64,000 nt of DNA from Stieleria neptunia (lineage in GTDB: Bacteria > Planctomycetota > Planctomycetia > Pirellulales > Pirellulaceae), in contig NZ_CP037423.1 of the NCBI RefSeq assembly GCF_007754155.1, forward strand, positions 3,534,001-3,598,000, written 5' to 3'. Below, piece by piece: positions 1 through 64,000 of the stretch; positions within the stretch are counted from its first letter, which is position 1, and the number at the start of each line of letters is the position of its first letter. The position numbers were made by a program, and so were the translations under genes. Under the pieces are notes generated by a model. That model saw nothing but the letters and a program-made list of their open reading frames with translations, searched no databases and was not told where the DNA came from.

Positions 1-1933
1 AAATCGGGCCGCTGGTCGTGCCGCTGCGGCCGGCGTCGTGGCGATAGGTCGGCCAGTCATCCGCCGGCGTCGCAGCGGCCGGTTGGGTCGCTGCCAGTTC
101 CGCACCAAACGCGGGACCTTTTTCACGCCGTCCCGCCTCCAACACCTTCGTCGGGATCGGTCGCGTGGGGGCCAGCGGGGCCAGGGCATTGAATCCGAAC
201 AGCTTGGCTTCCGGGTAACAGGCACAATTGTGTGGCGGTGCGTAGGTCAATCCGTTGCAAGGCATCACGCCATACAAACACCCACCACGCACCCAGTGAT
301 TGATATCCCAGTGTTCCTTGTCCGGATCAACAAACTCGATTCCGGTCCGCGACGGCATCAGGAAATTATCGGTCGCCTTGGCGATGTAGCAGCGGTGGTG
401 AAACCAATACGTGTCCACATCGGGCGCGAACGATTTGACGACTTCACCGGTTCTCGGGTTGCGTCCGGTGTAAACGCCGCTGTCCTTGCCCGAGGTCAAC
501 GGTGCCAGCCAAACCAATCCGTCGACGACCATCAAGTCTTGCGGCGATTGATAGCCGCTATTGGGGAAACTTGCGTCCCACAGTTTTTCGCCGCTCTTGG
601 CGTCGCTGCTGATCATCTTGCCGTCGCCGCCGGCATACAACACCACGTCGTTGTAGACGACCAGACGCGGTCCGAAGTTAAACGTGAACGCATCGCGGCG
701 GGTCACCGACTCACTTTCCCAGACGACGTCGCCCGAGCGTCCGTCCAAGCTGACGATCTTTTCGCCATCGTGAAAGTAGAGTTGCGAGTCTTTGGCGGCC
801 AGGGTCAGCGGAGAAACCTTGGTCTTCTTGGCCCACAGCTGTTTTCCCGTGCTGGCCTGAAACGCCATCAACACACGCGGTTCTTCGTTCCAGAAAAAGC
901 TGCGTGAACGCGCCTGGTCACCGACCGTGCCGTGCAGCGGGGCGTAGTCTTCCAGCTCCGCCTTTCCTTTTCGTACGACTAGGAACAACAAGTCGCCCGT
1001 CGAGATGATCTCTTCGGTCGCGTCGCTGCCTTCGTAGGTCCGCAGCAGTTCACCGGTGGCGGCATCGAGTGCCGACAGGGGCGCGTTGAATCCCAGCGTG
1101 ACGAAAACTTCCGAGTCGGTCGAAACCAATCGGCGCGACAACTGCGACGGTCCGCTTTTAAGCGGCCAGAGGTGTGGCTGCCAGTGGTCGATGTCTTTTT
1201 TCCACAACACGCTGCCGTTGAAGGCATCCCGCGCGATCAATTTCCATTTCGGCGGCAACTGGATCGAAATCCGACTGCCCTCGTCCATGATGTAAAACAT
1301 CCGTCCGCCGGTGGAAACCAATGCGCTCATGCTGGCCATCCGGTCGTGGTGCCGCGACCAACGCGGGCTGCCCACCCATTGCAAGTGACGCGGCGGCGCG
1401 ACGACGTCGTCATGGGCGACCGAGTTGCCGGTGGCATCGTGCAAGTAATGCGACCACTCGTCGATGTTGTCCGGGCGCGGTTTGCGAACCTTGGTCCATT
1501 GGCCGGCCTGTTTGATCAGGGCAACCCCGTTGGGAACCAGCACCCGCGTCACCTCGTCCATCGTGACGTCGCCGAGCGATTCGGCGATCAGCAGATTCAC
1601 CATGTTGTCGACATAGGGAAGCTGGTAGCCATCGATGCGATCGAACGCCACGTCACCATAGCCGCCCTCGCCAAGCACCCGGTCGCGAATCGCTTTCAAG
1701 CCGGCCGCATCGGTGACCAAGCCGTGCACCTGAGTCGAATCGTTTTGCCGCAGCGCCGCGGTGAGTCGACCATCCCCCGCGCCCAGATGCACAAAAAAAC
1801 CTGCTTTGACGCCCGCCTGATCGATCAGCGCGGCCGCATCCTCCTGCACGTCCGCACGGCCGACATCGGGAAAACCAGCCACTCCAAGGAACAGACAAGC
1901 ACAAACGACGGCTCGAATCGGGAATCGCATCAT
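1..1933 (-). CDS. Secreted methyltransferase-like/PQQ beta-propeller fusion protein (3' part outside window)
   Basis: The reading frame is open from an ATG at 1933 (a second ATG follows at 1930) to the left edge, so about 644 codons are visible and the C-terminus is missing. Residues 1-28 look like a signal peptide. Residues about 30-150 resemble a degenerate class I SAM-methyltransferase fold (VHLGAGDGRL, then LLIAESLGDV). A short linker with DEWSHYLHDATG follows, then PQQ-type propeller blades with repeated DAxxGxxLW-like turns (DAFNGSVLWK, DAATGELLR, DAKSGEKLW). The final visible part starts a second propeller segment (DDWPTYRHDAGRSG). This layout is familiar from planctomycete secreted proteins. 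No catalytic role can be assigned, and the missing end prevents a length comparison. Confidence 0.85.
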   Translation of the reverse strand, partial: MMRFPIRAVVCACLFLGVAGFPDVGRADVQEDAAALIDQAGVKAGFFVHLGAGDGRLTAALRQNDSTQVHGLVTDAAGLKAIRDRVLGEGGYGDVAFDRIDGYQLPYVDNMVNLLIAESLGDVTMDEVTRVLVPNGVALIKQAGQWTKVRKPRPDNIDEWSHYLHDATGNSVAHDDVVAPPRHLQWVGSPRWSRHHDRMASMSALVSTGGRMFYIMDEGSRISIQLPPKWKLIARDAFNGSVLWKKDIDHWQPHLWPLKSGPSQLSRRLVSTDSEVFVTLGFNAPLSALDAATGELLRTYEGSDATEEIISTGDLLFLVVRKGKAELEDYAPLHGTVGDQARSRSFFWNEEPRVLMAFQASTGKQLWAKKTKVSPLTLAAKDSQLYFHDGEKIVSLDGRSGDVVWESESVTRRDAFTFNFGPRLVVYNDVVLYAGGDGKMISSDAKSGEKLWDASFPNSGYQSPQDLMVVDGLVWLAPLTSGKDSGVYTGRNPRTGEVVKSFAPDVDTYWFHHRCYIAKATDNFLMPSRTGIEFVDPDKEHWDINHWVRGGCLYGVMPCNGLTYAPPHNCACYPEAKLFGFNALAPLAPTRPIPTKVLEAGRREKGPAFGAELAATQPAAATPADDWPTYRHDAGRSGTTSGPI

Positions 1934-2106
1934 GGATCAGCTCCGGACGAAGCGAACGGCGGGGGAAACGGCAAGACGTTGATTGTAACCCTCACCGAGC
2001 CCCCGCGTTGGCGTCGTGGCGGAGAATGATTGACGGAATCACAACCACCCACGTTCGGATCGCAGTTTCGTGGTGGGCAACTCGACGCATCGGGTTCATC
2101 GACCTT

Positions 2107-2122
2107 TGGTACGAGCTATGCT
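2107..2122 (+). promoter_or_regulatory. Sigma-54 (-24/-12) promoter candidate for ppk2
   Basis: TGGTACGAGCTATGCT has GG at 2108-2109 and GC at 2120-2121, separated by exactly ten bases. It agrees with the -24 TGGCACG and -12 TGC cores except at a few positions. The predicted start of transcription is about 50 bases before the ppk2 ATG. Two other genes nearby carry similar sites and an NtrC-type activator is encoded at 4659. A chance match cannot be excluded from sequence alone. Confidence 0.55.
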
Positions 2123-2183
2123 ACTGCGGTAGAATTCCGCGCGTGTCCCGCCGGCAGTCGCCCCTCGCACCACCAATTCGGAA

Positions 2184-3344
2184 ATGTCCTCAAAACCTGC
2201 CAAACCGTCGAAAAATGGCACCAGCAGCTCGAAGGCGAAGTCAAAGAAGAAGTCCAAACGCCGCAACCGCCTTGTCGCTGACGGTGACACCTCACCCTCG
2301 CTGACGCCGGACGAGTTGCAGGCCTTTGAGGTCGACCAATCCGTCGCGGCGGCCCAGCAGAGCAAGATCACCGCGGTCCGCGACATCATCGAGACGACGC
2401 CGCCGCATGACGTGCACACGCTGGCCAAGACGCTGGAAGTGATCATCGACGGCGCCTCGCCCGAAGACGCCACCGTGCTCCGCAATGCCTTGCTCAAAAA
2501 AGCTCGCCCCTCGTCCGCCGGGCGTGGCCGCAGCAGCCCCGACGACCAGCTCGCCAGCGGGTGGCGCGACGGGGCCTTCCCCTATCGCAACTTGATGTCG
2601 CGAAAAAACTATGAAAAGCAAAAGTACCAACTGCAGGTCGAGCTGCTGAAGCTTCAGGCCTGGGTCAAGGAATCCAAAGAGAAGGTCGTCATCCTGTTCG
2701 AAGGCCGCGATGCCGCCGGCAAAGGTGGAACCATCAAACGTTTCATGGAACACCTCAATCCCCGCGGTGCACGTGTCGTCGCGTTGGAAAAACCGAGCGA
2801 AACCGAACGCGGGCAATGGTACTTTCAACGCTACATCCAACATCTGCCCACCGCGGGCGAAATCACCATGTTCGACCGATCGTGGTACAACCGCGCCGGT
2901 GTCGAACGCGTGATGGGGTTTTGCAGCGACGATGAATACGCCGAATTCATGCGGCAAGTGCCCGACTTTGAACGGAACCTGGTCCGCAGTGGCACCTGGT
3001 TGATCAAATTCTGGTTCTCGGTCAGCCAAGAGGAGCAACGCCGCCGGTTCAAGGAACGCGAAGCCCATCCGCTGAAACAATGGAAACTCTCGCCGGTCGA
3101 CCTGGCCTCGCTGGATAAGTGGGACGATTACACCCGTGCCAAAGAAGCGATGTTCTTCTATTCGGACACCTATGACGCCCCGTGGACGGTCGTCAAATCG
3201 GATTGCAAAAAACGCGCCCGGCTCAATGCGATGCGGTTCGTCCTGAACACCATCCCCTACGCCAATCGAGATCTGGAGCGAATCGGCACCGTCGATCCGC
3301 TGCTGGTCGGTCGGGCGAATCTGGTCTCCCAAAACCGGGACTAA
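2184..3344 (+). CDS. ppk2: Polyphosphate kinase 2 (PPK2 family)
   Basis: A 386-residue cytoplasmic enzyme that transfers phosphate between polyphosphate and nucleotides. Residues 1-30 are Ser/Lys rich and about 110 residues precede the catalytic domain, longer than minimal PPK2 proteins. The domain has a Walker A motif (GRDAAGKGG, residues 174-182) and a Walker B/lid motif (FDRSWYNR, residues 230-237), followed by FWFSVSQEEQ and an Arg-rich lid. Direction (polyphosphate use to remake ATP or GTP) is known for the family, but subclass cannot be fixed here. A sigma-54-type promoter lies about 75 bases upstream, linking it to the stress genes at 6-12 kb. The large opposite-strand frame over it is a shadow. 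Confidence 0.93.
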   Translation: MSSKPAKPSKNGTSSSKAKSKKKSKRRNRLVADGDTSPSLTPDELQAFEVDQSVAAAQQSKITAVRDIIETTPPHDVHTLAKTLEVIIDGASPEDATVLRNALLKKARPSSAGRGRSSPDDQLASGWRDGAFPYRNLMSRKNYEKQKYQLQVELLKLQAWVKESKEKVVILFEGRDAAGKGGTIKRFMEHLNPRGARVVALEKPSETERGQWYFQRYIQHLPTAGEITMFDRSWYNRAGVERVMGFCSDDEYAEFMRQVPDFERNLVRSGTWLIKFWFSVSQEEQRRRFKEREAHPLKQWKLSPVDLASLDKWDDYTRAKEAMFFYSDTYDAPWTVVKSDCKKRARLNAMRFVLNTIPYANRDLERIGTVDPLLVGRANLVSQNRD

Positions 3345-3373
3345 ACCACGGGACTAAACAACACGTCAGTTTT

Positions 3374-3452
3374 GTTAGCGGCAGGGCGCGAGCCCTCCGG
3401 TCTTTGAAGTGTTTCCGAGCTGCGACCGGACGGCTCGCGCCGTTCCGCTAAC
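3374..3452. repeat. Short composite palindrome (GTTAGCGG family), simple form
   Basis: An imperfect inverted repeat: GTTAGCGGCAGGGCGCGAG on the left and CTCGCGCCGTTCCGCTAAC on the right, with a central CTCCGGT/ACCGGA pair. It lies after the ppk2 stop codon. The same short form occurs at 61639-61718, and enlarged versions occur at 11925, 24696, 39638 and 43271. It may serve as a terminator for ppk2, but its dispersal shows it is a repeat family. Confidence 0.85.
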
Positions 3453-3645
3453 ACCTTGATTTGTTTGTTCGAACCAGCCCGCGAGCCTTCCCGGTCGGCA
3501 CAACCCGAAGATGAAATCGAGACGGCACATCAAGTTGACCCCTTGATTCCTGATCAAGCACCCATCCGCATGGATCCGATACGCTACGTTAGTAGCGCGT
3601 GCTCATTCTCTCTTCCAATCGACCGCTTCGGTCAAGGATCCCAAC

Positions 3646-3993
3646 ATGGCAACCGGCAATCCCTACGAAACCCCTAACGTCTCTCATTCGATCACCCCTT
3701 CGCGTCGAACCGTCACGGTGAAACGGCTGGACGTGATGTCCTGCGGAGTCATGCTGGGCGTGCTGTACGCCATCATCGGGTTGTTCGTGGGAGGATTGGT
3801 CACGCTGATGGCACTGGGCGGGATGGCGGCACAGGGAGGCGACGCGATGGCAGGCCTGATCGGCGGCATCGGTGCGATCATCCTGATGCCGTTGTTCTAC
3901 GGCTTCGGCGGATTCATCGGTGGCGTCATCGGCGCGCTGCTCTACAACCTGTGTGCCACCTTCGTCGGCGGCATCAAGTTCGATCTGGAGTGA
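3646..3993 (+). CDS. Small membrane protein, function unknown
   Basis: A 115-residue protein. The N-terminal 27 residues are polar, with NPYETPNVSHS like many planctomycete small proteins. Two long hydrophobic, glycine-rich segments follow (about 33-60 and 68-105) and fit two to three transmembrane helices. A KRLDVMS sequence precedes the first helix. It resembles the short membrane proteins annotated as DUF3566-like or hypothetical in this group, but I cannot assign a role. It stands alone between ppk2 and the NtrC-type regulator, on the same strand, more than 300 bases from the former. Confidence 0.75.
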   Translation: MATGNPYETPNVSHSITPSRRTVTVKRLDVMSCGVMLGVLYAIIGLFVGGLVTLMALGGMAAQGGDAMAGLIGGIGAIILMPLFYGFGGFIGGVIGALLYNLCATFVGGIKFDLE

Positions 3994-4658
3994 CCGGCGG
4001 GGCTGTGTTACCGGGTTGCCGCGGTCTTGCGGCGATGCGGTGCCGCAGTTGTCGGTCGCGTCGCCACAGAGCCGCATCAACGGCGAGCGTTTCATCGCAT
4101 TGGGAACGATCGCCGATCTGCCCCGCGCGCTCACGCGCCGGACCCATTTCACTCCGTCGTGCGGTTCGCCGCCGAGCGTCACGACGCCATGGGTGGGCCG
4201 GTTCGGCTGCCGTCGTCTCTGTTCCAACCCACTTGGTCCGCTGTTTGCATTACAGTCCCGTGTCGACCGGGAGCCTGGCTCCCCAGCGTGGAACGCGTCA
4301 AGGAGACACTGGGAAAGTGGAACGGCCAATAGAATTCAACCATCGCTTCGGTTTGGTCCGCGAATCCGTCTGGATCGCACTGAATTCAATTCCGGCCAGT
4401 CTTCGCCCCCTGTTTCTTCGCCGACCAGCTCCATCGCGGGATCAAGTCAGGCGGGACTCCCGAGTGGCCCTGCCGTCGAGACGAAAAAACGCACCCTAGT
4501 CGTGCGTTCTCGTCACGGGTGTGCGATAATGCACGCCCGTGGGTCGATGGTAGCCAGTCGATGGGGCGATCAAAACGAATGCCAAAGGTTTGGCATTATT
4601 GATCGCTCGAGCAGATTACCCACCCGCAAAACCTTGCCAACGAGTTCAGCAAGCCACC
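3994..4658 (+). other. Intergenic stretch with no convincing gene; leader of the NtrC-type gene
   Basis: This 665-base stretch has overlapping Arg/Ser-rich frames in several phases but none with recognisable domains, so I call no gene. The last 150 bases carry two hairpins, described separately. Confidence 0.5.
4515..4606 (+). promoter_or_regulatory. Two consecutive hairpins in the leader of the NtrC-type gene
   Basis: Hairpin 1 (4515-4540) pairs ACGGGTGTGC with GCACGCCCGT around GATAAT, with one G-T pair. Hairpin 2 (4566-4606) has an outer stem GCGATCAA/TTGATCGC and an inner stem AATGCCAAA/TTTGGCATT around a two-base loop. Hairpin 2 ends 52 bases before the ATG at 4659. They could be leader structures, a terminator from upstream, or an operator. 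There is no U-tract right after hairpin 2, which argues against a simple terminator. Confidence 0.5.
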
Positions 4659-6089
4659 ATGTCCAGTTCACCGATCAAGCTCCTGCTTGTTGAAGACGAA
4701 GATGATTTCCGCGAAACCTCCGCCCGTTGGATGGAGCGAAAGGGGCATGACGTCAGCGCCGCGGCGAGCGGTGCCGAAGCGTTGGAGTTGTGCGCCCAAG
4801 ACAGTTTTGACGTTGCCGTGTTCGACATGAACATGCCGGGGATGTCCGGGATGGAACTGTTGCAGCGTGTGCAGCAGGACAAGATCGAGATGGAAGTGAT
4901 CATCTTGACCGGCCAGGGAACGATCGAGTCCGCGGTCGCGGCGATGAAACTGGGCGCCTGCGATTTTTTGACCAAGCCCTGTTCGCTGGGCGATTTGGAA
5001 CACCACTGCATGTTGGCCCGGGATCGCGGCCGATTGCGTCGCGAGAACAAACAACTCAAAGCGATCATTTCGCGCAGCCGGCCCGCGCTGGAGCTGGTCG
5101 GTGAATCACCGTCAATGCGACAGGTCGTCAAGATGGTGCACAAGGTGGCGCCGACCGACAAGCCGGTGTTGATCCAGGGCGAAAGCGGAACCGGCAAAGA
5201 AGTGGTGGCCAGGGCGATCCAACAGAACAGCAAGCTCGGGGACAAACCGTTTGTCACCATCAACTGCGCCGCGCTGCCCGAACAGTTGGTCGAAAGCGAA
5301 CTGTTCGGCCACCAGAAAGGTTCATTCACCGGCGCGACCTCGGACAAACCCGGTCTGTTTGAGATCGCCGACGGTGGGACGTTGTTCATCGACGAAATCG
5401 GCGAGCTGCCGCTGTCGTTGCAGCCCAAATTGCTGCGTGTCTTGGAAGACGGTTCGATGCGTCGGATCGGATCACACAAGGAACGTTTTGTCCGTGTCCG
5501 AATCATCGCGGCCACCAACCGAGATCTGACCAAAGAAGTCGAATCGGGGAATTTCCGCGAGGACTTGTTCTACCGGATCAACGTCCTCTCATTGGAATTG
5601 CCACCGCTGCGCGAGCGTGAAGGCGACGTGGACCGCTTGGTTGATCACTACTTGCCGGTTCCCTGGCACGTCGACCAGGCCGCCAGGGATGCGCTCAATC
5701 GCTACGCTTGGCCGGGAAATGTTCGTCAGTTGATCAACGTGATCCAACGCGCCACGATCCTGGCCGATGGCCATGATGTGACCCTCGATGACCTGCCCTC
5801 GGAGATCGCCGATTGTGTCGATGGTGATGTCGAGCGTCATACCACCGACCGCGTCAGCGCCCCCGAGACGGCGGAGACCAGCGATGCCGAATCCGCGTTC
5901 AAACCCGACTCGCTCAAACTGGACGACATCGCCAAGGCGCACGTGATGTATGTGTTGGCCAAAGAAAACGGCAACAAGGCCAAGGCGGCACGTGTGCTGG
6001 GCATTCACCGACGAAAACTCTATCGCCTGCTGGAACGGTTCAGCTGCAACGAAGCCGAATCCGAAGCCCCGTTGAGCGCGGTCGAGTGA
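4659..6089 (+). CDS. NtrC-family response regulator, sigma-54 activator
   Basis: The ATG at 4659 gives 476 residues starting at the receiver domain. The frame stays open upstream, but that stretch has no homology features. Domains: receiver (residues 7-120, phospho-acceptor D56 in VFDMNMPG); AAA+ ATPase with Walker A GESGTGKE (174-181), GSFTGA loop (221-226, a Ser variant of GAFTGA that binds sigma-54), Walker B LFIDEIGEL and sensor ATNRDL; a C-terminal Fis-type helix-turn-helix (NKAKAARVLGIHRRKLYRLL). It should open sigma-54 promoters when phosphorylated. No partner kinase is adjacent. Three -24/-12 sites within 5 kb (ppk2, ppsA, usp) are natural targets, which is inference. It converges on the haemoglobin gene with a 13-base gap. 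Confidence 0.93.
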   Translation: MSSSPIKLLLVEDEDDFRETSARWMERKGHDVSAAASGAEALELCAQDSFDVAVFDMNMPGMSGMELLQRVQQDKIEMEVIILTGQGTIESAVAAMKLGACDFLTKPCSLGDLEHHCMLARDRGRLRRENKQLKAIISRSRPALELVGESPSMRQVVKMVHKVAPTDKPVLIQGESGTGKEVVARAIQQNSKLGDKPFVTINCAALPEQLVESELFGHQKGSFTGATSDKPGLFEIADGGTLFIDEIGELPLSLQPKLLRVLEDGSMRRIGSHKERFVRVRIIAATNRDLTKEVESGNFREDLFYRINVLSLELPPLREREGDVDRLVDHYLPVPWHVDQAARDALNRYAWPGNVRQLINVIQRATILADGHDVTLDDLPSEIADCVDGDVERHTTDRVSAPETAETSDAESAFKPDSLKLDDIAKAHVMYVLAKENGNKAKAARVLGIHRRKLYRLLERFSCNEAESEAPLSAVE

Positions 6090-6102
6090 CGACTCGCCGC
6101 TC

Positions 6103-6486
6103 CTAGCCATCCACGTTGGCGTCGCCGGTGATTTTGTCTTTGTACAGGGCCAGTCGCCCCAAGGCGTCATCGACGTCGCGTTTGGAGGCGCCGTGGTCCT
6201 CCAAGGCATCGGCGAAGTGCCCACAGAATTTGGCGAAGTGCACCGCCGTGATTCCACGCCCGGAGTGAATCCGGGTCAAATCGGCCCCCGAATATTCGGC
6301 CGGCCCGTCAAAGGCGGAGGCCAGAAAGTGAAACTGCATCGTCTGCAACCGGTCCATCGAGACGCCATCGAAAAACGGTGCCAATTCCGGGTCGTCGAGG
6401 ACCCGGGCGTACATCTCCTGGACAATCGCAGCGACGGCGGCGGTGCCACCGAGTCGGTCAAACAGGGCTCGTGATTCGTCGGTCAT
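6103..6486 (-). CDS. Truncated haemoglobin, group I (trHbN-like)
   Basis: A 127-residue protein from the ATG at 6486; an upstream in-frame start would only add an unrelated tail. It shows the short 2-on-2 globin pattern: LFDRLGGTAAVAAIVQEMY with a Tyr at B10 (residue 26), LAPFFDGV, and the proximal His within LTRIHSGRGIT (residue 74) followed by HFAKFCGHF. Such proteins bind oxygen or nitric oxide and often detoxify NO. It lies 59 bases after ppsA on the same strand, so it is probably cotranscribed with it and would share the sigma-54-type promoter. Confidence 0.9.
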   Translation of the reverse strand: MTDESRALFDRLGGTAAVAAIVQEMYARVLDDPELAPFFDGVSMDRLQTMQFHFLASAFDGPAEYSGADLTRIHSGRGITAVHFAKFCGHFADALEDHGASKRDVDDALGRLALYKDKITGDANVDG

Positions 6487-6545
6487 GGAAATCTCACAGA
6501 AGGGGTTCAGCAACGCTCCTGTTGTAACCTCCGGCACCGATTCTG

Positions 6546-8960
6546 TCAGGAACCAGACCCTTCGACTTTTAGAATGTGCACGGTGGTCTTCAGCACCGAA
6601 TCCGGGGTCAACGACATGCTGTCGATCCCCTGCTCGACCAAAAACTGGGCAAACTCGGGGTAATCACTGGGCGCCTGGCCGCAGATTCCGATCTTGCGAC
6701 CGCAACGCTTCGCCTCGGCAATCACGCTGGAAATCATCCGTTTGACCGCTTCGTTTTGCTCATCGAAGACATGGGCCACGATCGCCGAATCGCGGTCCAC
6801 CCCCAGCGTCAATTGGGTCAGATCGTTCGACCCGATGGAGAATCCGTCGAAGATTTCGGCGAATTGGTCGGCCAGGATCACGTTGCTGGGGATTTCGCAC
6901 ATCACGTAGACCTCCAAGCCGTCTTCGCCACGGACCAAGCCATTCTTTTTCATCTCCGCTTGAACCTTTCTCCCTTCTTCGATGGTGCGGCAGAACGGGA
7001 TCATCAGCTTGACATTGCTCAGCCCCATGTCGCGGCGGACCCGCAGCGCGGCTTGGCATTCGAGTGCGAACGCGGCTTGAAAACTCTCGTGGTAATAACG
7101 CGACGCGCCGCGAAATCCGATCATCGGATTCTCTTCCTTCGGCTCGTAGCGGCGTCCCCCGATCAAGTTTGCGTACTCGTTCGTCTTAAAATCGCTCATG
7201 CGAACGATCACGTCTTTGGGATAGAACGCCGCGGCGATCATCGCAATGCCCTCGGACAGGCGATCGATAAAGAACTGCGGCTTGTCGTCATACCCCTGGG
7301 TGGCTTGTTCGACCGCGGCCCGGGTGGCGGGATCCAGTTGGTCGAAATCCAGCAAGGCTTGGGGATGCACCTTGACGTAGTTGGAAATGATGAATTCCTC
7401 CCGCGCCAACCCCACGCCGTCATTGGGGATTGCCGAGAGCGCGAACGCTTCGTCGGGCGTGGCGACATTCATCATGATTTTGGTTTGGGGGCGGCCGATC
7501 GCTCCCAGATCGATCGTTTCGACCTCAAACGCCAACTCGCCGTCGTAAACCACGCCGGCATCCCCGCTGGCGCAGCTGATCGTGACGACCTGGCCATTGC
7601 GAAGTCGATCCGTGGCGTCGCCGGTGCCGACGATCGCCGGCAATCCCAGTTCGCGGCTGACGATCGCCGCATGGCAGGTGCGTCCGCCGCGATTGGTGAT
7701 GATCGCCGCGGCGCGTTTCATCACCGGTTCCCAATCCGGATCGGTCTTGTCGGTGACCAAGATCTCGCCGTCGGCAAACTGCGACAACTCATGGACATCG
7801 CGGATCAACCGCACCGGTCCCGAGGCGATCTTCTCGCCGACCGCACGGCCTTCCAATAGTTTCACCCCTTCCGCTTTCAGATGATATCGCTGCAAGGCGT
7901 TGACCGATCGTCGCGACTGGACCGTCTCGGGCCGGGCTTGCACGATAAACAATTCGCCGCTGATTCCGTCTTTCGCCCATTCCATATCCATCGGGCAAAA
8001 CGAACCGCGAACGCGGCTGTAGTGGTCTTCGATGTCGCACGCCCACTGCGCCAGTTGCAGAATGTCGTCGTCGGACAACGCGAATCGTCTCGCCATGTCG
8101 TCCGACACCGGAACGTTTTTGACCATCTTGCTGCCACCCAAGTCGTACACCATCTTGATGGCTTTCGACCCCAGCGTGCGTTTCAAAATCGGACGATAGC
8201 CCTCCCGCAGCGTCGGTTTAAAGACATAGTATTCATCCGGATTGACGCTCCCCTGGACGACGTTTTCTCCCAGCCCGTAGGCGGCATTGATCAGCACGGC
8301 ATCACGAAAACCGGTCTCGGTGTCGATCGAAAACATCACCCCCGACGATGCCAGATCCGAACGCACCATTTGCTGGATGCCGATCGACAACGCGACCTGC
8401 ATGTGGTCAAAACCTTGATCGGTGCGGTACGAGATGGCGCGATCGGTGAACAACGACGCCAGACAACGCCGGCAAGCGTCCAACAGCGATGCCTGACCGC
8501 GGACATTCAAATACGTCTCTTGCTGGCCGGCGAAACTGGCGTCCGGTAAATCCTCTGCCGTCGCGCTGCTGCGGACCGCCACGTCGGCCAATTCCCCCCG
8601 ACCGCTGGACAACACGTGGTAGGCGCTGACGATCGCGTGGGAGAGTTCGTCCGACAGCGGCGTGTCCAAGATCATGTGCCGGATGATTCTGCCGTGATGT
8701 TGAAGCGACCCCACGTCCCGGTAATTGATCCCGCTCAAAATCTGTCGAATCTTGTCGTCCAATCCGCTCTCGGACAAATGGCGCCGGTAGGCCGATGCCG
8801 TGGTGGCAAACCCGTTGGGAATCCGCACGCCGCGGGGTGTCAATTCGCGATACATCTCGCCCAGCGAGGCGTTCTTGCCGCCCACCACGGCGACATCGTC
8901 CATCCCGACCTGGTCGAACCAGCGGATCAAGTCCGTGGCGGATTCTGCTGCCGTACTCAT
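6546..8960 (-). CDS. ppsA: Phosphoenolpyruvate synthase
   Basis: With the ATG at 8960 the protein has 804 residues, close to the family length. It converts pyruvate and ATP to phosphoenolpyruvate, AMP and phosphate. Features in order: the N-terminal ATP-grasp-like domain (VVGGKNASLGEMY; DLPDASFAGQQETYLNVRG), the phosphohistidine swivel domain (GGRTCHAAIVSRELGLPA), and the TIM-barrel PEP/pyruvate domain (IGSNDLTQLTLGVDRDS; GICGQAPSDYPEF). The upstream ATG/GTG frame adds about 20 residues without similarity. It is divergent from the usp gene, and a sigma-54-type promoter lies about 50 bases upstream. The truncated haemoglobin gene follows in the same direction. Confidence 0.96.
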   Translation of the reverse strand: MSTAAESATDLIRWFDQVGMDDVAVVGGKNASLGEMYRELTPRGVRIPNGFATTASAYRRHLSESGLDDKIRQILSGINYRDVGSLQHHGRIIRHMILDTPLSDELSHAIVSAYHVLSSGRGELADVAVRSSATAEDLPDASFAGQQETYLNVRGQASLLDACRRCLASLFTDRAISYRTDQGFDHMQVALSIGIQQMVRSDLASSGVMFSIDTETGFRDAVLINAAYGLGENVVQGSVNPDEYYVFKPTLREGYRPILKRTLGSKAIKMVYDLGGSKMVKNVPVSDDMARRFALSDDDILQLAQWACDIEDHYSRVRGSFCPMDMEWAKDGISGELFIVQARPETVQSRRSVNALQRYHLKAEGVKLLEGRAVGEKIASGPVRLIRDVHELSQFADGEILVTDKTDPDWEPVMKRAAAIITNRGGRTCHAAIVSRELGLPAIVGTGDATDRLRNGQVVTISCASGDAGVVYDGELAFEVETIDLGAIGRPQTKIMMNVATPDEAFALSAIPNDGVGLAREEFIISNYVKVHPQALLDFDQLDPATRAAVEQATQGYDDKPQFFIDRLSEGIAMIAAAFYPKDVIVRMSDFKTNEYANLIGGRRYEPKEENPMIGFRGASRYYHESFQAAFALECQAALRVRRDMGLSNVKLMIPFCRTIEEGRKVQAEMKKNGLVRGEDGLEVYVMCEIPSNVILADQFAEIFDGFSIGSNDLTQLTLGVDRDSAIVAHVFDEQNEAVKRMISSVIAEAKRCGRKIGICGQAPSDYPEFAQFLVEQGIDSMSLTPDSVLKTTVHILKVEGSGS

Positions 8961-9008
8961 CGTGCATGCCGGGGTTGAATGATGCGAAGGGGGACCGCAG
9001 GCACGTCG

Positions 9009-9024
9009 TGCAATGTGCATACCA
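9009..9024 (-). promoter_or_regulatory. Sigma-54 (-24/-12) promoter candidate for ppsA
   Basis: Read on the minus strand this is TGGTATGCACATTGCA, with GG and GC exactly ten bases apart and a full TTGCA -12 element. It would start transcription near 8998, about 38 bases before the ppsA ATG at 8960. A second such site faces the other way at 9270, so both divergent genes have one. Confidence 0.6.
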
Positions 9025-9269
9025 TCGCGCCGGCGATCGCGTTCCGTCGTGCGCTAGCCGCCTCCGGACGGTGGGGGAACAGGCTGGCATTCTGGCGATC
9101 ACGACGACGCCCCGGGCTGCAATGTCGGTCTCACGGTAGCCCATCACGCCACTGCGGCGACACCTAGGTCGGAGTAAACGGCCACAGGCCTCCGTGCCGA
9201 ATCCGCACAGGCGCGACAATCAGCGCGCTTGCCGTAGCAAACTCTTCGCAATCCTTCGCGGATTGATTT

Positions 9270-9285
9270 TGGCACAAATCATGCA
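9270..9285 (+). promoter_or_regulatory. Sigma-54 (-24/-12) promoter candidate for the usp gene
   Basis: TGGCACAAATCATGCA has a consensus TGGCAC -24 element and TGCA at -12, with GG and GC separated by ten bases. Transcription would begin near 9296, about 24 bases before the usp ATG at 9320. The region between this site and the divergent ppsA promoter (about 245 bases) has room for activator binding sites. Confidence 0.65.
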
Positions 9286-9319
9286 AACCTAGAGGTAGAA
9301 CCACACTTAGGAATATGGC

Positions 9320-10294
9320 ATGCAACGATTTAAGAACATCTTGGTCTACGCGGGAACGAACGATCCCGAGACGGCAATCAAACGCGCCTTCGAGATCGCC
9401 AAGGAGAACAAGGCGGTGGTCACGCTGATGGACGCGATCAAGCCGCTGCCTGGGGCGATCGGGCTGATGACGCATGGGGCCAGTCCGGACGAACTCGAAC
9501 ACCTGATGATCGAGGACCGCGGACAAAAATTGGTCCAACTGGCCAATCAGTTTTGCCGCGAAAGTCTTTCCGTGGAGATCCTGGTTCGTTGTGGCGATCC
9601 GGCGCAAGAAATTACCAAACGCGTGCTCGCCGCGGGACACGATTTGGTGATCAAGACGGCCGATGGAGTTTCGACCACGGGGCGGTTGTTCGGCAGCATC
9701 GCTCGTTCGCTGCTACGTGTTTGTCCCTGTCCCGTGTGGTTGCTCAAGCCGCTGATCCACCCCGAGTTTAAACAGGTGCTCGCGTCGATCGACATGGATG
9801 CCGATGATGAAACCCATTTGAACTTGAACAACGACATTCTCGAGTTGGCTTACGCGATCGCCTTGCGTGACCGCGCCAAACTGCACGTCGTCAGCGTCTG
9901 GGACATGTGGATGGAACACGCCCTTCGTCGACGCGCCGGCGACGCGGAAGTCAATGCCGCGTTGGCCAAACGCGAAGCCAAGGTCCGCAAACGACTTGAC
10001 CGACTGTTGCACGAACCGTTTGCCGACGCCGACGACATCGAAGTCCATCTGCATCGTGGGCCGGCCGCCGCCAACATTCTTGCCGTCGCCGAAACCATCG
10101 AAGCCGACTTGGTGGTCATGGGGACGGTCTGTCGGACCGGCGTGGCCGGATTCCTGATCGGCAACACCGCCGAAAGCCTGCTCAGTCAATTGAACTGTTC
10201 GGTGCTCGCCCTCAAACCCGAAGGCTTTGAAACGCCGATCCACATCAGCGAAGATGACGAGTCGGTGGACACACTTTTGTTGCCGATGATCTAA
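9320..10294 (+). CDS. Universal stress protein with two Usp domains
   Basis: A 324-residue tandem UspA protein. The first domain spans about residues 1-150 (FKNILVYAGTND, then DLVIKTADG and GSIARSLLRVCPCPVWLL). The second spans about 155-310 and carries the better nucleotide-binding pattern (LVVMGTVCRTGVAGFLIGNTAESLL). The start at 9320 has AGGA about eight bases upstream. It probably binds ATP and modulates survival under energy or redox stress. The bifunctional phosphotransferase gene follows after 30 bases in the same direction, suggesting an operon, and a sigma-54-type promoter precedes it. Confidence 0.92.
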   Translation: MQRFKNILVYAGTNDPETAIKRAFEIAKENKAVVTLMDAIKPLPGAIGLMTHGASPDELEHLMIEDRGQKLVQLANQFCRESLSVEILVRCGDPAQEITKRVLAAGHDLVIKTADGVSTTGRLFGSIARSLLRVCPCPVWLLKPLIHPEFKQVLASIDMDADDETHLNLNNDILELAYAIALRDRAKLHVVSVWDMWMEHALRRRAGDAEVNAALAKREAKVRKRLDRLLHEPFADADDIEVHLHRGPAAANILAVAETIEADLVVMGTVCRTGVAGFLIGNTAESLLSQLNCSVLALKPEGFETPIHISEDDESVDTLLLPMI

Positions 10295-10324
10295 CCAAAC
10301 GGATACGTCGAACCAGGTAGGACA

Positions 10325-11881
10325 ATGAGTCACGCCGACGCCACCGCGACCGCCAACCCACCATCCAGCAAAGAACTGGTCGAAGGGCTTCGCAATCCCG
10401 AAGCCTATCCGGGGATCCAAGCGGACGAAGTGGAATTGCATCAGACGCACATCTCGTGGGTCTTCCTGGTCGGCGAGTTTGCGTACAAGATCAAAAAGCC
10501 GGTTCGCACCGCGTTCTTGGACTATTCATCACTCGAAAAACGCAAACAGTTTTGCAAGCAGGAACTACGGCTGGATCGACGCTTCGCCGCGGAGCTTTAC
10601 TTGGACGTCGTCCCGCTGACGTGGAGCGCGGGAAAGCCGGTGGTGGAAGGCACGGGGCCGGCGGTGGAGTACGCCGTCAAAATGCGACGGTTTCCGGCCG
10701 GCGCGCTGCTCAGTGAACGACTGGACGCCGGCAAACTGACGAGCGACGAAGTCTTCGATCTGGCCCGGCGTGTTGCCGAGTTCCATCAGACTGCCGAACG
10801 GCTGCCCGGCGACGCCCATGGCAAACGGCTCGGCTCGATCCACTCGGTCCACCGAAACGCGACCGACAATCTGACCGCACTCAAGGATGCGGTCGCCGGT
10901 CCATCGGCCAAGGTCCTCCGCGTGCTCGGCGATTGGACCGGCAAGTTTTTTCAAGAACACCGACACGTGTTCGCGCAGCGAGTCGCCAACGGCTTCATTC
11001 GCGAATGCCACGGCGACATGCACTTGGCCAATATCGTCCACTGGAACGACCGTTTGATCCCCTTCGATGGAATCGAGTTCAACGATCAGTTTCGTTGGAT
11101 CGATGTGCTCAGCGACGCCGCGTTTGCCGCCATGGATTTCGCCGCCCGCGACCGGTTGGATCTGTCCCGCAGTTTCATCAACGCCTACCTGGAACACACC
11201 GGCGACCATGCCTCACTGGTCGTGCTCCGGTGGTACCTGGTCTATCGCGCGATGATCCGTGCCAAGGTGGCAGTGATCCGGGCCTCCCAGCCCGGTCTGT
11301 CCGACTCCGAGCGGGCCGCGGCGATGCAGGATTGCGAGCACCACATCGAACTGGCTTATCAGTATTCGTTGCGTGACCGCCCCGCATTGTGGATCACGCA
11401 CGGCGTCAGCGGCAGTGGTAAAACCACCGCCAGCGAATGGATCGTCCAGCGGCACGGTGCGATCCGACTCCGCAGCGACATCGAACGAAAGCGGCATTTC
11501 GGAATGCAGCCGACGGATCGTCCCAGCGACCGGCAAAAACGCGCTCTGTACTGTGAAACGGCCGATCATGCGACCTACGAAAGGTTGCGCCGGATGGCGC
11601 GTTGCATCCTCCGTTCCGGCCACTCCGTCGTGATCGATGCGACGTTTCTGCGACGGGAAGACCGCCAGATGTTTCAGACCCTGGCCGCGCGCGAATCGGC
11701 GACGTTCGGAATCCTGAACTGCCACGCCGAAGAGCAAACGCTGCGGCAGCGGATCAGTGACCGGATCGCCCGCGACGACGACGCCTCGGATGCCAATCTG
11801 GACGTCCTGGACCACCAACTGTCCAGCATCGAGCCGCTTTCGGCCGCCGAACAAAACCGCGTGGTCGAGATGCCGAATTAG
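10325..11881 (+). CDS. Bifunctional aminoglycoside-phosphotransferase-like/AAA ATPase protein
   Basis: A 518-residue protein made of two parts. The N-terminal 330 residues look like the APH kinase fold (ECHGDMHLANIVHWNDRLIPFD, with the catalytic Asp and the FDGIEFND metal-binding region). The C-terminal 170 residues carry a P-loop (THGVSGSGKTTAS) and a gluconate/zeta-toxin-like kinase pattern (IRLRSDIERKRHFG; VIDATFLRREDR). The fusion is a known family often found near Usp genes; its substrate is unknown and antibiotic resistance is not implied. It is the second gene of the usp operon. Confidence 0.88.
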   Translation: MSHADATATANPPSSKELVEGLRNPEAYPGIQADEVELHQTHISWVFLVGEFAYKIKKPVRTAFLDYSSLEKRKQFCKQELRLDRRFAAELYLDVVPLTWSAGKPVVEGTGPAVEYAVKMRRFPAGALLSERLDAGKLTSDEVFDLARRVAEFHQTAERLPGDAHGKRLGSIHSVHRNATDNLTALKDAVAGPSAKVLRVLGDWTGKFFQEHRHVFAQRVANGFIRECHGDMHLANIVHWNDRLIPFDGIEFNDQFRWIDVLSDAAFAAMDFAARDRLDLSRSFINAYLEHTGDHASLVVLRWYLVYRAMIRAKVAVIRASQPGLSDSERAAAMQDCEHHIELAYQYSLRDRPALWITHGVSGSGKTTASEWIVQRHGAIRLRSDIERKRHFGMQPTDRPSDRQKRALYCETADHATYERLRRMARCILRSGHSVVIDATFLRREDRQMFQTLAARESATFGILNCHAEEQTLRQRISDRIARDDDASDANLDVLDHQLSSIEPLSAAEQNRVVEMPN

Positions 11882-11924
11882 CGCACGTCCGTCGAGTTGA
11901 CCGATGGGCCTTGGCACTGCAGGT

Positions 11925-12116
11925 GTTCGCGGAACGGCGCGAGCGGGCTGTCGGTTTTGTGAGCCGCGACGCGTAAGCGGCCGGGCACTGCGACGTTGCC
12001 CGAGGCCTTACGGCCGGCGGCTCACCATTAACTCAGCAGATCCCGACTAAATCGACAGCCCGCGAGCCGCCCGGTCGCAGCTTGAAATACCGGAGGGCTC
12101 GCGCCCTGCCGCTAAC
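11925..12116. repeat. Composite palindrome (GTTAGCGG family), enlarged nested form
   Basis: The outer arms are those of the short repeat at 3374 (GGAACGGCGCGAG left; CTCGCGCCCTGCCGCTAAC right). Inside lies a second palindrome from GTGAGCCGCGACGCG to GGCGGCTCAC, bordered by TGTCG and CGACAG. After the right end, the sequence CGCTTGGCGTTAAAGTAG (12131-12148 region) is shared with the flank of the copy at 61639, so the family has a longer optional tail. It separates the kinase and thioredoxin genes. Confidence 0.8.
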
Positions 12117-12320
12117 CAACAACGCTCCGCTTGGCGTTAAAGTAGCAGGCTGAAAGGATGGGGCACTTTGCGGTGGCTGACGGCCCGTCGGCATGCACAG
12201 CATGCCCGTCGGCAACCCGTTCACCTTCCCACCGGTCTCGCACAACCAAACGCGCGGGACGCGCAAAAATGCTCAGGTGGTGACGCCACGTCCCACACAG
12301 ATACTCCAAACTCCATTGCT

Positions 12321-12767
12321 ATGACTGAACATCCACTGAGTCTTGTTTGCTCCGACTGTCTCGCCGTCAATCGTGTGCCGGGCAATCGGCTCAACGACCG
12401 ACCGATCTGTGGCAAATGCCAAACCCCCTTGCTGCCCGCCAACCCGGTTGAGTTGACCGATCGCTCGTTCGGCAAATTTGTGTCGCGATCCGACGTCCCG
12501 GTCCTGGTTGATTTCTGGGCGTCTTGGTGCGGCCCTTGCCGGATGATGGCGCCTTCGTTTGCCGAAGCCGCGGCGGACTTGTCGCCCCGTTTTATCCTCG
12601 CCAAGCTGGACACCGATGCCGCCGCGCAGACCGCGGCCCAGTTTTCGCTCTCCGGAATCCCCACGATCATTCTGTTCCATCGCGGATCCGAAATCGCCCG
12701 CCAAACCGGCGCGTTGAACACCGCGCAAATCCTTCAATTCGCCCGCTCCAACGCCCCGCCGAGCTGA
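12321..12767 (+). CDS. Thioredoxin with N-terminal zinc-ribbon-like region (TrxC type)
   Basis: A 148-residue protein from the ATG at 12321; the longer frame upstream is not conserved-looking. Residues 1-35 hold two cysteine pairs (CSDC and CGKC), as in thioredoxin 2 proteins that bind zinc. The thioredoxin fold follows with the active site WASWCGPCRMM and the cis-Pro region SGIPTIILF. It should reduce protein disulfides in the cytoplasm; the zinc site usually tunes the response to oxidative stress. No signal peptide is present. It stands alone after the composite repeat. Confidence 0.93.
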   Translation: MTEHPLSLVCSDCLAVNRVPGNRLNDRPICGKCQTPLLPANPVELTDRSFGKFVSRSDVPVLVDFWASWCGPCRMMAPSFAEAAADLSPRFILAKLDTDAAAQTAAQFSLSGIPTIILFHRGSEIARQTGALNTAQILQFARSNAPPS

Positions 12768-12840
12768 AACGTCGATCGCTCCGCAGCGCTCGACGTTTTT
12801 CGATTCGGGGGCCCCCAAGTTTGCTATCCTACACAGTGCT

Positions 12841-12909
12841 CTCCCCATCTCCTTGTCTCCGTGTCTCCGTGTCTCCGTGTCTCCCCCCTCTCCCCATCCC
12901 CCATCCCCC
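12841..12909 (+). repeat. Pyrimidine-rich low-complexity stretch with an 8-base tandem repeat
   Basis: CCGTGTCT is repeated three times from about 12859, followed by C-rich runs (CCATCCCCCATCCCCC) ending at the ATG of the next gene. On the other strand it reads as G-rich tracts. It forms the leader of the dioxygenase gene and may be a slippage-prone minisatellite. Confidence 0.7.
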
Positions 12910-13749
12910 ATGTCCGCACCGATTTCCCTGCTCGATCGTGAACAATACCAACGCGACGGCTTTTTGCTTCGCAAATCGTTGTTCGACGCCCAGGAGATCG
13001 ATCTTTTGCGTCGATCGGCCCGGGAGGACAAACAACTTGATGATCACGCCTTCGGCCGCGCCGATGGTGAAGGCGGGACGGTACGGTTGTCGCTATGGAA
13101 TCACCCCGGCCAAGGGATTTATGGAGCCTTCGCCCGCTGCCATCGAATGGTCGATACTGCCGAACAACTGCTCGACGACGAGCCGTATCATTACCATTCC
13201 AAAATGATCATGAAGGATGCCCGCGTCGGCGGCGCCTGGGCGTGGCACCAGGACTACGGGTACTGGTACGCCAACGGGGTGCTCACACCGAACCTGGTCA
13301 GCGCCTTCATCGCCGTCGATCCGGCCACGCGGGAAAACGGTTGTTTGCAAGTCATCCGGGGTTCCCATCATTGTGGCAGGGTCCATCACCAATTGACCGG
13401 CGATCAGGCCGGTGCGGATGTTGAACGCGTTGGAGAGATCCTGAAACGCATGGAATTGATCTATGTCGAAATGGATCCCGGCGACGTGCTCTTCTTTCAT
13501 TCCAATCTGTTGCATCGCAGTGACCAAAACAAATCTGCCGACCCGCGCTGGTCCATGATTTGTTGCTACAACGCGAAATCCAACGACCCCTACAAGGACT
13601 CGCACCACCCCCGCTACACGCCGATTGATCGTTTGCAGGATTCGGCGATCAAACAGATCGGTATCAAGCGATTCGATGCAGACACCGCGGAGGCGGCATT
13701 TTTGGATCCCAACCACGACGCCAGCGCCAAGTCGCTCCGGGACGAGTAA
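12910..13749 (+). CDS. Phytanoyl-CoA dioxygenase family protein
   Basis: A 279-residue non-haem iron, 2-oxoglutarate-dependent oxygenase from the ATG at 12910 (the extended frame covers only the pyrimidine-rich leader). Iron ligands can be seen: HxD in [10 protein letters not shown] and the distal His in [13 protein letters not shown], with the 2-oxoglutarate-binding Arg nearby (SADPRWSM). There is no signal peptide. Planctomycete members often act on small molecules or secondary metabolites, but the substrate is unknown. A Gfo/Idh oxidoreductase starts 7 bases after its stop codon, so the two are probably an operon and may act in sequence. Confidence 0.9.
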
Positions 13750-13756
13750 CCGTTCG

Positions 13757-14866
13757 ATGCCCCAACGATCCGCTTCGGAAGCATCCGCCCGCGCAGCACT
13801 CGATTACCTGCCGACGCTCCCCGACCGTCTGGACGTCGGCATCGGCTGTATCGGCGCGGGATTCATCATGGCCGATTGCCATCTGGTGGCCTATCGCGCC
13901 GCCGGCTTGCAACCGATCGCCATCAGTTCGCGAACGATCGACAACGCCCGGCAGGTTGCCCAGCGGCATGCGATCGAATCGGTGTATTCGAGCTACCAGC
14001 AATTGCTGCAAGACCCGCGCGTCGCAGTCGTCGACATCGCGGTCCCTCCCGATTGTCTGCTGGACGTCGTCCGCGAAGTCGTCCGGCACAAACAGATCCG
14101 CGGCATCCTGGCACAAAAGCCGCTCGGCGTTTGTCTCGATCAAGCCCGACAGATCGTGCGATTGTGCCGCGACGCCGGAATCACGTTGTGCGTCAACCAA
14201 AACATGCGCTACGACCAATCCGTTCGGGTCTGCCACCGACTGATCGCGCGGGGCGATTTGGGCGATCCGGTGCTGGCAACGATCGACACCCGTGCGATCC
14301 CCCACTGGATGCCCTGGCAAGAACGACAGGGCTGGGTCACCTGCCGAATCCTGTCGATCCACCATTTGGACACGATGCGTTTTTGGTTCGGCAATCCACA
14401 ACGAGTCTACGCCAGCTTTCGCACCGATCCACGCACCCGATTCAAACATACCGATGGGATCGGGCTGTACATCTTGGAATACGCATCGGGCTTACGTTGC
14501 ATGATCTGTGACGACGTCTGGGCCGGACCGGTCCGCGAGGGCGCCGCCGAGGCCATCGGCATCACCTACCGAGTCGAAGGCACCCGCGGATTAGCGCTCG
14601 GCGAAATCGGTTGGCCCAAGTATCCCCAGCGGACCCCCAGCACCCTGCAGTACAGCACGACAGCGACGGGCACCTGGCAGCGTCCGCACTGGGACCAGGT
14701 CTGGTTCCCCGATGCGTTCTTGGGACCGATGGCCGAATTGTTGGTGGCGTTGGAAAATGGAGTCGATCCGGCCCTCAGCGGCGAAGACAATTTGGCCACG
14801 ATGGCGCTGGTCGATGCCTGCTATCAATCCGCCGCCGAGCATCGCGCCGTTGAATTGGATCTTTAG
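13757..14866 (+). CDS. Gfo/Idh/MocA-family oxidoreductase
   Basis: A 369-residue NAD(P)-dependent dehydrogenase, from the ATG at 13757. The Rossmann motif is [13 protein letters not shown]. The usual EKP motif appears as QKPLG ([10 protein letters not shown]), an unusual Gln for Glu. The C-terminal alpha/beta domain follows ([16 protein letters not shown]). Family members oxidise sugars, inositols or related polyols. It is cytoplasmic and coupled to the upstream PhyH-type oxygenase, which suggests a two-step catabolic or biosynthetic unit. The reaction itself cannot be inferred. Confidence 0.88.
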
Positions 14867-14900
14867 CGATCGTTGCCGGGGGCGAGGGTGGGGACGGGAT

Positions 14901-15089
14901 GGCAGAAAAATGGTGGGCAGAAAAATGGGGAGGTGAAACCAGACAAGAAAAGGGGGAACGGAAATTTACTCCGTCCGATTCGGGCTTTGAGAGGCGCGTT
15001 TGGACATCGCGCACCATCCGCTGCTACCCCATTTTCTTGTCTCACTGCTTCCAACCCACCCCCATTTCTCTGCCCCCTATTTTTCTGCC
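14901..15089. repeat. Inverted array of ATTTTTCTGCC-type words
   Basis: The left side reads GGCAGAAAAATG (14901), GGCAGAAAAATG (14916) and GACAAGAAAAGG (14942). The right side is the mirror: ATTTTCTTGTC (15031), CATTTCTCTGCC (15063) and TATTTTTCTGCC (15079). Together they form a split inverted repeat about 190 bases long between two convergent genes. The right end runs into the last codons of the squalene-cyclase-like gene. Related one-sided arrays occur at 54731, 59241 and 62587 and a variant at 63042. Confidence 0.8.
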
Positions 15090-16288
15090 CTCTCCCCCTC
15101 GACTGCCTTGCACCGATGCAGCGTCATCAGAGCGAATCCGGTGCCGTAGGGTCGGTGGTAATCGTACAGCGGGTAATCCCACCACGACCCGTTCTTTTCT
15201 TGACGGTCCAAGATCAATTTCGCCAGCATCGCTTGATAGGGCGCGCGTTGTTCGGCGGGTAATTGGTCCAAGCACACCGCTCCGTAGTAGTGCCCGAAGT
15301 AGTAGAAGTAGCCTGCCACCTGCATCCAGGATTCGTGGGGAACCGGTCGTTTGCGTCCGATGTCCAACCAACCGTTGCGGACGTACAAGCGATACAGCCA
15401 AGTCTTGATCACGTCATCGGTCACCGTTTTGTCGCCCCAGGCCCGCAACGCGGCGTTGCAGCACTGTGTCCGTCCCAGGCTGCCGCCCGGGCGATTGATT
15501 TCTCGTGCCGGACGGTCCTTCAGGTACTCGCCGTACAAGTAACTGAAATCCGACTTCTTTTGACGGTTGGTCGCGGCGATCGCTCGATCGACGATTCGCT
15601 TGGGTGGTTCCACCCCGATCTCCCGCGCTTCGGCCAAGGCGATCAGCACGGCGCCGTTGACGAAACTGATCGAGCTGGATGTCGGCTGATTGGACTGGTA
15701 CCGGAAATCGTAGTACCCCCAGCCGCCGTCCACCGATTCGTAGCGTTGCAGCATGTCGAATTGATCGCGGATCAGCGCGACAATCTTTTCCTGAGCCGCG
15801 GTCTCGCCGGCGTGTCGCCGGTGCAACCGGACGAGTGCCTGGATCGAATAGGCGTGTCCCCAGACGTTGTAGATCGCGTCGCCACTGGCCCGCCGGAGCG
15901 ATCCGAGATGCTCGTACAACCAAGCTTCGGCCCGATCGATCGTCGACTGGGTTTTGGGGTCATCGGGGGCGACTTCCAGCAAGCCGGAAAGCGCCAACGA
16001 CGTCGTTCCGGCGCGAAACGCGTGGTGCGCACCGGGAACGGGGGCGTAGATGTTGAGTGCCTTGGTCTTGGTCGGCGACCCCCAGGATCCGTTGGGGTTC
16101 TGGTCGTCGATCAAGAACTGAACGCCACGTTCGATCGCGGCCTGCAATGCCTCCGGCTCAGTCGGCTCGACCACCGGCAACGGTCGGACTTCATCGCCGA
16201 TCCGAACCGTCTCCTGGGTTTGACCTTCCGCCTGCAACAGCATCAGGACTCCAACGGCAACCAGCCAACCACGCGACAAGAATCTCAT
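15077..16288 (-). CDS. Secreted prenyltransferase/squalene-oxidase repeat protein
   Basis: A 403-residue protein with a signal peptide (hydrophobic core LVAVGVLMLL, likely cut near residue 23). The body consists of alpha-alpha toroid repeats of the terpene-cyclase/prenyltransferase type (GVQFLIDDQNPNGSWG, AEAWLYEHL, GGWGYYDFR, LAKLILDRQEKNGSWWDYPLYDYHRPYGTGFALMTLHR). The catalytic DxDD motif of squalene-hopene cyclase is not seen, so enzymatic cyclisation is doubtful. Its ATG overlaps the stop of the HlyD-like adaptor gene by four bases, so the two are translationally coupled. Its final codons (RAEK and TAG) lie inside a repeat word at 15077-15089. Confidence 0.85.
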   Translation of the reverse strand: MRFLSRGWLVAVGVLMLLQAEGQTQETVRIGDEVRPLPVVEPTEPEALQAAIERGVQFLIDDQNPNGSWGSPTKTKALNIYAPVPGAHHAFRAGTTSLALSGLLEVAPDDPKTQSTIDRAEAWLYEHLGSLRRASGDAIYNVWGHAYSIQALVRLHRRHAGETAAQEKIVALIRDQFDMLQRYESVDGGWGYYDFRYQSNQPTSSSISFVNGAVLIALAEAREIGVEPPKRIVDRAIAATNRQKKSDFSYLYGEYLKDRPAREINRPGGSLGRTQCCNAALRAWGDKTVTDDVIKTWLYRLYVRNGWLDIGRKRPVPHESWMQVAGYFYYFGHYYGAVCLDQLPAEQRAPYQAMLAKLILDRQEKNGSWWDYPLYDYHRPYGTGFALMTLHRCKAVEGERAEK

Positions 16289-17607
16289 TTCGATGCTTCG
16301 TCCTTTTTCTCGGCGCCGTCTTTCTCGGCGCCGTCTTTCTCGGCGTCGTCAGCAGCCTTTGGTTTCGCCGTGGTAAACTGCAACTCACACGTCATCGCCG
16401 GCAGCACGTCGGCCGATGCTTTGCCACGCAGGGAAACGATGCAGTCGTATTTTCCGGCGGTCAGGGGCACGATGCCGATCGATTTGACGACGCCGTTCAG
16501 TTCCGCATCGGCGATCCCCTTGGGCACGACCTTGCAGCGGTCCCCGACGTGAACCGATTTCAATTGCGGTTCGGGCAATTCGACACGCACTTGCAATTTG
16601 GTGGGGGCAAGGACCGTGCCGATCACTTGCTTGCCACTGACACCCGATCCCTTTTTCAGTTCGACCGGTTTGGCCGGCAGTTTGGCCCGCGTGACGGTGC
16701 CGTAAACGAAGATCCCGTCCAGTGCTGACTTCAGCACGACCTTCTTTCGTTCGGCCCGCATCTCGTCAAACTTTTCAGCTTGCTGTTCCAGCTTGACGCG
16801 TTTGCGTCGCAATTCGAGCTCGCGTTTTTGTTTGTCGATGCCCATCGCGTGAACGGCTTTTTCATAGTCGATCAGGGCGCGTGCCAAGGTTTCTTCTTGA
16901 TTGGCATCGTCACGGGGGATCGACTGCTTGATGGTTCGATCGTGCTGAATCTTGGCCCGATCGAGAGAGAACTGGGCCGACTCCATCGCCCGCTTGGCCC
17001 GTCGCAACACGATCTCTTCGGACTCTTCGGTCAGGTCGTCTTCTTTGTACATCTGTTCGAGTTGCCGATACTCTTCGGTGGCACTCTCGAGCGAAAACTG
17101 GGAGGACTCGAGCGAGAACTTGGCCTGCTTGATGGCCCGCTCGCGGTCCACCCGTTGGTAGTTGTCGTAGGCCTGTTGCGCCTGATCCCGCGTCCGCCGG
17201 GCCTTGGCTTTGTCGAGCGTTTGTTGTTTCAAAAACTGCTCGTGGGCAAACTCGTCGGATTCCAAGTCCAATCGTGCGATCGCGAGGTCCGATTCGGCGC
17301 TGCGGATCTTGTCATCGAGAGGTTTGGTTTCGAACCAGACAAGCGTCTGCCCTTCGGTCACGCTTGTCCCGGAGGGAACGATTCGCTCGATCACCAAGTT
17401 CGTCAAATGTTCGTTGTCCGCGGTGACTTCGAATTGCCGGATGGCTTCGAACGTGCCATCCAATTTGACCGTCACGTCGGCGGAGTCAGCCGACGATGCG
17501 GCTTTGTCCTCCTTTTCCTCTGCATAGCCGGCAGGGACAGACACGGTCAGTAGCAAGACAAACAGGAACATCGGCCGGCACGCGGCGGGCCTCCAGGATC
17601 GCGTCAT
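16285..17607 (-). CDS. HlyD-like efflux/secretion adaptor protein
   Basis: The ATG at 17607 gives 440 residues with a signal peptide (FLFVLLLTVSVPAGYA). A lipoyl-like half (VPSGTSVTEGQTLVWFE) is followed by a long charged coiled-coil region (about residues 85-270, many Glu/Arg/Lys heptads) and a second half (VVLKSALDGIFVYGTV; VGDRCKVVPKG). This is the layout of membrane-fusion adaptors, which sit in the periplasm. The C-terminus is an EKDGA repeat tail coded by a 15-base minisatellite at 16305-16345. No transporter is adjacent; the only coupled gene is the secreted toroid protein at 15077. It is divergent from the hybrid kinase. Confidence 0.85.
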   Translation of the reverse strand: MTRSWRPAACRPMFLFVLLLTVSVPAGYAEEKEDKAASSADSADVTVKLDGTFEAIRQFEVTADNEHLTNLVIERIVPSGTSVTEGQTLVWFETKPLDDKIRSAESDLAIARLDLESDEFAHEQFLKQQTLDKAKARRTRDQAQQAYDNYQRVDRERAIKQAKFSLESSQFSLESATEEYRQLEQMYKEDDLTEESEEIVLRRAKRAMESAQFSLDRAKIQHDRTIKQSIPRDDANQEETLARALIDYEKAVHAMGIDKQKRELELRRKRVKLEQQAEKFDEMRAERKKVVLKSALDGIFVYGTVTRAKLPAKPVELKKGSGVSGKQVIGTVLAPTKLQVRVELPEPQLKSVHVGDRCKVVPKGIADAELNGVVKSIGIVPLTAGKYDCIVSLRGKASADVLPAMTCELQFTTAKPKAADDAEKDGAEKDGAEKKDEASK

Positions 17608-17795
17608 CGTTGTGTGGCTCTTCGTTGCAGAATCGGGAGTTTGGCAATGGGCACCATGATTACTCATCCTCCGGTCCAGGTCCAGCTTTTCTTGGGCACC
17701 TCGATCGATCGGTCCGTATTTGCCCGCCATCTGGGGCTGAAGCGGCTATGATGGGAGGTAAATCGAGTCGTCCCCCACTTTGCTGGTCTGACGCC

Positions 17796-21476
<3,681 letters not shown>

Positions 21477-21538
21477 ACGGATGAAAGGGGTTCAGCAGCC
21501 GTTGGTGTCTAGCCTTCAGGCGACCGCTTTTCGCATGT

Positions 21539-21582
21539 ACGACGGCCCTTCCGGGCCGTCGTCCGTCGGGCTCGCCCCGACG
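21539..21582. terminator. Twin GC-rich hairpins between convergent genes
   Basis: Hairpin 1 (21539-21562) pairs ACGACGGCCC with GGGCCGTCGT around TTCC. Hairpin 2 (21564-21582) pairs CGTCGGG with CCCGACG. They sit between the stop codons of the kinase (plus) and the TlpA-like gene (minus). No T-run follows, so a bidirectional terminator is plausible but a dispersed REP-like repeat is equally possible. Confidence 0.5.
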
Positions 21583-21662
21583 ACGTCGCACAACGATCCG
21601 CTAACCGAAAATTGAGCTGCGACAGCGTTCCGTCGGATCGAGATGAACCCCGCCGTCTCCCG

Positions 21663-22997
21663 TCAGTCGATCTCCCCGTCCCCGACCATCTCACGAACCC
21701 GCTCCTCAAGTTCCTCGCCAGAATCAAACCCCACCTTGTAGTCCACCACCGTGCCATTGCGATCGACAAAAAACGTCGTGGGGTAAGCACCGACGAAATA
21801 GGCTTTCGAAGCAACCTTTCCACCGCCGACCACGATCGGGTGATCCAGTTGGTTCTGCGCCGCGAACTTCGCGACCACTTCGGGCGTCTCGTTGTATCCG
21901 TTGACCGCGACGATCGCGAACCTGTCTTGATACTTTTGATGCAAGCGAGTGAGATGCGGGGCTTCTAAGCGGCACGGTCCGCAAGCGACGCCCCAAAAGG
22001 TCACCAGCCCCGGCCGCCCGTTCAGAAATCGACTCAGTTCCAACCGATCGCCGCCCACGCGATCCAACGCGAAATCGGGAGCCGGATGTCCGATCCGTTT
22101 CTCCGGCGCCCCACCTCCCGGCGAATGCGTGTAGCTGATCGCGTCGAACCCCAATGCACGCGCCAGCTTCATTGCCGGCGAGGGACGGTATTGTTTTTGC
22201 TGAGACTGCAAAAAATCAAACAATGGGCCATCCTTCACGTTCTCCGGAATCTCCGGCGGTCGACGGGCATCAAAGATCTGCTCGACCAGCTCTCGGCCGG
22301 CGTCGGTACTTCGCACGCGGAACAGCAGTTTCCGCTTCGTTAATTCCGGCCCGAATGATTCAATCGCACTGCGAATCGCAGATTGAAGCTCGGGCGACAA
22401 TTCCTGTTGCCGACCATCGATGGGCTGCTTGATTTCGATCACACAGTCGGCATCGCCGATCACGATCCGAGAGAGCTTGGTGCGAAGCGGATAGGCGTTG
22501 ATCAACCGATCCGTCTTCACTGTCTCGATCGCCGACTCGCCGCCGACAAAATCTTTCAGCGGCTTGTAGTGGTTCTCCCAACTGGCCGATGTGTTGATCT
22601 CCGAAGTGCTGACCGAATCAAAGCCGGCGGATTGGCAAATTTGTTTGACATGGTTCTTGATCGTCGTTCGCGTCGATCGCTCGATTTCACCGCCAAGCTG
22701 GAATCTCATCACGAGTTTTAACGGCCCAGGATCCGCACCGGCAAGCTTCTGCAATTCTGACACCAGCGCGGTGGTGTCAACCGCGTCGGGGGCAAATCGA
22801 GAATCAACCAGAAAGGCATTGCAGTTGACCACGGCATACGCCTTGGCAGTCGCCGAAATCTCCCGACGTTGCAGCTCGGTTTTGATCGGTGCCACAAAGT
22901 ACGGCGGCATGTCGGTTGGTTCGTCTTCACACGTCGCTTTCGAGACACAGACCAAACCGACACAACCAAGCGTTATCAAAATCACAAGCAGCTTCAT
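21663..22997 (-). CDS. TlpA-like thioredoxin-fold protein, exported
   Basis: The ATG at 22997 gives 444 residues with a hydrophobic signal sequence (MKLLVILITLGCVGLVCVSKA). The first 300 residues are an uncharacterised region. The C-terminal 140 residues are a TlpA/ResA-type thioredoxin domain (GHPAPDFALDRVGG; FWGVACGPCRLEAPHL with the CGPC active site; GAYPTTFFVDRNGTVVDYKVGF). Family members are periplasmic disulfide reductases, often in cytochrome maturation. Here the long N-terminal part suggests a different partner. A 40-base repeat lies just upstream, between this start and the sulfatase stop. Confidence 0.87.
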   Translation of the reverse strand: MKLLVILITLGCVGLVCVSKATCEDEPTDMPPYFVAPIKTELQRREISATAKAYAVVNCNAFLVDSRFAPDAVDTTALVSELQKLAGADPGPLKLVMRFQLGGEIERSTRTTIKNHVKQICQSAGFDSVSTSEINTSASWENHYKPLKDFVGGESAIETVKTDRLINAYPLRTKLSRIVIGDADCVIEIKQPIDGRQQELSPELQSAIRSAIESFGPELTKRKLLFRVRSTDAGRELVEQIFDARRPPEIPENVKDGPLFDFLQSQQKQYRPSPAMKLARALGFDAISYTHSPGGGAPEKRIGHPAPDFALDRVGGDRLELSRFLNGRPGLVTFWGVACGPCRLEAPHLTRLHQKYQDRFAIVAVNGYNETPEVVAKFAAQNQLDHPIVVGGGKVASKAYFVGAYPTTFFVDRNGTVVDYKVGFDSGEELEERVREMVGDGEID

Positions 22998-23017
22998 CGC
23001 CAACTCCCATCGAAATG

Positions 23018-23057
23018 CAAACGCAGGCTCGAAAATTGAAAACTGACAAAGCACTAG
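23018..23057 (-). repeat. Solo end of the CTAGTGCTT MITE
   Basis: On the minus strand this reads CTAGTGCTTTGTCAG then TTTCAATTTTCGAGCCTGCG, almost identical over 40 bases to the left end of the element at 42215-42370 (one difference seen). Its first bases CTAG include the stop codon of the sulfatase gene (TAG at 23056-23054). Only one end is present, so it is a partial copy or a fragment left by deletion. Confidence 0.75.
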
Positions 23058-24529
23058 GGGGATTTGCGTTTCTTACCCTTGGCACGCGTTCCCTGCCCTT
23101 GTTTCGCTTTGATTCCCCGCTTGTGAAACGCTTCATTCGCTTCTTCACGAGACATCCCTTTGTACCTGGTTTGATGCAGGAGCGCATCCTGTTCGGTCTG
23201 GACTCCTGCATCTCCCTGCGACTTCATCCAATCGGCAAGCTCGCTCTTCAATCGCGCGACGACTTTGGCGTACTTGGGATCGTCGACGATGTTGTTCATT
23301 TCCAAGGGATCGGTTTCACAATCGAATAACTCGTATTCGGGTCGGTGCTGATATTTCCGGACGACCTCCGCCGCCTTGGCATCACCATCGCGACCGGCTT
23401 GGATCATGGATTGGAAATAGTCTGCCTTGGTGCAGGCGTTGGTAAACTTCGTCTCGTGATTCAGATTCCAGACCAGCCGATAGCGCCAACCCCGCACGGT
23501 GCGGATGGCATACGCATCGCTGCCATTGATGATGCCTCGCGTCGTCATGATGCCGTAGGCAAACGCTTTGTGGGTGTTGGCTTGGCTGGTCAGCACCGGG
23601 ACAAAGCTTTTTCCGTCTAAGACCTCAGCGGGCGTCCCGCCGGCGGCTTCGACAAAGGTCGGCGCCACGTCGACGTATTCCACCATCGCATCGGTGACGG
23701 TCCCCGGTTTCACTTGCCCCGGCCAACGCACGATCATTGCCGATTGCAGCCCATTTCCGTAGCACGTCCACTTGGCGAACGGGAACGAATTGCCCTGCTC
23801 GGAAACCACGACCACCAGCGTGTTGTCCGCCATCTTGTGCTTGTCGATCAATTCCAAGATCTGTCCCACCTGTCCGTCGTAGTACGTGATCTCGGCCAGA
23901 TAGCGGCTGAAGGTTTCCCGCATCACGGGCGTGTCCGCCAGATACGGCGGCAGGATCACTTCTTCCGGCGGATAACGCGAGGCGTCTCCCTTGTTCCAGG
24001 GCGAATGCGGTTCGTTGGAGCATGCGAACAGACAAAACGGGGTGGAGGATTCGCCGCACTGGGAAAGCAACTGATCGACCGCCTGCATGTCCGGGTTGTT
24101 GCCCTTGCCGCTGAATTCAAATGGGAAAACCTCTTGCGGACCGATGTGCTTTTTGCCCGACAACGCGACCCGATAACCCAACGGTTTCAAATACTGGACG
24201 ATGCTCTGGGTTCCATCCTCGGCAAACGTGTGATTCGGGTACGCACCCGATTTGACCGGATACAAGCCGGTATAGATGTTGTGCCGCGTCGGCGAGCACA
24301 TCGGTGCGGCTTGAAAGCAACGTGTGAACTTCATGCCCTGTTCGGCCAAGCGATCGATGTTCGGCGTATGAGCCTGGCCGCCGTAGCATCCGATATCACG
24401 AAACGTACAGTCGTCGGCGATGATGAAGACCAGATTGGGGCGGTCGGTGGCCGCATCGATCCGCGTCGTTTGCATCAACGCGATAGCCACAAACGCGGCG
24501 ATCGCGATCTGATTGGTGGGGAAGTGCAT
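23054..24529 (-). CDS. Secreted sulfatase (arylsulfatase family)
   Basis: The ATG at 24529 gives 491 residues, starting with a signal peptide (IAIAAFVAIALMQTTRIDA). Metal-binding DD in LVFIIADDCTFRDIGCYGG and the formylglycine motif CSPTRHNIYTG place it in the sulfatase family with Cys as the modified residue. Further features: SGKKHIGP (catalytic Lys/His) and FFACSNEPHSPW-like region. It probably removes sulfate from algal polysaccharides in the periplasm. The upstream frame (85 more codons) has no similarity. The stop codon is donated by the MITE end at 23057. Confidence 0.93.
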   Translation of the reverse strand: MHFPTNQIAIAAFVAIALMQTTRIDAATDRPNLVFIIADDCTFRDIGCYGGQAHTPNIDRLAEQGMKFTRCFQAAPMCSPTRHNIYTGLYPVKSGAYPNHTFAEDGTQSIVQYLKPLGYRVALSGKKHIGPQEVFPFEFSGKGNNPDMQAVDQLLSQCGESSTPFCLFACSNEPHSPWNKGDASRYPPEEVILPPYLADTPVMRETFSRYLAEITYYDGQVGQILELIDKHKMADNTLVVVVSEQGNSFPFAKWTCYGNGLQSAMIVRWPGQVKPGTVTDAMVEYVDVAPTFVEAAGGTPAEVLDGKSFVPVLTSQANTHKAFAYGIMTTRGIINGSDAYAIRTVRGWRYRLVWNLNHETKFTNACTKADYFQSMIQAGRDGDAKAAEVVRKYQHRPEYELFDCETDPLEMNNIVDDPKYAKVVARLKSELADWMKSQGDAGVQTEQDALLHQTRYKGMSREEANEAFHKRGIKAKQGQGTRAKGKKRKSP

Positions 24530-24695
24530 GATTCGGTCGCGATGGGGGAATTGCAATACGAAGGGCATCGAATGCCGGACACGCCCGATTGTAATCGATC
24601 GTTCTGGTCGTCGACGGTGCCTCGCAATACCTCTGCCGGCCAATACCCCCGCCGGCCAATGCCCCCGACCTTTGGCGCCGATCGGGCTGGTTCTT

Positions 24696-24889
24696 GTTAG
24701 CGGTTGGGCGCGAGCCCTCCGGTCTGTCACGCTGAAACCGGACGGCTCGCGGGCCGTCGATTGAGTCGGGATCCGCTGAGTCAATGGTGAGCCGCTGGCC
24801 GTAAGGCCTCGGGCAGCGTTGGAGGGCCCGGCCGCTGACGCGGCGCGCGGCTCACGAAAACGACAGCCCGCTCGCGCCGTTCCGCTAAC
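24696..24889. repeat. Composite palindrome (GTTAGCGG family), nested form
   Basis: Starts with the short form arm (GTTAGCGGTTGGGCGCGAG, then ACCGGACGGCTCGCGGG), followed by the nested palindrome (ATGGTGAGCCGCTGGCCG to GGCGCGCGGCTCAC) flanked by GTCGATTGAGTC and CGACAG, and ends with CTCGCGCCGTTCCGCTAAC. It shows clearly how the inner palindrome sits inside one arm of the outer one. It lies between the sulfatase start region and the cysteine hydrolase stop. Confidence 0.85.
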
Positions 24890-24939
24890 ACCACAGTGTC
24901 AAGGCAGGTGGCACGAGGAGCGGTCCGCTTGGGCGGGGG

Positions 24940-25722
24940 TCAAGCGTCCGTCGCGTCGACCGGTGTTTCCGATGGCAGGGCCGAGCGAATCGTCGTCAAG
25001 ACGTCCGACAACCGCGCCACGCGGGCGTAGCGATCACACAAGGTCGCCAAGGACGCCTCGTGTAACTCCGGCGTCACCGTCGCGCAGCAATCTTCGACGA
25101 CGGTCACCAGGTATCCCAGGTCGCAGGCGTCGCGGACCGTCGTTTCCACGCACTCGTTGGTGTACACGCCAACCACCATCAGCGACTCAATTCCCATGTT
25201 ATTCAAGACGTAATGCAGGTTGGTCGATGAAAACACTCCGCTGGCCGTCTTGTTGATCACGATCTCGTCCCGCGCTTCGTCCGGCGCCACCATCTCCAAA
25301 AAGTCCGCGTCACGGGAACCGGGAGCGGCCAGTAATCCCAGGCGCCGATGCCCCTTGCTGCGGTCGCGGCCGTCCCGCGTGAGCGCCTGAATTCGCGTGT
25401 GAATCACTTCCAATTGGCGGGCCCGGAACGCATCCTGCAACCGTCTCACATTGGGCAACACTAGTTTCTCGAGTCGGTCGAAATAATATTCCTGGGCCTC
25501 CATCGGGATACCGCTGTTCTCGGCATCGCGAAAGACCCCGTGCCCGCGCGCCGCGTCGAGATACTGGATATCGATGCACAGCAACGCCGTGTGCCCCTCG
25601 ACCAACAATTCCTGCCGCTCGGGATTGTCGACGATGGCCTCGTGATAGACATCCCGGAGCGGATCGACGTGGGAGGGATCGAGTAACGGGGAAGCGTACG
25701 GTTCGTTTTCGTCTCGGTTCAT
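24940..25722 (-). CDS. Cysteine hydrolase (isochorismatase/N-carbamoylsarcosine amidase superfamily)
   Basis: A 260-residue enzyme with the family triad: Asp in LLCIDIQYLD, Lys in VINKTASGVF, and the nucleophile Cys in GVYTNECVETTVRDA, followed by a cis-peptide-like region. Members include nicotinamidases and N-carbamoylsarcosine amidohydrolases, which release ammonia from amide or carbamoyl groups. It is 13 bases after the M20 hydrolase gene and is the last gene of the long minus-strand run from the betaine methyltransferases. The neighbours make a carbamoyl substrate attractive, but that is inference. No export signal is present. Confidence 0.87.
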   Translation of the reverse strand: MNRDENEPYASPLLDPSHVDPLRDVYHEAIVDNPERQELLVEGHTALLCIDIQYLDAARGHGVFRDAENSGIPMEAQEYYFDRLEKLVLPNVRRLQDAFRARQLEVIHTRIQALTRDGRDRSKGHRRLGLLAAPGSRDADFLEMVAPDEARDEIVINKTASGVFSSTNLHYVLNNMGIESLMVVGVYTNECVETTVRDACDLGYLVTVVEDCCATVTPELHEASLATLCDRYARVARLSDVLTTIRSALPSETPVDATDA

Positions 25723-25735
25723 GGGGCGTGTTTCG

Positions 25736-26986
25736 TCAGGTCGTTGAAATCGGGTTGGCCAGATCGATCAGGGAGTGCAGCATCAGGTTTGCCCCGGCTT
25801 CGATGTCCGTCCAGGCAGTCCATTCGGCCGGGGAGTGGCTTTGTCCATTTTTGCTGGGGACAAAAATCATGCCAACCGGAACCATACTACCCATGATTTG
25901 TGCGTCGTGGGCTGCCCCGCTATGCATTTGCAGATGTGTCAACTCCAACTGTTCGGCTTGGCGGAGCAAACGTTGGACGACCGCGGGGTCGGCGGCGACC
26001 GGCGGCAAGTAACTCTTTTGCTGAAATTCGAACATCAGGTTTCGGCGACGGGCAATGGCCGAGAGCGCCTTGCGAAACGCGTTGCCCAGATCGGCCAGAG
26101 TTTCCGGACTGGTGTCGCGCACATCCAGTGAAAACTCGACGATTCCCGGCACCGTGTTGGCCGCACCCGGCAAGATCTGAGCTTTGCCGATTGTCGCACG
26201 GCTTCGCGCACTGCCGTTTTCGTCCAAGATCCGGGGGATGGCCGATGCAAAGTCGGCCAAGCCCATGAAGGCGTCATGCCGCATCTCCATCGGAGTCGTA
26301 CCGGCGTGGTTCGCTTCGCCCTTCAGATTGACCGACCAGGTAAACAATCCGGTGATCTCGTCGACAATGCCCACCGATTTCTGACCGCGATCGAGCACCG
26401 GGCCTTGCTCGATGTGCAATTCCAAATAGCTCGCAATCGTCTCGGGGTCGCGAGCCGCATCGAGCGCACCGAGGGGATCGAATCCATGCCGCCGCAGCTC
26501 GTCGCCCAGTAGCACGCCGTCCAAATCAGAAAGCGTGGCCAACGCGTCTGGGTTCAATTGTCCGCACACCGCCTGAGAGCCGAACATCCCGCCGAATCGC
26601 CCTTCTTCGTCGCTGAACGCAATCAATTCGATCGTGCGCTCGGGGACGACGCCCTGTTCGCGAAGACAACGAAGGCATTCCAAGGCGACGATGACGCCCA
26701 GCGTCCCGTCCAGGGCTCCGGCGCAGGGCACCGTGTCAATGTGCGACCCGACCAAAATCCTCGGCCGGTCGGTCGACCCCGACAGCTCGGCCGAAATATT
26801 GACGGCGCCATCGGTCCGCGGCTCGAAACCGGCTTGCTCGATCCGGTCCTTCAGCCAGCGTTTCCCCTCCATGTCCGCATCGGTGAACGCCATCCGGTAG
26901 ATGCCGCGATCGTCACGGCAGCGCCCGATTTCGGCAAGTTCGTGGATGTCGGTTTTGATTCGTTCTAGGTTGACGCTCAAGTCCAT
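25736..26986 (-). CDS. M20-family N-carbamoyl-L-amino-acid hydrolase/allantoate amidohydrolase
   Basis: A 416-residue metallopeptidase-fold enzyme. Zinc-site motifs are present: GSHIDTVPCAGALDGTLGV (first His/Asp), FSDEEGRFGG (EE pair), and the bridging His regions LELHIEQGPVLD and MHSGAAHDAQIM. NHAGTTPMEMRHDA is the dimerisation-domain motif of the hydantoinase/carbamoylase group. Members hydrolyse N-carbamoyl amino acids, ureidoglycolate-type or allantoate substrates. It lies 13 bases after the AsnB-like gene and precedes a cysteine hydrolase by 13 bases. Together with the upstream carbamoyltransferase this suggests turnover of an N-carbamoyl compound. Confidence 0.9.
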   Translation of the reverse strand: MDLSVNLERIKTDIHELAEIGRCRDDRGIYRMAFTDADMEGKRWLKDRIEQAGFEPRTDGAVNISAELSGSTDRPRILVGSHIDTVPCAGALDGTLGVIVALECLRCLREQGVVPERTIELIAFSDEEGRFGGMFGSQAVCGQLNPDALATLSDLDGVLLGDELRRHGFDPLGALDAARDPETIASYLELHIEQGPVLDRGQKSVGIVDEITGLFTWSVNLKGEANHAGTTPMEMRHDAFMGLADFASAIPRILDENGSARSRATIGKAQILPGAANTVPGIVEFSLDVRDTSPETLADLGNAFRKALSAIARRRNLMFEFQQKSYLPPVAADPAVVQRLLRQAEQLELTHLQMHSGAAHDAQIMGSMVPVGMIFVPSKNGQSHSPAEWTAWTDIEAGANLMLHSLIDLANPISTT

Positions 26987-26999
26987 GGAGTTCTCATCG

Positions 27000-28922
27000 T
27001 TAGTCGACCGTGGGAAGCGGCATGCCTTCGACGTACTGTCCCTGCAACATGTGCAGTTGCAACGCGTGATTCATCAAAATGTCATTTCGACGAGCAATCG
27101 TGCCATCGGTTTCACGCCATGCCTGAGAAACAAACTGCTCCACCCGTTCGTGGTTCAAAATCCCCAACTCGTTCATCCGCGTCGGCGTCAACCAGTGATT
27201 GATCATCTCTTGCACCGCGTTTCGTTTGACCGGATCCGTGTGCGCCGGCGGCGCCATGAACGCAAATTTCTTGCGTTCGTACAGTTCCCTGGGCAACACG
27301 TTGACCATCGCTTCACGCAGCACCCATTTCTCAATGCCGTCACGGATGCGGATGTCTGGGGGGATGGTCACCGCGTACTCGGCCAGATGGTGGTCCAGGA
27401 ACGCCGGACGGGCTTCCATGCTGTTGGCCATGTCCATTCGGTCACCGCCCCAGGTCAGGATCTGACCTTCCAGCATGGTTTTGCTCCAGGTGTATTGCGA
27501 GATGTCCAAACGATGCCGGCCACGCACCTGGTCGGGGTCGATCGCCGCGGCGACTTCGGCGATCGGGTCGTAGGTCTCCAGCAGATCGATCAACTCGTCC
27601 GACAGCAATGCACGTGCCGCACGCAGCGTCAGCATCCAAGGTTGAATCCACGAAGGCGTGAAACCACACAGGTCTTGCCAGGCCGGGTGCAACTGGTCCT
27701 CTTCGGCCAAGATGGCGCCGGCAAAAATCCCCCCTTCCCCTTTTTCGCGTCCCAGCCAGTCGCGTTTGAAGAATGGATAGCCGCCGAACAGTTCATCGGA
27801 GCCTTCGCCGGTGATGACCGCTTTGTAGTTGCAGGCCCTGACGCGTCGGCTCATGTGCCACTTGGCCACCGCCAGCGTGTTGTAAAACGTCCGCTCGGCG
27901 TGCCATGTCGCCCGCTCGAACGCCGGCCCGTAGAGTTCCTTTTCGGTCAAACGTAACAGTTCCTGTTCGGCGCCGGTACGATCGGCCATCAATTTGGCGA
28001 TGTTCGATTCGTCGTACTCATCGCTGTCAAAGGCGATGGTGAACGCCTTGACCGGCGATTGCTGCAGGGTCGTCGCCAGCCCCAGGATCGAACAGCTGTC
28101 GATGCCGCCGGACAGGTAACACCCCACCGGCACGTCGGCCTCCAATCGGGTTGCGACCGCGTCGATCAACCGGTCCTGAACGCCCTGGACATACTCCTGC
28201 GGATCCGCGCCCGATTCGTGGGACGTGGGGAACTCCAGGTCCCACCAACGCTTCGATTCGGTCACCAGTCGATCGCCCACGCGTTGCACGATCAGCATGT
28301 GGCCGGGCTGGACCGCTTGCACGCCTTCGAACGCCGTCGTCCCCGGAACCATGACCTGCATCATCTGGTGAATCGCAGCCTTGGGACACAGTCGCGGAAC
28401 GACGCTGGGGTGTTTCAGGATCGACTTGACCTCCGACCCCCAAACGATCCCGTCGTCCTTGACGGCGTAATACAGCGGTTTGATCCCGAACCGATCTCGG
28501 ATCAGAATCAAACGTTTTTCGCGGTGGTCGTACAAGACGATCGCAAATTCTCCACGCAACCGCTCCACGAATGACAGTCCGTGCCGGAGGTACAGCGGCA
28601 ACGTGATCGCGCTGTCGCTCTTACCGTCACTCGGCAGCGACTGGCATGCCAGCCGAGTTCGTTCGCGCTTGTAGCCATACAATTCACCGTTGACCGTGAC
28701 CGCGTAGTCACCGTCGCGGGTCTCGATCGGTTGGTGCCCGTGATCCAAGCCGATGATCGACAGACGGGTGTGCCCGAGGGCCAAACCTTGGTCGAGAAAA
28801 AACTTGCTGCCCCGTTCGTCCGGACCGCGGTGGTCCAAAACGTCCAACATCTGGTCCAGAGTGAAACGCAGCTCGCGCTCGTTCGTCCGCGCAGGATTCC
28901 AAAATCCAGTGATTCCGCACAT
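27000..28922 (-). CDS. asnB: Asparagine synthetase (glutamine-hydrolysing) type amidotransferase
   Basis: A 640-residue protein. The mature N-terminal Cys (MCGITGFW, Cys2 nucleophile) begins the glutaminase domain with LDHRGPDERG and LGHTRLSIIG. The synthetase domain has the PP-loop YLSGGIDSCSI, and GEGSDELFGGYPFF. The canonical reaction amidates aspartate with glutamine and ATP. Relatives of this family amidate other substrates, for instance in synthesis of the osmolyte N-acetylglutaminylglutamine amide. It lies 35 bases after the carbamoyltransferase gene within an osmolyte-type operon, so a non-standard substrate is possible; the sequence does not settle this. Confidence 0.9.
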   Translation of the reverse strand: MCGITGFWNPARTNERELRFTLDQMLDVLDHRGPDERGSKFFLDQGLALGHTRLSIIGLDHGHQPIETRDGDYAVTVNGELYGYKRERTRLACQSLPSDGKSDSAITLPLYLRHGLSFVERLRGEFAIVLYDHREKRLILIRDRFGIKPLYYAVKDDGIVWGSEVKSILKHPSVVPRLCPKAAIHQMMQVMVPGTTAFEGVQAVQPGHMLIVQRVGDRLVTESKRWWDLEFPTSHESGADPQEYVQGVQDRLIDAVATRLEADVPVGCYLSGGIDSCSILGLATTLQQSPVKAFTIAFDSDEYDESNIAKLMADRTGAEQELLRLTEKELYGPAFERATWHAERTFYNTLAVAKWHMSRRVRACNYKAVITGEGSDELFGGYPFFKRDWLGREKGEGGIFAGAILAEEDQLHPAWQDLCGFTPSWIQPWMLTLRAARALLSDELIDLLETYDPIAEVAAAIDPDQVRGRHRLDISQYTWSKTMLEGQILTWGGDRMDMANSMEARPAFLDHHLAEYAVTIPPDIRIRDGIEKWVLREAMVNVLPRELYERKKFAFMAPPAHTDPVKRNAVQEMINHWLTPTRMNELGILNHERVEQFVSQAWRETDGTIARRNDILMNHALQLHMLQGQYVEGMPLPTVD

Positions 28923-28957
28923 GGGTGCCTTCCGTATTAATCTCTATCGTGGTGTCG

Positions 28958-30037
28958 TTAGCAGAGGTCCGAAATTCGATCCAGCCGATTCAGGACGGAG
29001 GCCAACACGGCTTGTCGGACGAACACGGCGCCCGCGGCTTGGGCGAAATAAAGGTTGTGTTCGGTTTCGTCCAAGTCTTCGGACAGTTCCTCGTTGCGCG
29101 CCAGCGGGTGCATGATCACCGCACCCGGTTTTAAATTGCACGACGCGTCCAACCCGTACCGGCTGTCCAGATTTCGGTAGCTGTCACCGAGAAACGCGAT
29201 CGAGTTGACGTAGACGACATCCAGCGTGGGCAAAACGTCTTGGACGTCGTTGGTGATTTCGATCGGAATCGGCGACTCTTCGATCGGTTCGGTCAAATCC
29301 AACCCGACCGGGTCGGCCATCTCGGAAACCAACGTGATTTTGGAGACCGCATTGACGAACATCAGCGACAGACGCAGAAAACTCTTGACCGCACGCATCG
29401 AGCCCGGCGTGCCGACGATCCCCAGATGAATCTTCTTGTCGTTCGGGCACGATTGGTCACTCAATTCCGGTCGCCATTTCAGCAACGTGTACCAGTCCAA
29501 CAACGCCTGTGTCGGATGGTGACCGCTGCCGTTGCCGGCATTGATCAACGGGCGTTCGAGATTCTTTTGGATCTCTTCGACACTTTCGGTTTCGGGATGC
29601 CGCATGATCACGACATCTCCGTAGGTATTGAACATCTCCCCGATGTCGGCCAACGATTCGCCCTTGGCGATGCCGGTGACTTGCCCGTCGGGGACCGACA
29701 GCACCTTGCCGTCCAGCCGGAGCACCGCGCTTTCGAACGACAATCGCGTCCGCGTGCTCGCTTCGAAGAACGCCGTGATCGCGATTTTTCCGTCCAGCGG
29801 CTTTTTCATCTCGACATTCCGCGTTTCCAACAACGCGGCCAGCTGAGCGATCGCCACTACCGTCTCGCGGTCGAATTGCCGCGGATTGACGATCGACGTG
29901 CCGGCGAGCTTGTGGAGCGTCTCCCAGTCGACTTGCATGTCGCTGTGGGTGAGCAGATCAACCGGATCCAATTTGCGGCCCTTCGAATTGGTCGCGAACT
30001 CCGTCAACGCACGGCGCATTTGTGTCGTGTTCATCAT
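28958..30037 (-). CDS. Aspartate/ornithine carbamoyltransferase family protein (PyrB-like, altered substrate loop)
   Basis: The ATG at 30037 gives 359 residues. Carbamoyl-phosphate site motifs are intact: FFEASTRTRLSFES, GIAKGESLADIG, the Arg in MRHPETES, GHHPTQALLDW and HPLAR (usually HPLPR). In contrast, the loop that in aspartate carbamoyltransferases reads RVQKERF after the LYM strand is replaced by VNSIAFLGDSY. The Arg and Gln that hold the aspartate carboxylates are thus not seen. It is probably a carbamoyltransferase for another amine acceptor, or pyrimidine synthesis in unusual form. It lies 10 bases after the 40-residue membrane protein and 35 before the AsnB-like gene. A database would likely call it pyrB. 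Confidence 0.85.
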   Translation of the reverse strand: MMNTTQMRRALTEFATNSKGRKLDPVDLLTHSDMQVDWETLHKLAGTSIVNPRQFDRETVVAIAQLAALLETRNVEMKKPLDGKIAITAFFEASTRTRLSFESAVLRLDGKVLSVPDGQVTGIAKGESLADIGEMFNTYGDVVIMRHPETESVEEIQKNLERPLINAGNGSGHHPTQALLDWYTLLKWRPELSDQSCPNDKKIHLGIVGTPGSMRAVKSFLRLSLMFVNAVSKITLVSEMADPVGLDLTEPIEESPIPIEITNDVQDVLPTLDVVYVNSIAFLGDSYRNLDSRYGLDASCNLKPGAVIMHPLARNEELSEDLDETEHNLYFAQAAGAVFVRQAVLASVLNRLDRISDLC

Positions 30038-30047
30038 CAGTACGGGT

Positions 30048-30170
30048 CTACCAGATTCTTTTTTCTTTAAAGTCGAGGATCCAAAACACAATGAGTGCCG
30101 CCGCGCCCACGCCACACAGCGTGAGCCCACCCACCACGATCAACTCCAGAAACCAGAGGGGGAACATCAT
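30048..30170 (-). CDS. Forty-residue single-span membrane protein, symporter partner
   Basis: Too short for usual gene cut-offs. ATG ATG at 30170/30167 starts a frame of 40 codons ending in TAG at 30048. One strongly hydrophobic helix (about residues 7-31: LELIVVGGLTLCG then VGAAALIVFWIL) is followed by a charged tail (DFKEKRIW). The start codon overlaps the stop of the symporter gene as ATGA, and GGAGGTGAA in the symporter end can serve as its ribosome site. The next gene starts 10 bases after it. Small accessory membrane proteins next to sodium:solute symporters are known in several bacteria; that this is one is inference from position and shape. Confidence 0.7.
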   Translation of the reverse strand: MMFPLWFLELIVVGGLTLCGVGAAALIVFWILDFKEKRIW

Positions 30171-31756
30171 CGCGTTTCACCTCCGCTGGAAATATCTCCA
30201 ACCATACCAATTCGTCCACTGGGGTCGATGGGGCCGTCTTCCGGTCGGGCCGCAGGCGGCGGACCGGGCAAATGAGACAACAATCGGAAATCAAAGTCAT
30301 CGGGGTACAAATACATCCCTATGAAGAACACCACCCCCGAAGTCGCCGCTCCCACCAACGAGGCGACGAACCAACCGATCATATAGTACGCCACCAGCCC
30401 GATTGACGTGCCGACCACCATCGCCATACAGGCCGCGATCGGACTGGAACGGCGAAAATACAGACCACCGATGATCGGCCAAATGCAACTGCCGACCATC
30501 GGTCCGGCAAAAAACAAAACCGTCGCAAGGGTGCCGATATTGGGATAAGCGACGCACCACGTGACAACCCCCAACCCAATGATCGCGAACAACGACCAAC
30601 GCCGTTTGACCGGGTCGGTGGCGGTCGTGCCACTGATCCGCTTCGCCAGCGGTTCGGCGATGTCGTTGACCACCAAGTCGCTCGTCGCGGCCAACAAGCT
30701 GTCGATGCTCGATGCCAGTGAGCAAAAGACGACCACGAACACCAGCAGCGCGCCCCCGGTCCCCAGCAGCGTCGCGGCAACCAGCGGGCCCACCGTGTCG
30801 GGTTGACTGACCCCGATCCCCAGCGCCGGCGCGGCCAGGCCCAAAAAACCGGCGACGATCGGAACGGGCAGCCACAACAATCCGCCCAACAAATACGCCT
30901 TGGGGCCGACCCCCTCACGCATCGCAAACGCGCGGCTCCACCACACATTGCTGTGAAAAATTTCTCCAAATCCGAATAGCATATTATTGAACAACGCCAT
31001 CAATGCCGCCGGAAACAGGATCGACAACAACATCGGTCGATCCTCTTGTAGCTGGTGATGGACGTCTGCGATGTCGACATGCAAAAGCACCGCAATGGCG
31101 ACGACGACCAGCCCGATCAGGATAATAATGCTTTGCACAAAGTCGGTGCCGATGACCGCGTACATGCCGCCGAACAGCGTGTACAGCACACAAACCGCCA
31201 GCACGACCGTCATCCCGACTTCATACGGAATGCCCGAGAGCGCGTTGAGCAATTTGCCGCCCGCCATCGCCATCGAAATCAACCACGTCATCGCGTAAAA
31301 CAGCGAGATGATCAGAAACGGGATCGATCCCAGACGCCCGTAGCGACGCCGGACAAACTCCACCGCCGTGTAGCCGTGCGGCATCAAGCGGCGAATCCTG
31401 CCGCTCAGCGGGGCGAATGCGAACAACCCGAAACTGGCCGTTGAATACGCCAACGCACCCCAAATGCCGAGCTGCAGCGCGAACTGCGGCGCCAACATGG
31501 TCGTGTTGGATGTCACCCAAGTCGCCACCGCCGTCGCGGTGCCGAGGGCCAATCCGACGTTCCGGCCCGCCACGGCAAATCCGTCATACGACGTCGCCCG
31601 GCGGCCCCACCAGATGCCCAGCCCGATCCATGCCACTCCGAACAGCACCAGCATCCCGTAACCGGCCTCGGGGCTGAGGATGCGGCCGGCATCGACCGAT
31701 TGAGAAAACAACAAAATGGCGAAGATTCCTTCGGCCCCACCGTCTGCGGTCATCAT
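30167..31756 (-). CDS. Sodium:solute symporter (SSS family)
   Basis: The first ATG after the upstream stop codon (31756) gives 529 residues; the longer frame reads through the neighbouring gene and is rejected. About 13 hydrophobic segments are visible. Family motifs include GRRATSYDGFAVAGRNVGLALGT at the N-terminus, ATWVTSNTTMLAP, and the helix with GGMYAVIGTDFVQS, plus a conserved SSIDSLLAATSDLVVNDI that holds the second sodium site. The substrate is not predictable; acetate, proline, sugars and others occur. The start overlaps the upstream gene stop by four bases and the 40-residue protein overlaps the end, so three genes are coupled. Confidence 0.9.
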   Translation of the reverse strand: MMTADGGAEGIFAILLFSQSVDAGRILSPEAGYGMLVLFGVAWIGLGIWWGRRATSYDGFAVAGRNVGLALGTATAVATWVTSNTTMLAPQFALQLGIWGALAYSTASFGLFAFAPLSGRIRRLMPHGYTAVEFVRRRYGRLGSIPFLIISLFYAMTWLISMAMAGGKLLNALSGIPYEVGMTVVLAVCVLYTLFGGMYAVIGTDFVQSIIILIGLVVVAIAVLLHVDIADVHHQLQEDRPMLLSILFPAALMALFNNMLFGFGEIFHSNVWWSRAFAMREGVGPKAYLLGGLLWLPVPIVAGFLGLAAPALGIGVSQPDTVGPLVAATLLGTGGALLVFVVVFCSLASSIDSLLAATSDLVVNDIAEPLAKRISGTTATDPVKRRWSLFAIIGLGVVTWCVAYPNIGTLATVLFFAGPMVGSCIWPIIGGLYFRRSSPIAACMAMVVGTSIGLVAYYMIGWFVASLVGAATSGVVFFIGMYLYPDDFDFRLLSHLPGPPPAARPEDGPIDPSGRIGMVGDISSGGETR

Positions 31757-32343
31757 GATTCCCCACCCGACTTGACCTCGGTTTGCAACATCGACGCGCG
31801 ATCGTCGTCGCCGGCTGCGATCTGTTTTTCGATCCAACGGCCTCGCAGGATCACAAAGGCGATTCCGCCAACCACGATCGCTCCGATCGCAAACAGGGTC
31901 AGCGAGGGAGCCAGCCGCCAATGTTCGACCGTTGCCACGGCCGGTGCGGACGTCGCCAGGATTTCTCCGTCGGCGCCGATCGCCTCGACGTAAAACTGGT
32001 AGACCCCGTCGCTCAACCCGGACTGAAACGATTGGGTCGCCACGCCCTGATACGCGATCTGATCGGCGCGGTCGCGGACGCGGTACAACGCCGCCCCGTC
32101 CACCGCCGTCCACTCCAGCGTGAAATAGCCTTCACGCGAGACGTCCAACTCGGGGCCGACAAACGCCAACGCGGGCCGCGGCTGCGGCTCCGACTCGGCC
32201 GCCATCGCAACCGAGTCCCAAACCGCCGTCGAAGATCCGATCAGCACCACCGCCGCGGCGACCACCCGGCGCAGCCGCGGGCAGGCGAGTGCCCGTGCGC
32301 CGCGGCGCTTCCGGCGAGTGTTGAAGTGAGCTAGCATCCACAT
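31753..32343 (-). CDS. Exported, membrane-anchored protein with fibronectin-III-like domain
   Basis: A 196-residue protein. The Arg-rich N-terminus precedes a hydrophobic segment (VVAAAVVLIGSS) and a likely signal cleavage after VAMA. A beta-rich domain follows (PELDVSREGYFTLEWTA...YRVRDRADQIAYQG...GLSDGVYQFYVEAIGADGEI, split by gaps here), typical of fibronectin III repeats. One transmembrane helix (LTLFAIGAIVVGGIAFVI) and a charged C-terminus end it. Its stop overlaps the start of the symporter, so it is probably a periplasmic or extracytoplasmic partner of that transporter. I know no named family for it. Confidence 0.7.
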   Translation of the reverse strand: MWMLAHFNTRRKRRGARALACPRLRRVVAAAVVLIGSSTAVWDSVAMAAESEPQPRPALAFVGPELDVSREGYFTLEWTAVDGAALYRVRDRADQIAYQGVATQSFQSGLSDGVYQFYVEAIGADGEILATSAPAVATVEHWRLAPSLTLFAIGAIVVGGIAFVILRGRWIEKQIAAGDDDRASMLQTEVKSGGES

Positions 32344-32360
32344 GGAATCGAACTTCTCGT

Positions 32361-32585
32361 CTAGCGGCGTCGCACGCGTTTAAGCCAATAGTCGACACCC
32401 ATCTCGTTGATGGGGTCGCCGTCCAGGCAAACGGTGATTTTCTCCGTCCCGTCGGCGACGTTTTCCAGCTGCTTCGCGGCCGCTTCGCCGCTCTTGGCGT
32501 CCACCGGAAACGACTCCAGCACGGTGCCGTCGCCGTCGATCTGTTTGACTTCGTAAGTTTTGTGTAGTGAATCCGACCATTCCAT
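32361..32585 (-). CDS. Small soluble protein, function unknown
   Basis: About 74 residues starting MEWSDSLHK. Two in-frame ATGs exist (32591 and 32585). A GGGAG ribosome site lies only two bases before the first but about eight bases before the second, so 32585 is preferred. It is acidic, with no membrane segment and no signal; it has a beta-alpha-beta look (KTYEVKQID, TVLESFPVDA, AAKQLENVA, ITVCLDGDPI). It sits between the BCCT transporter (12 bases before) and the fibronectin-like gene (17 bases after) in the same direction. No function is recognised. Confidence 0.7.
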   Translation of the reverse strand: MEWSDSLHKTYEVKQIDGDGTVLESFPVDAKSGEAAAKQLENVADGTEKITVCLDGDPINEMGVDYWLKRVRRR

Positions 32586-32597
32586 TGTCATGTCTCC

Positions 32598-34310
32598 CTA
32601 GGAGTAAAGTGGTGATGAAGAGATTTGAGAATCTCTGTGAAGCGAAGTCACCAACCCGTAACAGGCCAGCAACAAGACTAACGTCAAGGGAAGTGCGGCC
32701 GCAATCGATGCGGCCTGCAATGCGTCCAGGCCTCCGCCATAGAGCAGTGCAGCGGCGACCAGCCCTTCACTGATCGCCCAGAAAAGTCGCGTTCCGACGG
32801 GTGGATTTCGAGACCCGCCCGACGCGATGATATCGATCACCATCGACGCGGAATCCGACGAGGTGACGAAGAAGAGAACGATGCAAAGCGTGGCGATGCC
32901 GATCGCGATCGTTTGAATGACAACCGAGGGAAACAACCCTTCCAGCAGAACAAACAAGACCGTCGGCAGCGTATCGACCGTGGACCGCCCGTCAGGCGTG
33001 ACCACCGCCGCTTGATAGTACTCGACCGCTGTCAAGGGTTGCTGCTCACGCTTGAACTCGCCCGAATCCAGCCGAACCAACTCGCCCGCCGGACCGGCTT
33101 CACCGACCCAGTACTTCGGCAACTCGTCGGCAGGGTCATAGTTGTCGTCGCTCGACAACCGTTCCATATGGTCGGTGTATTGCCGCAGCGTGGTCGTGCC
33201 AAAGGCGGTCAGCCAGGCGATGCCCACTGCCGTGGGGACCAGCAACACGCCGATCACAAACTCCTTGATCGTCCGCCCGCGGGAAATACGGGCGATGAAC
33301 ATCCCGACAAACGGCGACCATGAAATCCACCACGCCCAGTAGAACACGGTCCAGCCGTTGACCCACGTTTGTGACTGCTCGTTGAACGCCCCGGTTCGCA
33401 ATGAATTAAACGGCAGCGTTTGCAAATAGGCGCCGGTGTTTTCGATCGCGGCACCCAGGTACGTGAACACGCCGACGCCCAACACCACCAACGTCATCAA
33501 CGTCGCGGCGAGCACCAAATTCAACTCGCTCAAACGCCGAATCCCGCCGTGCAATCCGACGACCACCGACGCGGTTGCCATCGCGGTGATCGCGGCGATC
33601 AGTGTCATCTGCACTTCGATGCCCGAACCGATCCCGAACAAATGCGACAGCCCGGCGTTGACCTGCTGGGCTCCGATCCCCAACGACGTGGCCACACCGG
33701 TCAACGTCGAAACGATCGCCAGGATGTCGACCAGATCGCCCAGCCGCCCCCAAACTCGATCGCCGAACACCGGGTACAGCAACGACCGGAAGCTCAGCGG
33801 CAACCCCCGGCGAAAACCACTGTAGGCGAGCGCCAGGCCGACGACGCAGTAGAGCGCCCAGGGATGAAGCCCCCAGTGAAAGATCGTGACCGCCATCGAC
33901 AATCGCGACTGGTCCAGCCCGTCGGCAAAACCCGGCGGCGTGCTTTCGTAATGGATGATCGGTTCCGCCACACCAAAAAACAACAACCCGATGCCCATGC
34001 CGGCGCTGAACAACATGGCGAACCACGACCCCCGGCTGAACTCCGGTGACTCGTCATCGCGACCGAGTCGGACCTGCCCGTACTTGCCAACCGCCAGCCA
34101 AATCGCAAAGCCGAAAAAGAACGCCATCGAGGCGACGTAAAGCCAGCCGAAATGGACCGCGATCGTCTTGCGAACGGCAACAAACGCGTCCTGTAACTCG
34201 TTGGCGGGCCACACGAAACACAGCAAGGCGACCGCCAACACGATCGCAGCGCTGGAAAGGAATACGACCGGATGCATCTCAAAATGCGGACCGATCACCA
34301 CGCGCGGCAT
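32598..34310 (-). CDS. BCCT-family betaine/carnitine/choline transporter
   Basis: The ATG at 34310 gives 570 residues; a TTG at 34361 would add 17. Twelve hydrophobic helices can be traced. Signature stretches: GMGIGLLFFGVAEP, the Trp-rich segment WAWWISWSPFVGMFIARISRGR, and VVSTSS-like VTSSDSASMV near the end. These transporters take up glycine betaine or related trimethylammonium solutes, driven by sodium or proton gradients, and often sense osmotic stress through their C-terminal tail; the tail here is short. It follows the two glycine methyltransferase genes by about 200 bases, consistent with synthesis and uptake of betaine. Confidence 0.92.
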   Translation of the reverse strand: MPRVVIGPHFEMHPVVFLSSAAIVLAVALLCFVWPANELQDAFVAVRKTIAVHFGWLYVASMAFFFGFAIWLAVGKYGQVRLGRDDESPEFSRGSWFAMLFSAGMGIGLLFFGVAEPIIHYESTPPGFADGLDQSRLSMAVTIFHWGLHPWALYCVVGLALAYSGFRRGLPLSFRSLLYPVFGDRVWGRLGDLVDILAIVSTLTGVATSLGIGAQQVNAGLSHLFGIGSGIEVQMTLIAAITAMATASVVVGLHGGIRRLSELNLVLAATLMTLVVLGVGVFTYLGAAIENTGAYLQTLPFNSLRTGAFNEQSQTWVNGWTVFYWAWWISWSPFVGMFIARISRGRTIKEFVIGVLLVPTAVGIAWLTAFGTTTLRQYTDHMERLSSDDNYDPADELPKYWVGEAGPAGELVRLDSGEFKREQQPLTAVEYYQAAVVTPDGRSTVDTLPTVLFVLLEGLFPSVVIQTIAIGIATLCIVLFFVTSSDSASMVIDIIASGGSRNPPVGTRLFWAISEGLVAAALLYGGGLDALQAASIAAALPLTLVLLLACYGLVTSLHRDSQISSSPLYS

Positions 34311-34517
34311 CTGCGGAGCGCGGGGTGGTGCGGGGCGTTGGGAAGTGGTCGTTTGGGTCAAGAATCAATCGGTAAAGGAAATGGAACGTGCCTGAATACG
34401 TGCCTGAAATGGAGGTGTTGCGGTGGTCCGTCGCCGCAGTGGTCTGCCAAGCTTAACATCGCGCGGAAAAGAGGTGTCGGGTCGAGCCCCCCTTCTTTTC
34501 CGCCGATTGCTGATTCC

Positions 34518-35354
34518 CTACGGCTTACCGAATAGAAACACGCCCCAGCTCAAGTGCCCGTTTCGGCCTCCATCCACCCAGTGCTGGAGCCCCGTTTTCA
34601 TGCGTTCCAAGTAATCGTCGGAGATTTTGCCATTCAAGTCCGACTGGCGGTCTTCGGTCACCTGCAGCACACGCGCGTAGTGATTGACCAGTTGATCGGT
34701 CAGGTCCTCAAACCCCAAATCGTTCCAACCGAGATCTTCTGCGACGCCTTGATAGAATTTCGGCGAACCGAGGTCGGCCAAATGGATCCGCGCCAGAATC
34801 GGATCCAGCACACCGTCGGGGCAATCGTTCGACTGCATCGGATCGGTAAAGACGAATCGCCCGCCGGGCTTGAGGACCCGATCCACCTCGCCCAAGACAC
34901 GCGGCCGATTGCCGGCATGCAAAATGGCGTCCTGGGACCAGGCGGCGTCAAACAGGCCGCCCTCAAACGGCAGCTCTTCAAAACTGCCGTCGACGACATC
35001 GATCCGGTCTGCCACGCCGGCCTGCTCGTTCAGTCGACGATTGCGCGCGTTCTCGGTCTCCGACAGGTTGACGCACGTCACGCGACAGCCAAAGCGTTCG
35101 ACCATCCGCCGCGCCGCGCCGCCGTATCCCGACCCGACGTCGATCACCGTGGAGTGCTGGTTTAAATCGCCGATCCGATCGAGCAAATGATCGACCGTGC
35201 GCCGGCTGGCATCCTTGATCGGCTCCGCGTCGGATTCGTACAACCCGATGTGAATGTCCTCGCCACCCCAGATCTCCGAGTAAAAATGGTCCGCATCGGA
35301 ACTGTTGTAGTACTCCCGGGCGACCTGCGTGGCTGTCTCTGAACTCATGCTCAT
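34518..35354 (-). CDS. Sarcosine/dimethylglycine N-methyltransferase
   Basis: A 278-residue class I SAM methyltransferase. The SAM motif is VIDVGSGYGGAARRM, followed by an acidic residue pair and FDAAWSQDAILHA, and a conserved VFTDPMQSNDCPDG; the early part AREYYNSSDADHFYSEIWGGEDIHIGLY is characteristic of the dimethylglycine/sarcosine methylating enzymes (quoted in pieces under family limits: AREYYNSSDAD and WGGEDIHIGLY). It would carry out the last two methylations from sarcosine to glycine betaine. Its ATG overlaps the stop codon of the glycine/sarcosine methyltransferase (ATGA), so the pair is translationally coupled. The upstream partner does the first steps. Confidence 0.9.
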   Translation of the reverse strand: MSMSSETATQVAREYYNSSDADHFYSEIWGGEDIHIGLYESDAEPIKDASRRTVDHLLDRIGDLNQHSTVIDVGSGYGGAARRMVERFGCRVTCVNLSETENARNRRLNEQAGVADRIDVVDGSFEELPFEGGLFDAAWSQDAILHAGNRPRVLGEVDRVLKPGGRFVFTDPMQSNDCPDGVLDPILARIHLADLGSPKFYQGVAEDLGWNDLGFEDLTDQLVNHYARVLQVTEDRQSDLNGKISDDYLERMKTGLQHWVDGGRNGHLSWGVFLFGKP

Positions 35355-36178
35355 CGTGGCGCCCCCTCGTACTTCTTCGACGCAACGTGGACGAAAAAGT
35401 CCGGCTCGCGCTCGTGATAGGTTTCCTGGAAATCTCCGTAGGTGCTCACCGACTGGAAACCGACCTCTTGCATCAGATGACGCGTGTAATCCTTCCGCAG
35501 CGGAAACATATTCAAGTGGTACACCGATCCGTCGTCGAACGAGTACTGGAATCGCGCCAGCCCCTCGTCGACGTGCTCCGGTTCCGCCGAGACTTTTTCG
35601 CCACAGTAGTAATATTTATGCTTTGAACTGAAACCGTGATCGAGCATTTCGTCATAGTTTCGCTGGTCCAGAATCAAAACGCCGTCGTGGACCAACGCCG
35701 AATAGAATTCCGCCAACGCCTTCCGCCGGTCCCGCTCGTCGAACAAGTGCGTGAACGAGTTGCCCAGGCAAATCACGGCGTCAAAACGACCGTAAACGTC
35801 CTGGTTCAGCCAACGCCAATCCGCCTGGACGGTCCGCAAGACACGTCCCCGCTGGCGGGCGTTTTCAAAGGCCCTTGCGAGCATGTAGGGGCTGCCGTCC
35901 ACGCTGACCACATCAAAACCGGCCTCAAGCAGCCGAACCGAATGAAAACCGGTCCCGGTGGCCACGTCCAGCACCCGCTTGACGCCGTGGGCCTTGAGCT
36001 GCTCGATGAAAAAATCCCCCTCCGATTCCCAGCGCTGCTGCCAGTCAATCAGCTCATCCCACTTCTCCACGAATCCCCGCACATATTCATCGGTGTAGGT
36101 ATCCGTTGACCTCACCTCCGTGGGGTCGGTGCCGTAGTCTTGGGATTTGTATTCGAGCAGGAATTCGTCGGGCGCCAT
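35351..36178 (-). CDS. Glycine/sarcosine N-methyltransferase
   Basis: The ATG at 36178 gives 275 residues (a TTG upstream would add 10). SAM motif: VLDVATGTGFHSVRL, followed by VVSVDGSPYML and DAVICLGNSFTHLF. YTDEYVRGFVEKWDELIDW is typical of the GSMT family. It methylates glycine to sarcosine and then to dimethylglycine using SAM. This gene pair is the hallmark of the de novo betaine route known from halophilic and marine bacteria. It is divergent from a MarR regulator 262 bases away. Confidence 0.9.
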   Translation of the reverse strand: MAPDEFLLEYKSQDYGTDPTEVRSTDTYTDEYVRGFVEKWDELIDWQQRWESEGDFFIEQLKAHGVKRVLDVATGTGFHSVRLLEAGFDVVSVDGSPYMLARAFENARQRGRVLRTVQADWRWLNQDVYGRFDAVICLGNSFTHLFDERDRRKALAEFYSALVHDGVLILDQRNYDEMLDHGFSSKHKYYYCGEKVSAEPEHVDEGLARFQYSFDDGSVYHLNMFPLRKDYTRHLMQEVGFQSVSTYGDFQETYHEREPDFFVHVASKKYEGAPR

Positions 36179-36440
36179 GTGTTGTTGCCTTAGGAAAGAA
36201 ATCGTCAACTTGCGGTCAAGCCGCTCTGGACGAGCGATCCAGGTTATCAGAAAGTGGTTTGTGTTGAAAGCAGTTTTGCCTTCGGCGGGAGTCTATGGAC
36301 GGCTCCCCGGTGACGTCAACCTCGCGTTTTTCCGCCGAACTCGGCGTGGGAACCCATCTGAAATTTCCCCGGAACGCCGATTGCGGTAAATTGAGTGATG
36401 GTGGTGGAAGTCGCGTTTTGTTACATCAACTTTGGGATCA
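36179..36440. promoter_or_regulatory. Divergent control region between betaine operon and MarR gene
   Basis: No gene is seen. An 8-base palindrome TGACGTCA lies at about 36311-36318. I can find no firm -35/-10 boxes. Such a region would be expected to hold the operators for both genes, but no repeated operator can be defined by eye. Confidence 0.4.
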
Positions 36441-36992
36441 ATGCATTTGTTGACGCATGAGGACCAGATCGTTGCGGCGATCAGGCAGATCATTCGGGCG
36501 GTGGACCTGCATTCTCGAAAATTGGTCAACGGCCACGGGTTCACGGGCCCGCAGCTGGCCGTGTTGCAAGAAGCCCAACGCCTCGGCAGTGCATCGCCTA
36601 AAGCGATCGCCCGCGCGGTGCATCTCAGCCAGGCGACGGTGTCGGGCATCTTGCAGCGACTGGAGCGGCGGGAACTGATCCTCCGCAAACCGAGTGCGAA
36701 CGACAAACGCTCCGTGATGATCGAGATTTCGCCGCAGGGCGAACAGGTCCTCCAGGCTTCGCCCTCACTGCTTCAAGACCGCTTTCGCGACGCGCTTTCG
36801 TCGTTGGAAGAGTGGGAGCGGTTGCAAATCCTTTCCACCCTGCAGCGCGTCGCTGGCCTGATGGACGCCGAACATCTCGAAGCGTCGCCCCACCTGACCC
36901 CCGGCGAAATCCCCGGTGACGAAGAGGAATTGCCCAGTCCCGTCCCGCCCACTGCCCCGCCCTCGTCGATCAACCTGAACGAGCCTTGCTGA
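36441..36992 (+). CDS. MarR-family transcriptional regulator
   Basis: A 183-residue regulator from the ATG at 36441 (a TTG three codons upstream is possible). The winged helix spans about residues 35-115: GFTGPQLAVLQEAQRLGSAS, then AIARAVHLSQATVSGILQRLERRELI, and the wing RKPSANDKRSVMIEIS. The C-terminal 35 residues are Pro/Glu rich and probably disordered. It is divergent from the betaine biosynthesis genes, the same arrangement seen for the osmotic regulators EctR and CosR of the MarR family, which repress compatible-solute genes. Control of this operon by this protein is inferred, not shown. Confidence 0.88.
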   Translation: MHLLTHEDQIVAAIRQIIRAVDLHSRKLVNGHGFTGPQLAVLQEAQRLGSASPKAIARAVHLSQATVSGILQRLERRELILRKPSANDKRSVMIEISPQGEQVLQASPSLLQDRFRDALSSLEEWERLQILSTLQRVAGLMDAEHLEASPHLTPGEIPGDEEELPSPVPPTAPPSSINLNEPC

Positions 36993-37133
36993 CGCAAGGC
37001 CCCGGGGGCAGGGTCAACGCGACGGACACCGATCGCATGACTGCAAAATGATGGCACCCTGCTCAATCGTGTCCGGTCCGGTGTTTGCTTCGAGCGAACA
37101 ACCTCTGCCAGCAATTGGGCGCTCGCGTTCACA

Positions 37134-37250
37134 GCGGACCCGATACATCACCTGTTCAACTGGCGCATCGAAACCGGTCAACAGCATGTTCTTCACGATC
37201 AGGATCCCGGCGTCGCCGCTGACCCCTTCGTCTTCGCTCTCGAATACTCG
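37134..37250 (-). pseudogene. Remnant of a type I restriction enzyme HsdR subunit
   Basis: A short frame contains RVFESEDEGVSGDAGILIVK and then NMLLTGFDAPVEQVMYRVR. The second part is the well-known helicase motif of HsdR proteins (usually LIV-KDMLLTGFDAP-EQVMY). Everything around it lacks similarity, so only about 39 codons of a protein that normally has about 1000 residues remain. It borders the broken IS110 element and marks a lost restriction system. Confidence 0.7.
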
Positions 37251-37351
37251 GGGCAGGTTTTTTGAGGGATGACTGCGATGTCCGATGGTTGTGTTCGGTA
37301 GGCTGGCGAAGCCAGGTGAAGCGGAGGCGGGCTCTGCTCTCAAGGAACTTC

Positions 37352-38543
37352 CTACCCAGCTAGTTCATTGGGGACCACTCGCAGGTTGAGTGCAGCTGCC
37401 CGTTTCGCCAGGTTTTCCATTGCTCGCTTCTTGTATTGCTGTTCGTAATAGTCGTTGCCGACATCGACATATTCCCTCCCGTACTTCAGCATCCCATAAA
37501 CTATTTTCGCGAGCTTGTGGGCCGTCGCCGTGATCGCTTTGGGTGAACCAAGACGGGAACGGATCCTGCGAAAGAACGCTCCTAAGGCGCAGTTTGATCG
37601 TGCCAGGGACGCGGCGGCTGTTCGAAGTGCGGCGGCGGCTCGGTTCGCACTTGTACGTGTTTTACCACTGAGCAATTTCCCACCTGTCTTCTTACTGCCC
37701 GGACATAGGCAAAGCCAAGAAGTGAAATGCTTCTCTGTTGCCCACCTACTCATGTCGGTACCGATTTCAGAAATCAGTGTGATTGCGGATTGACCGCTAA
37801 TCCCATCAATGGTCGTCATGTCGACGCCCAGCACCCGGTAGAGCTGATTGCGCATATCGAACCGGGGGCTATTGCTTCCAGCTTTAGGAGCCTTCAGCTT
37901 CGGCAGAATCTCACCGTCACTTCGGTCGGAAAATGTACCCAAATGTTCTTCAAGCTTGGAATCGACTTCCGACAGTTTGGAACCGTAAAAACGGTACAGT
38001 TCCAGAGCCTGTTTTAACGCAAATACATGTTCTTCACGCCAATTGCCTTCCAGAGCTTTCGCGATCGTCGACTCGTCATTTTTGCACCTTGGATCGCGAA
38101 GTTTTGCGAGTAGGTGAGGGTCTCGACTGCCCGCAACAATGGCATCCAAAATGGCAAGGCCAGTGGTGCCGGTGATGTCCGAAATGACGTGATGGAGCTG
38201 GACATTCATTTCCATCATCGCCTTCTGCATCCGTTGGATATGCTCGCTCGCGTTGGCGACGAGCATGGCTCGTTGCCGCATGTAAGAACGCAGAACACAA
38301 ATTGCCGCACTCTTCCAACCAATCTGCGAGCGACGCCAGATCGGATGTAAAGGTGCCGAAGCAGCGAACGTGTGATGAGTCGCGATCGGAGGGCACGGCA
38401 ACATAGTGCTGGGTCGAACCAATATCGATGCCGGCAGCGTTCAAGTTGATTGTGTCAAGTGATTGTGGAACGGGTGCGTTGTCAATCGGAAACCCACCAC
38501 GTGATCGACGCTTAGGTTTCCCAGAGGATTTCTTCTTGGCCAT
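37352..38543 (-). pseudogene. IS110-family transposase, internally deleted and out of frame
   Basis: The N-terminal frame begins at the ATG at 38543 and has the first catalytic region (LNAAGIDIGSTQHYVAV) up to WLEECG. From about 38300 the continuation is found in another frame (AAICVLRSYMRQRAMLVANA...), which holds the middle coiled region and the C-terminal transposase domain (DGISGQSAITLISEIG; FTSWLCLCPGSKKTGGK) to 37352. The part normally between them, with VESTGVYW and the NARHVKNVPGRKTD motif, is missing, so some 70-80 residues including catalytic acidic residues are lost together with a frame change. The element cannot be active. Its ends and flanking duplications were not identified. 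Confidence 0.85.
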
Positions 38544-38778
38544 GGCGGAACTCCGAAAGGTGACTTCAACGGAAAAACGCGGCAGGCGCGGGAGTAGGGC
38601 TCTGTTATTCTCTCAAACGGGGTCAACGCCGTGAGGCGAGCCACCAATGTCATTTTCAAGCAAACTCCCGGGACCAGGCTGAGAAGCGGGCACGAAGCAC
38701 CACGTAGAGAACGGCCTCCACGACCCGCCGCGTATCCGACATGATAATCCTCACACCCAGTTCCTCGGAATCATTTGG

Positions 38779-39409
38779 TCACTTGTGGCCTGCGGCGGCT
38801 GAGCGATTGGCCACTAAAATCCACGAAGAACCCTCGCTCAGAAACAGAACACCCAATTCCCAGTCTTCGCACATCGCCGTGTGCGGCTTTTCCGAGTCCT
38901 TACACGCAAAGACGTAGTGGAAGCTGAACGGAAGTTTCAACAATGGTTTCTGCGGTGGACCAAACAGTAGCATTTGGGAAAACAACGCTTGCCACTTAGG
39001 CTTCCACTCTTCTTCGGCCGGTCGGATCTCCAAGTCGATCACTTTCGTCGGTCGCACTACGCCCAGCGATGTCTTATCTTCCCTCCCACTGAGCTTTCCA
39101 CTCATTGACCGTTCGATGTGGCAACGCGTCGATGATCGCTTTTCGATCTCGCCAACCGTTCTTCGATGAAATCGGTTCGCCAAGAACACGAAGGGTATCA
39201 AGGTTTGGTCGATGGCTTGCCGACCGGTTGTCTTTGGCCGATTCGGTCTTCTCGAGTTCGATCTCGATCCACTGATACTTGCGGAACTGATTCGATCGCG
39301 GCTGATAGCGGTAATCGACCGGATAGAGACGGATCCACTTGCCCGATTCCGTTACGCCGGCGGTACATACGCTTTCACGGTACTTTTCCGACGGATGTGG
39401 ATACGTCAT
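38779..39409 (-). pseudogene. Frameshifted gene of unknown function paired with DUF488
   Basis: The upstream frame starts at the ATG at 39409 (or a GTG at 39412) with MTYPHPSEKYRESVCTAGVT and GKWIRLYPVDYR and ends early at WKAQWEGR. After a frame change at about 39080-39092, the continuation reads GREDKTSLGVVRPTKVIDLE, then LPFSFHYVFACKD and EDWELGVLFL. The two halves together make one protein of a widespread uncharacterised family that often follows a DUF488 gene. Either the gene is dead or the read has an indel. Its C-terminus also looks shortened. I know no function. Confidence 0.7.
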
Positions 39410-39443
39410 CACCGTGATCAGAACCTTTTCCAGTTGCCCACTA

Positions 39444-39626
39444 CTACGCCCTCAAATTCACAATTTCCAATCCCGTCAGCGATGCCACGGAATTGGCCAA
39501 CCGCAAACGATGGCACTGACACGGTTCCGCTTCCATGCAAACCAAAACGCTCGGCTTCTCTTGGACTAAGGCGGCGACCACTTCAATCGCTTGTGATTCC
39601 TTTTTCAGCGTTGTCCGCTCGTGCAC
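39444..39626 (-). pseudogene. C-terminal remnant of a DUF488-family protein
   Basis: Sixty codons ending SVLVCMEAEPCQCHRLRLA and then GLEIVNLRA match the end of DUF488 proteins (usual LLCxE-xP-xCHR motif). The N-terminal two thirds are absent: upstream lies directly the composite repeat at 39638. The next gene downstream is the partner normally found after DUF488. The promoter and start of the original gene are lost. Confidence 0.72.
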
Positions 39627-39637
39627 CAGTCGTTCTT

Positions 39638-39843
39638 GTTAGCGGAACGGCGCGAGCGGGTTGTCGATTGAGTCGGGATCTGCTGAGTCAATGGTGAGCC
39701 GCTGGCCGCAAGGCCTCGGGCAGCGTCGCAGTGCCCGGCCGCTGACGCGGCGCGCGGCTCACAAAAACGACAGCCCGCGAGCCGTCCGGTGGCGTTTCAA
39801 AAACGCGTTGGAAAGACCGGAGGGCTCGCGCCCTGCCGCTAAC
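39638..39843. repeat. Composite palindrome (GTTAGCGG family), nested form, largest copy
   Basis: GTTAGCGGAACGGCGCGAG opens it; the nested part runs from GTCGATTGAGTCGGGATC through ATGGTGAGCCGCTGGCCG to GCGCGCGGCTCAC and CGACAG; the right part has the pair GCCGTCCGGTGGCGTTTC/AAAGACCGGAGGGCTCGC and closes with GCCCTGCCGCTAAC. It lies between the truncated DUF488 remnant and the second sulfatase, and may have taken part in the deletion of DUF488. Confidence 0.85.
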
Positions 39844-39880
39844 GAAAGACAGCTTGCCCCAATCGAAGGTCACCCAACGA

Positions 39881-42067
39881 CTACGGTTGGATCAGCCGAA
39901 TGGTCAGGTTTTGCAGAGTCCAGCTTCCGGGGGCTTCCACGCCGTAGTGCGGGCTGCTGTCCAGGCGCAACGTCGCTCCGGCCTTGAGTACCCCGATGTC
40001 GCTTAGCAAGCCACTTTGGTCCTTGGCGTCCAGATCGGCGTCGATGCAGTAAATGGCCAAGGGCGCCCCTTCGCCGACTCGGTAAGACCCGCCGCAGACG
40101 CCGTCTTGGCCGGCCACGATCGCGGCGGATTCAACGATCACATCCCGATCAAACGTGATCTCGATGGCTTCGTGCCGATCGACCTTGCCCGGACGGCCGC
40201 CGCGGATCCCTAAACCGGCCGCACCGACGCGGAACGCTGGGCCCGCGGCCGCGCGATCGCCCGCGACGGCTTGATCGCCGCCCACCGCTGCCATCACCAT
40301 CGTCAACGGCGTGTCACCGAAGTCGATCACCGTCTCGGCGACCGACTTCCCGTCGACCTGGTTAGCAATGTCCCCACCGGCCTGCCATTCAATCGTCAGC
40401 CGCTCGGTGGTCGCAAACTGTGCGACGCGATGACCGCCGGCAGTGCGATGCAACAACGCTTGGTCGGTCATGAAATGGACCAACGGTTCAAGCGTCGGGT
40501 CGTCGATTCGATCATTCGTTTCCCACTGGTCGACCGCCAGGTTGTACAGTTCGTACGGATTGGCTACTCCGGCTCGCAACAACCGGGCATCGAAAAACAG
40601 CTTCCACTGCCCGTCATAGGTTGTTCCGTCGATCGTGGGCGAATCGAGACGAAGGGCGACCGCGGCCGGGTCCCCCTTGGCTTCTTTGTGATCGTTGAAC
40701 AACAGCGGCGGGCGGTCGGCGATCGATTCGCCTCGGAGTGCCGCCAGGACGCTGAAGCTGTCTTCGGCGCCTTTTTCACCACGGGCCAGGTCGGGCAGAT
40801 CGGCGGCGACGATTTCAGCGACGGTTGCATAGAGATCTTGCAGCCCGATGGGTTCGTGATACGTCCGGCCCGGCGTCGTCGCATCACCGTCGCCGATGCC
40901 TCCGGCCGCCCAAGCGGCGAGGAAGGGCACGCGGTGGCCGCCTTCATAAATCGATCCCTTGTGTGAACGAAACGGTCCGGTCGCAATGTCACTGTTCTTC
41001 TCCGCGCCGTTGTCGCTGGTAAAGATCACCAACGTGGTCTCGATCAGCTTGCGGCCGGCGTGCCGGGGATCATCGGTCGTTTCCAGCCAGTCGAGCAAAC
41101 GCCCCAGCGCCACGTCGTTCTCGTAGATAAAATCGTGCCGCGCGTCCATCGGATCACCCGACTTCGTCCGCGCCGCTCCCGCCACCGGTTTGCCATCGAT
41201 CGCCTGGTCCGGGGTATACGGTCCGTGATTGGAATTGGACGGGTAGTACAAAAAGAACGGCTTGCTTGAGCTTCGGCCGGATTGCGTGTGTCGCTCAAGA
41301 AACTCGATGGCGTGATCGGAGTGACGGCTGCCCAAGGCACTCAACACGTACGCGTCGGGTCCGTCGGTGGCGAGTTGTTTTCCGTTTGCCGTTGCCGCGA
41401 TCGCGGTCCGGCCGTGAATGTGCCCCGGACCGACGCTTTGCTTGGGGCCGTTTCGCTTCTTGGCATTTTTTCGGCCCGCATCGGGCCCAGACGTTCCATG
41501 CGACCGCGACGTGAATCGGGCGAAATCAAAACCGTGATCCAGCGGCGTCGTGAACAAAGGCTGGCGCAGGTCGGCATCGCTCCAGCCGGCGGCCGGTGAA
41601 CCGTCGCTGCGCCGATAACGCAGCCCCACGTGCCATTTGCCGACCATCCCGGTCGAGTAGCCCTGGTCGCGCAACATCGATGCGATCGTCGGTCGGTCCG
41701 CTTCGATCATCGGATCACCCTGGGAACCAAACAGCACCCAGTACTTCAGACGATTGCGCCATGGATAGCGCCCGGTCATCAACCCATAGCGTGTCGGCGA
41801 ACACCGCGATGAAGGCGTGTGGGCATCGGTCATCCGCACGCCCATCTTTGCCAACCGTTCCATCTGTGGCGTGTGGACTTGGACGGCATCCCCGTTGCCG
41901 GTGAAATCTTGATAGGCACTCGTGTCGCCCATTCCCATGTCGTCGGCCATCATCAAGACAATGTTCGGCCGAACCGTTGCCTCTTCACCACGCAGGCCCC
42001 CAGGGCGCCAGGCTTGTTGAAGGGACAGACCGACAATCAAGACGACAATCAATGGGGTGACTTTCAT
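39881..42067 (-). CDS. Secreted sulfatase with C-terminal extension
   Basis: A 728-residue protein with a signal peptide (VTPLIVVLIVGLSLQQA). Sulfatase motifs: NIVLMMADDMGMGD (metal site), SSRCSPTRYGLMTGRYPWR (formylglycine Cys), GKWHVGLRY and IFTSDNGAEKN. The catalytic region ends near residue 530; about 190 more residues form a beta-rich domain, longer than usual, possibly for carbohydrate binding. It should act on sulfated glycans in the periplasm or outside. It stands between the decayed region and the MITE at 42215. Confidence 0.93.
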   Translation of the reverse strand: MKVTPLIVVLIVGLSLQQAWRPGGLRGEEATVRPNIVLMMADDMGMGDTSAYQDFTGNGDAVQVHTPQMERLAKMGVRMTDAHTPSSRCSPTRYGLMTGRYPWRNRLKYWVLFGSQGDPMIEADRPTIASMLRDQGYSTGMVGKWHVGLRYRRSDGSPAAGWSDADLRQPLFTTPLDHGFDFARFTSRSHGTSGPDAGRKNAKKRNGPKQSVGPGHIHGRTAIAATANGKQLATDGPDAYVLSALGSRHSDHAIEFLERHTQSGRSSSKPFFLYYPSNSNHGPYTPDQAIDGKPVAGAARTKSGDPMDARHDFIYENDVALGRLLDWLETTDDPRHAGRKLIETTLVIFTSDNGAEKNSDIATGPFRSHKGSIYEGGHRVPFLAAWAAGGIGDGDATTPGRTYHEPIGLQDLYATVAEIVAADLPDLARGEKGAEDSFSVLAALRGESIADRPPLLFNDHKEAKGDPAAVALRLDSPTIDGTTYDGQWKLFFDARLLRAGVANPYELYNLAVDQWETNDRIDDPTLEPLVHFMTDQALLHRTAGGHRVAQFATTERLTIEWQAGGDIANQVDGKSVAETVIDFGDTPLTMVMAAVGGDQAVAGDRAAAGPAFRVGAAGLGIRGGRPGKVDRHEAIEITFDRDVIVESAAIVAGQDGVCGGSYRVGEGAPLAIYCIDADLDAKDQSGLLSDIGVLKAGATLRLDSSPHYGVEAPGSWTLQNLTIRLIQP

Positions 42068-42214
42068 GATCCTACCGCGATCGACATGTTACAAAACGTC
42101 GCATTGTAACCGCTGTCGCTGCGCCCTTTGGCCGCGCTGAAATTATTTTAGCGAACCCGCGAATCGATTCGTGATCGCGCGCGTTCGACTGCCAAGGGGT
42201 GTCCGAATCCACGG

Positions 42215-42370
42215 CTAGTGCTTTGTCAGCTTTCAATTTTCGAGCCTGCGTTTGTCGAGCGGAAAAGGGGTCAGGTACCAAAAACCAAATGGCCCGCAGG
42301 GTGCTTCGGATTTTTGGTACCTGACCCCTTTTCCGCGGTACCCTAAGAATAAAAGTTGACGAAGCACTAG
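42215..42370. mobile_element. MITE-like element with CTAGTGCTT terminal repeats and an inner hairpin
   Basis: The ends are CTAGTGCTTTGTCA and TGACGAAGCACTAG, inverted with one mismatch over 14 bases. Inside, GGAAAAGGGGTCAGGTACC (from 42261) pairs perfectly with GGTACCTGACCCCTTTTCC (to 42334); the full inverted arm is 26 bases, 42259-42284 and 42311-42336. The element has no coding capacity. The GGTCAGGTACC palindromes resemble sequences mobilised by REP-associated transposases, an inference. One end alone recurs at 23018-23057. Confidence 0.8.
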
Positions 42371-42465
42371 CCCCATTGTTGATGGCCCCGTGGCGAGACG
42401 ACACTATGCACGCCGGCATTTGCTCGGCTGACGGTCTGATCCTCCTTGCTCGGTAACCCATCCTG

Positions 42466-43227
42466 ATGAGAAAAAGCAAAACACTGGCACGTCTCCGCAA
42501 TGGAGAAGCCATTCGAACCTGCGTGCTGGGACACTATATCCCCGCCTATGTCTGTCATGCCGCGCGGGCCGGGTACGATTGCCTTTGGCTGGACCTGGAA
42601 CACCGTGCGTTGACGATTCATGAAACCCAAGCGCTGCTGGCGTTTTCGCACTTGTACGACATCGACGTCATGCTGCGACCGCCGACGCTGGAAAAAACGG
42701 GGCTCTATCGGTATTTGGAAGACGGCGCGACGGGCTTGCTGATCCCACATGTCTCGACGGCCGAAAAGGCCCAAACGCTGGTCGACGCGGTCAAGTTTCC
42801 GCCGCTGGGCGATCGCGGGATCGACAACGCCGGACTGGACGCTGATTTCCAAATTCATGATCCCGACCACTACGCCCAGTGGGCCAACCGCGAGACGTTT
42901 CTGTGCGTTCAAATTGAAACGCCCGAGGGGGTTCGCAACGTCGAATCGATCGCCGCGATCGAGGGCGTGGAGATGATCTTTGTCGGTCCCGGCGACCTGG
43001 GGCTGCGTCTGCGCCAATCCGGCGAAATGACGATCGACGAAGCCTGGGATGCCGTCGCCGCGGCCTGCAAAAAGCATGGCGTCGCGTTCGGCGGCCCGAC
43101 GATGGAGCTGGACGAAATGAAAAAGCGGCGTGACCTCGGTGCCCAGTTGCTGGTCAACAGCAGCGAGTTCGGACATTTCTCCAAAGGTCTTCGTGAAGAC
43201 ATCCGGCAATACGAGGAGCTCCGCTGA
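42466..43227 (+). CDS. HpcH/HpaI-family aldolase/citrate lyase protein
   Basis: A 253-residue TIM-barrel enzyme. Class II aldolase features: WLDLEHRALTIHE (catalytic Arg/His region), IPHVSTAEKA, VQIETPEGVRNVESI (metal-binding Glu) and FVGPGDLGLRLRQSG (metal-binding Asp). Family members cleave or form 2-keto-3-deoxy acids, using pyruvate and an aldehyde. It is cytoplasmic, and its ATG lies about 95 bases after the MITE. The plus-strand gene stands alone between two minus-strand genes, so no pathway partner is evident. Confidence 0.9.
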   Translation: MRKSKTLARLRNGEAIRTCVLGHYIPAYVCHAARAGYDCLWLDLEHRALTIHETQALLAFSHLYDIDVMLRPPTLEKTGLYRYLEDGATGLLIPHVSTAEKAQTLVDAVKFPPLGDRGIDNAGLDADFQIHDPDHYAQWANRETFLCVQIETPEGVRNVESIAAIEGVEMIFVGPGDLGLRLRQSGEMTIDEAWDAVAAACKKHGVAFGGPTMELDEMKKRRDLGAQLLVNSSEFGHFSKGLREDIRQYEELR

Positions 43228-43270
43228 ACGGATCACACGGTGGTGATCATTCGCACGCGTCACCCGAGAC

Positions 43271-43454
43271 GTCCGGTGACGCCGCCCTTGGGCGACGCGA
43301 AAGACCGGAGGGCTTGCGCCCTGCCGGTTTAATGGGATTGGTTGAGGCAATGGTGAGCCGCTGGCCGTAGGGCCTCGGGCGGGCGCCTGTATGCCCGGCC
43401 GCTTACGCGTCGCGGCTCACTCAATCGACAGGCCGCTCGCGCCCTGCCGCTAAC
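43271..43454. repeat. Composite palindrome (GTTAGCGG family), nested form, overlapping a gene end
   Basis: Left part GTCCGGTGACGCCGCCC with GACCGGAGGGCTTGCGCC and a degraded CTGCCGGTTTAA; inner palindrome ATGGTGAGCCGCTGGCCG to GTCGCGGCTCAC; right part CGACAGGCCGCTCGCGCC then CTGCCGCTAAC. The right end encodes the last ten or so codons and the stop of the N-formylglutamate amidohydrolase gene (LAAGRERPVD). Confidence 0.8.
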
Positions 43455-44188
43455 AGTTCATCGACGACTCGCCGCTGGTGTTCGGGGGACCGTTTGAAAA
43501 ATCGGTTGTTGATCTCAATCTCAATGCCAAAGTATCGCCGCGAATCGTATCGTTTCCGCAGCGCCGTCGTCAGCCCGTCGGCGGTTCCCGCGTAAGGTTC
43601 ATTCATCAGGATTCTCCGTTTCGGAGAACGCTCGAGCAACCGCTGGCGCCACTGCCGACAGTACTCCGCTTCGCCGGCGGCATCGGGGTCAAACAACAAC
43701 CCGAGATCGATCGGTCGCCACACGCCCGCGATCCGAGGCGTAAAGGTGTGGACGGAAAAGTGGATGGCCGTCTGTCCCCGATCGACGATCGCATCGATCG
43801 CGTTTCCGACCGCATTTCGATACGGGTGATAATACCGGTCCAAAATCAAACGTTTCCGATCGTCGGCAAGGTCGCGAGTGAATTTGGAAAACAGCGACTC
43901 GTGGTCAAGCGATCGGTTCAAATCAACCAACAAGCGTGTGGTGGTCGATGAGATTCGATCGACCCTTAGAGATTCAGCCAGTTGCCGGGCGGCCGCAAGG
44001 GATCCCGGATCGTGGCCGCGATGACTGGCCAGCCAGGCTTTCGCATCGCCGCGACCGAACGCATCGGCAAAGTCGTGGGGAACCTGATTGCCACCGTGTT
44101 CGCACGTCACCACATATGCCCGGTCCGAGTTTGCAAAGGAAATCAAATCCATTGACGTGTGTTGGTGATCGACCAGCTTGCGTGTCAC
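43421..44188 (-). CDS. N-formylglutamate amidohydrolase family protein
   Basis: A 255-residue enzyme if the GTG at 44188 (GTGA overlap with the upstream stop) is used; the ATG at 44152 would give 243. Family motifs: TCEHGGNQVP, SHRGHDPGSLAAARQLA, LLVDLNRSLDH, HFSVHTFTP and NEPYAGTADGLT. It hydrolyses N-formyl- or other N-acylglutamates and is metal-dependent. It is the last gene of the coupled cassette with the GCS2-type ligase, an ATP-grasp ligase and a C39-like peptidase. Its final codons come from the composite repeat. The natural substrate here is unknown and may not be formylglutamate. Confidence 0.88.
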   Translation of the reverse strand: MTRKLVDHQHTSMDLISFANSDRAYVVTCEHGGNQVPHDFADAFGRGDAKAWLASHRGHDPGSLAAARQLAESLRVDRISSTTTRLLVDLNRSLDHESLFSKFTRDLADDRKRLILDRYYHPYRNAVGNAIDAIVDRGQTAIHFSVHTFTPRIAGVWRPIDLGLLFDPDAAGEAEYCRQWRQRLLERSPKRRILMNEPYAGTADGLTTALRKRYDSRRYFGIEIEINNRFFKRSPEHQRRVVDELLAAGRERPVD

Positions 44189-45423
44189 GGCTGGAAGGGT
44201 TCCCAGTGGTCCAGCGAATCGGCGACTTCGTCGTAGACGTCCTTCAAGTCGTCCAACGTAAATTTCTTGCCCAACGCCGCACAGATGCGTGTCGCCAGGG
44301 TCCCCCGGTCGGTGATCACCTGCAACGGTGCGAACAGACTGTCCAGGACTTCATCGTGTCGCTTCATCCGGTCAAGCAGGAACGCCCACAAATCACCGGC
44401 CCGGCAACTGGATCGGGAGTAGCCGAACAGCTTCAAATAGTCGGGCGATTCGATTTTGGCGTGTTCGGCTCGCTCGCTAACCTGATCAAGAATGCCGCGG
44501 AGCAACTCGGTCGAGACGGTTTGTTGCTGGTGTAAAGACGACCAAGACTCAGCGACGAGCTCTTTCAGCAACGCGACGACCGCGGCGCAGATCGCGATGT
44601 CGGCACCCGGATACTCCTGCACATCCATCACGCGCAACTCGATCGAGCCCCGGTCAAATCGGGCGATCGCTCCCCGCGCATTGAGAAACTCGCCGAGCAA
44701 CGCCCCGCCGGCAGCATGAGGACGAATGTCCGCGAAAAGACGATCCAGAATCTCCGCCTGATACGTGCCCTGGTCGTAGATCGGCTCGGGAATCAAATCG
44801 CCGACCAACGACGGCACCCTGCTGCAGTGATCGCCATAAAACTTCATCCGGGAATCGAGTTGGCCGGTATAACTGCCTCCCACCACCGGTGAACTGGCCG
44901 CCAACGCCGGCAGCAGCGGAAGCACCAATCGCACGGCGGCATGCAGCCGTGCAAATTCCTGGTCGTCGGCAAACGGCAGATTCAGGTGAACGCTTTGAAC
45001 ATTCGCCCAGCCATGGCTGTGGCAATCAAAGATTTTGTCGTAGGCGTCGTAGATTTCGTGATACTGATGCGGCCACAGCGCGGTTTCGACGACGGGATCC
45101 ATCCAGGGATGCATCGCCGTCGGCATCAACCGCACGTTCAACGCGTCCAGGGTGGGGCCGAGATCGCGGATCGCTTTTTCAAACCGTGACGGCAACGGAC
45201 GAATCTTGTTCGCCGGCTCGGTCGTCTTCAGCTCGATGACGTGCAAGGCCAACTCGTTGGACCAGGTGATCGGTCCGGATTCATACTCCGACGTCAATTC
45301 ACCGCCGGCCAGCGACGCCAACAACACATCGGCGACCGGACGCACGGCGAGCGAGCCGCGATCGACCAGCATGTATTCCAATTCGATGCCATAGGCATCG
45401 AACAGTTTCAATCGGTCTGCCAT
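44185..45423 (-). CDS. Glutamate-cysteine ligase family protein (GCS2 type)
   Basis: A 412-residue carboxylate-amine ligase. Motifs: the start FDAYGIELEYMLVDRG, ESGPITWSNELALHVIELKT, VQSVHLNLPF, and RGSIELRVMDVQEYPGAD, which carry the Glu/His/Arg residues of the glutamine-synthetase-like active site. Members join the gamma-carboxyl of glutamate to an amine; several do so with substrates other than cysteine. It starts two bases after the stop of the ATP-grasp gene and overlaps the next gene by four bases. With these partners it probably forms part of an amidoligase pathway rather than glutathione synthesis. Confidence 0.85.
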   Translation of the reverse strand: MADRLKLFDAYGIELEYMLVDRGSLAVRPVADVLLASLAGGELTSEYESGPITWSNELALHVIELKTTEPANKIRPLPSRFEKAIRDLGPTLDALNVRLMPTAMHPWMDPVVETALWPHQYHEIYDAYDKIFDCHSHGWANVQSVHLNLPFADDQEFARLHAAVRLVLPLLPALAASSPVVGGSYTGQLDSRMKFYGDHCSRVPSLVGDLIPEPIYDQGTYQAEILDRLFADIRPHAAGGALLGEFLNARGAIARFDRGSIELRVMDVQEYPGADIAICAAVVALLKELVAESWSSLHQQQTVSTELLRGILDQVSERAEHAKIESPDYLKLFGYSRSSCRAGDLWAFLLDRMKRHDEVLDSLFAPLQVITDRGTLATRICAALGKKFTLDDLKDVYDEVADSLDHWEPFQP

Positions 45424-45425
45424 GA

Positions 45426-46901
45426 TTATCTCGCGTTGGCTAATTGCTTTTGAATTTCGATGCGTCGCGTGAAGGACTCCATGATCCGACGATAAAGTTC
45501 GTCGCGGAGCACGGCATCTTCGATTCCCGAATCAAGGTTCGGATTGTCGTTGACTTCGATGACATAGAACTGGCCATCGGATTCCTTGACATCGACGCCG
45601 TACAGACCGTTGCCGATCAAGTTGGCGGCTTTCAACGCGACCGCGACTGCCTTGCGCGGGGCGGTTTCGACGGGCAACGTTTCACACTTGCCGAATTTAG
45701 GCTTGGTACCCTTGGAGCCGTGATTGGCGATCTGCCAATGCCCCCGCGCCATGTGGTACTTGCAAGCGAACACGGCGCGCTGATCGAGGATCCCGATCCG
45801 CCAATCAAAGTCGGTTCGCATGTATTCTTGGGCGATCAACAGCTCCGAATCCGAAAAGAACTCGTCCAGCCGACGCTTCAAATCGTCGGCGTTTTCCGCT
45901 TTGACGACGCCTTGGGAAAACGCGCTGTCGGGACGTTTCAGCACACACGGAAAACTGAGCTGCCCGGCGACTTCGTCGGCGTTACCGCGATGCGCCACGA
46001 TCGTTCGCGGCGTCGGTATTTTGGCTCGGTTGAGCAATTCGGCCAGGTAGACCTTGTTGGAACAACGCAGGATCGAGAGCGGATCGTCGATCACGACCAT
46101 CCCCGCTGCCTGGGCACGTCTCGCGGTGCGGTAGGTGTGATGGTTGACCGCGGTCGTTTCGCGAATGAACAACGCGTCAAACTCCAGCAACCGGCCTGTG
46201 TCTTCCCGCGTGATCAACTCCGCCGCGATGCCTTCTTTCGCCGCGGCTTTGACCATCTTTTTCAGTGCGGCTTCGTCCGAGGGCGCCAGATCGCCTTCTT
46301 TCGGATCATGCAAGATCGCCATGTCGTAGCGTGTCACTTGACGCTTCGTGCGAACGGTGCTCCGGCGGGTGAAGTGCCGCTGTGCCGCATCGGCAACGAA
46401 TTGACGGTGGTGCTTGGGCACATCATTCAATGCGATCGCCGACGCGCCACGCAACCGCCACTTGCTGCCTCGGGTGAACTTGAATCGCAACAACGGAGCT
46501 TGAAACAACGCGTATAACTCTTTGGCCAGCCGGCCGTGCTTTTTGGCGACGTTTTCGCCGAAATACACGCTCAGCACAAAGCTGTCGGTCGTCAACGATT
46601 GCAGCGACTTTTGAATCAACTCCTCCAGATGCTGCGGGATCAGCCGGACCGCAGCGGTACCACGCAAGTCTTGGATCGTGACGACATCGGGCACCGCGCG
46701 TTGCCCCCGCGCCTCGGCCAACAGCGACACGTAATAACCCAGGCTTTGGTAGGCGTACGATCGGCACAGGTTGTAAACCCTGGCCCCGCGTGGAGTGGAT
46801 CCGTTGGGGCTGGACAGGAACTCGCCCGGGTCAATCGTTTGAACGCCTTCGAACCGTCCCAGCCAATCGTCGGCGGTTTCGGCGACAAGCACGATGTTCA
46901 A
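45426..46901 (-). CDS. RimK-like ATP-grasp ligase with RLAN N-terminal domain
   Basis: The 491-residue form begins with TTG at 46901, which overlaps the upstream stop codon as TTGA; the longer frame is only a shadow of that gene. The N-terminal 200 residues match the RimK-like ATP-grasp N-terminal (RLAN) domain (IVLVAETADDWLGRFEGV; YNLCRSYAYQSLGYYVSLLAE). The ATP-grasp core follows: DDPLSILRCSNKVYLAELL, VLKRPDSAFSQGV, IAQEYMRTDFDWRIG and the metal-binding VIEVNDNPNLDSG. Such enzymes add amino acids to a carboxylate with ATP. This cassette of RLAN-ATP-grasp, GCS2, amidohydrolase and C39 peptidase has been described as a likely peptide/amide metabolite system (amidoligase survey of Iyer and colleagues). 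Confidence 0.88.
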   Translation of the reverse strand: MNIVLVAETADDWLGRFEGVQTIDPGEFLSSPNGSTPRGARVYNLCRSYAYQSLGYYVSLLAEARGQRAVPDVVTIQDLRGTAAVRLIPQHLEELIQKSLQSLTTDSFVLSVYFGENVAKKHGRLAKELYALFQAPLLRFKFTRGSKWRLRGASAIALNDVPKHHRQFVADAAQRHFTRRSTVRTKRQVTRYDMAILHDPKEGDLAPSDEAALKKMVKAAAKEGIAAELITREDTGRLLEFDALFIRETTAVNHHTYRTARRAQAAGMVVIDDPLSILRCSNKVYLAELLNRAKIPTPRTIVAHRGNADEVAGQLSFPCVLKRPDSAFSQGVVKAENADDLKRRLDEFFSDSELLIAQEYMRTDFDWRIGILDQRAVFACKYHMARGHWQIANHGSKGTKPKFGKCETLPVETAPRKAVAVALKAANLIGNGLYGVDVKESDGQFYVIEVNDNPNLDSGIEDAVLRDELYRRIMESFTRRIEIQKQLANAR

Positions 46902-47677
46902 TTCAAATTCCTTTCTGATGACGCAACGGGTTCCAAGGTCAGCAAATTGGCATCGTAGGTGACAATGCCTAGCAGGATGGCCGACGTGACTTGCGACAAC
47001 GGTGCCAAGTAATTGTTCGTCGGTGCGAACGGATTGGGGTGCAACGGATCGGCAATCAAAACATTGCCCGATCGGCGATCGTATCCGTGCAACACCACAA
47101 AGTGCCCGACCGGGTCGCCGACGATGTCGTCGGCAACGCTGCTGCGTCCGTCCGCATCCAGCGGTTGTGGCCGCTCGCGTGATTCCTGATACAGATAGGT
47201 CGCACTCAAACCACACAGAATCGGGACGCCGGCGGTCAACGTTTTCGTGATCAAATGATCGTCCAGGCGTTGCATCCGCACGCGACCGCCCAGACGGAGG
47301 TATTGCAAGTAGTATCCCGTCGCGACTTCAAAACGCTTCACATCGATGTCCTTGCGATCGCGTTTGGCCTGCAGTTGCCGATTCAGCTTTCGGGACAATC
47401 GATCGGCGTCGGCCGAACCGCTGATCGGGTCGAACCACGACGGATCAAACAGATGCAAATTGTACGTCGTGATCTCGGTGTCGTAGCCTCGCCCGAGCGC
47501 GTGACAACCCAATTGAACCGCCAACGTTCCCGACCCGTTTCCGCCGCCCGTTTCTCGGATCAGCTGACCAATTTCGACGGGATCGTTCCAGTAGGCGTAG
47601 ACGGCAGCAAGGCACGTCGGACCACAACTTGAATCGTCGGGCTGGGGTTGGATTTCGAGATGCAACGCATGTTTCAT
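46898..47677 (-). CDS. C39-like cysteine peptidase family protein
   Basis: The ATG at 47677 gives 259 residues (an upstream TTG adds seven). The catalytic layout is recognised: the Gln/Cys region QPQPDDSSCGPTCLAAVYAYW, the His in VGHFVVLHGYDRRSGNVLI and the Asp in ADPLHPNPF. No transmembrane region or ABC domain is present, unlike bacteriocin exporters. Fusions of such a domain to an acetyltransferase are known beside RLAN ligases; here the peptidase is free. It may cleave or transfer a peptide made by the two ligases. It is the first gene of the coupled cassette. Confidence 0.85.
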   Translation of the reverse strand: MKHALHLEIQPQPDDSSCGPTCLAAVYAYWNDPVEIGQLIRETGGGNGSGTLAVQLGCHALGRGYDTEITTYNLHLFDPSWFDPISGSADADRLSRKLNRQLQAKRDRKDIDVKRFEVATGYYLQYLRLGGRVRMQRLDDHLITKTLTAGVPILCGLSATYLYQESRERPQPLDADGRSSVADDIVGDPVGHFVVLHGYDRRSGNVLIADPLHPNPFAPTNNYLAPLSQVTSAILLGIVTYDANLLTLEPVASSERNLN

Positions 47678-48096
47678 GGAGCGACAGTGGCAAGACAACA
47701 GAACTCATCCGCTCCATACCAATGGGGTCGTAATGATGATTGCCAGATGCAAGGCATCTCGCGTACCAATCTGGATCGCTGCGGCGGTCACTTGACCGAT
47801 CCTGGTCTCGTCCGGTCGACAGCACCATGGTTTTGCCATCATCCGGTCCGTCTGGGCGGGTTGAACCGTCGCGAAAGTCGTTGCGACGCGTCAGCAGCAT
47901 CCCAATCCGGCAAAGAAACTGCCATCGGCGGAAAAAGTTTTTCCAGTTCGAATCGCCACCGGTTTTGGGCTTCGTTGTGATGCTACTCTGTTCAACGACC
48001 AGGAGGGGACAACGCCCATGGTAGAGCAACGTCCGTCGGTAGAGCTCATGCGGGTCAGCTGCGGACGGTCTGGCAAATTGGTTCGTTCGAGTGATT
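47678..48096. other. Intergenic stretch with no recognisable gene
   Basis: About 420 bases upstream of the C39-type gene. Frames of 100-300 codons across it lack similarity and have shadow-like composition, so none is called. It must hold the promoter of the four-gene cassette, but no clear boxes were seen. Confidence 0.5.
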
Positions 48097-48153
48097 GTGG
48101 GATAGGCTTCCAGCCTGTCGTTTTCGCCATGACAGGCTGGAAGCCTATCCCAC
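48097..48153. repeat. Perfect hairpin repeat (GTGGGATAGGCTTCCAGCC family)
   Basis: Arms of 23 bases, GTGGGATAGGCTTCCAGCC... and its exact complement, separated by an 11-base loop. A second, slightly diverged copy is at 53498-53553. It may act as a terminator or be a REP-like element. Confidence 0.85.
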
Positions 48154-48193
48154 ATATTCTTCCGACGGTCCTCATTCGAATCCGGCTCTGTCT

Positions 48194-48209
48194 TGGCACG
48201 ATTCGTGCA
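48194..48209 (+). promoter_or_regulatory. Sigma-54 (-24/-12) promoter candidate for the PQQ/symporter group
   Basis: TGGCACGATTCGTGCA keeps the whole -24 TGGCACG box and a GTGCA -12 box, with GG and GC ten bases apart. The predicted start is about 110 bases before the ATG at 48332. The match is the best of the four in this window. Confidence 0.6.
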
Positions 48210-48331
48210 TTCGACCGGAACCGTTAAAACAAACCGTCCGCGGGTGGTGTTCTCGGCGCGCAGCCCTGCATCGCGACATTCTCGGCGTTTGTCTCTTGCG
48301 CCTGTTCCGAAGCCCGCCTCCAAGCACCTCC

Positions 48332-50602
48332 ATGTCACCCAAACGCTACCCGTCGGTTCTCACCAGCTGTTTTTGTCTTGCATGCTTCTGGTTAAACGCT
48401 GCGGCGAACGACGCGGTAAACGACGCGGCCGATTGGACTCAGTGGCGTGGCCCGAATCAAAACGGCATCGCACAGGCATCGGGGCTGGTCGACGATGTCA
48501 CTTGGTCCGGCGGAGCGGGAAGCAACATTCGATGGAAGAACCCGCAAGCCGGCGGGATTTCCACCCCCGTGATCTTCAACGAACGACTCTACACCATCGT
48601 TCGTCACCAACCGGGTACTCCCCAAGACGCCGAAAAAGTGATCTGCCTGGACGCGAACACGGGACAGCAACTGTGGGAGAATGTCTACAACGTGTTCCTG
48701 TCTGATGTTCCCGCCGAGCGGATCGGCTGGTCCAACGTGGCTTGCGATCCCGCCACGGGCAACGTGTATGCGCTTGGTGCCTGTTGCCTGCTACAAAGCA
48801 TGGATGGACAAACCGGCCAGACGTTTTGGTCCCGGTCGCTGAGCGAAGAATTTGGAATGCTCAGCACCTATGGTGGTCGGACCAACACGCCGGTGGTGTT
48901 TGAGGATCTGGTGATCATCAGCGGCGTCACGACGGGCTGGGACGAAACCGCCAGACCCGCGCACCGTTTCCTTGCCTTTGACAAAGCGACGGGCGCGCTC
49001 GCTTGGGTCGCCAGCACCCGCCCGCTGCCCGAAGACACCACCTACAGCACGCCCGTTTTTACGATCATCAACGGACAAGACGTGATGATTGCCGGCGCGG
49101 GCGACGGCTTCCTTTATGGCATGCAGCCGCGAACCGGCAACATCCTCTGGAGTGCACCGATTTCACGACGCGGCATCAACACTTCGGCCGTCGTGGATGC
49201 CAACGGTCAAGTCTACACCGCGCACGGTGAAGAAAACCCGACCGGCACCGCGATGGGGGCCGTGGTCCGGATCGACGCCACCCGCGCGGGGCTGGCTGCG
49301 GCGTCCGCCGAAGTCTGGCGAACGCCGGAACTGACCGTCGGCAAAAGCTCGCCCTTGTTGGTCGACGGTCGGCTCTACGTGGTCGAAGATTCCTCGCACC
49401 TGCACGTGCTCGATGCGGAAACCGGCAATGAGATCGGCGCCGGGCTGAAACTCGGCACTTCGATGCGCGGCAGCCTGATCTACGCCGACGGAAAGATCTA
49501 TGCCTGCACCGCAACCGGCTACTTCCATCTCCTCAAGCCGACCGAAGACGGGATCGAATCCGTCTACAAGTCACGCTTGCCGCGCGGTCATGAAGTCGGC
49601 GGTTCCTTGGCGGTCTCCAAGGGACGCCTCTACCTGCCCACCACCGAAGGCCTGTACTGCTTGGCCGGCGAGGGGGCCGGCGACATCGTGTCCGATCGGA
49701 ACGCGATCGCGACGGCGGTTGACGCCCATCCTGGCGCGGTCACCACCGACGCCACGATCAGCCACTTGCAATTGATCCCTGCCGAAGCCATCGCCGTTCC
49801 GGGTGTGGCGCTGCCCTTGCGGTTGGTCGCTTACAACGCGATCGGCCAACGTGTGGAAACTCCGGCAAACGCGACGTTCGAAGTGTCCGGCGACGGCCGA
49901 GTCGATGCCGACCACAACTTTGTTGCATCCACCGACGTCGTTGGCCACACCGCCGCCATCGTGACCGCACGATTCGGCGACCACGTCGCGACATCCCGAT
50001 TCCGTGTCGTCCCACCGTTGCCGTGGCAATTCGAATTCAGCGACAACGGCGTTCCGGTGACTTGGATCGGTGCCCGCTATCGCCATGAACCCCGCAAGGT
50101 CGACGGAGACCCGGTGTTGGTCAAGATCACCACCATTGCCAAAGGCACGCGCAGCCAGTCGTGGATGGGATCGCCGGACATGCGCGACTACACGGTAACC
50201 GCGGACGTCAAAGCGGGGGCGGCGTCTAAGTTGCCCGACATCGGGTTGATCGCGCAGCGTTACACGCTGGATCTGATGGGCACCAACCAGCAGCTTCAAA
50301 TTCGCACCTGGCCGGCGCAGAACCGGATGGCACGCAGTGTTTCCTTCGCCTGGAGAGCCGACACCTGGTATTCGATCAAGTTCCAAGCCACCAGCGAAAA
50401 GGGACAGCCGGTCTTGCGTGGCAAAGTTTGGCCGCGGGGGACACTCGAGCCTCGGGAGTGGACGTTGACCGCGACCGACCCCGCGCCCAACCTTCAGGGC
50501 AGTCCCGGATTGTTCGGCAATGCCACTAACGCGGAGATCTTTATCGACAACGTCGGCGTCGCGGCGAACCGGCCGGCCGAAAGTGAGCGTGTCGACCGTT
50601 AA
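48332..50602 (+). CDS. Secreted PQQ-type beta-propeller protein
   Basis: The ATG at 48332 gives 756 residues with a signal peptide (SVLTSCFCLACFWLNAAA). The propeller begins with the planctomycete/BamB-type WTQWRGPNQNGIA, then blades such as CLDANTGQQLWENV, AFDKATGALAWVAS and VLDAETGNEIGAG; it ends around residue 455. A short Ig-like stretch (LQLIPAEAIAVPGVALPL) and a C-terminal sandwich domain (about residues 570-740) with VTADVKAG and AEIFIDNVGV, similar to laminin-G/3-keto-disaccharide hydrolase domains, follow. Function unknown, presumably periplasmic scaffold or polysaccharide-related. The DUF3311 and symporter genes follow in the same direction after 82 bases. Confidence 0.9.
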   Translation: MSPKRYPSVLTSCFCLACFWLNAAANDAVNDAADWTQWRGPNQNGIAQASGLVDDVTWSGGAGSNIRWKNPQAGGISTPVIFNERLYTIVRHQPGTPQDAEKVICLDANTGQQLWENVYNVFLSDVPAERIGWSNVACDPATGNVYALGACCLLQSMDGQTGQTFWSRSLSEEFGMLSTYGGRTNTPVVFEDLVIISGVTTGWDETARPAHRFLAFDKATGALAWVASTRPLPEDTTYSTPVFTIINGQDVMIAGAGDGFLYGMQPRTGNILWSAPISRRGINTSAVVDANGQVYTAHGEENPTGTAMGAVVRIDATRAGLAAASAEVWRTPELTVGKSSPLLVDGRLYVVEDSSHLHVLDAETGNEIGAGLKLGTSMRGSLIYADGKIYACTATGYFHLLKPTEDGIESVYKSRLPRGHEVGGSLAVSKGRLYLPTTEGLYCLAGEGAGDIVSDRNAIATAVDAHPGAVTTDATISHLQLIPAEAIAVPGVALPLRLVAYNAIGQRVETPANATFEVSGDGRVDADHNFVASTDVVGHTAAIVTARFGDHVATSRFRVVPPLPWQFEFSDNGVPVTWIGARYRHEPRKVDGDPVLVKITTIAKGTRSQSWMGSPDMRDYTVTADVKAGAASKLPDIGLIAQRYTLDLMGTNQQLQIRTWPAQNRMARSVSFAWRADTWYSIKFQATSEKGQPVLRGKVWPRGTLEPREWTLTATDPAPNLQGSPGLFGNATNAEIFIDNVGVAANRPAESERVDR

Positions 50603-50630
50603 CAGGTTGCCTCACCTCACTGACATTCCG

Positions 50631-50650
50631 CTCTCCCCGAAAAGGGAGAG
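50631..50650 (+). terminator. Short hairpin after the PQQ gene
   Basis: CTCTCCC pairs with GGGAGAG around CGAAAA. It lies between the PQQ stop and the DUF3311 start, without a T-run. It could attenuate transcription into the transporter genes or be part of a repeat: similar CTCTCCC/GGGAGAG pairs occur near 52795. Confidence 0.4.
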
Positions 50651-50684
50651 TCAAAGAACCCTTCTACCTTCCAAATCACACTTC

Positions 50685-50924
50685 ATGAAATACCTTGTTT
50701 GGGGACTTGTTGTCCTTCTGGTCGTCTTGCACCAGGATTTATGGAACTGGGACAACGACCGTTTGGTGTTCGGGTTCCTGCCCGTCACGTTGGCCTATCA
50801 CGCCGGGATCTCCATCGCGGCGAGCATCGTTTGGTTGATGGCGACCAAATTTGCTTGGCCGAGCGATTTGGAAGGCGTCACGGAATCGGCAGCCGAAACC
50901 GACCGATCGGAGGCCGTGTCATGA
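50685..50924 (+). CDS. DUF3311-family small membrane protein
   Basis: A 79-residue protein from the ATG at 50685 with two transmembrane helices (YLVWGLVVLLVVLHQDLW and VTLAYHAGISIAASIVWLMA) separated by a short loop NWDNDRLVFGF. The DUF3311 family is small and is typically next to sodium:solute symporters. The stop TGA overlaps the ATG of the symporter gene (50921), so it is translated in coupling with it. It is probably a small subunit or assembly factor of that carrier. Confidence 0.85.
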   Translation: MKYLVWGLVVLLVVLHQDLWNWDNDRLVFGFLPVTLAYHAGISIAASIVWLMATKFAWPSDLEGVTESAAETDRSEAVS

Positions 50925-52603
50925 GCCCCGGAGTCATCAAAGTTCTGATCATCGGCGTCTATCTGGCGGCACTCGTCAGCTTGGGGCTGTTTTCGTCGCG
51001 GCTGTTTCGCGGCACGTCAAGAGACTACCTGCTGGCCAGCCATTCGATCGGCCCGTTTCTGTTGTTGATGTCACTGTTCGGCACGACCATGACCGGGTTT
51101 GCATTGGTCGGATCGACCGGTGAAGCGTTCGCCGAAGGGGTGGGCGTCTACGCGATGCTCGCTTCGTCGTCGGGCATCATTCATTCGCTGTGTTTCTTTG
51201 TGTTGGGGATCAAGCTTTGGTCATGGGGAAAGCAGTATGGCTACACGACGCAAATCGCGTTCTTTCGCGATCGCCTCGGCAGCGACAAGATCGGTTTGTT
51301 GCTGTTCCCGATTCTCGTCGGATTGGTCGTGCCATATCTGTTGGTCGGAATCATTTCGGCCGGCAAGGCGATCGAAGGCGCGACGCGTGGCGATTTTCCG
51401 ATGTTGACCGAATCGGGTAGCATTCCGCCGTGGTTGACCGAGTTGGTGATCTGCGGCGTGGTGCTGGTCTACGTTTTCTTTGGCGGCATGCGGGGAACCG
51501 CATGGGCCAACACGTTCCAAACGATCGTTTTTATGGTTTTGGGCGTGGTCGCGTTTTATTTGATCGCGACGGGGCTGGCTTCCAAAGCGGTTGAAAGCGG
51601 GCGTGCCCATGAGATCCGCGAGGGCCAGCGTGTCGTTCGCACCGAACCGCCGTCGGGGCTGATGGATTCGCTACACATCGTCTCCCAAGAAATCCCCAAG
51701 GCGCGACGGGTGCGTGCCGAAGTCGATCTCGCCGACCAGCTCACGACCGTCGAAGCCCCTGCAAAATATCGCACGCGGGAGCGGATGGATCCCTGGTTGT
51801 TCTTGACGTACATGTTGATTCCGTTTTCGGTCGGCATGTTTCCGCACCTGTTTCAGCACTGGTTGACCGCCAGGAACGCCAACGCGTTCAAGTTGTCCGT
51901 GGTCGCCCACCCGGTGTTCATCTTGATCGTCTGGATCCCCTGTGTCTTGATCGGCGTTTGGGCGACGACGGGATTGATCGACATCCCGCCCCCGATCGCC
52001 AGCGATCCCAACAAGGTGCTCGGATTCATGGTCAAGTCGCTTTCGGGTGATGTCCTGGGCGGGTTTCTGTTGGCCGGCATTTTGGCCGCAATCATGTCCA
52101 GCCTGGATAGCCAATTCCTGTGTATCGGAACGATGTTCACCAAAGACATTGTCGTCCACTACAGTCGTGAAGATCGTTTCAGCGATCGTCAGATCATCCT
52201 GATCTCGCGCGGGTTCATCATCGCCGTCGTGTTGGCAACGTTCCTGATCAGCCTGACCACGATCGCCCAGACCCGCGTGTTCCAACTGGGGATCTGGTGC
52301 TTCAGCGGATTCAGCAGTTTGTTCCCGCTGGCGTTTTTGTCCATTTACTGGCGCGGGCTGACCAAGTGGGGTGCCTATGCGGGCGTCATCACGGCGGCCT
52401 CGGTATGGTTCGGGCTGTTCAAGGCCTCTCAATTCGGCGCGATCGAAAACTGGTCGGTTGATTTCACGCTCGGTGGCAGCACGATCCACACGATGCCGGT
52501 CGCGTCGATCTTCATCGCATCGACGCTTGCCACCGTGATCGTGTCCCTGGCGACGCCCAAACCCGACGCGGCGACACTGGAGAAGTTCTTTCCCGCGAAA
52601 TGA
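50921..52603 (+). CDS. Sodium:solute symporter (SSS family)
   Basis: From the ATG at 50921 (ATGA overlap) the protein has 560 residues and about 13 membrane helices. Motifs: the N-terminal GLFSSRLFRGTSRDYLLAS, TTMTGFALVGSTGEAF, VYVFFGGMRGTAWANTFQT and AAIMSSLDSQFLCIGTMFTKD (second sodium site). A long, polar loop at about residues 220-285 is unusual. The substrate is unknown. It shares the operon with DUF3311 and the PQQ protein. The other SSS carrier in the window, at 30167, has a different small partner. Confidence 0.92.
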   Translation: MSPGVIKVLIIGVYLAALVSLGLFSSRLFRGTSRDYLLASHSIGPFLLLMSLFGTTMTGFALVGSTGEAFAEGVGVYAMLASSSGIIHSLCFFVLGIKLWSWGKQYGYTTQIAFFRDRLGSDKIGLLLFPILVGLVVPYLLVGIISAGKAIEGATRGDFPMLTESGSIPPWLTELVICGVVLVYVFFGGMRGTAWANTFQTIVFMVLGVVAFYLIATGLASKAVESGRAHEIREGQRVVRTEPPSGLMDSLHIVSQEIPKARRVRAEVDLADQLTTVEAPAKYRTRERMDPWLFLTYMLIPFSVGMFPHLFQHWLTARNANAFKLSVVAHPVFILIVWIPCVLIGVWATTGLIDIPPPIASDPNKVLGFMVKSLSGDVLGGFLLAGILAAIMSSLDSQFLCIGTMFTKDIVVHYSREDRFSDRQIILISRGFIIAVVLATFLISLTTIAQTRVFQLGIWCFSGFSSLFPLAFLSIYWRGLTKWGAYAGVITAASVWFGLFKASQFGAIENWSVDFTLGGSTIHTMPVASIFIASTLATVIVSLATPKPDAATLEKFFPAK

Positions 52604-52673
52604 CGTCCCGAGCCAATCAAGCCGTTCCCGCGCAGCGAGGTCCTCGCAGCATGCGTCTCGACACCAATCGAGT

Positions 52674-52815
52674 CACCCTCCTGGCAGGAGGGTCGAGCGA
52701 AGCGAGGGGAGGTCGATCGGTCAATCGCGGCGTTCACTTCACTCTTGATGGTTGACTCCAAGCAGTAACCCAAACCCTCTCCTCGCTGCGCTCGACTCTC
52801 CCAGGGGGAGAGTGA
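52674..52815. repeat. Inverted repeat of CCTCTCCTCGCTGCGCTCGA type after the symporter
   Basis: ACCCTCCTGGCAGGAGGGT (52674-52692) is itself a hairpin and continues as CGAGCGAAGCGAGGGGAGG. At 52775-52815 the reverse orientation returns (CCTCTCCTCGCTGCGCTCGA, then CTCTCCCAGGGGGAGAG). The pair makes an imperfect long inverted element of about 140 bases in the gap between the symporter and the next gene. No gene is seen in the gap 52604-53008. Confidence 0.7.
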
Positions 52816-53008
52816 CTTCACGTTGTGCGACTTGAATCGAAACCAATGCCCGGCCAGGAAGCGTCGATGGGTGAATCATCGATTTCACGTCAGCGGTAGG
52901 GCCCCCTGCCCCATCGCCTTCCGTCTTGTCCAGCGCGGGGTTAAAGTGTTTCCTTTGGTGCGGTTCCAGTCGCTCCCGGCAATCACTCCACGCGTCCCAA
53001 GCGATCCC

Positions 53009-53506
53009 ATGGAAATTCTCGATATCCTCTCTCGCATCATTCACGTCGGCACGGCGATCACTCTGGTCGGCGGAAGCGTGTTCACGGCGTTTGTGTTGAT
53101 GCCGTCGGCCAAGGAGTTGGGCGACGAACCACACCGGCAATTGGCCACGGCGATCACGTCACGCTGGAAACGGTTTGTCCACGTCGGCGTATTGCTGTTT
53201 CTCGTCAGCGGACTTTACAACTACTACCGCGCGATTCCATCCCACCAGGGCGACGGGCTGTACCACGCGTTGGTGGGCACCAAGATGTTGCTGGCGCTGG
53301 CCGTCTTTTTTATCGCCGCGGCCCTCGTCGGACGAAGTGCGAAACTGCAACCGATCCGCGACAAGAAAGCCACCTGGATCAAGATCCTGGTGCTGCTGGC
53401 GGCGATCATCGTCGCCATCTCCGGCTACGTCAAAGTCCGTGGCCTTTCCAAAGCCGCGCCGCCGGTGGGCCAGACGACGGTGTCGGTTGGAATCGATGTG
53501 GGATAG
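53009..53506 (+). CDS. Four-helix membrane protein, CopD/DUF4149-like
   Basis: From the ATG at 53009, 165 residues with four hydrophobic helices (IIHVGTAITLVGGSVFTAFV; FVHVGVLLFLVSGLYNYY; LVGTKMLLALAVFFIAAAL; ILVLLAAIIVAISGYV). His in RIIHVGT and in FVHVG could bind metal or haem, as in copper-export CopD-like proteins, but this is only resemblance. The last codons (VGIDVG and the TAG stop) lie inside the GGGATAGG hairpin repeat. No linked operon partner; thiD converges downstream. Confidence 0.75.
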   Translation: MEILDILSRIIHVGTAITLVGGSVFTAFVLMPSAKELGDEPHRQLATAITSRWKRFVHVGVLLFLVSGLYNYYRAIPSHQGDGLYHALVGTKMLLALAVFFIAAALVGRSAKLQPIRDKKATWIKILVLLAAIIVAISGYVKVRGLSKAAPPVGQTTVSVGIDVG

Positions 53507-53553
53507 GCTTCTAGCCTGTCATGGCGGCATCGACAGGCTGGAAGCCTATCCCA
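53498..53553. repeat. Hairpin repeat (GTGGGATAGGCTT family), second copy
   Basis: The arms GTGGGATAGGCTTCTAGCC and GGCTGGAAGCCTATCCCA pair with one mismatch around an 11-base loop. It starts inside the last codons of the upstream gene, whose stop TAG is part of GGATAGG. It sits between convergent genes, a place where a terminator would be useful. Confidence 0.85.
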
Positions 53554-53564
53554 ACCTTGGCGGC

Positions 53565-54446
53565 TCATTGGGCTGTGCCGGCGCTCTTGCCCGCGTGCAA
53601 GACACGATGCTCGACGGGGCGACACCCATGGCCTAGCGGTGGCGATCGCTCGATCGAGGCGTGTACGGCGGAGATCGCAAATTCGACCGCCGAACGCACC
53701 CGCAGGGCATGGGAATGTTCGGGGCTGCTGAGCGTGAGTCGTGCCGCGATCGTCGCCGACAAACTGCATCCCGCACCGTGACCATGGTTTCCCGGCACGT
53801 CTGGTACTCCGATCGACGTCACGTCCTCACCGTCGGCAAGGATGTGTTGCCGGACGCCGTCAACCAGCCCGGCTTTGATCAACACGTACTTGGGCCCCAA
53901 CTGATGCAGGTCAGACGCCGCCTGGCAAAACGAATCCAGATCGGTCAGTTTCCGTCCCAGAATGGATTCGGCTTCATAGCGATTGGGTGTCACCAGGGTG
54001 GCGATCGGAAACAGGTGTTCTCGGTAGGCATCCGTCATGCTGTGATCGCCCAACAGATCACCGTGCTTGCTGATCAGGACCGGGTCGACGATTAAATCGC
54101 CTTGATAGGTTTTCATGCGTTTCGCGATCGCGCGAACGATCGCCGGACTGCCGAGTGCTCCCGTCTTGATCGCGAGCGGTGGGATGTCGTCCAAGACACA
54201 TGCGAGTTGCTCTTCCACCAAATCGGCCGGCAGAATTTCGACACGTTTGACTCCGACGGTGTTTTGGACCGTCAAGAGCGTCACCACGCTCATCCCGTAG
54301 ACACCATTCTGCTGAAACGCCTTCAAGTCGGCTTGCAGTCCCGCGCCACCGCTGGGGTCCGATCCGGCGATCGTCAAGGCAACCGCTTTGCGGGCGATAT
54401 CGAAGGTGGCGGCGGGCATTTTGCCGACAGACTTGGTGGGTTTCAT
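53565..54446 (-). CDS. thiD: Hydroxymethylpyrimidine/phosphomethylpyrimidine kinase
   Basis: The ATG at 54446 gives 293 residues (TTG upstream would add seven). Motifs: ALTIAGSDPSGGAGLQADLKAF at the start (substrate-binding region), MKTGALGSP-like IKTGALGS, VDPVLISKHGDLL, LVTPNRYEAE, and the anion-hole GHGAGCSLSATIAA, where GHGAGC stands for the more usual GTGC-type motif. It phosphorylates HMP and HMP-P in thiamine biosynthesis. It stands alone without other thi genes and no TPP riboswitch was recognised upstream. It converges with the membrane protein at 53009. Confidence 0.92.
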   Translation of the reverse strand: MKPTKSVGKMPAATFDIARKAVALTIAGSDPSGGAGLQADLKAFQQNGVYGMSVVTLLTVQNTVGVKRVEILPADLVEEQLACVLDDIPPLAIKTGALGSPAIVRAIAKRMKTYQGDLIVDPVLISKHGDLLGDHSMTDAYREHLFPIATLVTPNRYEAESILGRKLTDLDSFCQAASDLHQLGPKYVLIKAGLVDGVRQHILADGEDVTSIGVPDVPGNHGHGAGCSLSATIAARLTLSSPEHSHALRVRSAVEFAISAVHASIERSPPLGHGCRPVEHRVLHAGKSAGTAQ

Positions 54447-54949
54447 GGGTGTCAGAGCTGGCGGCAATCGAAAAGAAGAGCAAGTACTGGCAAGTCAATG
54501 TTTTTCGGCGAACTTTCCACCCATGATTGCCTGTCCCTCACGTTGTCGCAACGTGCCGTCGGCATGCGCCGCTCACGGCCACCGCGACACCCGGCGACCA
54601 GGACGCGTTGCAGACAGCGGGTTTCACCCTTGTCGATTTCCCCAGGGACCCCTCCTGTGGTCGGTCGTCCGCACCAGAAGATGCGGCCCGATTGATCGGG
54701 TCATGGGACACAGACGATGTCCAAACCGTACATTTTCTTGTCACCCATTTTCCTGTCGCCACAACCCCACTTTTCTGTCCGACATTTTTCTGCCACTTCG
54801 GTCTTGATCCCCAAACTTGACTTCCTCACACAGCCCGATGATTGCCCGGCATTTGATTTACAGATTCTTCGTCCGTCGGATTAGCGCTCCCTGGTCAATG
54901 AACTAATCTCACTTGGAACCCTGTCACTTTCCCTGTCATTGATTCGCCG
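54447..54949. other. Divergent region between thiD and the RND efflux genes
   Basis: About 500 bases with no credible gene. It carries the CATTTTTCTGCC-type word array described separately; no clear promoter was seen. Confidence 0.5.
54731..54794 (+). repeat. One-sided array of ATTTTCTTGTC/ATTTTCCTGTC/ATTTTTCTGCC words
   Basis: CATTTTCTTGTC (54731), CCATTTTCCTGTC (54745), ACTTTTCTGTCC (54768) and CATTTTTCTGCC (54783) follow each other with short spacers. The order TTGTC, CTGTC, CTGCC is the same as at 59241 and 62587. Confidence 0.8.
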
Positions 54950-56044
54950 ATGAAACGTCTGATCGCCGGTTCCGTTTTCGTCCTCCTTCTTGTGGTGGGG
55001 GCACTCGGTGCGGTCGGCTACGCCAAATACCGTCAAATCCAGGCCGCCGGTGCAATGCCTCCGCCGCCGGAAATGCCCGTCGCGGTCGCCACGATGACCG
55101 CAGCGGACCATCCCTATCGCCGCAACAGCGTGGTGATCGGAACCGTGCTGGCGCCACAATCGGTGATGCTGCGAAACGAGTTGACGGGAGTCGTCACCGA
55201 GGTCGCCGTCAAACCGGGGGACTTGGTACGTCGGGGGGACGTTTTGTTCAAGTTCGACACAGATCTCGAATCCGCCGACTTGAAGAGCGCGTTGGCGACC
55301 CGGAAATTGGCCGAAGACGCATTGGCGCGAAACCAGCGATTGAAGCAATCCGGTGCCGGCAGCGAGCAACTGCTGGAGGAAGCGACGGCGAATCTCTCCA
55401 GGTCGGTCGCGGAAGTCGAACGGCTGCAGGCGTTGATCAAAAAGAAAACACTGACCGCGCCCTTTGATGCTCGCGTGGGGCTGTTCGACCTGCACCCCGG
55501 ACAGTACCTGGCCGCCGGCAGCGAACTCACCGAACTGTCGGGCTTGGCGGATTACCTGAACATCGACTTTGCGATGCCCCAGGCGGTCGCGGCAACCGTC
55601 GGTGTGGGTGACGCGATCGAGTTGGTGTTGCCGTCGTCGCCGCAGGAGTTGGCCTCGCAACCGCTGCTTTCCAGCATCATCGCGGTCGATGCGTCGGCGA
55701 ATCTGCAATCGCGGTCACTGATGGCGCGGGCGCGGCTCGAGAATCCGCCGACGACCCTGCACCCGGGAGATTCGGTCAAGGTTCGCATTCCCTACGGCCC
55801 CAACGTCCCCGCGGTCACGGTGGCGTCGACGGCGGTTCGTCGGGGACCGACCGGTACCAGTGTCTTTGTCGCGGTTGAAACCGACGGCCAGTTGCGAGCC
55901 GAGTCGCGACCGGTGGTGGTGTTGGGCAGCGACGGTTCACGGACTTGGATCGCCGAAGGGATTTCGGCCGGCGACACGGTGGTCACCGACGGTTCGTTCA
56001 AGCTCAGCGAAGGACGATTGCTGGCAGCGGGAGAAACCCGATGA
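54950..56044 (+). CDS. RND efflux periplasmic adaptor subunit
   Basis: A 364-residue membrane-fusion protein. The N-terminal anchor helix (MKRLIAGSVFVLLLVVGALG) is uncleaved or a signal peptide. Lipoyl halves (ELTGVVTEVAVKPGDLVRRGDVLFKFD; TAPFDARVGLFDLHPGQYLAAGSEL) flank a coiled hairpin (about residues 105-165). A beta-barrel with LHPGDSVKVRIPYG and a C-terminal membrane-proximal domain (ISAGDTVVTDGSFKLSEG) complete it. It would link an inner-membrane RND pump to an outer-membrane channel. The stop overlaps the pump start (ATGA). No outer-membrane TolC-type gene is adjacent. Confidence 0.93.
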   Translation: MKRLIAGSVFVLLLVVGALGAVGYAKYRQIQAAGAMPPPPEMPVAVATMTAADHPYRRNSVVIGTVLAPQSVMLRNELTGVVTEVAVKPGDLVRRGDVLFKFDTDLESADLKSALATRKLAEDALARNQRLKQSGAGSEQLLEEATANLSRSVAEVERLQALIKKKTLTAPFDARVGLFDLHPGQYLAAGSELTELSGLADYLNIDFAMPQAVAATVGVGDAIELVLPSSPQELASQPLLSSIIAVDASANLQSRSLMARARLENPPTTLHPGDSVKVRIPYGPNVPAVTVASTAVRRGPTGTSVFVAVETDGQLRAESRPVVVLGSDGSRTWIAEGISAGDTVVTDGSFKLSEGRLLAAGETR

Positions 56045-59000
56045 GGCAAAACGAAAACGCCGCGGCGCCCCGCCGCGCGATCACGGACCTGTTCATTCGC
56101 CATCCGGTGCTGGCCGTCGTCGCCAATTTGATTTTGGTGATCATCGGGATTCGTTGCGCCGCGTCGTTGCCGGTTCAACAGTTCCCAAAATTGGAAAGCA
56201 GTTCGATCACGGTCACGACGCTGTATTACGGTGCCAGCGCCGAAACCGTCCGCGGTTTTCTGACGACACCGATTGAACAAGCGGTGTCGTCAATCGCGGG
56301 TGTCGACACGATTGAATCGACGAGTATCGCCGGCATCAGTACGATCACGATCAAATTGCAACTGAACCACGATTCGACACGGGCGTTGGCGGAGGTCAAC
56401 GCGCGGCTGAGCCAGATTCGTTCGCAACTTCCCGACCAGGCCGAACCGCCGACGGTCGATCTGGCCCGCGCCGACAAACCGTACGCGACGTTTTACATCA
56501 GTTTCACCTCGGATCGCTTCGACATCCCCGCGCTGACCGATTTCCTGGCTCGCAACGTCCAGCCACGCCTGGCGACCGTGCGTGGCGTCCAACGCGTCGG
56601 CGTCGAAGCCGGCCAGACACCGGCGATGCGGATCTGGATTTCCCCACAGCGGCTGGCGGAACTGAACCTGACGCCCGGCGATGTCTACCAGGCGCTCCAG
56701 CGAAATAATTTTCTGGCCGCCATCGGCCAGGTCAAAAGCGATTCGGTTCAGATCGATTTGTTGACCAACACCGACCTGCGAAGCGTAGAAGAATTTGGTG
56801 ACTTGATCGTTTCGCAAACCGATGATTCGATCGTGCGTTTGCAAGATGTCGCCGACGTCGCCTTGGGTTCGGAAGAGCCGACGGCGACGGCGATGTACCG
56901 CGGCGAGAAAGCGGTCTACTTGAGCGTGTGGCCGCTGCCGGGAAGCAACGAAATCGAAGTCTCCAACGCCGTCGCGGTCGCGATGTCCGAGCTTCAACCC
57001 CGGCTGCCCTCGCACGTCGACATGCAGATGGCCTACGACGGCACCAAGTTCATGCGCAAGGCGCTGTCGGAAATTTTTACGACGCTGTTGGAAACGGTCG
57101 CGATTGTCGCCCTGGTGGTGTTTCTGTTCATGGGGTCGCTGCGTTCGGCACTCGTACCACTGGTCGCGATGCCCGTCTCGTTGATCGGTGCCGCCGTCGT
57201 CATGTTTTTGTTGGGTTTTTCACTCAACCTGTTGACGTTGCTGGCCATCGTGCTGTCGGTCGGCTTGGTCGTCGACGACGCCATCGTGGTGGTCGAAAAC
57301 GTCCAGCGACACCTCCGCGAAGGGCTCTCCAAAACCGGTGCGGCACTGGTCGGTGCCCGAGAACTGGTCGGTCCGATCATTGCGATGACGATCACGCTGG
57401 CGACCGTCTACGCTCCGATCGGGTTCCAATCGGGATTGACCGGCATGCTGTTTCGCGAGTTCGCATTTACCCTGGCCGCCGCCGTGATCGTTTCCGGAAT
57501 CGTCGCGGTGACGTTGTCGCCGATCATGAGCGGGTTGTTGCTGCAAACCGAAGAACGCGAGGGGCGGCTGACCCGATTGACCGCGCGGCTTTTCGATCGT
57601 TTGCAAGCGATCTATGCGCGGCTGCTGGTTTGGGTTTTGGATCTGCGTTGGTCGATCGCCGTGGCGACCCTGATCACTGCCCTGGCCGCCATTCCGCTGT
57701 ACCTCTTGTCCGGGAAAGAGCTGGCGCCGATCGAAGACGAGGGAGCGATCTCGTTGGTCGTCAGCGCCGCCCCCGATTCAACACTGACGGCGTCGACGCG
57801 TTGGGCCGGCGAGTTGGCCGAAAGCCTGCAAGCGATCCCCGAAACAGATTACATGTGGTCGCTCGTCACCGCCGGTGGAGGCTTCGGCGGGGTGATCACC
57901 AAAGACTGGGACGATCGCCAGCGTGACACCCAATCGATGTTGCCCGAAGTGTTTGGAATCGCATCGCAAAGCGTTGGACTGGAAGCGTTTCCCGTATTGG
58001 TTCCGCCGCTTCCCGGGGCGGGCCAGTTCGATGTCGAACTGGTGATCAAGAGCGACACGCCGACGCGGCAGCGGCTGGATTGGTCCCAGCAGATCATGCA
58101 ACGCGCCAGTCAAACGGGCATGTTCATGTTCGTCGATTCGGATCTAAAATTTGACTTGCCCCAGGCACGCGTGATGGTCGACCGCGAGGTGTTGGCCGAT
58201 TTGGGACTGGACCAAGCCGCGGTGGGCCGCGAGTTGGGCGTGTTGCTCGGCGGCGGTGAAGTCAACCGATTTAATTTCTTTGACCGTTCGTATCGCGTCA
58301 TTCCACAACTTGATGCCCGCCAGCGAGAAGACGTCGGATCGTTGATGGATTTAAAGATCCGCAACCCGGCCGGCGAATTGATTCCCGTCTCGGCCTTCGC
58401 GTCGATCCAGCCGGTGACCGCTCCGCGCAGCTTGCATCGTTTCGGACAACAAGACTCGCTCAAAATCTCTGCCGCCGTCTTGCCGGGGATCACCAAAGCG
58501 ACGGGGTTGGACGTGATCGAACAGATCGCCAGGGACGTCACCGGCGGCGTCGCGGAAATCGATTACGCCGGCGAATCGCGACAGATCCGCAACGAGGGTT
58601 CCAAGCTGGCCGGAACATTGGGATTTGCTTTAGTGCTGATTTATCTGGTCCTCGCGGCCCAATTTCATTCGTTCCGCGACCCGCTGGTCGTGCTGCTCGG
58701 TTCGGTCCCGCCGGCGATCACGGGCGTGCTGGTGCTGACCTGTTTGAATTTCACGACCATCAACATCTATTCCCAAGTCGGGTTGATCACGCTGGTCGGG
58801 CTGGTCGCCAAGAACGGCATCTTGATCGTCGAGTTTGCCAACATGTTGCGTCACGACGGCTGGGAAAAACGGGCGGCGATCATGCATGCGGCACAGACCC
58901 GTCTGCGGCCCGTGTTGATGACTTCGGCGGCAACCATCCTGGGCCACTTTCCACTGGTCTTGGTCACCGGCGCGGGGGCGGAAGCCCGCAACAGCATCGG

Positions 59001-59178
59001 GATCATCTTGGTGGCCGGCATGGCGTTGGGGACCCTGTTGACCCTGGCGGTGGTTCCCGCGTTGTATCTGATCCTCAGCACCAATCGACGACTGGATCAA
59101 CATCCAGACGACCACCAGCGGGAGACGGAGGGCCTGCCGCAGAAACGCCCGCCTGTCGGCGAATTGGAACTCGTCTAA
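56041..59178 (+). CDS. RND multidrug efflux permease (AcrB/MexB type)
   Basis: From the ATG at 56041, 1045 residues, the usual family length. Features: helix 1 region LAVVANLILVIIGIRCA, QFPKLESSSITVTT in the porter domain, the central helix bundle with LVVDDAIVVVENVQRHL (helix 4 Asp pair that relays protons), MTITLATVYAPIGF, and near the end GLVAKNGILIVEFANML and MTSAATILGHFPLVLVTGAG. It exports drugs or metabolites in exchange for protons. Its start overlaps the adaptor stop. A C-terminal polar tail of about 25 residues ends the protein. Substrate range cannot be inferred. Confidence 0.95.
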   Translation: MRQNENAAAPRRAITDLFIRHPVLAVVANLILVIIGIRCAASLPVQQFPKLESSSITVTTLYYGASAETVRGFLTTPIEQAVSSIAGVDTIESTSIAGISTITIKLQLNHDSTRALAEVNARLSQIRSQLPDQAEPPTVDLARADKPYATFYISFTSDRFDIPALTDFLARNVQPRLATVRGVQRVGVEAGQTPAMRIWISPQRLAELNLTPGDVYQALQRNNFLAAIGQVKSDSVQIDLLTNTDLRSVEEFGDLIVSQTDDSIVRLQDVADVALGSEEPTATAMYRGEKAVYLSVWPLPGSNEIEVSNAVAVAMSELQPRLPSHVDMQMAYDGTKFMRKALSEIFTTLLETVAIVALVVFLFMGSLRSALVPLVAMPVSLIGAAVVMFLLGFSLNLLTLLAIVLSVGLVVDDAIVVVENVQRHLREGLSKTGAALVGARELVGPIIAMTITLATVYAPIGFQSGLTGMLFREFAFTLAAAVIVSGIVAVTLSPIMSGLLLQTEEREGRLTRLTARLFDRLQAIYARLLVWVLDLRWSIAVATLITALAAIPLYLLSGKELAPIEDEGAISLVVSAAPDSTLTASTRWAGELAESLQAIPETDYMWSLVTAGGGFGGVITKDWDDRQRDTQSMLPEVFGIASQSVGLEAFPVLVPPLPGAGQFDVELVIKSDTPTRQRLDWSQQIMQRASQTGMFMFVDSDLKFDLPQARVMVDREVLADLGLDQAAVGRELGVLLGGGEVNRFNFFDRSYRVIPQLDARQREDVGSLMDLKIRNPAGELIPVSAFASIQPVTAPRSLHRFGQQDSLKISAAVLPGITKATGLDVIEQIARDVTGGVAEIDYAGESRQIRNEGSKLAGTLGFALVLIYLVLAAQFHSFRDPLVVLLGSVPPAITGVLVLTCLNFTTINIYSQVGLITLVGLVAKNGILIVEFANMLRHDGWEKRAAIMHAAQTRLRPVLMTSAATILGHFPLVLVTGAGAEARNSIGIILVAGMALGTLLTLAVVPALYLILSTNRRLDQHPDDHQRETEGLPQKRPPVGELELV

Positions 59179-59240
59179 TCGCCGACGGTATAATGGAAAG
59201 TGAACTCGACGCCGCCCACCGCGGTGCCAGACACAGCGCA

Positions 59241-59315
59241 CTCTTTTCTTGTCACCCATTTTCCTGTCGCCCGTTTCTCCAGCGTTGACGTTTTGCTGCC
59301 CACCATTTTTCTGCC
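59241..59315 (+). repeat. One-sided array of ATTTTCTTGTC/ATTTTCCTGTC/ATTTTTCTGCC words
   Basis: CTTTTCTTGTC (59243), CCATTTTCCTGTC (about 59256), a degraded GTTTTGCTGCC (59290) and CCATTTTTCTGCC (about 59303). Same word order as the other arrays. It fills the gap between the RND pump and the next gene. Confidence 0.8.
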
Positions 59316-59357
59316 AATCCAACCCCGCATTGCCAACCCAACGAAGGAGTCTCCACG

Positions 59358-60392
59358 ATGCATCGACTCCGAATGATCTGGTTCGCCGCCACCGTCGGCT
59401 GTGGATTGATTTGCTTCGGCGACGAAGCCGCACCGGTTGCGTCGAGCGTCGTGCCGCTGGAGCTGGTCGGCAATACCTACCAGGCGGCCGATTCGGTCAA
59501 CATCGGCAACGAGCCATCGCAAGATGCCTTGGCCTGTTTGAACGGATTGATTTGGAACCCCTCGGAGTTCGAGACCAAGTGCACCGCGGCTGATGAGCTG
59601 CGTGGCGACGTCACGGTGCGTTTTCCGTCGCCCATCGACACCGGCGATCCGTGGAATGATTCGGTCGCGATGGAATGGTACGTCGCACGCGATGAACAAC
59701 AGCGTCCCAAACGAGCCAAGGCGGTCGTGGTGGTTCATGAATCGGGCAGCAAGATGCCGGTGGGCCGCATGTTTGCCCACGGATTTCATCACTGTGGCTT
59801 CCATGCCTTTCTGATCCATCTGCCCCATTACGGCAAACGTCGTGAAAATGGAAAGAAGCCCGACGACTCATTTTTCTTCACGGCAATGCGGCAGGGGATC
59901 GCCGATGTGCGACGTGCCCGAGATGCCGTCGCGTGCCTCCCGTACGTCGATGATTCCAGTATCTCGCTGCAAGGTACCAGTCTGGGCGGATTCGTTTCGG
60001 CCACCGCGGCGTCGATCGACGATGGCTATGACCACGTCTTCATCACCCTTGCCGGCGGAAACCTGTTGAATGTGATCGAAAACGGAACGAAGGACGCCGC
60101 CAAGGTGCGCGAGCGATTGCAAGAAGCGGGGATCGACGGCGAAACGCTGCGATCGCTCGTCGATCAAATCGAACCGACGCGCGTCGCACACCGTCTGGAT
60201 CCCGACCGTACCTGGCTCTACTCCGGGACGTTCGATTCCGTCGTGCCGATGTCCAGCGCCAACGCCTTGGCGACCTCCGCCAAGCTGGATCCATCACATC
60301 ACATCAAGCTGTTGGCCAATCATTACTCGGGCATCATCTATCTGCCCGCGATCATCGACCACATGCGAAATCAAATCGAATCGGTCAAGTAG
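59358..60392 (+). CDS. Exported alpha/beta hydrolase
   Basis: A 344-residue protein; the ATG at 59358 has a good AAGGAG ribosome site nine bases before. Residues 1-20 form a signal peptide (MIWFAATVGCGLICFG). Alpha/beta hydrolase residues: oxyanion region VVVVHESGSKM, nucleophile GTSLGGFVSATAA (Ser), Asp in YSGTFDSVVPM and His in KLLANHYSGI. The substrate is unknown; esters or peptides are possible. A second alpha/beta hydrolase gene follows 75 bases later in the same direction. Confidence 0.87.
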   Translation: MHRLRMIWFAATVGCGLICFGDEAAPVASSVVPLELVGNTYQAADSVNIGNEPSQDALACLNGLIWNPSEFETKCTAADELRGDVTVRFPSPIDTGDPWNDSVAMEWYVARDEQQRPKRAKAVVVVHESGSKMPVGRMFAHGFHHCGFHAFLIHLPHYGKRRENGKKPDDSFFFTAMRQGIADVRRARDAVACLPYVDDSSISLQGTSLGGFVSATAASIDDGYDHVFITLAGGNLLNVIENGTKDAAKVRERLQEAGIDGETLRSLVDQIEPTRVAHRLDPDRTWLYSGTFDSVVPMSSANALATSAKLDPSHHIKLLANHYSGIIYLPAIIDHMRNQIESVK

Positions 60393-60467
60393 CAAGCAGA
60401 ATCCAACCGTGTCGTCACGCTTCGGCGAATCAACCCAGCCCCACTCACCCAACAACATGACCCAACG

Positions 60468-61484
60468 ATGGCAAACCCGACGCTTCGCTGGACGATTCAA
60501 CACCTCTCAATGAACGTGCTGATTGCACTCGGTGCGCTGCTCGCCACCATCGCCGGCGCGGATGAGCCCGATCGTGCGTCGACGACCTCGGGCCAAGCGG
60601 GATCGAACGATCGACTTGGCCCCGTCTATCGCGACGCGACGTACGACGTGACCGTGACGAAGGGTGAGCCCTATGCGCAGGGCATGATCTACCATCCGTC
60701 CGATCCGACTCGAAGCTTCCCTCGCAATCTGACGCTCGATGTCTACCAGCCGAATGACAACCACCATCAGAAGCGGCCCGTGGTGCTGTTGATTCATGGC
60801 GGCGGTTTTTGGACCGGAGACTCGTTGATGTGGTCCATGGTGACCGGTGCCGAATACTTTGCCCAACGAGGATGGGTGTGCTTCTCCATCAACTATCGGT
60901 TGCATGGAGATCGTGGGATTGCGCCGAAAGGCTGGCCCGACAACCGACCGACCTACTCCGCAACACGGGACGCGAAGGCAGCGATTCGTTGGATCCGGGC
61001 CAATGCCGAAACGTATCGCATCCATCCCGACTATGTGGCCGCGTACGGCGGTTCGGCGGGCGCTTACATTTCCATCGCCCTGGGGGCGTCAGACGAAGAA
61101 GACTTTCGCGATGAACTGTTGAACCTGCCCCATGAGCGAAAACTGTTGGAAAACTCCCATCGCGACCAGTCTTCTACTGTTCAAGCCGTCGTCAGCCATT
61201 GGGGCTCCGGCTTGCTTCTCGGTCTGCTCAGGCGGTTTGATGGCCGCAGCCGATTCGACGCGGACGATGCACCCTTGTTGATGTTTCACGGAACCGCCGA
61301 CACACGGGTACCGTACAGCGATGCGATCGAACTGCAACAAAAGTACAAAGCCAATCTGGAACTCTGGACGCTGGATGGATTGGGGCATTCGGCCTGGGGG
61401 GCGAAACACGATGGCCTGCCGATCATCGACATCGCGCACACCTTTCTACTCCGCGAGCTGAAGATCACACCGGCCGACGGTTGA
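60468..61484 (+). CDS. Exported alpha/beta hydrolase, esterase/lipase type
   Basis: A 338-residue protein with a signal peptide near MNVLIALGALLATIAGADEP (its first Met is codon 15, so the mature start may also use an ATG at 60510). The HGGGFWTGDS oxyanion motif, the nucleophile elbow YGGSAGAYISIALGAS, Asp in GTADTRVPYS and His in LDGLGHSAWGA place it among HSL/BD-FAE-like carboxylesterases. Such enzymes remove acetyl or feruloyl groups from polysaccharides. With the sulfatases it fits breakdown of decorated glycans; the actual substrate is unknown. Confidence 0.88.
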   Translation: MANPTLRWTIQHLSMNVLIALGALLATIAGADEPDRASTTSGQAGSNDRLGPVYRDATYDVTVTKGEPYAQGMIYHPSDPTRSFPRNLTLDVYQPNDNHHQKRPVVLLIHGGGFWTGDSLMWSMVTGAEYFAQRGWVCFSINYRLHGDRGIAPKGWPDNRPTYSATRDAKAAIRWIRANAETYRIHPDYVAAYGGSAGAYISIALGASDEEDFRDELLNLPHERKLLENSHRDQSSTVQAVVSHWGSGLLLGLLRRFDGRSRFDADDAPLLMFHGTADTRVPYSDAIELQQKYKANLELWTLDGLGHSAWGAKHDGLPIIDIAHTFLLRELKITPADG

Positions 61485-62060
61485 GCCGCTGTGTATCAAA
61501 GCTAGTTGAAACCCAACATCACGTCGAGCGATTCGAGCCGGCGTCCTGCCCACGGCTTTCTGCCGCCCCTTTTTCTGCCAGCGACCGCGTTCCGCTCGGC
61601 ACCGACCGCGATTTGCCACCTACTTTGGCTCGAATGGTGTTAGCGGAACGGCGCGAGCCGTCCGGTCGCGCTTCAAAAACACCGTGAAAGACCGGAGGGC
61701 TCGCGCCCTACCGCTAACAAAAACACCCCGCTTGGCGTCAAAGTAGCTGGCATTGATCGACCGCCATTTGCTCCGGGAATCACCGCGAGAAAGACGAGAA
61801 ACGGGGCGGTCGCGAAAATCAAACGCAGCTTTCGAGAAGGATTTTTGGATTCCCGTTGTGGAAATCTGACCGCCTATCCAACCAGACAGGGGAGATTCCG
61901 GCCGCCCTATCCCGAGAATCCGACGCTGGCCGGCCGCGTCGCATTGGCCGGATTGCAAGGCGAGCCGGACGAAGAGCTTGTGTGATCGATGGGACCGTTG
62001 CAAAATGGGGCTGTGCGCGTTCCCCCAAGAAATATCACAACCTGAAAAAGGGGCGTATCG
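61485..62060. other. Intergenic stretch with repeats and no gene
   Basis: Contains two ATTTTTCTGCC-like words (around 61557 and 61569), the composite repeat at 61639 and its tail. Otherwise no frame looks like a gene. Confidence 0.5.
61639..61718. repeat. Short composite palindrome (GTTAGCGG family), simple form
   Basis: GTTAGCGGAACGGCGCGAG at the left and CTCGCGCCCTACCGCTAAC at the right with the inner pair CCGTCCGGTCGC and GACCGGAGGG. It lacks the nested palindrome. The flank CGCTTGGCGTCAAAGTAG (about 61730) matches that of the copy at 11925. Confidence 0.85.
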
Positions 62061-62408
62061 ATGGCTAAAAAGAAAGCGGACAAAACGTCAAAAACGAAGA
62101 CCGTGGTGAAGCCGGACGTCGTGTCACCGAAGGTGCAGACCAATGGTGCGTCGAAGAAGTCGGGTTCCAACGGCGCTCCGAAAAAATCCTCCTCGCCTCG
62201 GCGGATCTTCGACAACTCCGAAATCGGTCTGGTCGCCGGCGAGGTTTGGCAGACGCTGGAAGGTGGCGGTGAGCAGACCCTGACCAGTGTCAAAAAGAGC
62301 GTTGAAGCACCGGGGGACCTGGTGACCGCCGCGGTCGGCTGGCTGGCCCGCGAAAACAAACTCCGCTTCGTCCAATCGGGGCGGACCACCAAGGTCACGC
62401 TTCAGTAG
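62061..62408 (+). CDS. Small winged-helix DNA-binding protein (DUF2582-type)
   Basis: A 115-residue protein. The first 48 residues are Lys/Ser-rich and disordered (KKKADKTSKTKT). The rest is a compact winged-helix domain (IFDNSEIGLVAGEVWQTLEG; EQTLTSVKKSVEAPGDLVTAAVGWLARENKLRFV; TTKVTL). DUF2582 proteins are small winged helices of unknown role. The basic N-terminal tail resembles those of bacterial histone-like or chromatin proteins, so general DNA binding is possible. No operon partner. Confidence 0.8.
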   Translation: MAKKKADKTSKTKTVVKPDVVSPKVQTNGASKKSGSNGAPKKSSSPRRIFDNSEIGLVAGEVWQTLEGGGEQTLTSVKKSVEAPGDLVTAAVGWLARENKLRFVQSGRTTKVTLQ

Positions 62409-62586
62409 TCGCACCCGAGCACCGGGCAGAGACCCTTTCGGTTACGTTCGACGCGACCCGAGCGACAAGAACGCGTTCAGCGCGGGGTGCGCTAACGGTG
62501 GGGAAAATCCACCGCAATGGAAGCGTCGCAATCGGTCACGCGATGCGGTCGCGCAGCAGCCGCGCGTCAGCATCACACGGACGCCA

Positions 62587-62664
62587 CATTTTCTTGTCCC
62601 CAATTTTCCTGTCTTCCGTTCTCCCAGCCGTCCCATCTATTTATCTGCGCCCGATTTTTCTGCC
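62587..62664 (+). repeat. One-sided array of ATTTTCTTGTC/ATTTTCCTGTC/ATTTTTCTGCC words
   Basis: CATTTTCTTGTC (62587), CAATTTTCCTGTC (62601), CTATTTATCTGCG (62636) and CGATTTTTCTGCC (62652). Same order as the copies at 54731 and 59241. It lies at the 3' side of a truncated methyltransferase gene, which reads through it on the other strand. Confidence 0.8.
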
Positions 62665-62749
62665 ATCGCTCGGCGGCGATACTTGCCATCGCCTTGTGGG
62701 CGTCACGGCTTGATCGCGCGGGTCGCAATGAACGTATCGAGAAACCTGG

Positions 62750-62899
62750 AAAGTGGGTCGGCGTCAACACAATGGCAAACTCTCCCGCTCTTGCTCGTTG
62801 GATCGTCGCGCGATCCACCGGCTTGGTCCAGCGATCGCCCCGCTCGACCAGCTTGTCCCAGGCCTGTCGGTTATGCCGCAATACATCCGCTTGGTTCAT
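62750..62899 (-). pseudogene. N-terminal remnant of a class I SAM-dependent methyltransferase
   Basis: The ATG at 62899 starts MNQADVLRHNRQAWDKLVER, GDRWTKPVDRATIQRARAGE and FAIVLTPTHFP, a start typical of a widespread small-molecule methyltransferase family. About 50 codons are recognisable; the SAM-binding glycine motif that should follow is missing and the frame continues through intergenic repeat words (ENGRQENWGQENV). The rest of the gene has been deleted, apparently at the repeat array. Confidence 0.7.
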
Positions 62900-63041
62900 T
62901 GGAGACCTTGTTGTTGATTTGATTCATTGCGGCGGGTGAACGCAAACACGAGGTGGCGTCGTCGCTCGGGCAATGCCGAACTGACTCGATTGGATCCTGC
63001 CAATTCTACAACGGTCGCTGCTCTGACTGTCTGAACGGGAT

Positions 63042-63116
63042 GGCAGAATGATGGATGGCAGAATGATGAAGACGGATCCGTGACCGAAATATCATTCTGC
63101 CCCGAATCATTCTGCC
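63042..63116. repeat. Inverted array of GGCAGAATGAT words
   Basis: GGCAGAATGAT occurs at 63042 and 63057 and its complement ATCATTCTGCC at 63091 and 63106. The four words form an inverted array with a 23-base centre. This is the same design as 14901-15089 with AATGAT in place of AAAAAT. Confidence 0.8.
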
Positions 63117-63177
63117 TTTTCCATCATCCTGCGTAACACGGGCGCGAGCGTTTTATCGCAGGACGACACGCCGAGGC

Positions 63178-64000
63178 TCACACGGGGCTCCAAATCCGTG
63201 AGAGTTTCAGCTTCAAATCCACCTGGCCGTCCTTGCCGCCGGAATGGATCGTGATGTCGTTGTGGTTGATCTCTTTGGCCCAGTACGGATCCTTCAACGG
63301 ATGCCAAGCGGACCAGAGTTGAACATGGCCGGAGACGATGTCCGACTGGTCGTCCTTGAACAGTTCTTGGATCGCACCAAAAACCTTGTCGGCGACGAAG
63401 TCGACCGCCGCCGAGAACAGTTCGGCCAACAGCGGTCCGAGGGCGGGCACCTTGAGCGCCTCGGCGAGAGAGACCCCGGCTTTTTTCGCTCCTTCTTCAA
63501 GCTTTTGCCGAAGCTTTTTCTCGATCGTCTTGAACAGGAATTCTGCGATTTTGTGGTCATCCTTTTCGATGACTTTGATGAAGTAGCCGAAGGCTCCGGG
63601 GATCACCGCCGCGTTCCCTCGCAGGTTCGCTTCGCCGATCACCGCATGCGGTTCGCTGACCTGCCCGGAGTACAGAAACGCTGCATGCGATTTGCCATCC
63701 ACGCGGAGGTCGCCTTGCGTGGTGTAGCAATTGATTTGCAAGTCGCTGAAGCCGCTGAGGTCGTCGCCGGTGGAACTGTCCACCGTGATCCGGTTCAGAA
63801 TCAGCTGAAAGCCTTTGAGCAATTCGCCCCGCCACTTTCCATCCTTGAAGATCATCCGCCCGAAGAACGTTTCGACGGCAGGATCCTTTGCCGTTGGGAT
63901 GTACACGCCGCCGGAGTAGTAACCGGAATCATGACGTCCCTTCCGCAGTGGAGCACCGAGCGGGCCTTCGGCGTCGCCCAACGACTTGAAGGTGGTCCAG
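63178..64000 (-). CDS. Unidentified protein, C-terminal part (5' end outside window)
   Basis: The frame is open to the right edge, so at least 273 codons are visible and the start is missing. No family was recognised. The visible part opens with WTTFKSLGDAEGPLGAPL and GYYSGGVYIPTAKDPAVETFF, followed by a beta-rich section (LLKGFQLILNRITVDSSTGD; LQINCYTTQGDLRVDG). A helical, amphipathic section follows (FLFKTIEKKLRQKLEEGAKK; LGPLLAELFSAAVDFVADKVF). The end is SGHVQLWSAWHPLKDPYW and QVDLKLKLSRIWSPV. No transmembrane segment or signal is visible. The next gene upstream is outside the window. Confidence 0.7.
   Translation of the reverse strand, partial: WTTFKSLGDAEGPLGAPLRKGRHDSGYYSGGVYIPTAKDPAVETFFGRMIFKDGKWRGELLKGFQLILNRITVDSSTGDDLSGFSDLQINCYTTQGDLRVDGKSHAAFLYSGQVSEPHAVIGEANLRGNAAVIPGAFGYFIKVIEKDDHKIAEFLFKTIEKKLRQKLEEGAKKAGVSLAEALKVPALGPLLAELFSAAVDFVADKVFGAIQELFKDDQSDIVSGHVQLWSAWHPLKDPYWAKEINHNDITIHSGGKDGQVDLKLKLSRIWSPV

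What the first reader, a model, noticed from the sequence alone, without database searches (positions are those of the whole stretch)
24940..36178. Compatible-solute operon with an unexplained carbamoyl/amide branch
Eleven minus-strand genes with mostly 0-40 base gaps or overlaps run from glycine methyltransferases (betaine synthesis) through a BCCT carrier, a coupled SSS carrier with two small partners, to a carbamoyltransferase, an AsnB-type amidotransferase, an N-carbamoyl-amino-acid hydrolase-type M20 enzyme and a cysteine hydrolase of the N-carbamoylsarcosine amidase superfamily. Two enzymes that could build and two that could break a carbamoylated, amidated amino acid are encoded directly behind a betaine module. 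I propose a second, unknown compatible solute made from an amino acid, carbamoyl phosphate and glutamine. Gene order is seen; the shared purpose is inferred.
Basis: partly seen in the sequence, partly recalled or inferred. Interest (0 to 1): 0.78.

Follow-up and report, generated by a model that had tools for sequence, protein, structure and literature searches.

The report
Operon for carbamoyl-glutamine-amide salt protectant
Behind its glycine-betaine genes a marine-type bacterium carries a gene set that most likely makes, imports and recycles a salt protectant known from a purple bacterium but, as far as I could find, without known genes; the same core gene pair recurs in several bacterial phyla, including genomes of that purple bacterium's genus.

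Summary
In detail: eleven co-directional genes (24940-36178, minus strand) run GSMT, SDMT, BCCT, small ORF, Fn3-like/TM protein, SSS symporter, 40-aa TM ORF, carbamoyltransferase (CTase), AsnB-type amidotransferase, M20 carbamoylase, cysteine hydrolase.

AsnB directly follows the CTase in 77 of 80 named loci (two misses are contig ends), 20 of 20 fetched gammaproteobacterial loci and 10 of 10 loci of a genus inferred to be Ectothiorhodospira. Titles name six phyla or candidate phyla besides Gammaproteobacteria. The betaine module is a lineage-specific neighbour; the carbamoyl cassette is the core.

The CTase is an ATCase homologue that keeps the carbamoyl-phosphate site and the alpha-carboxylate arginine but lost both side-chain-carboxylate residues in 39 of 39 aligned sequences.

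[quoted passage not shown] All 10 searched genomes of the inferred genus carry CTase-AsnB-CysH-M20, separate from NAGGN, pyrB and argF genes, but without the SSS carrier beside them. I found no published CGA genes in the open library searched. Best reading: CGA synthesis, recycling and (here) uptake. The substrate is inferred, not shown.

The parts
36432..36992 (+). MarR-family regulator, divergent; 223 bases from the longest GSMT ORF, 253 from its ATG at 36178
   Evidence: PF01047; same family (profile from L094) in 20 of 80 named loci and 6 of 13 long gamma loci at E<1e-30
35351..36178 (-). Glycine/sarcosine N-methyltransferase (GSMT), betaine module
   Evidence: NF051855 over cut-off; ATG at 36178; the ORF is open to 36208
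34518..35354 (-). Sarcosine/dimethylglycine N-methyltransferase (SDMT), betaine module
   Evidence: NF041675, 379.9 bits, below its cut-off of 550
32598..34361 (-). BCCT betaine/choline-type carrier
   Evidence: PF02028
32361..32591 (-). Small ORF of about 75 aa, no family
   Evidence: tblastn matches in L033, L034, L037, L038 and L115 (that query was translated one base out of register, so its identities are not used)
31753..32343 (-). Fn3-like/TM protein with a signal-like N-terminus (my reading of the sequence), presumed partner of the SSS carrier
   Evidence: No Pfam/NCBIfam family at a meaningful score; profile match in 73 of 80 named loci, the 7 misses having at most 1.9 kb of contig upstream
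30167..31756 (-). SSS-family sodium:solute symporter
   Evidence: PF00474; directly upstream of CTase in 79 of 80 named loci
30048..30170 (-). 40-aa single-TM ORF between SSS and CTase
   Evidence: a similar ORF end is seen in the same place in L005; not surveyed elsewhere
28958..30037 (-). Carbamoyltransferase (CTase), ATCase-like, predicted amino-acid (Gln) N-carbamoyltransferase
   Evidence: PF02729/PF00185; clade apart from seven pyrB/argF-type paralogues; site residues; model m1ea632042b02, pLDDT 87.7
27000..28922 (-). AsnB-type glutamine-dependent amidotransferase, predicted alpha-carboxylate amidation
   Evidence: PF00733, GATase_7; clade distinct from NAGGN synthase
25736..26986 (-). 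M20 N-carbamoyl-L-amino-acid hydrolase, predicted decarbamoylation
   Evidence: TIGR01879 and NF006771 over cut-offs; H82, D84, D93, E127, E128, H191, H384 in 58 of 58
24940..25722 (-). Cysteine hydrolase (isochorismatase/N-carbamoylsarcosine amidase superfamily), predicted 1-amide hydrolysis
   Evidence: PF00857; D51, K158, C191 in 53 of 53

Best explanation
[quoted passage not shown] Proposed route (inferred): the CTase moves the carbamoyl group of carbamoyl phosphate to the alpha-amino group of L-glutamine; the AsnB-type enzyme uses ATP and glutamine to amidate the alpha-carboxylate, giving a neutral, nitrogen-rich solute with both charges masked. For turnover, the cysteine hydrolase removes the 1-amide and the M20 carbamoylase then removes the N-carbamoyl group, returning glutamine. 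In this genome the SSS carrier with its Fn3-like/TM and 40-aa TM partners would take the solute back up. A divergent MarR regulator may control expression. Shown here: gene content, conserved linkage, conserved catalytic residues, loss of the aspartate side-chain clamp, presence in 10 of 10 searched genomes of a genus inferred to be Ectothiorhodospira. Inferred: substrate, product, direction of transport, regulation.
For: Linkage: AsnB within 600 bases downstream of CTase on the same strand in 77 of 80 named loci (misses: two contig ends and one with AsnB 3 kb away); SSS upstream in 79 of 80. Gammaproteobacteria: 21 of 369 genomes have the CTase; 20 of the 21 loci were fetched and 20 of 20 have AsnB adjacent; 13 long neighbourhoods were fetched and 13 of 13 have M20 and CysH upstream in the same orientation. 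CTase and AsnB distances correlate (Mantel r 0.72, 0 of 2000 permutations as high, 39 chosen loci). CTase site: of 39 chosen cassette sequences, 39 keep ATCase positions S52, T53, R54, T55, K84, R105, H134, Q137, R167 and P266; 0 keep R229 or Q231. AsnB keeps Cys2 in 82 of 84. Producer genus: a pufM-positive gamma hit (G677) has a CTase whose best named relatives are Ectothiorhodospira sp. (96%), E. lacustris (83%) and E. magna (82%); 10 of 10 held genomes of its genus carry the CTase with AsnB downstream and CysH-M20 upstream in 10 of 10. PMC3857566 calls CGA found in one organism only, E. marismortui (passages). CTase homologues are also named for Thiorhodospira sibirica and E. magna (their neighbourhoods were not read under those names), which lack annotated betaine and ectoine synthesis genes in PMC7824335 (passages); that paper names CGA, beside sucrose and NAGGN, as a candidate. 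Osmolyte context: GSMT genes nearby in three separate lineages (Pirellulaceae such as the window and L033, Phycisphaerales L042, gamma L163). MarR regulators EctR1 and CosR control ectoine genes (PMC7876524 passages).
Against: No biochemistry. In the inferred Ectothiorhodospira genomes no SSS or Fn3-like/TM gene was seen beside the cassette (SSS in 0 of 10 short loci; neither in the long loci L159 and L160), so the importer is not a constant part there. Rhodopirellula baltica DSM 10527 extracts showed glutamate, sucrose, trehalose and MGG by NMR, and the word carbamoyl does not occur in that paper (PMC3694870 passages); a record named R. baltica has the cassette (L059), but DSM 10527 itself was not tested. 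Raman spectra of E. marismortui extracts showed no signal attributed to CGA, called a minor solute not in the spectral library (PMC3857566). Synthesis and breakdown genes share an operon, odd for a stable osmolyte. Some carriers belong to genera not known as marine (Chitinophaga, Sphingobacterium; habitat recalled). MarR is found in only 13 of the 38 named loci with at least 6 kb on both sides. The 80 named loci are the best 80 of 121 and were selected by two CTase peptide patterns. Sequence cannot tell Gln from Asn or other neutral amino acids. Prevalence is uneven: 24 of 149 in the family, 2 of 199 in the phylum. The known producer's genome was not searched under its name.
Confidence: 0.62

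Rival explanations
1. Same chemistry, different acceptor: the cassette makes an N-carbamoyl amide of another neutral amino acid (for example asparagine or alanine), an unknown solute, at least in the planctomycetes; CGA is made only by the gamma branch.
For: The CTase tree splits into a gamma branch and the rest (forks 87/98 and 85/94, both unstarred). The loop reads N-S-I-A-F-L-G-D in most non-gamma sequences and N-[SA]-I-A-W-V-G in most gamma sequences. The window-type loci have the SSS importer, the Ectothiorhodospira-type loci do not.
Against: N278 (in the R229 loop), R215 and K125 (window numbering) and the adjacent AsnB are shared by both branches; one chemistry is simpler.
Confidence: 0.2
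2. Nitrogen storage or scavenging: the product is a nitrogen reserve, or the SSS imports ureido compounds for M20/CysH to degrade, and osmotic protection is secondary.
For: Two hydrolases and often an importer sit with the synthetic genes; carriers include genera not known as marine.
Against: The synthetic pair is the near-constant part and the hydrolases vary: 9 of 38 named loci with at least 6 kb on both sides lack both. Betaine genes are neighbours in three lineages.
Confidence: 0.12
3. AsnB closes a ring (beta-lactam-synthetase-like) and makes a hydantoin instead of an open amide.
For: M20 enzymes of this family are named hydantoinase/carbamoylase (TIGR01879).
Against: The Cys2 glutaminase nucleophile is kept in 82 of 84, so ammonia from glutamine is expected; I saw no hydantoinase-like cluster among the 45 recurrent neighbour clusters that one search printed (not annotated one by one).
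Confidence: 0.04
4. The CTase is only a spare aspartate (or ornithine) carbamoyltransferase and its neighbours are coincidental.
For: Databases name it aspartate carbamoyltransferase or aspartate/ornithine carbamoyltransferase family protein.
Against: The genome has separate pyrB- and argF-like genes; the 10 genomes of the inferred Ectothiorhodospira genus have three OTCace genes each (a fourth match in G731 is one gene in two pieces); the CTase falls below the cut-offs of all 17 NCBIfam carbamoyltransferase models listed; Asp clamp lost; linkage is conserved across phyla.
Confidence: 0.02

Closest known systems
[quoted passage not shown] not read, known through passages of PMC3857566 and PMC1224877)
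   Same: Exactly the product class predicted: carbamoylated amine, amidated alpha-carboxylate. The cassette is in 10 of 10 held genomes of a genus inferred to be Ectothiorhodospira.
   Different: PMC3857566 says one organism only (PMC7824335 speaks loosely of other purple sulfur bacteria); I found no published genes. Here the gene pair occurs across phyla.
NAGGN pathway (N-acetylglutaminylglutamine amide; amidotransferase TIGR03104)
   Same: An AsnB-type enzyme makes a neutral glutamine-derived amide osmolyte (role recalled).
   Different: The cassette AsnB scores far below the TIGR03104 cut-off and forms its own clade; a carbamoyltransferase is its partner. The 10 genomes of the inferred Ectothiorhodospira genus have both.
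Aspartate transcarbamoylase (PyrB)
   Same: Fold and carbamoyl-phosphate site.
   Different: R229 and Q231 lost in 39 of 39 aligned sequences; own clade; linked to AsnB.
M20 N-carbamoyl-L-amino acid hydrolases and N-carbamoylsarcosine amidase-like cysteine hydrolases
   Same: Family membership and conserved residues.
   Different: Here linked to synthetic genes.
MarR-controlled ectoine operons (EctR1, CosR; PMC7876524 passages)
   Same: MarR regulator next to solute-synthesis genes.
   Different: The window MarR reaches no NCBIfam cut-off and was not compared directly with EctR1 or CosR; regulation is untested.

Membership tests
CGA biosynthesis (no family is described; features deduced from the structure) | N-carbamoyl donor enzyme and carboxylate amidotransferase encoded together | tested here: met
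   CTase-AsnB adjacency 77/80, 20/20, 10/10
CGA biosynthesis (no family is described; features deduced from the structure) | Present in the known producer | tested here: inconclusive
CGA biosynthesis (no family is described; features deduced from the structure) | Enzymes act on glutamine and N-carbamoylglutamine | not testable with these tools
   Needs assays
Aspartate carbamoyltransferase | Curated score (TIGR00670 236.95; NF002032 263) | tested here: not met
   180.2 and 175.9 bits
Aspartate carbamoyltransferase | R229/Q231 that bind the Asp side-chain carboxylate (role recalled) | tested here: not met
   0 of 39; S80 is also not kept in that alignment
Aspartate carbamoyltransferase | Carbamoyl-phosphate site (role recalled) | tested here: met
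   S52, T53, R54, T55, R105, H134, Q137 in 39/39
NAGGN amidotransferase TIGR03104 | Curated cut-off 570.1 | tested here: not met
   261.7 bits for the window protein (209.6 in the genome search); 255.1-264 for the cassette copies of the 10 genus genomes
Glutamine-dependent asparagine synthase family TIGR01536/PF00733 | Curated cut-off; Cys2 nucleophile; SGGIDS loop | tested here: met
   390.6 over 267.1; Cys2 82/84, loop 84/84
Hydantoinase/carbamoylase M20 amidases TIGR01879 | Curated cut-off 204 | tested here: met
   354.5 bits
Isochorismatase-type cysteine hydrolase PF00857 | Cut-off and D-K-C triad | tested here: met
   122.7 over 27; D51, K158, C191 53/53; which residues form the triad is recalled

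The most novel reading that the evidence does not exclude
A complete cross-phylum system for a ureido-amide compatible solute: a previously unrecognised class of neutral-amino-acid carbamoyltransferase of the ATCase fold, an alpha-amidating AsnB-type partner, a two-step recycling route and, in many lineages, a dedicated three-part SSS importer (SSS + Fn3-like/TM + 40-aa TM). A solute described from one phototroph would then be made in at least six phyla, including marine planctomycetes and soda-lake Verrucomicrobiota, and would be a largely overlooked pool of dissolved organic nitrogen.
Probability: 0.5. Interest if true: 0.85.

Novelty: new variant of a known kind. Interest (0 to 1): 0.76.

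Why it matters
CGA has been an orphan: a structure with one well-documented producer and, as far as I could find, no genes. A specific, testable gene set now exists. If right, it gives a new enzyme activity (glutamine N-carbamoyltransferase), offers an explanation for how Ectothiorhodospira magna and Thiorhodospira sibirica might cope with salt without annotated betaine or ectoine synthesis, corrects 'aspartate carbamoyltransferase' annotations, and predicts ureido-amide solutes in marine and soda-lake bacteria.

Tried and rejected
Rejected: spare pyrB/argF; the NAGGN pathway itself; betaine genes as an obligatory partner (in L034 only fragments of GSMT, SDMT and BCCT align beside an intact cassette). 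The CTase has no match at 1e-50 in 72,556 plasmid records. Internal promoters or terminators could not be argued either way. A quick look at five upstream stretches showed no shared MarR operator palindrome. A literature search for ATCase residue roles found nothing, so the roles of R167, R229, Q231 and K84 are recalled. Halorhodospira and other purple bacteria were not tested as negative controls; E. marismortui was not searched under its name. The 39 CTase and AsnB sequences are 27 of the 80 named loci, 11 of the 13 long gamma loci and the window (38 loci picked by me for spread). In the AsnB tree 36 of the 39 cassette rows were used: L042, L085 and L098 fell to my filter for an MCG start. 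That tree counts 6 label changes for the cassette because five rows that I labelled 'other' (L194, L195, L205, L206, L209) are cassette copies fetched again; counted as cassette, the clade is 41 rows at 99/99. Long branches meet in it, so the deeper order is unsure. In one search the Fn3 and MarR columns for the short gamma, genus and 24 unnamed loci read 0 because those loci were not searched for them; I do not use these. In one search the 'small' query was out of register, so its percentages are not used.

Full report
What is there. The window lies at 3,534,001-3,598,000 of an 11-Mb single-contig genome; the closest named relatives of its CTase are from Stieleria (95%; 97%, L033). Minus-strand genes from 36178 to 24940 are GSMT, SDMT, BCCT, a small ORF, an Fn3-like/TM protein, an SSS symporter, a 40-aa TM ORF, a carbamoyltransferase (CTase), an AsnB-type amidotransferase, an M20 carbamoylase and a cysteine hydrolase. 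Gaps are -4 to 35 bases except 156 between SDMT and BCCT. A MarR regulator lies divergently upstream at 36432-36992.

The genome has two other OTCace-family genes: one that I read as pyrB (L001, with an LRIQFER motif) and one that I read as argF (L002, beside an argB-like gene). The CTase is a third enzyme.

Does the set travel together? A scan of named genome contigs with a CTase alignment matched 224 stretches, of which 121 encode a relative; the best 80 were kept. In these 80 loci AsnB follows on the same strand within 600 bases in 77; the three others are two contig ends (79 and 5 bases left) and one locus with AsnB 3 kb away. SSS precedes in 79; the other begins at a contig end. The Fn3-like/TM protein is found in 73; the seven misses have at most 1.9 kb of contig upstream. 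Record titles name Planctomycetota, Myxococcota, Verrucomicrobiota, Bacteroidota, candidate division GN15 and Calditrichaeota. Several are sediment MAGs whose codes (CSSed, T3Sed) I recall as soda lakes.

M20 and CysH are both present in 26 of 38 named loci with at least 6 kb on both sides; nine have neither and three have M20 only (the M20 in L032 is only 33% identical). In the 39 named loci that have both, M20 is on the CTase strand in 27 and on the other in 12. In gammaproteobacteria 21 of 369 genomes have the CTase at E 1e-80 or better (384-411 bits, against 185 for E. coli PyrB). Twenty of the 21 loci were fetched; all 20 have AsnB next to it, 16 have SSS and the other four have CysH-M20 immediately upstream. 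Thirteen long neighbourhoods were then fetched: 13 have M20 and CysH upstream on the same strand, and the Fn3-like/TM protein is present exactly where SSS is (9 with both, 4 with neither). CTase and AsnB pairwise distances correlate (r 0.72, 0 of 2000 permutations, 39 chosen loci).

Within the window's family 24 of 149 genomes have the CTase; across the phylum 2 of 199. The 24 planctomycete neighbourhoods fetched next (23 of the family hits plus G025) all have SSS-CTase-AsnB, and 18 of the 21 with at least 6 kb on both sides have M20 and CysH. Some of these genomes are the same as named loci, so the sets overlap.

The betaine module is a variable neighbour: GSMT in 6 of 80 named, 1 of 13 long gamma and 2 of 24 unnamed loci. 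But it appears in three separate lineages (Pirellulaceae, Phycisphaerales L042, gamma L163), which points to osmotic physiology. The MarR family is seen in 20 of 80 named loci (13 of the 38 with at least 6 kb on both sides) and 6 of 13 long gamma loci: a frequent, not a constant, partner.

What the CTase is. It lies below all curated carbamoyltransferase cut-offs listed. Thirty-nine chosen cassette CTases form one side of a branch (98/98) apart from seven paralogues. Against E. coli PyrB, 39 of 39 keep S52, T53, R54, T55, K84, R105, H134, Q137, R167 and P266, but R229 is S (30) or A (9), Q231 is A (37) or T (2), and S80 is not kept in that alignment. From recalled ATCase biochemistry, R167 binds the alpha-carboxylate and R229/Q231 the side-chain carboxylate of Asp. 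The simplest reading is a carbamoyltransferase for a free amino acid with a neutral side chain. The fold model (pLDDT 87.7; residues 281-283 of the R229-equivalent loop are below 50) matches ATCases best.

What the others are. The AsnB-like protein is over the cut-off of the glutamine-hydrolysing asparagine synthase model TIGR01536, keeps Cys2 in 82 of 84, and lies in a clade apart from NAGGN synthase. M20 and CysH keep their catalytic residues. Together they imply: carbamoylate, amidate; later de-amidate, de-carbamoylate.

The match to a known orphan. [quoted passage not shown] marismortui, in PMC3857566 (passages). PMC7824335 speaks of it, with sucrose and NAGGN, as found in other purple sulfur bacteria. 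I did not read the 1991 paper. To test the prediction I looked for reaction-centre genes among the 21 gamma hits; G461 and G677 have them. The CTase of G677 has as best named relatives Ectothiorhodospira sp. (96%), E. lacustris (83%) and E. magna (82%); Thiorhodospira sibirica, Thioalkalivibrio, Thiohalobacter and Nitrosococcus oceani also appear in the list of 120. All 10 held genomes of the genus of G677 carry the CTase (in G731 it is split over two reading frames), and all 10 have AsnB downstream and CysH-M20 upstream. None shows SSS beside it, and the two long loci of that genus (L159, L160) have neither SSS nor the Fn3-like protein. All 10 also carry a separate NAGGN synthase over the curated cut-off and three OTCace genes each, the extra match in G731 being its split CTase. 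G677 and G728 have GSMT, a second GSMT-like gene and no betA, the pattern that PMC7824335 tabulates for E. mobilis DSM 237 and E. marismortui DSM 4180. This identification is indirect.

The same paper shows E. magna without betaine or ectoine synthesis genes and T. sibirica with no annotated osmotic-stress genes, and offers sucrose, CGA or NAGGN as candidates. CTase homologues are named for both species; their gene neighbourhoods were not read under those names.

Against. R. baltica DSM 10527 extracts showed glutamate, sucrose, trehalose and MGG by NMR, and the paper does not contain the word carbamoyl (PMC3694870 passages). CGA is called a minor solute in E. marismortui and gave no Raman signal there. 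Carriers include Chitinophaga and Sphingobacterium. Synthesis and breakdown genes share an operon. The importer is missing from the inferred Ectothiorhodospira loci. None of this excludes the reading, but the substrate is not shown.

Is it in print? Searches for the compound, for carbamoyltransferase with asparagine synthase and compatible solute, and for Ectothiorhodospira with CGA/NAGGN terms listed no paper that I could recognise as describing its genes; I read passages of some of the listed papers. The library holds only openly licensed PMC papers, so this is not proof of novelty.

Verdict. Observation confirmed; interpretation right in outline, with the solute most likely CGA and the betaine link lineage-specific. 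Confidence 0.62 for CGA itself, about 0.8 for an N-carbamoyl amino-acid amide.

Noticed in passing
L034 6527-7374: In strain TBK1r only short fragments of GSMT, SDMT and BCCT align beside an intact carbamoyl cassette: the betaine module seems to be lost independently.
   Followed up: partly
L085 3501-5432 and L098 11080-13026: Both Sphingobacterium cassette AsnB proteins have Ser instead of the Cys2 glutaminase nucleophile, so they may use free ammonia.
   Followed up: no
window 31753-32343 and 30048-30170: An Fn3-like/TM protein and a 40-aa TM ORF flank the SSS carrier and match no curated family; the first recurs across phyla wherever SSS does (contig ends apart) and looks like an undescribed SSS partner.
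   Followed up: partly
window 23054-24784: A sulfatase follows the operon on the same strand; close copies sit next to the cassette in L033, L034, L037, L038 and L115 (79-88% identity), only weak sulfatase matches elsewhere.
   Followed up: no
L181 (G731:C1:1194650-1195584): The CTase of one genome of the inferred Ectothiorhodospira genus is split over two reading frames; sequencing error or real decay was not decided.
   Followed up: no
L059 11068-12983: AsnB of the record named Rhodopirellula baltica BR-MGV aligns as two overlapping pieces, as if frameshifted.
   Followed up: no
L071 10990-14001: Only locus of the 80 where about 3 kb, holding a weak M20-like match, separate CTase and AsnB.
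   Followed up: no
L182-L191: All 10 genomes of the inferred Ectothiorhodospira genus carry an NAGGN synthase well over the curated cut-off, so two glutamine-derived amide osmolytes may coexist there.
   Followed up: yes
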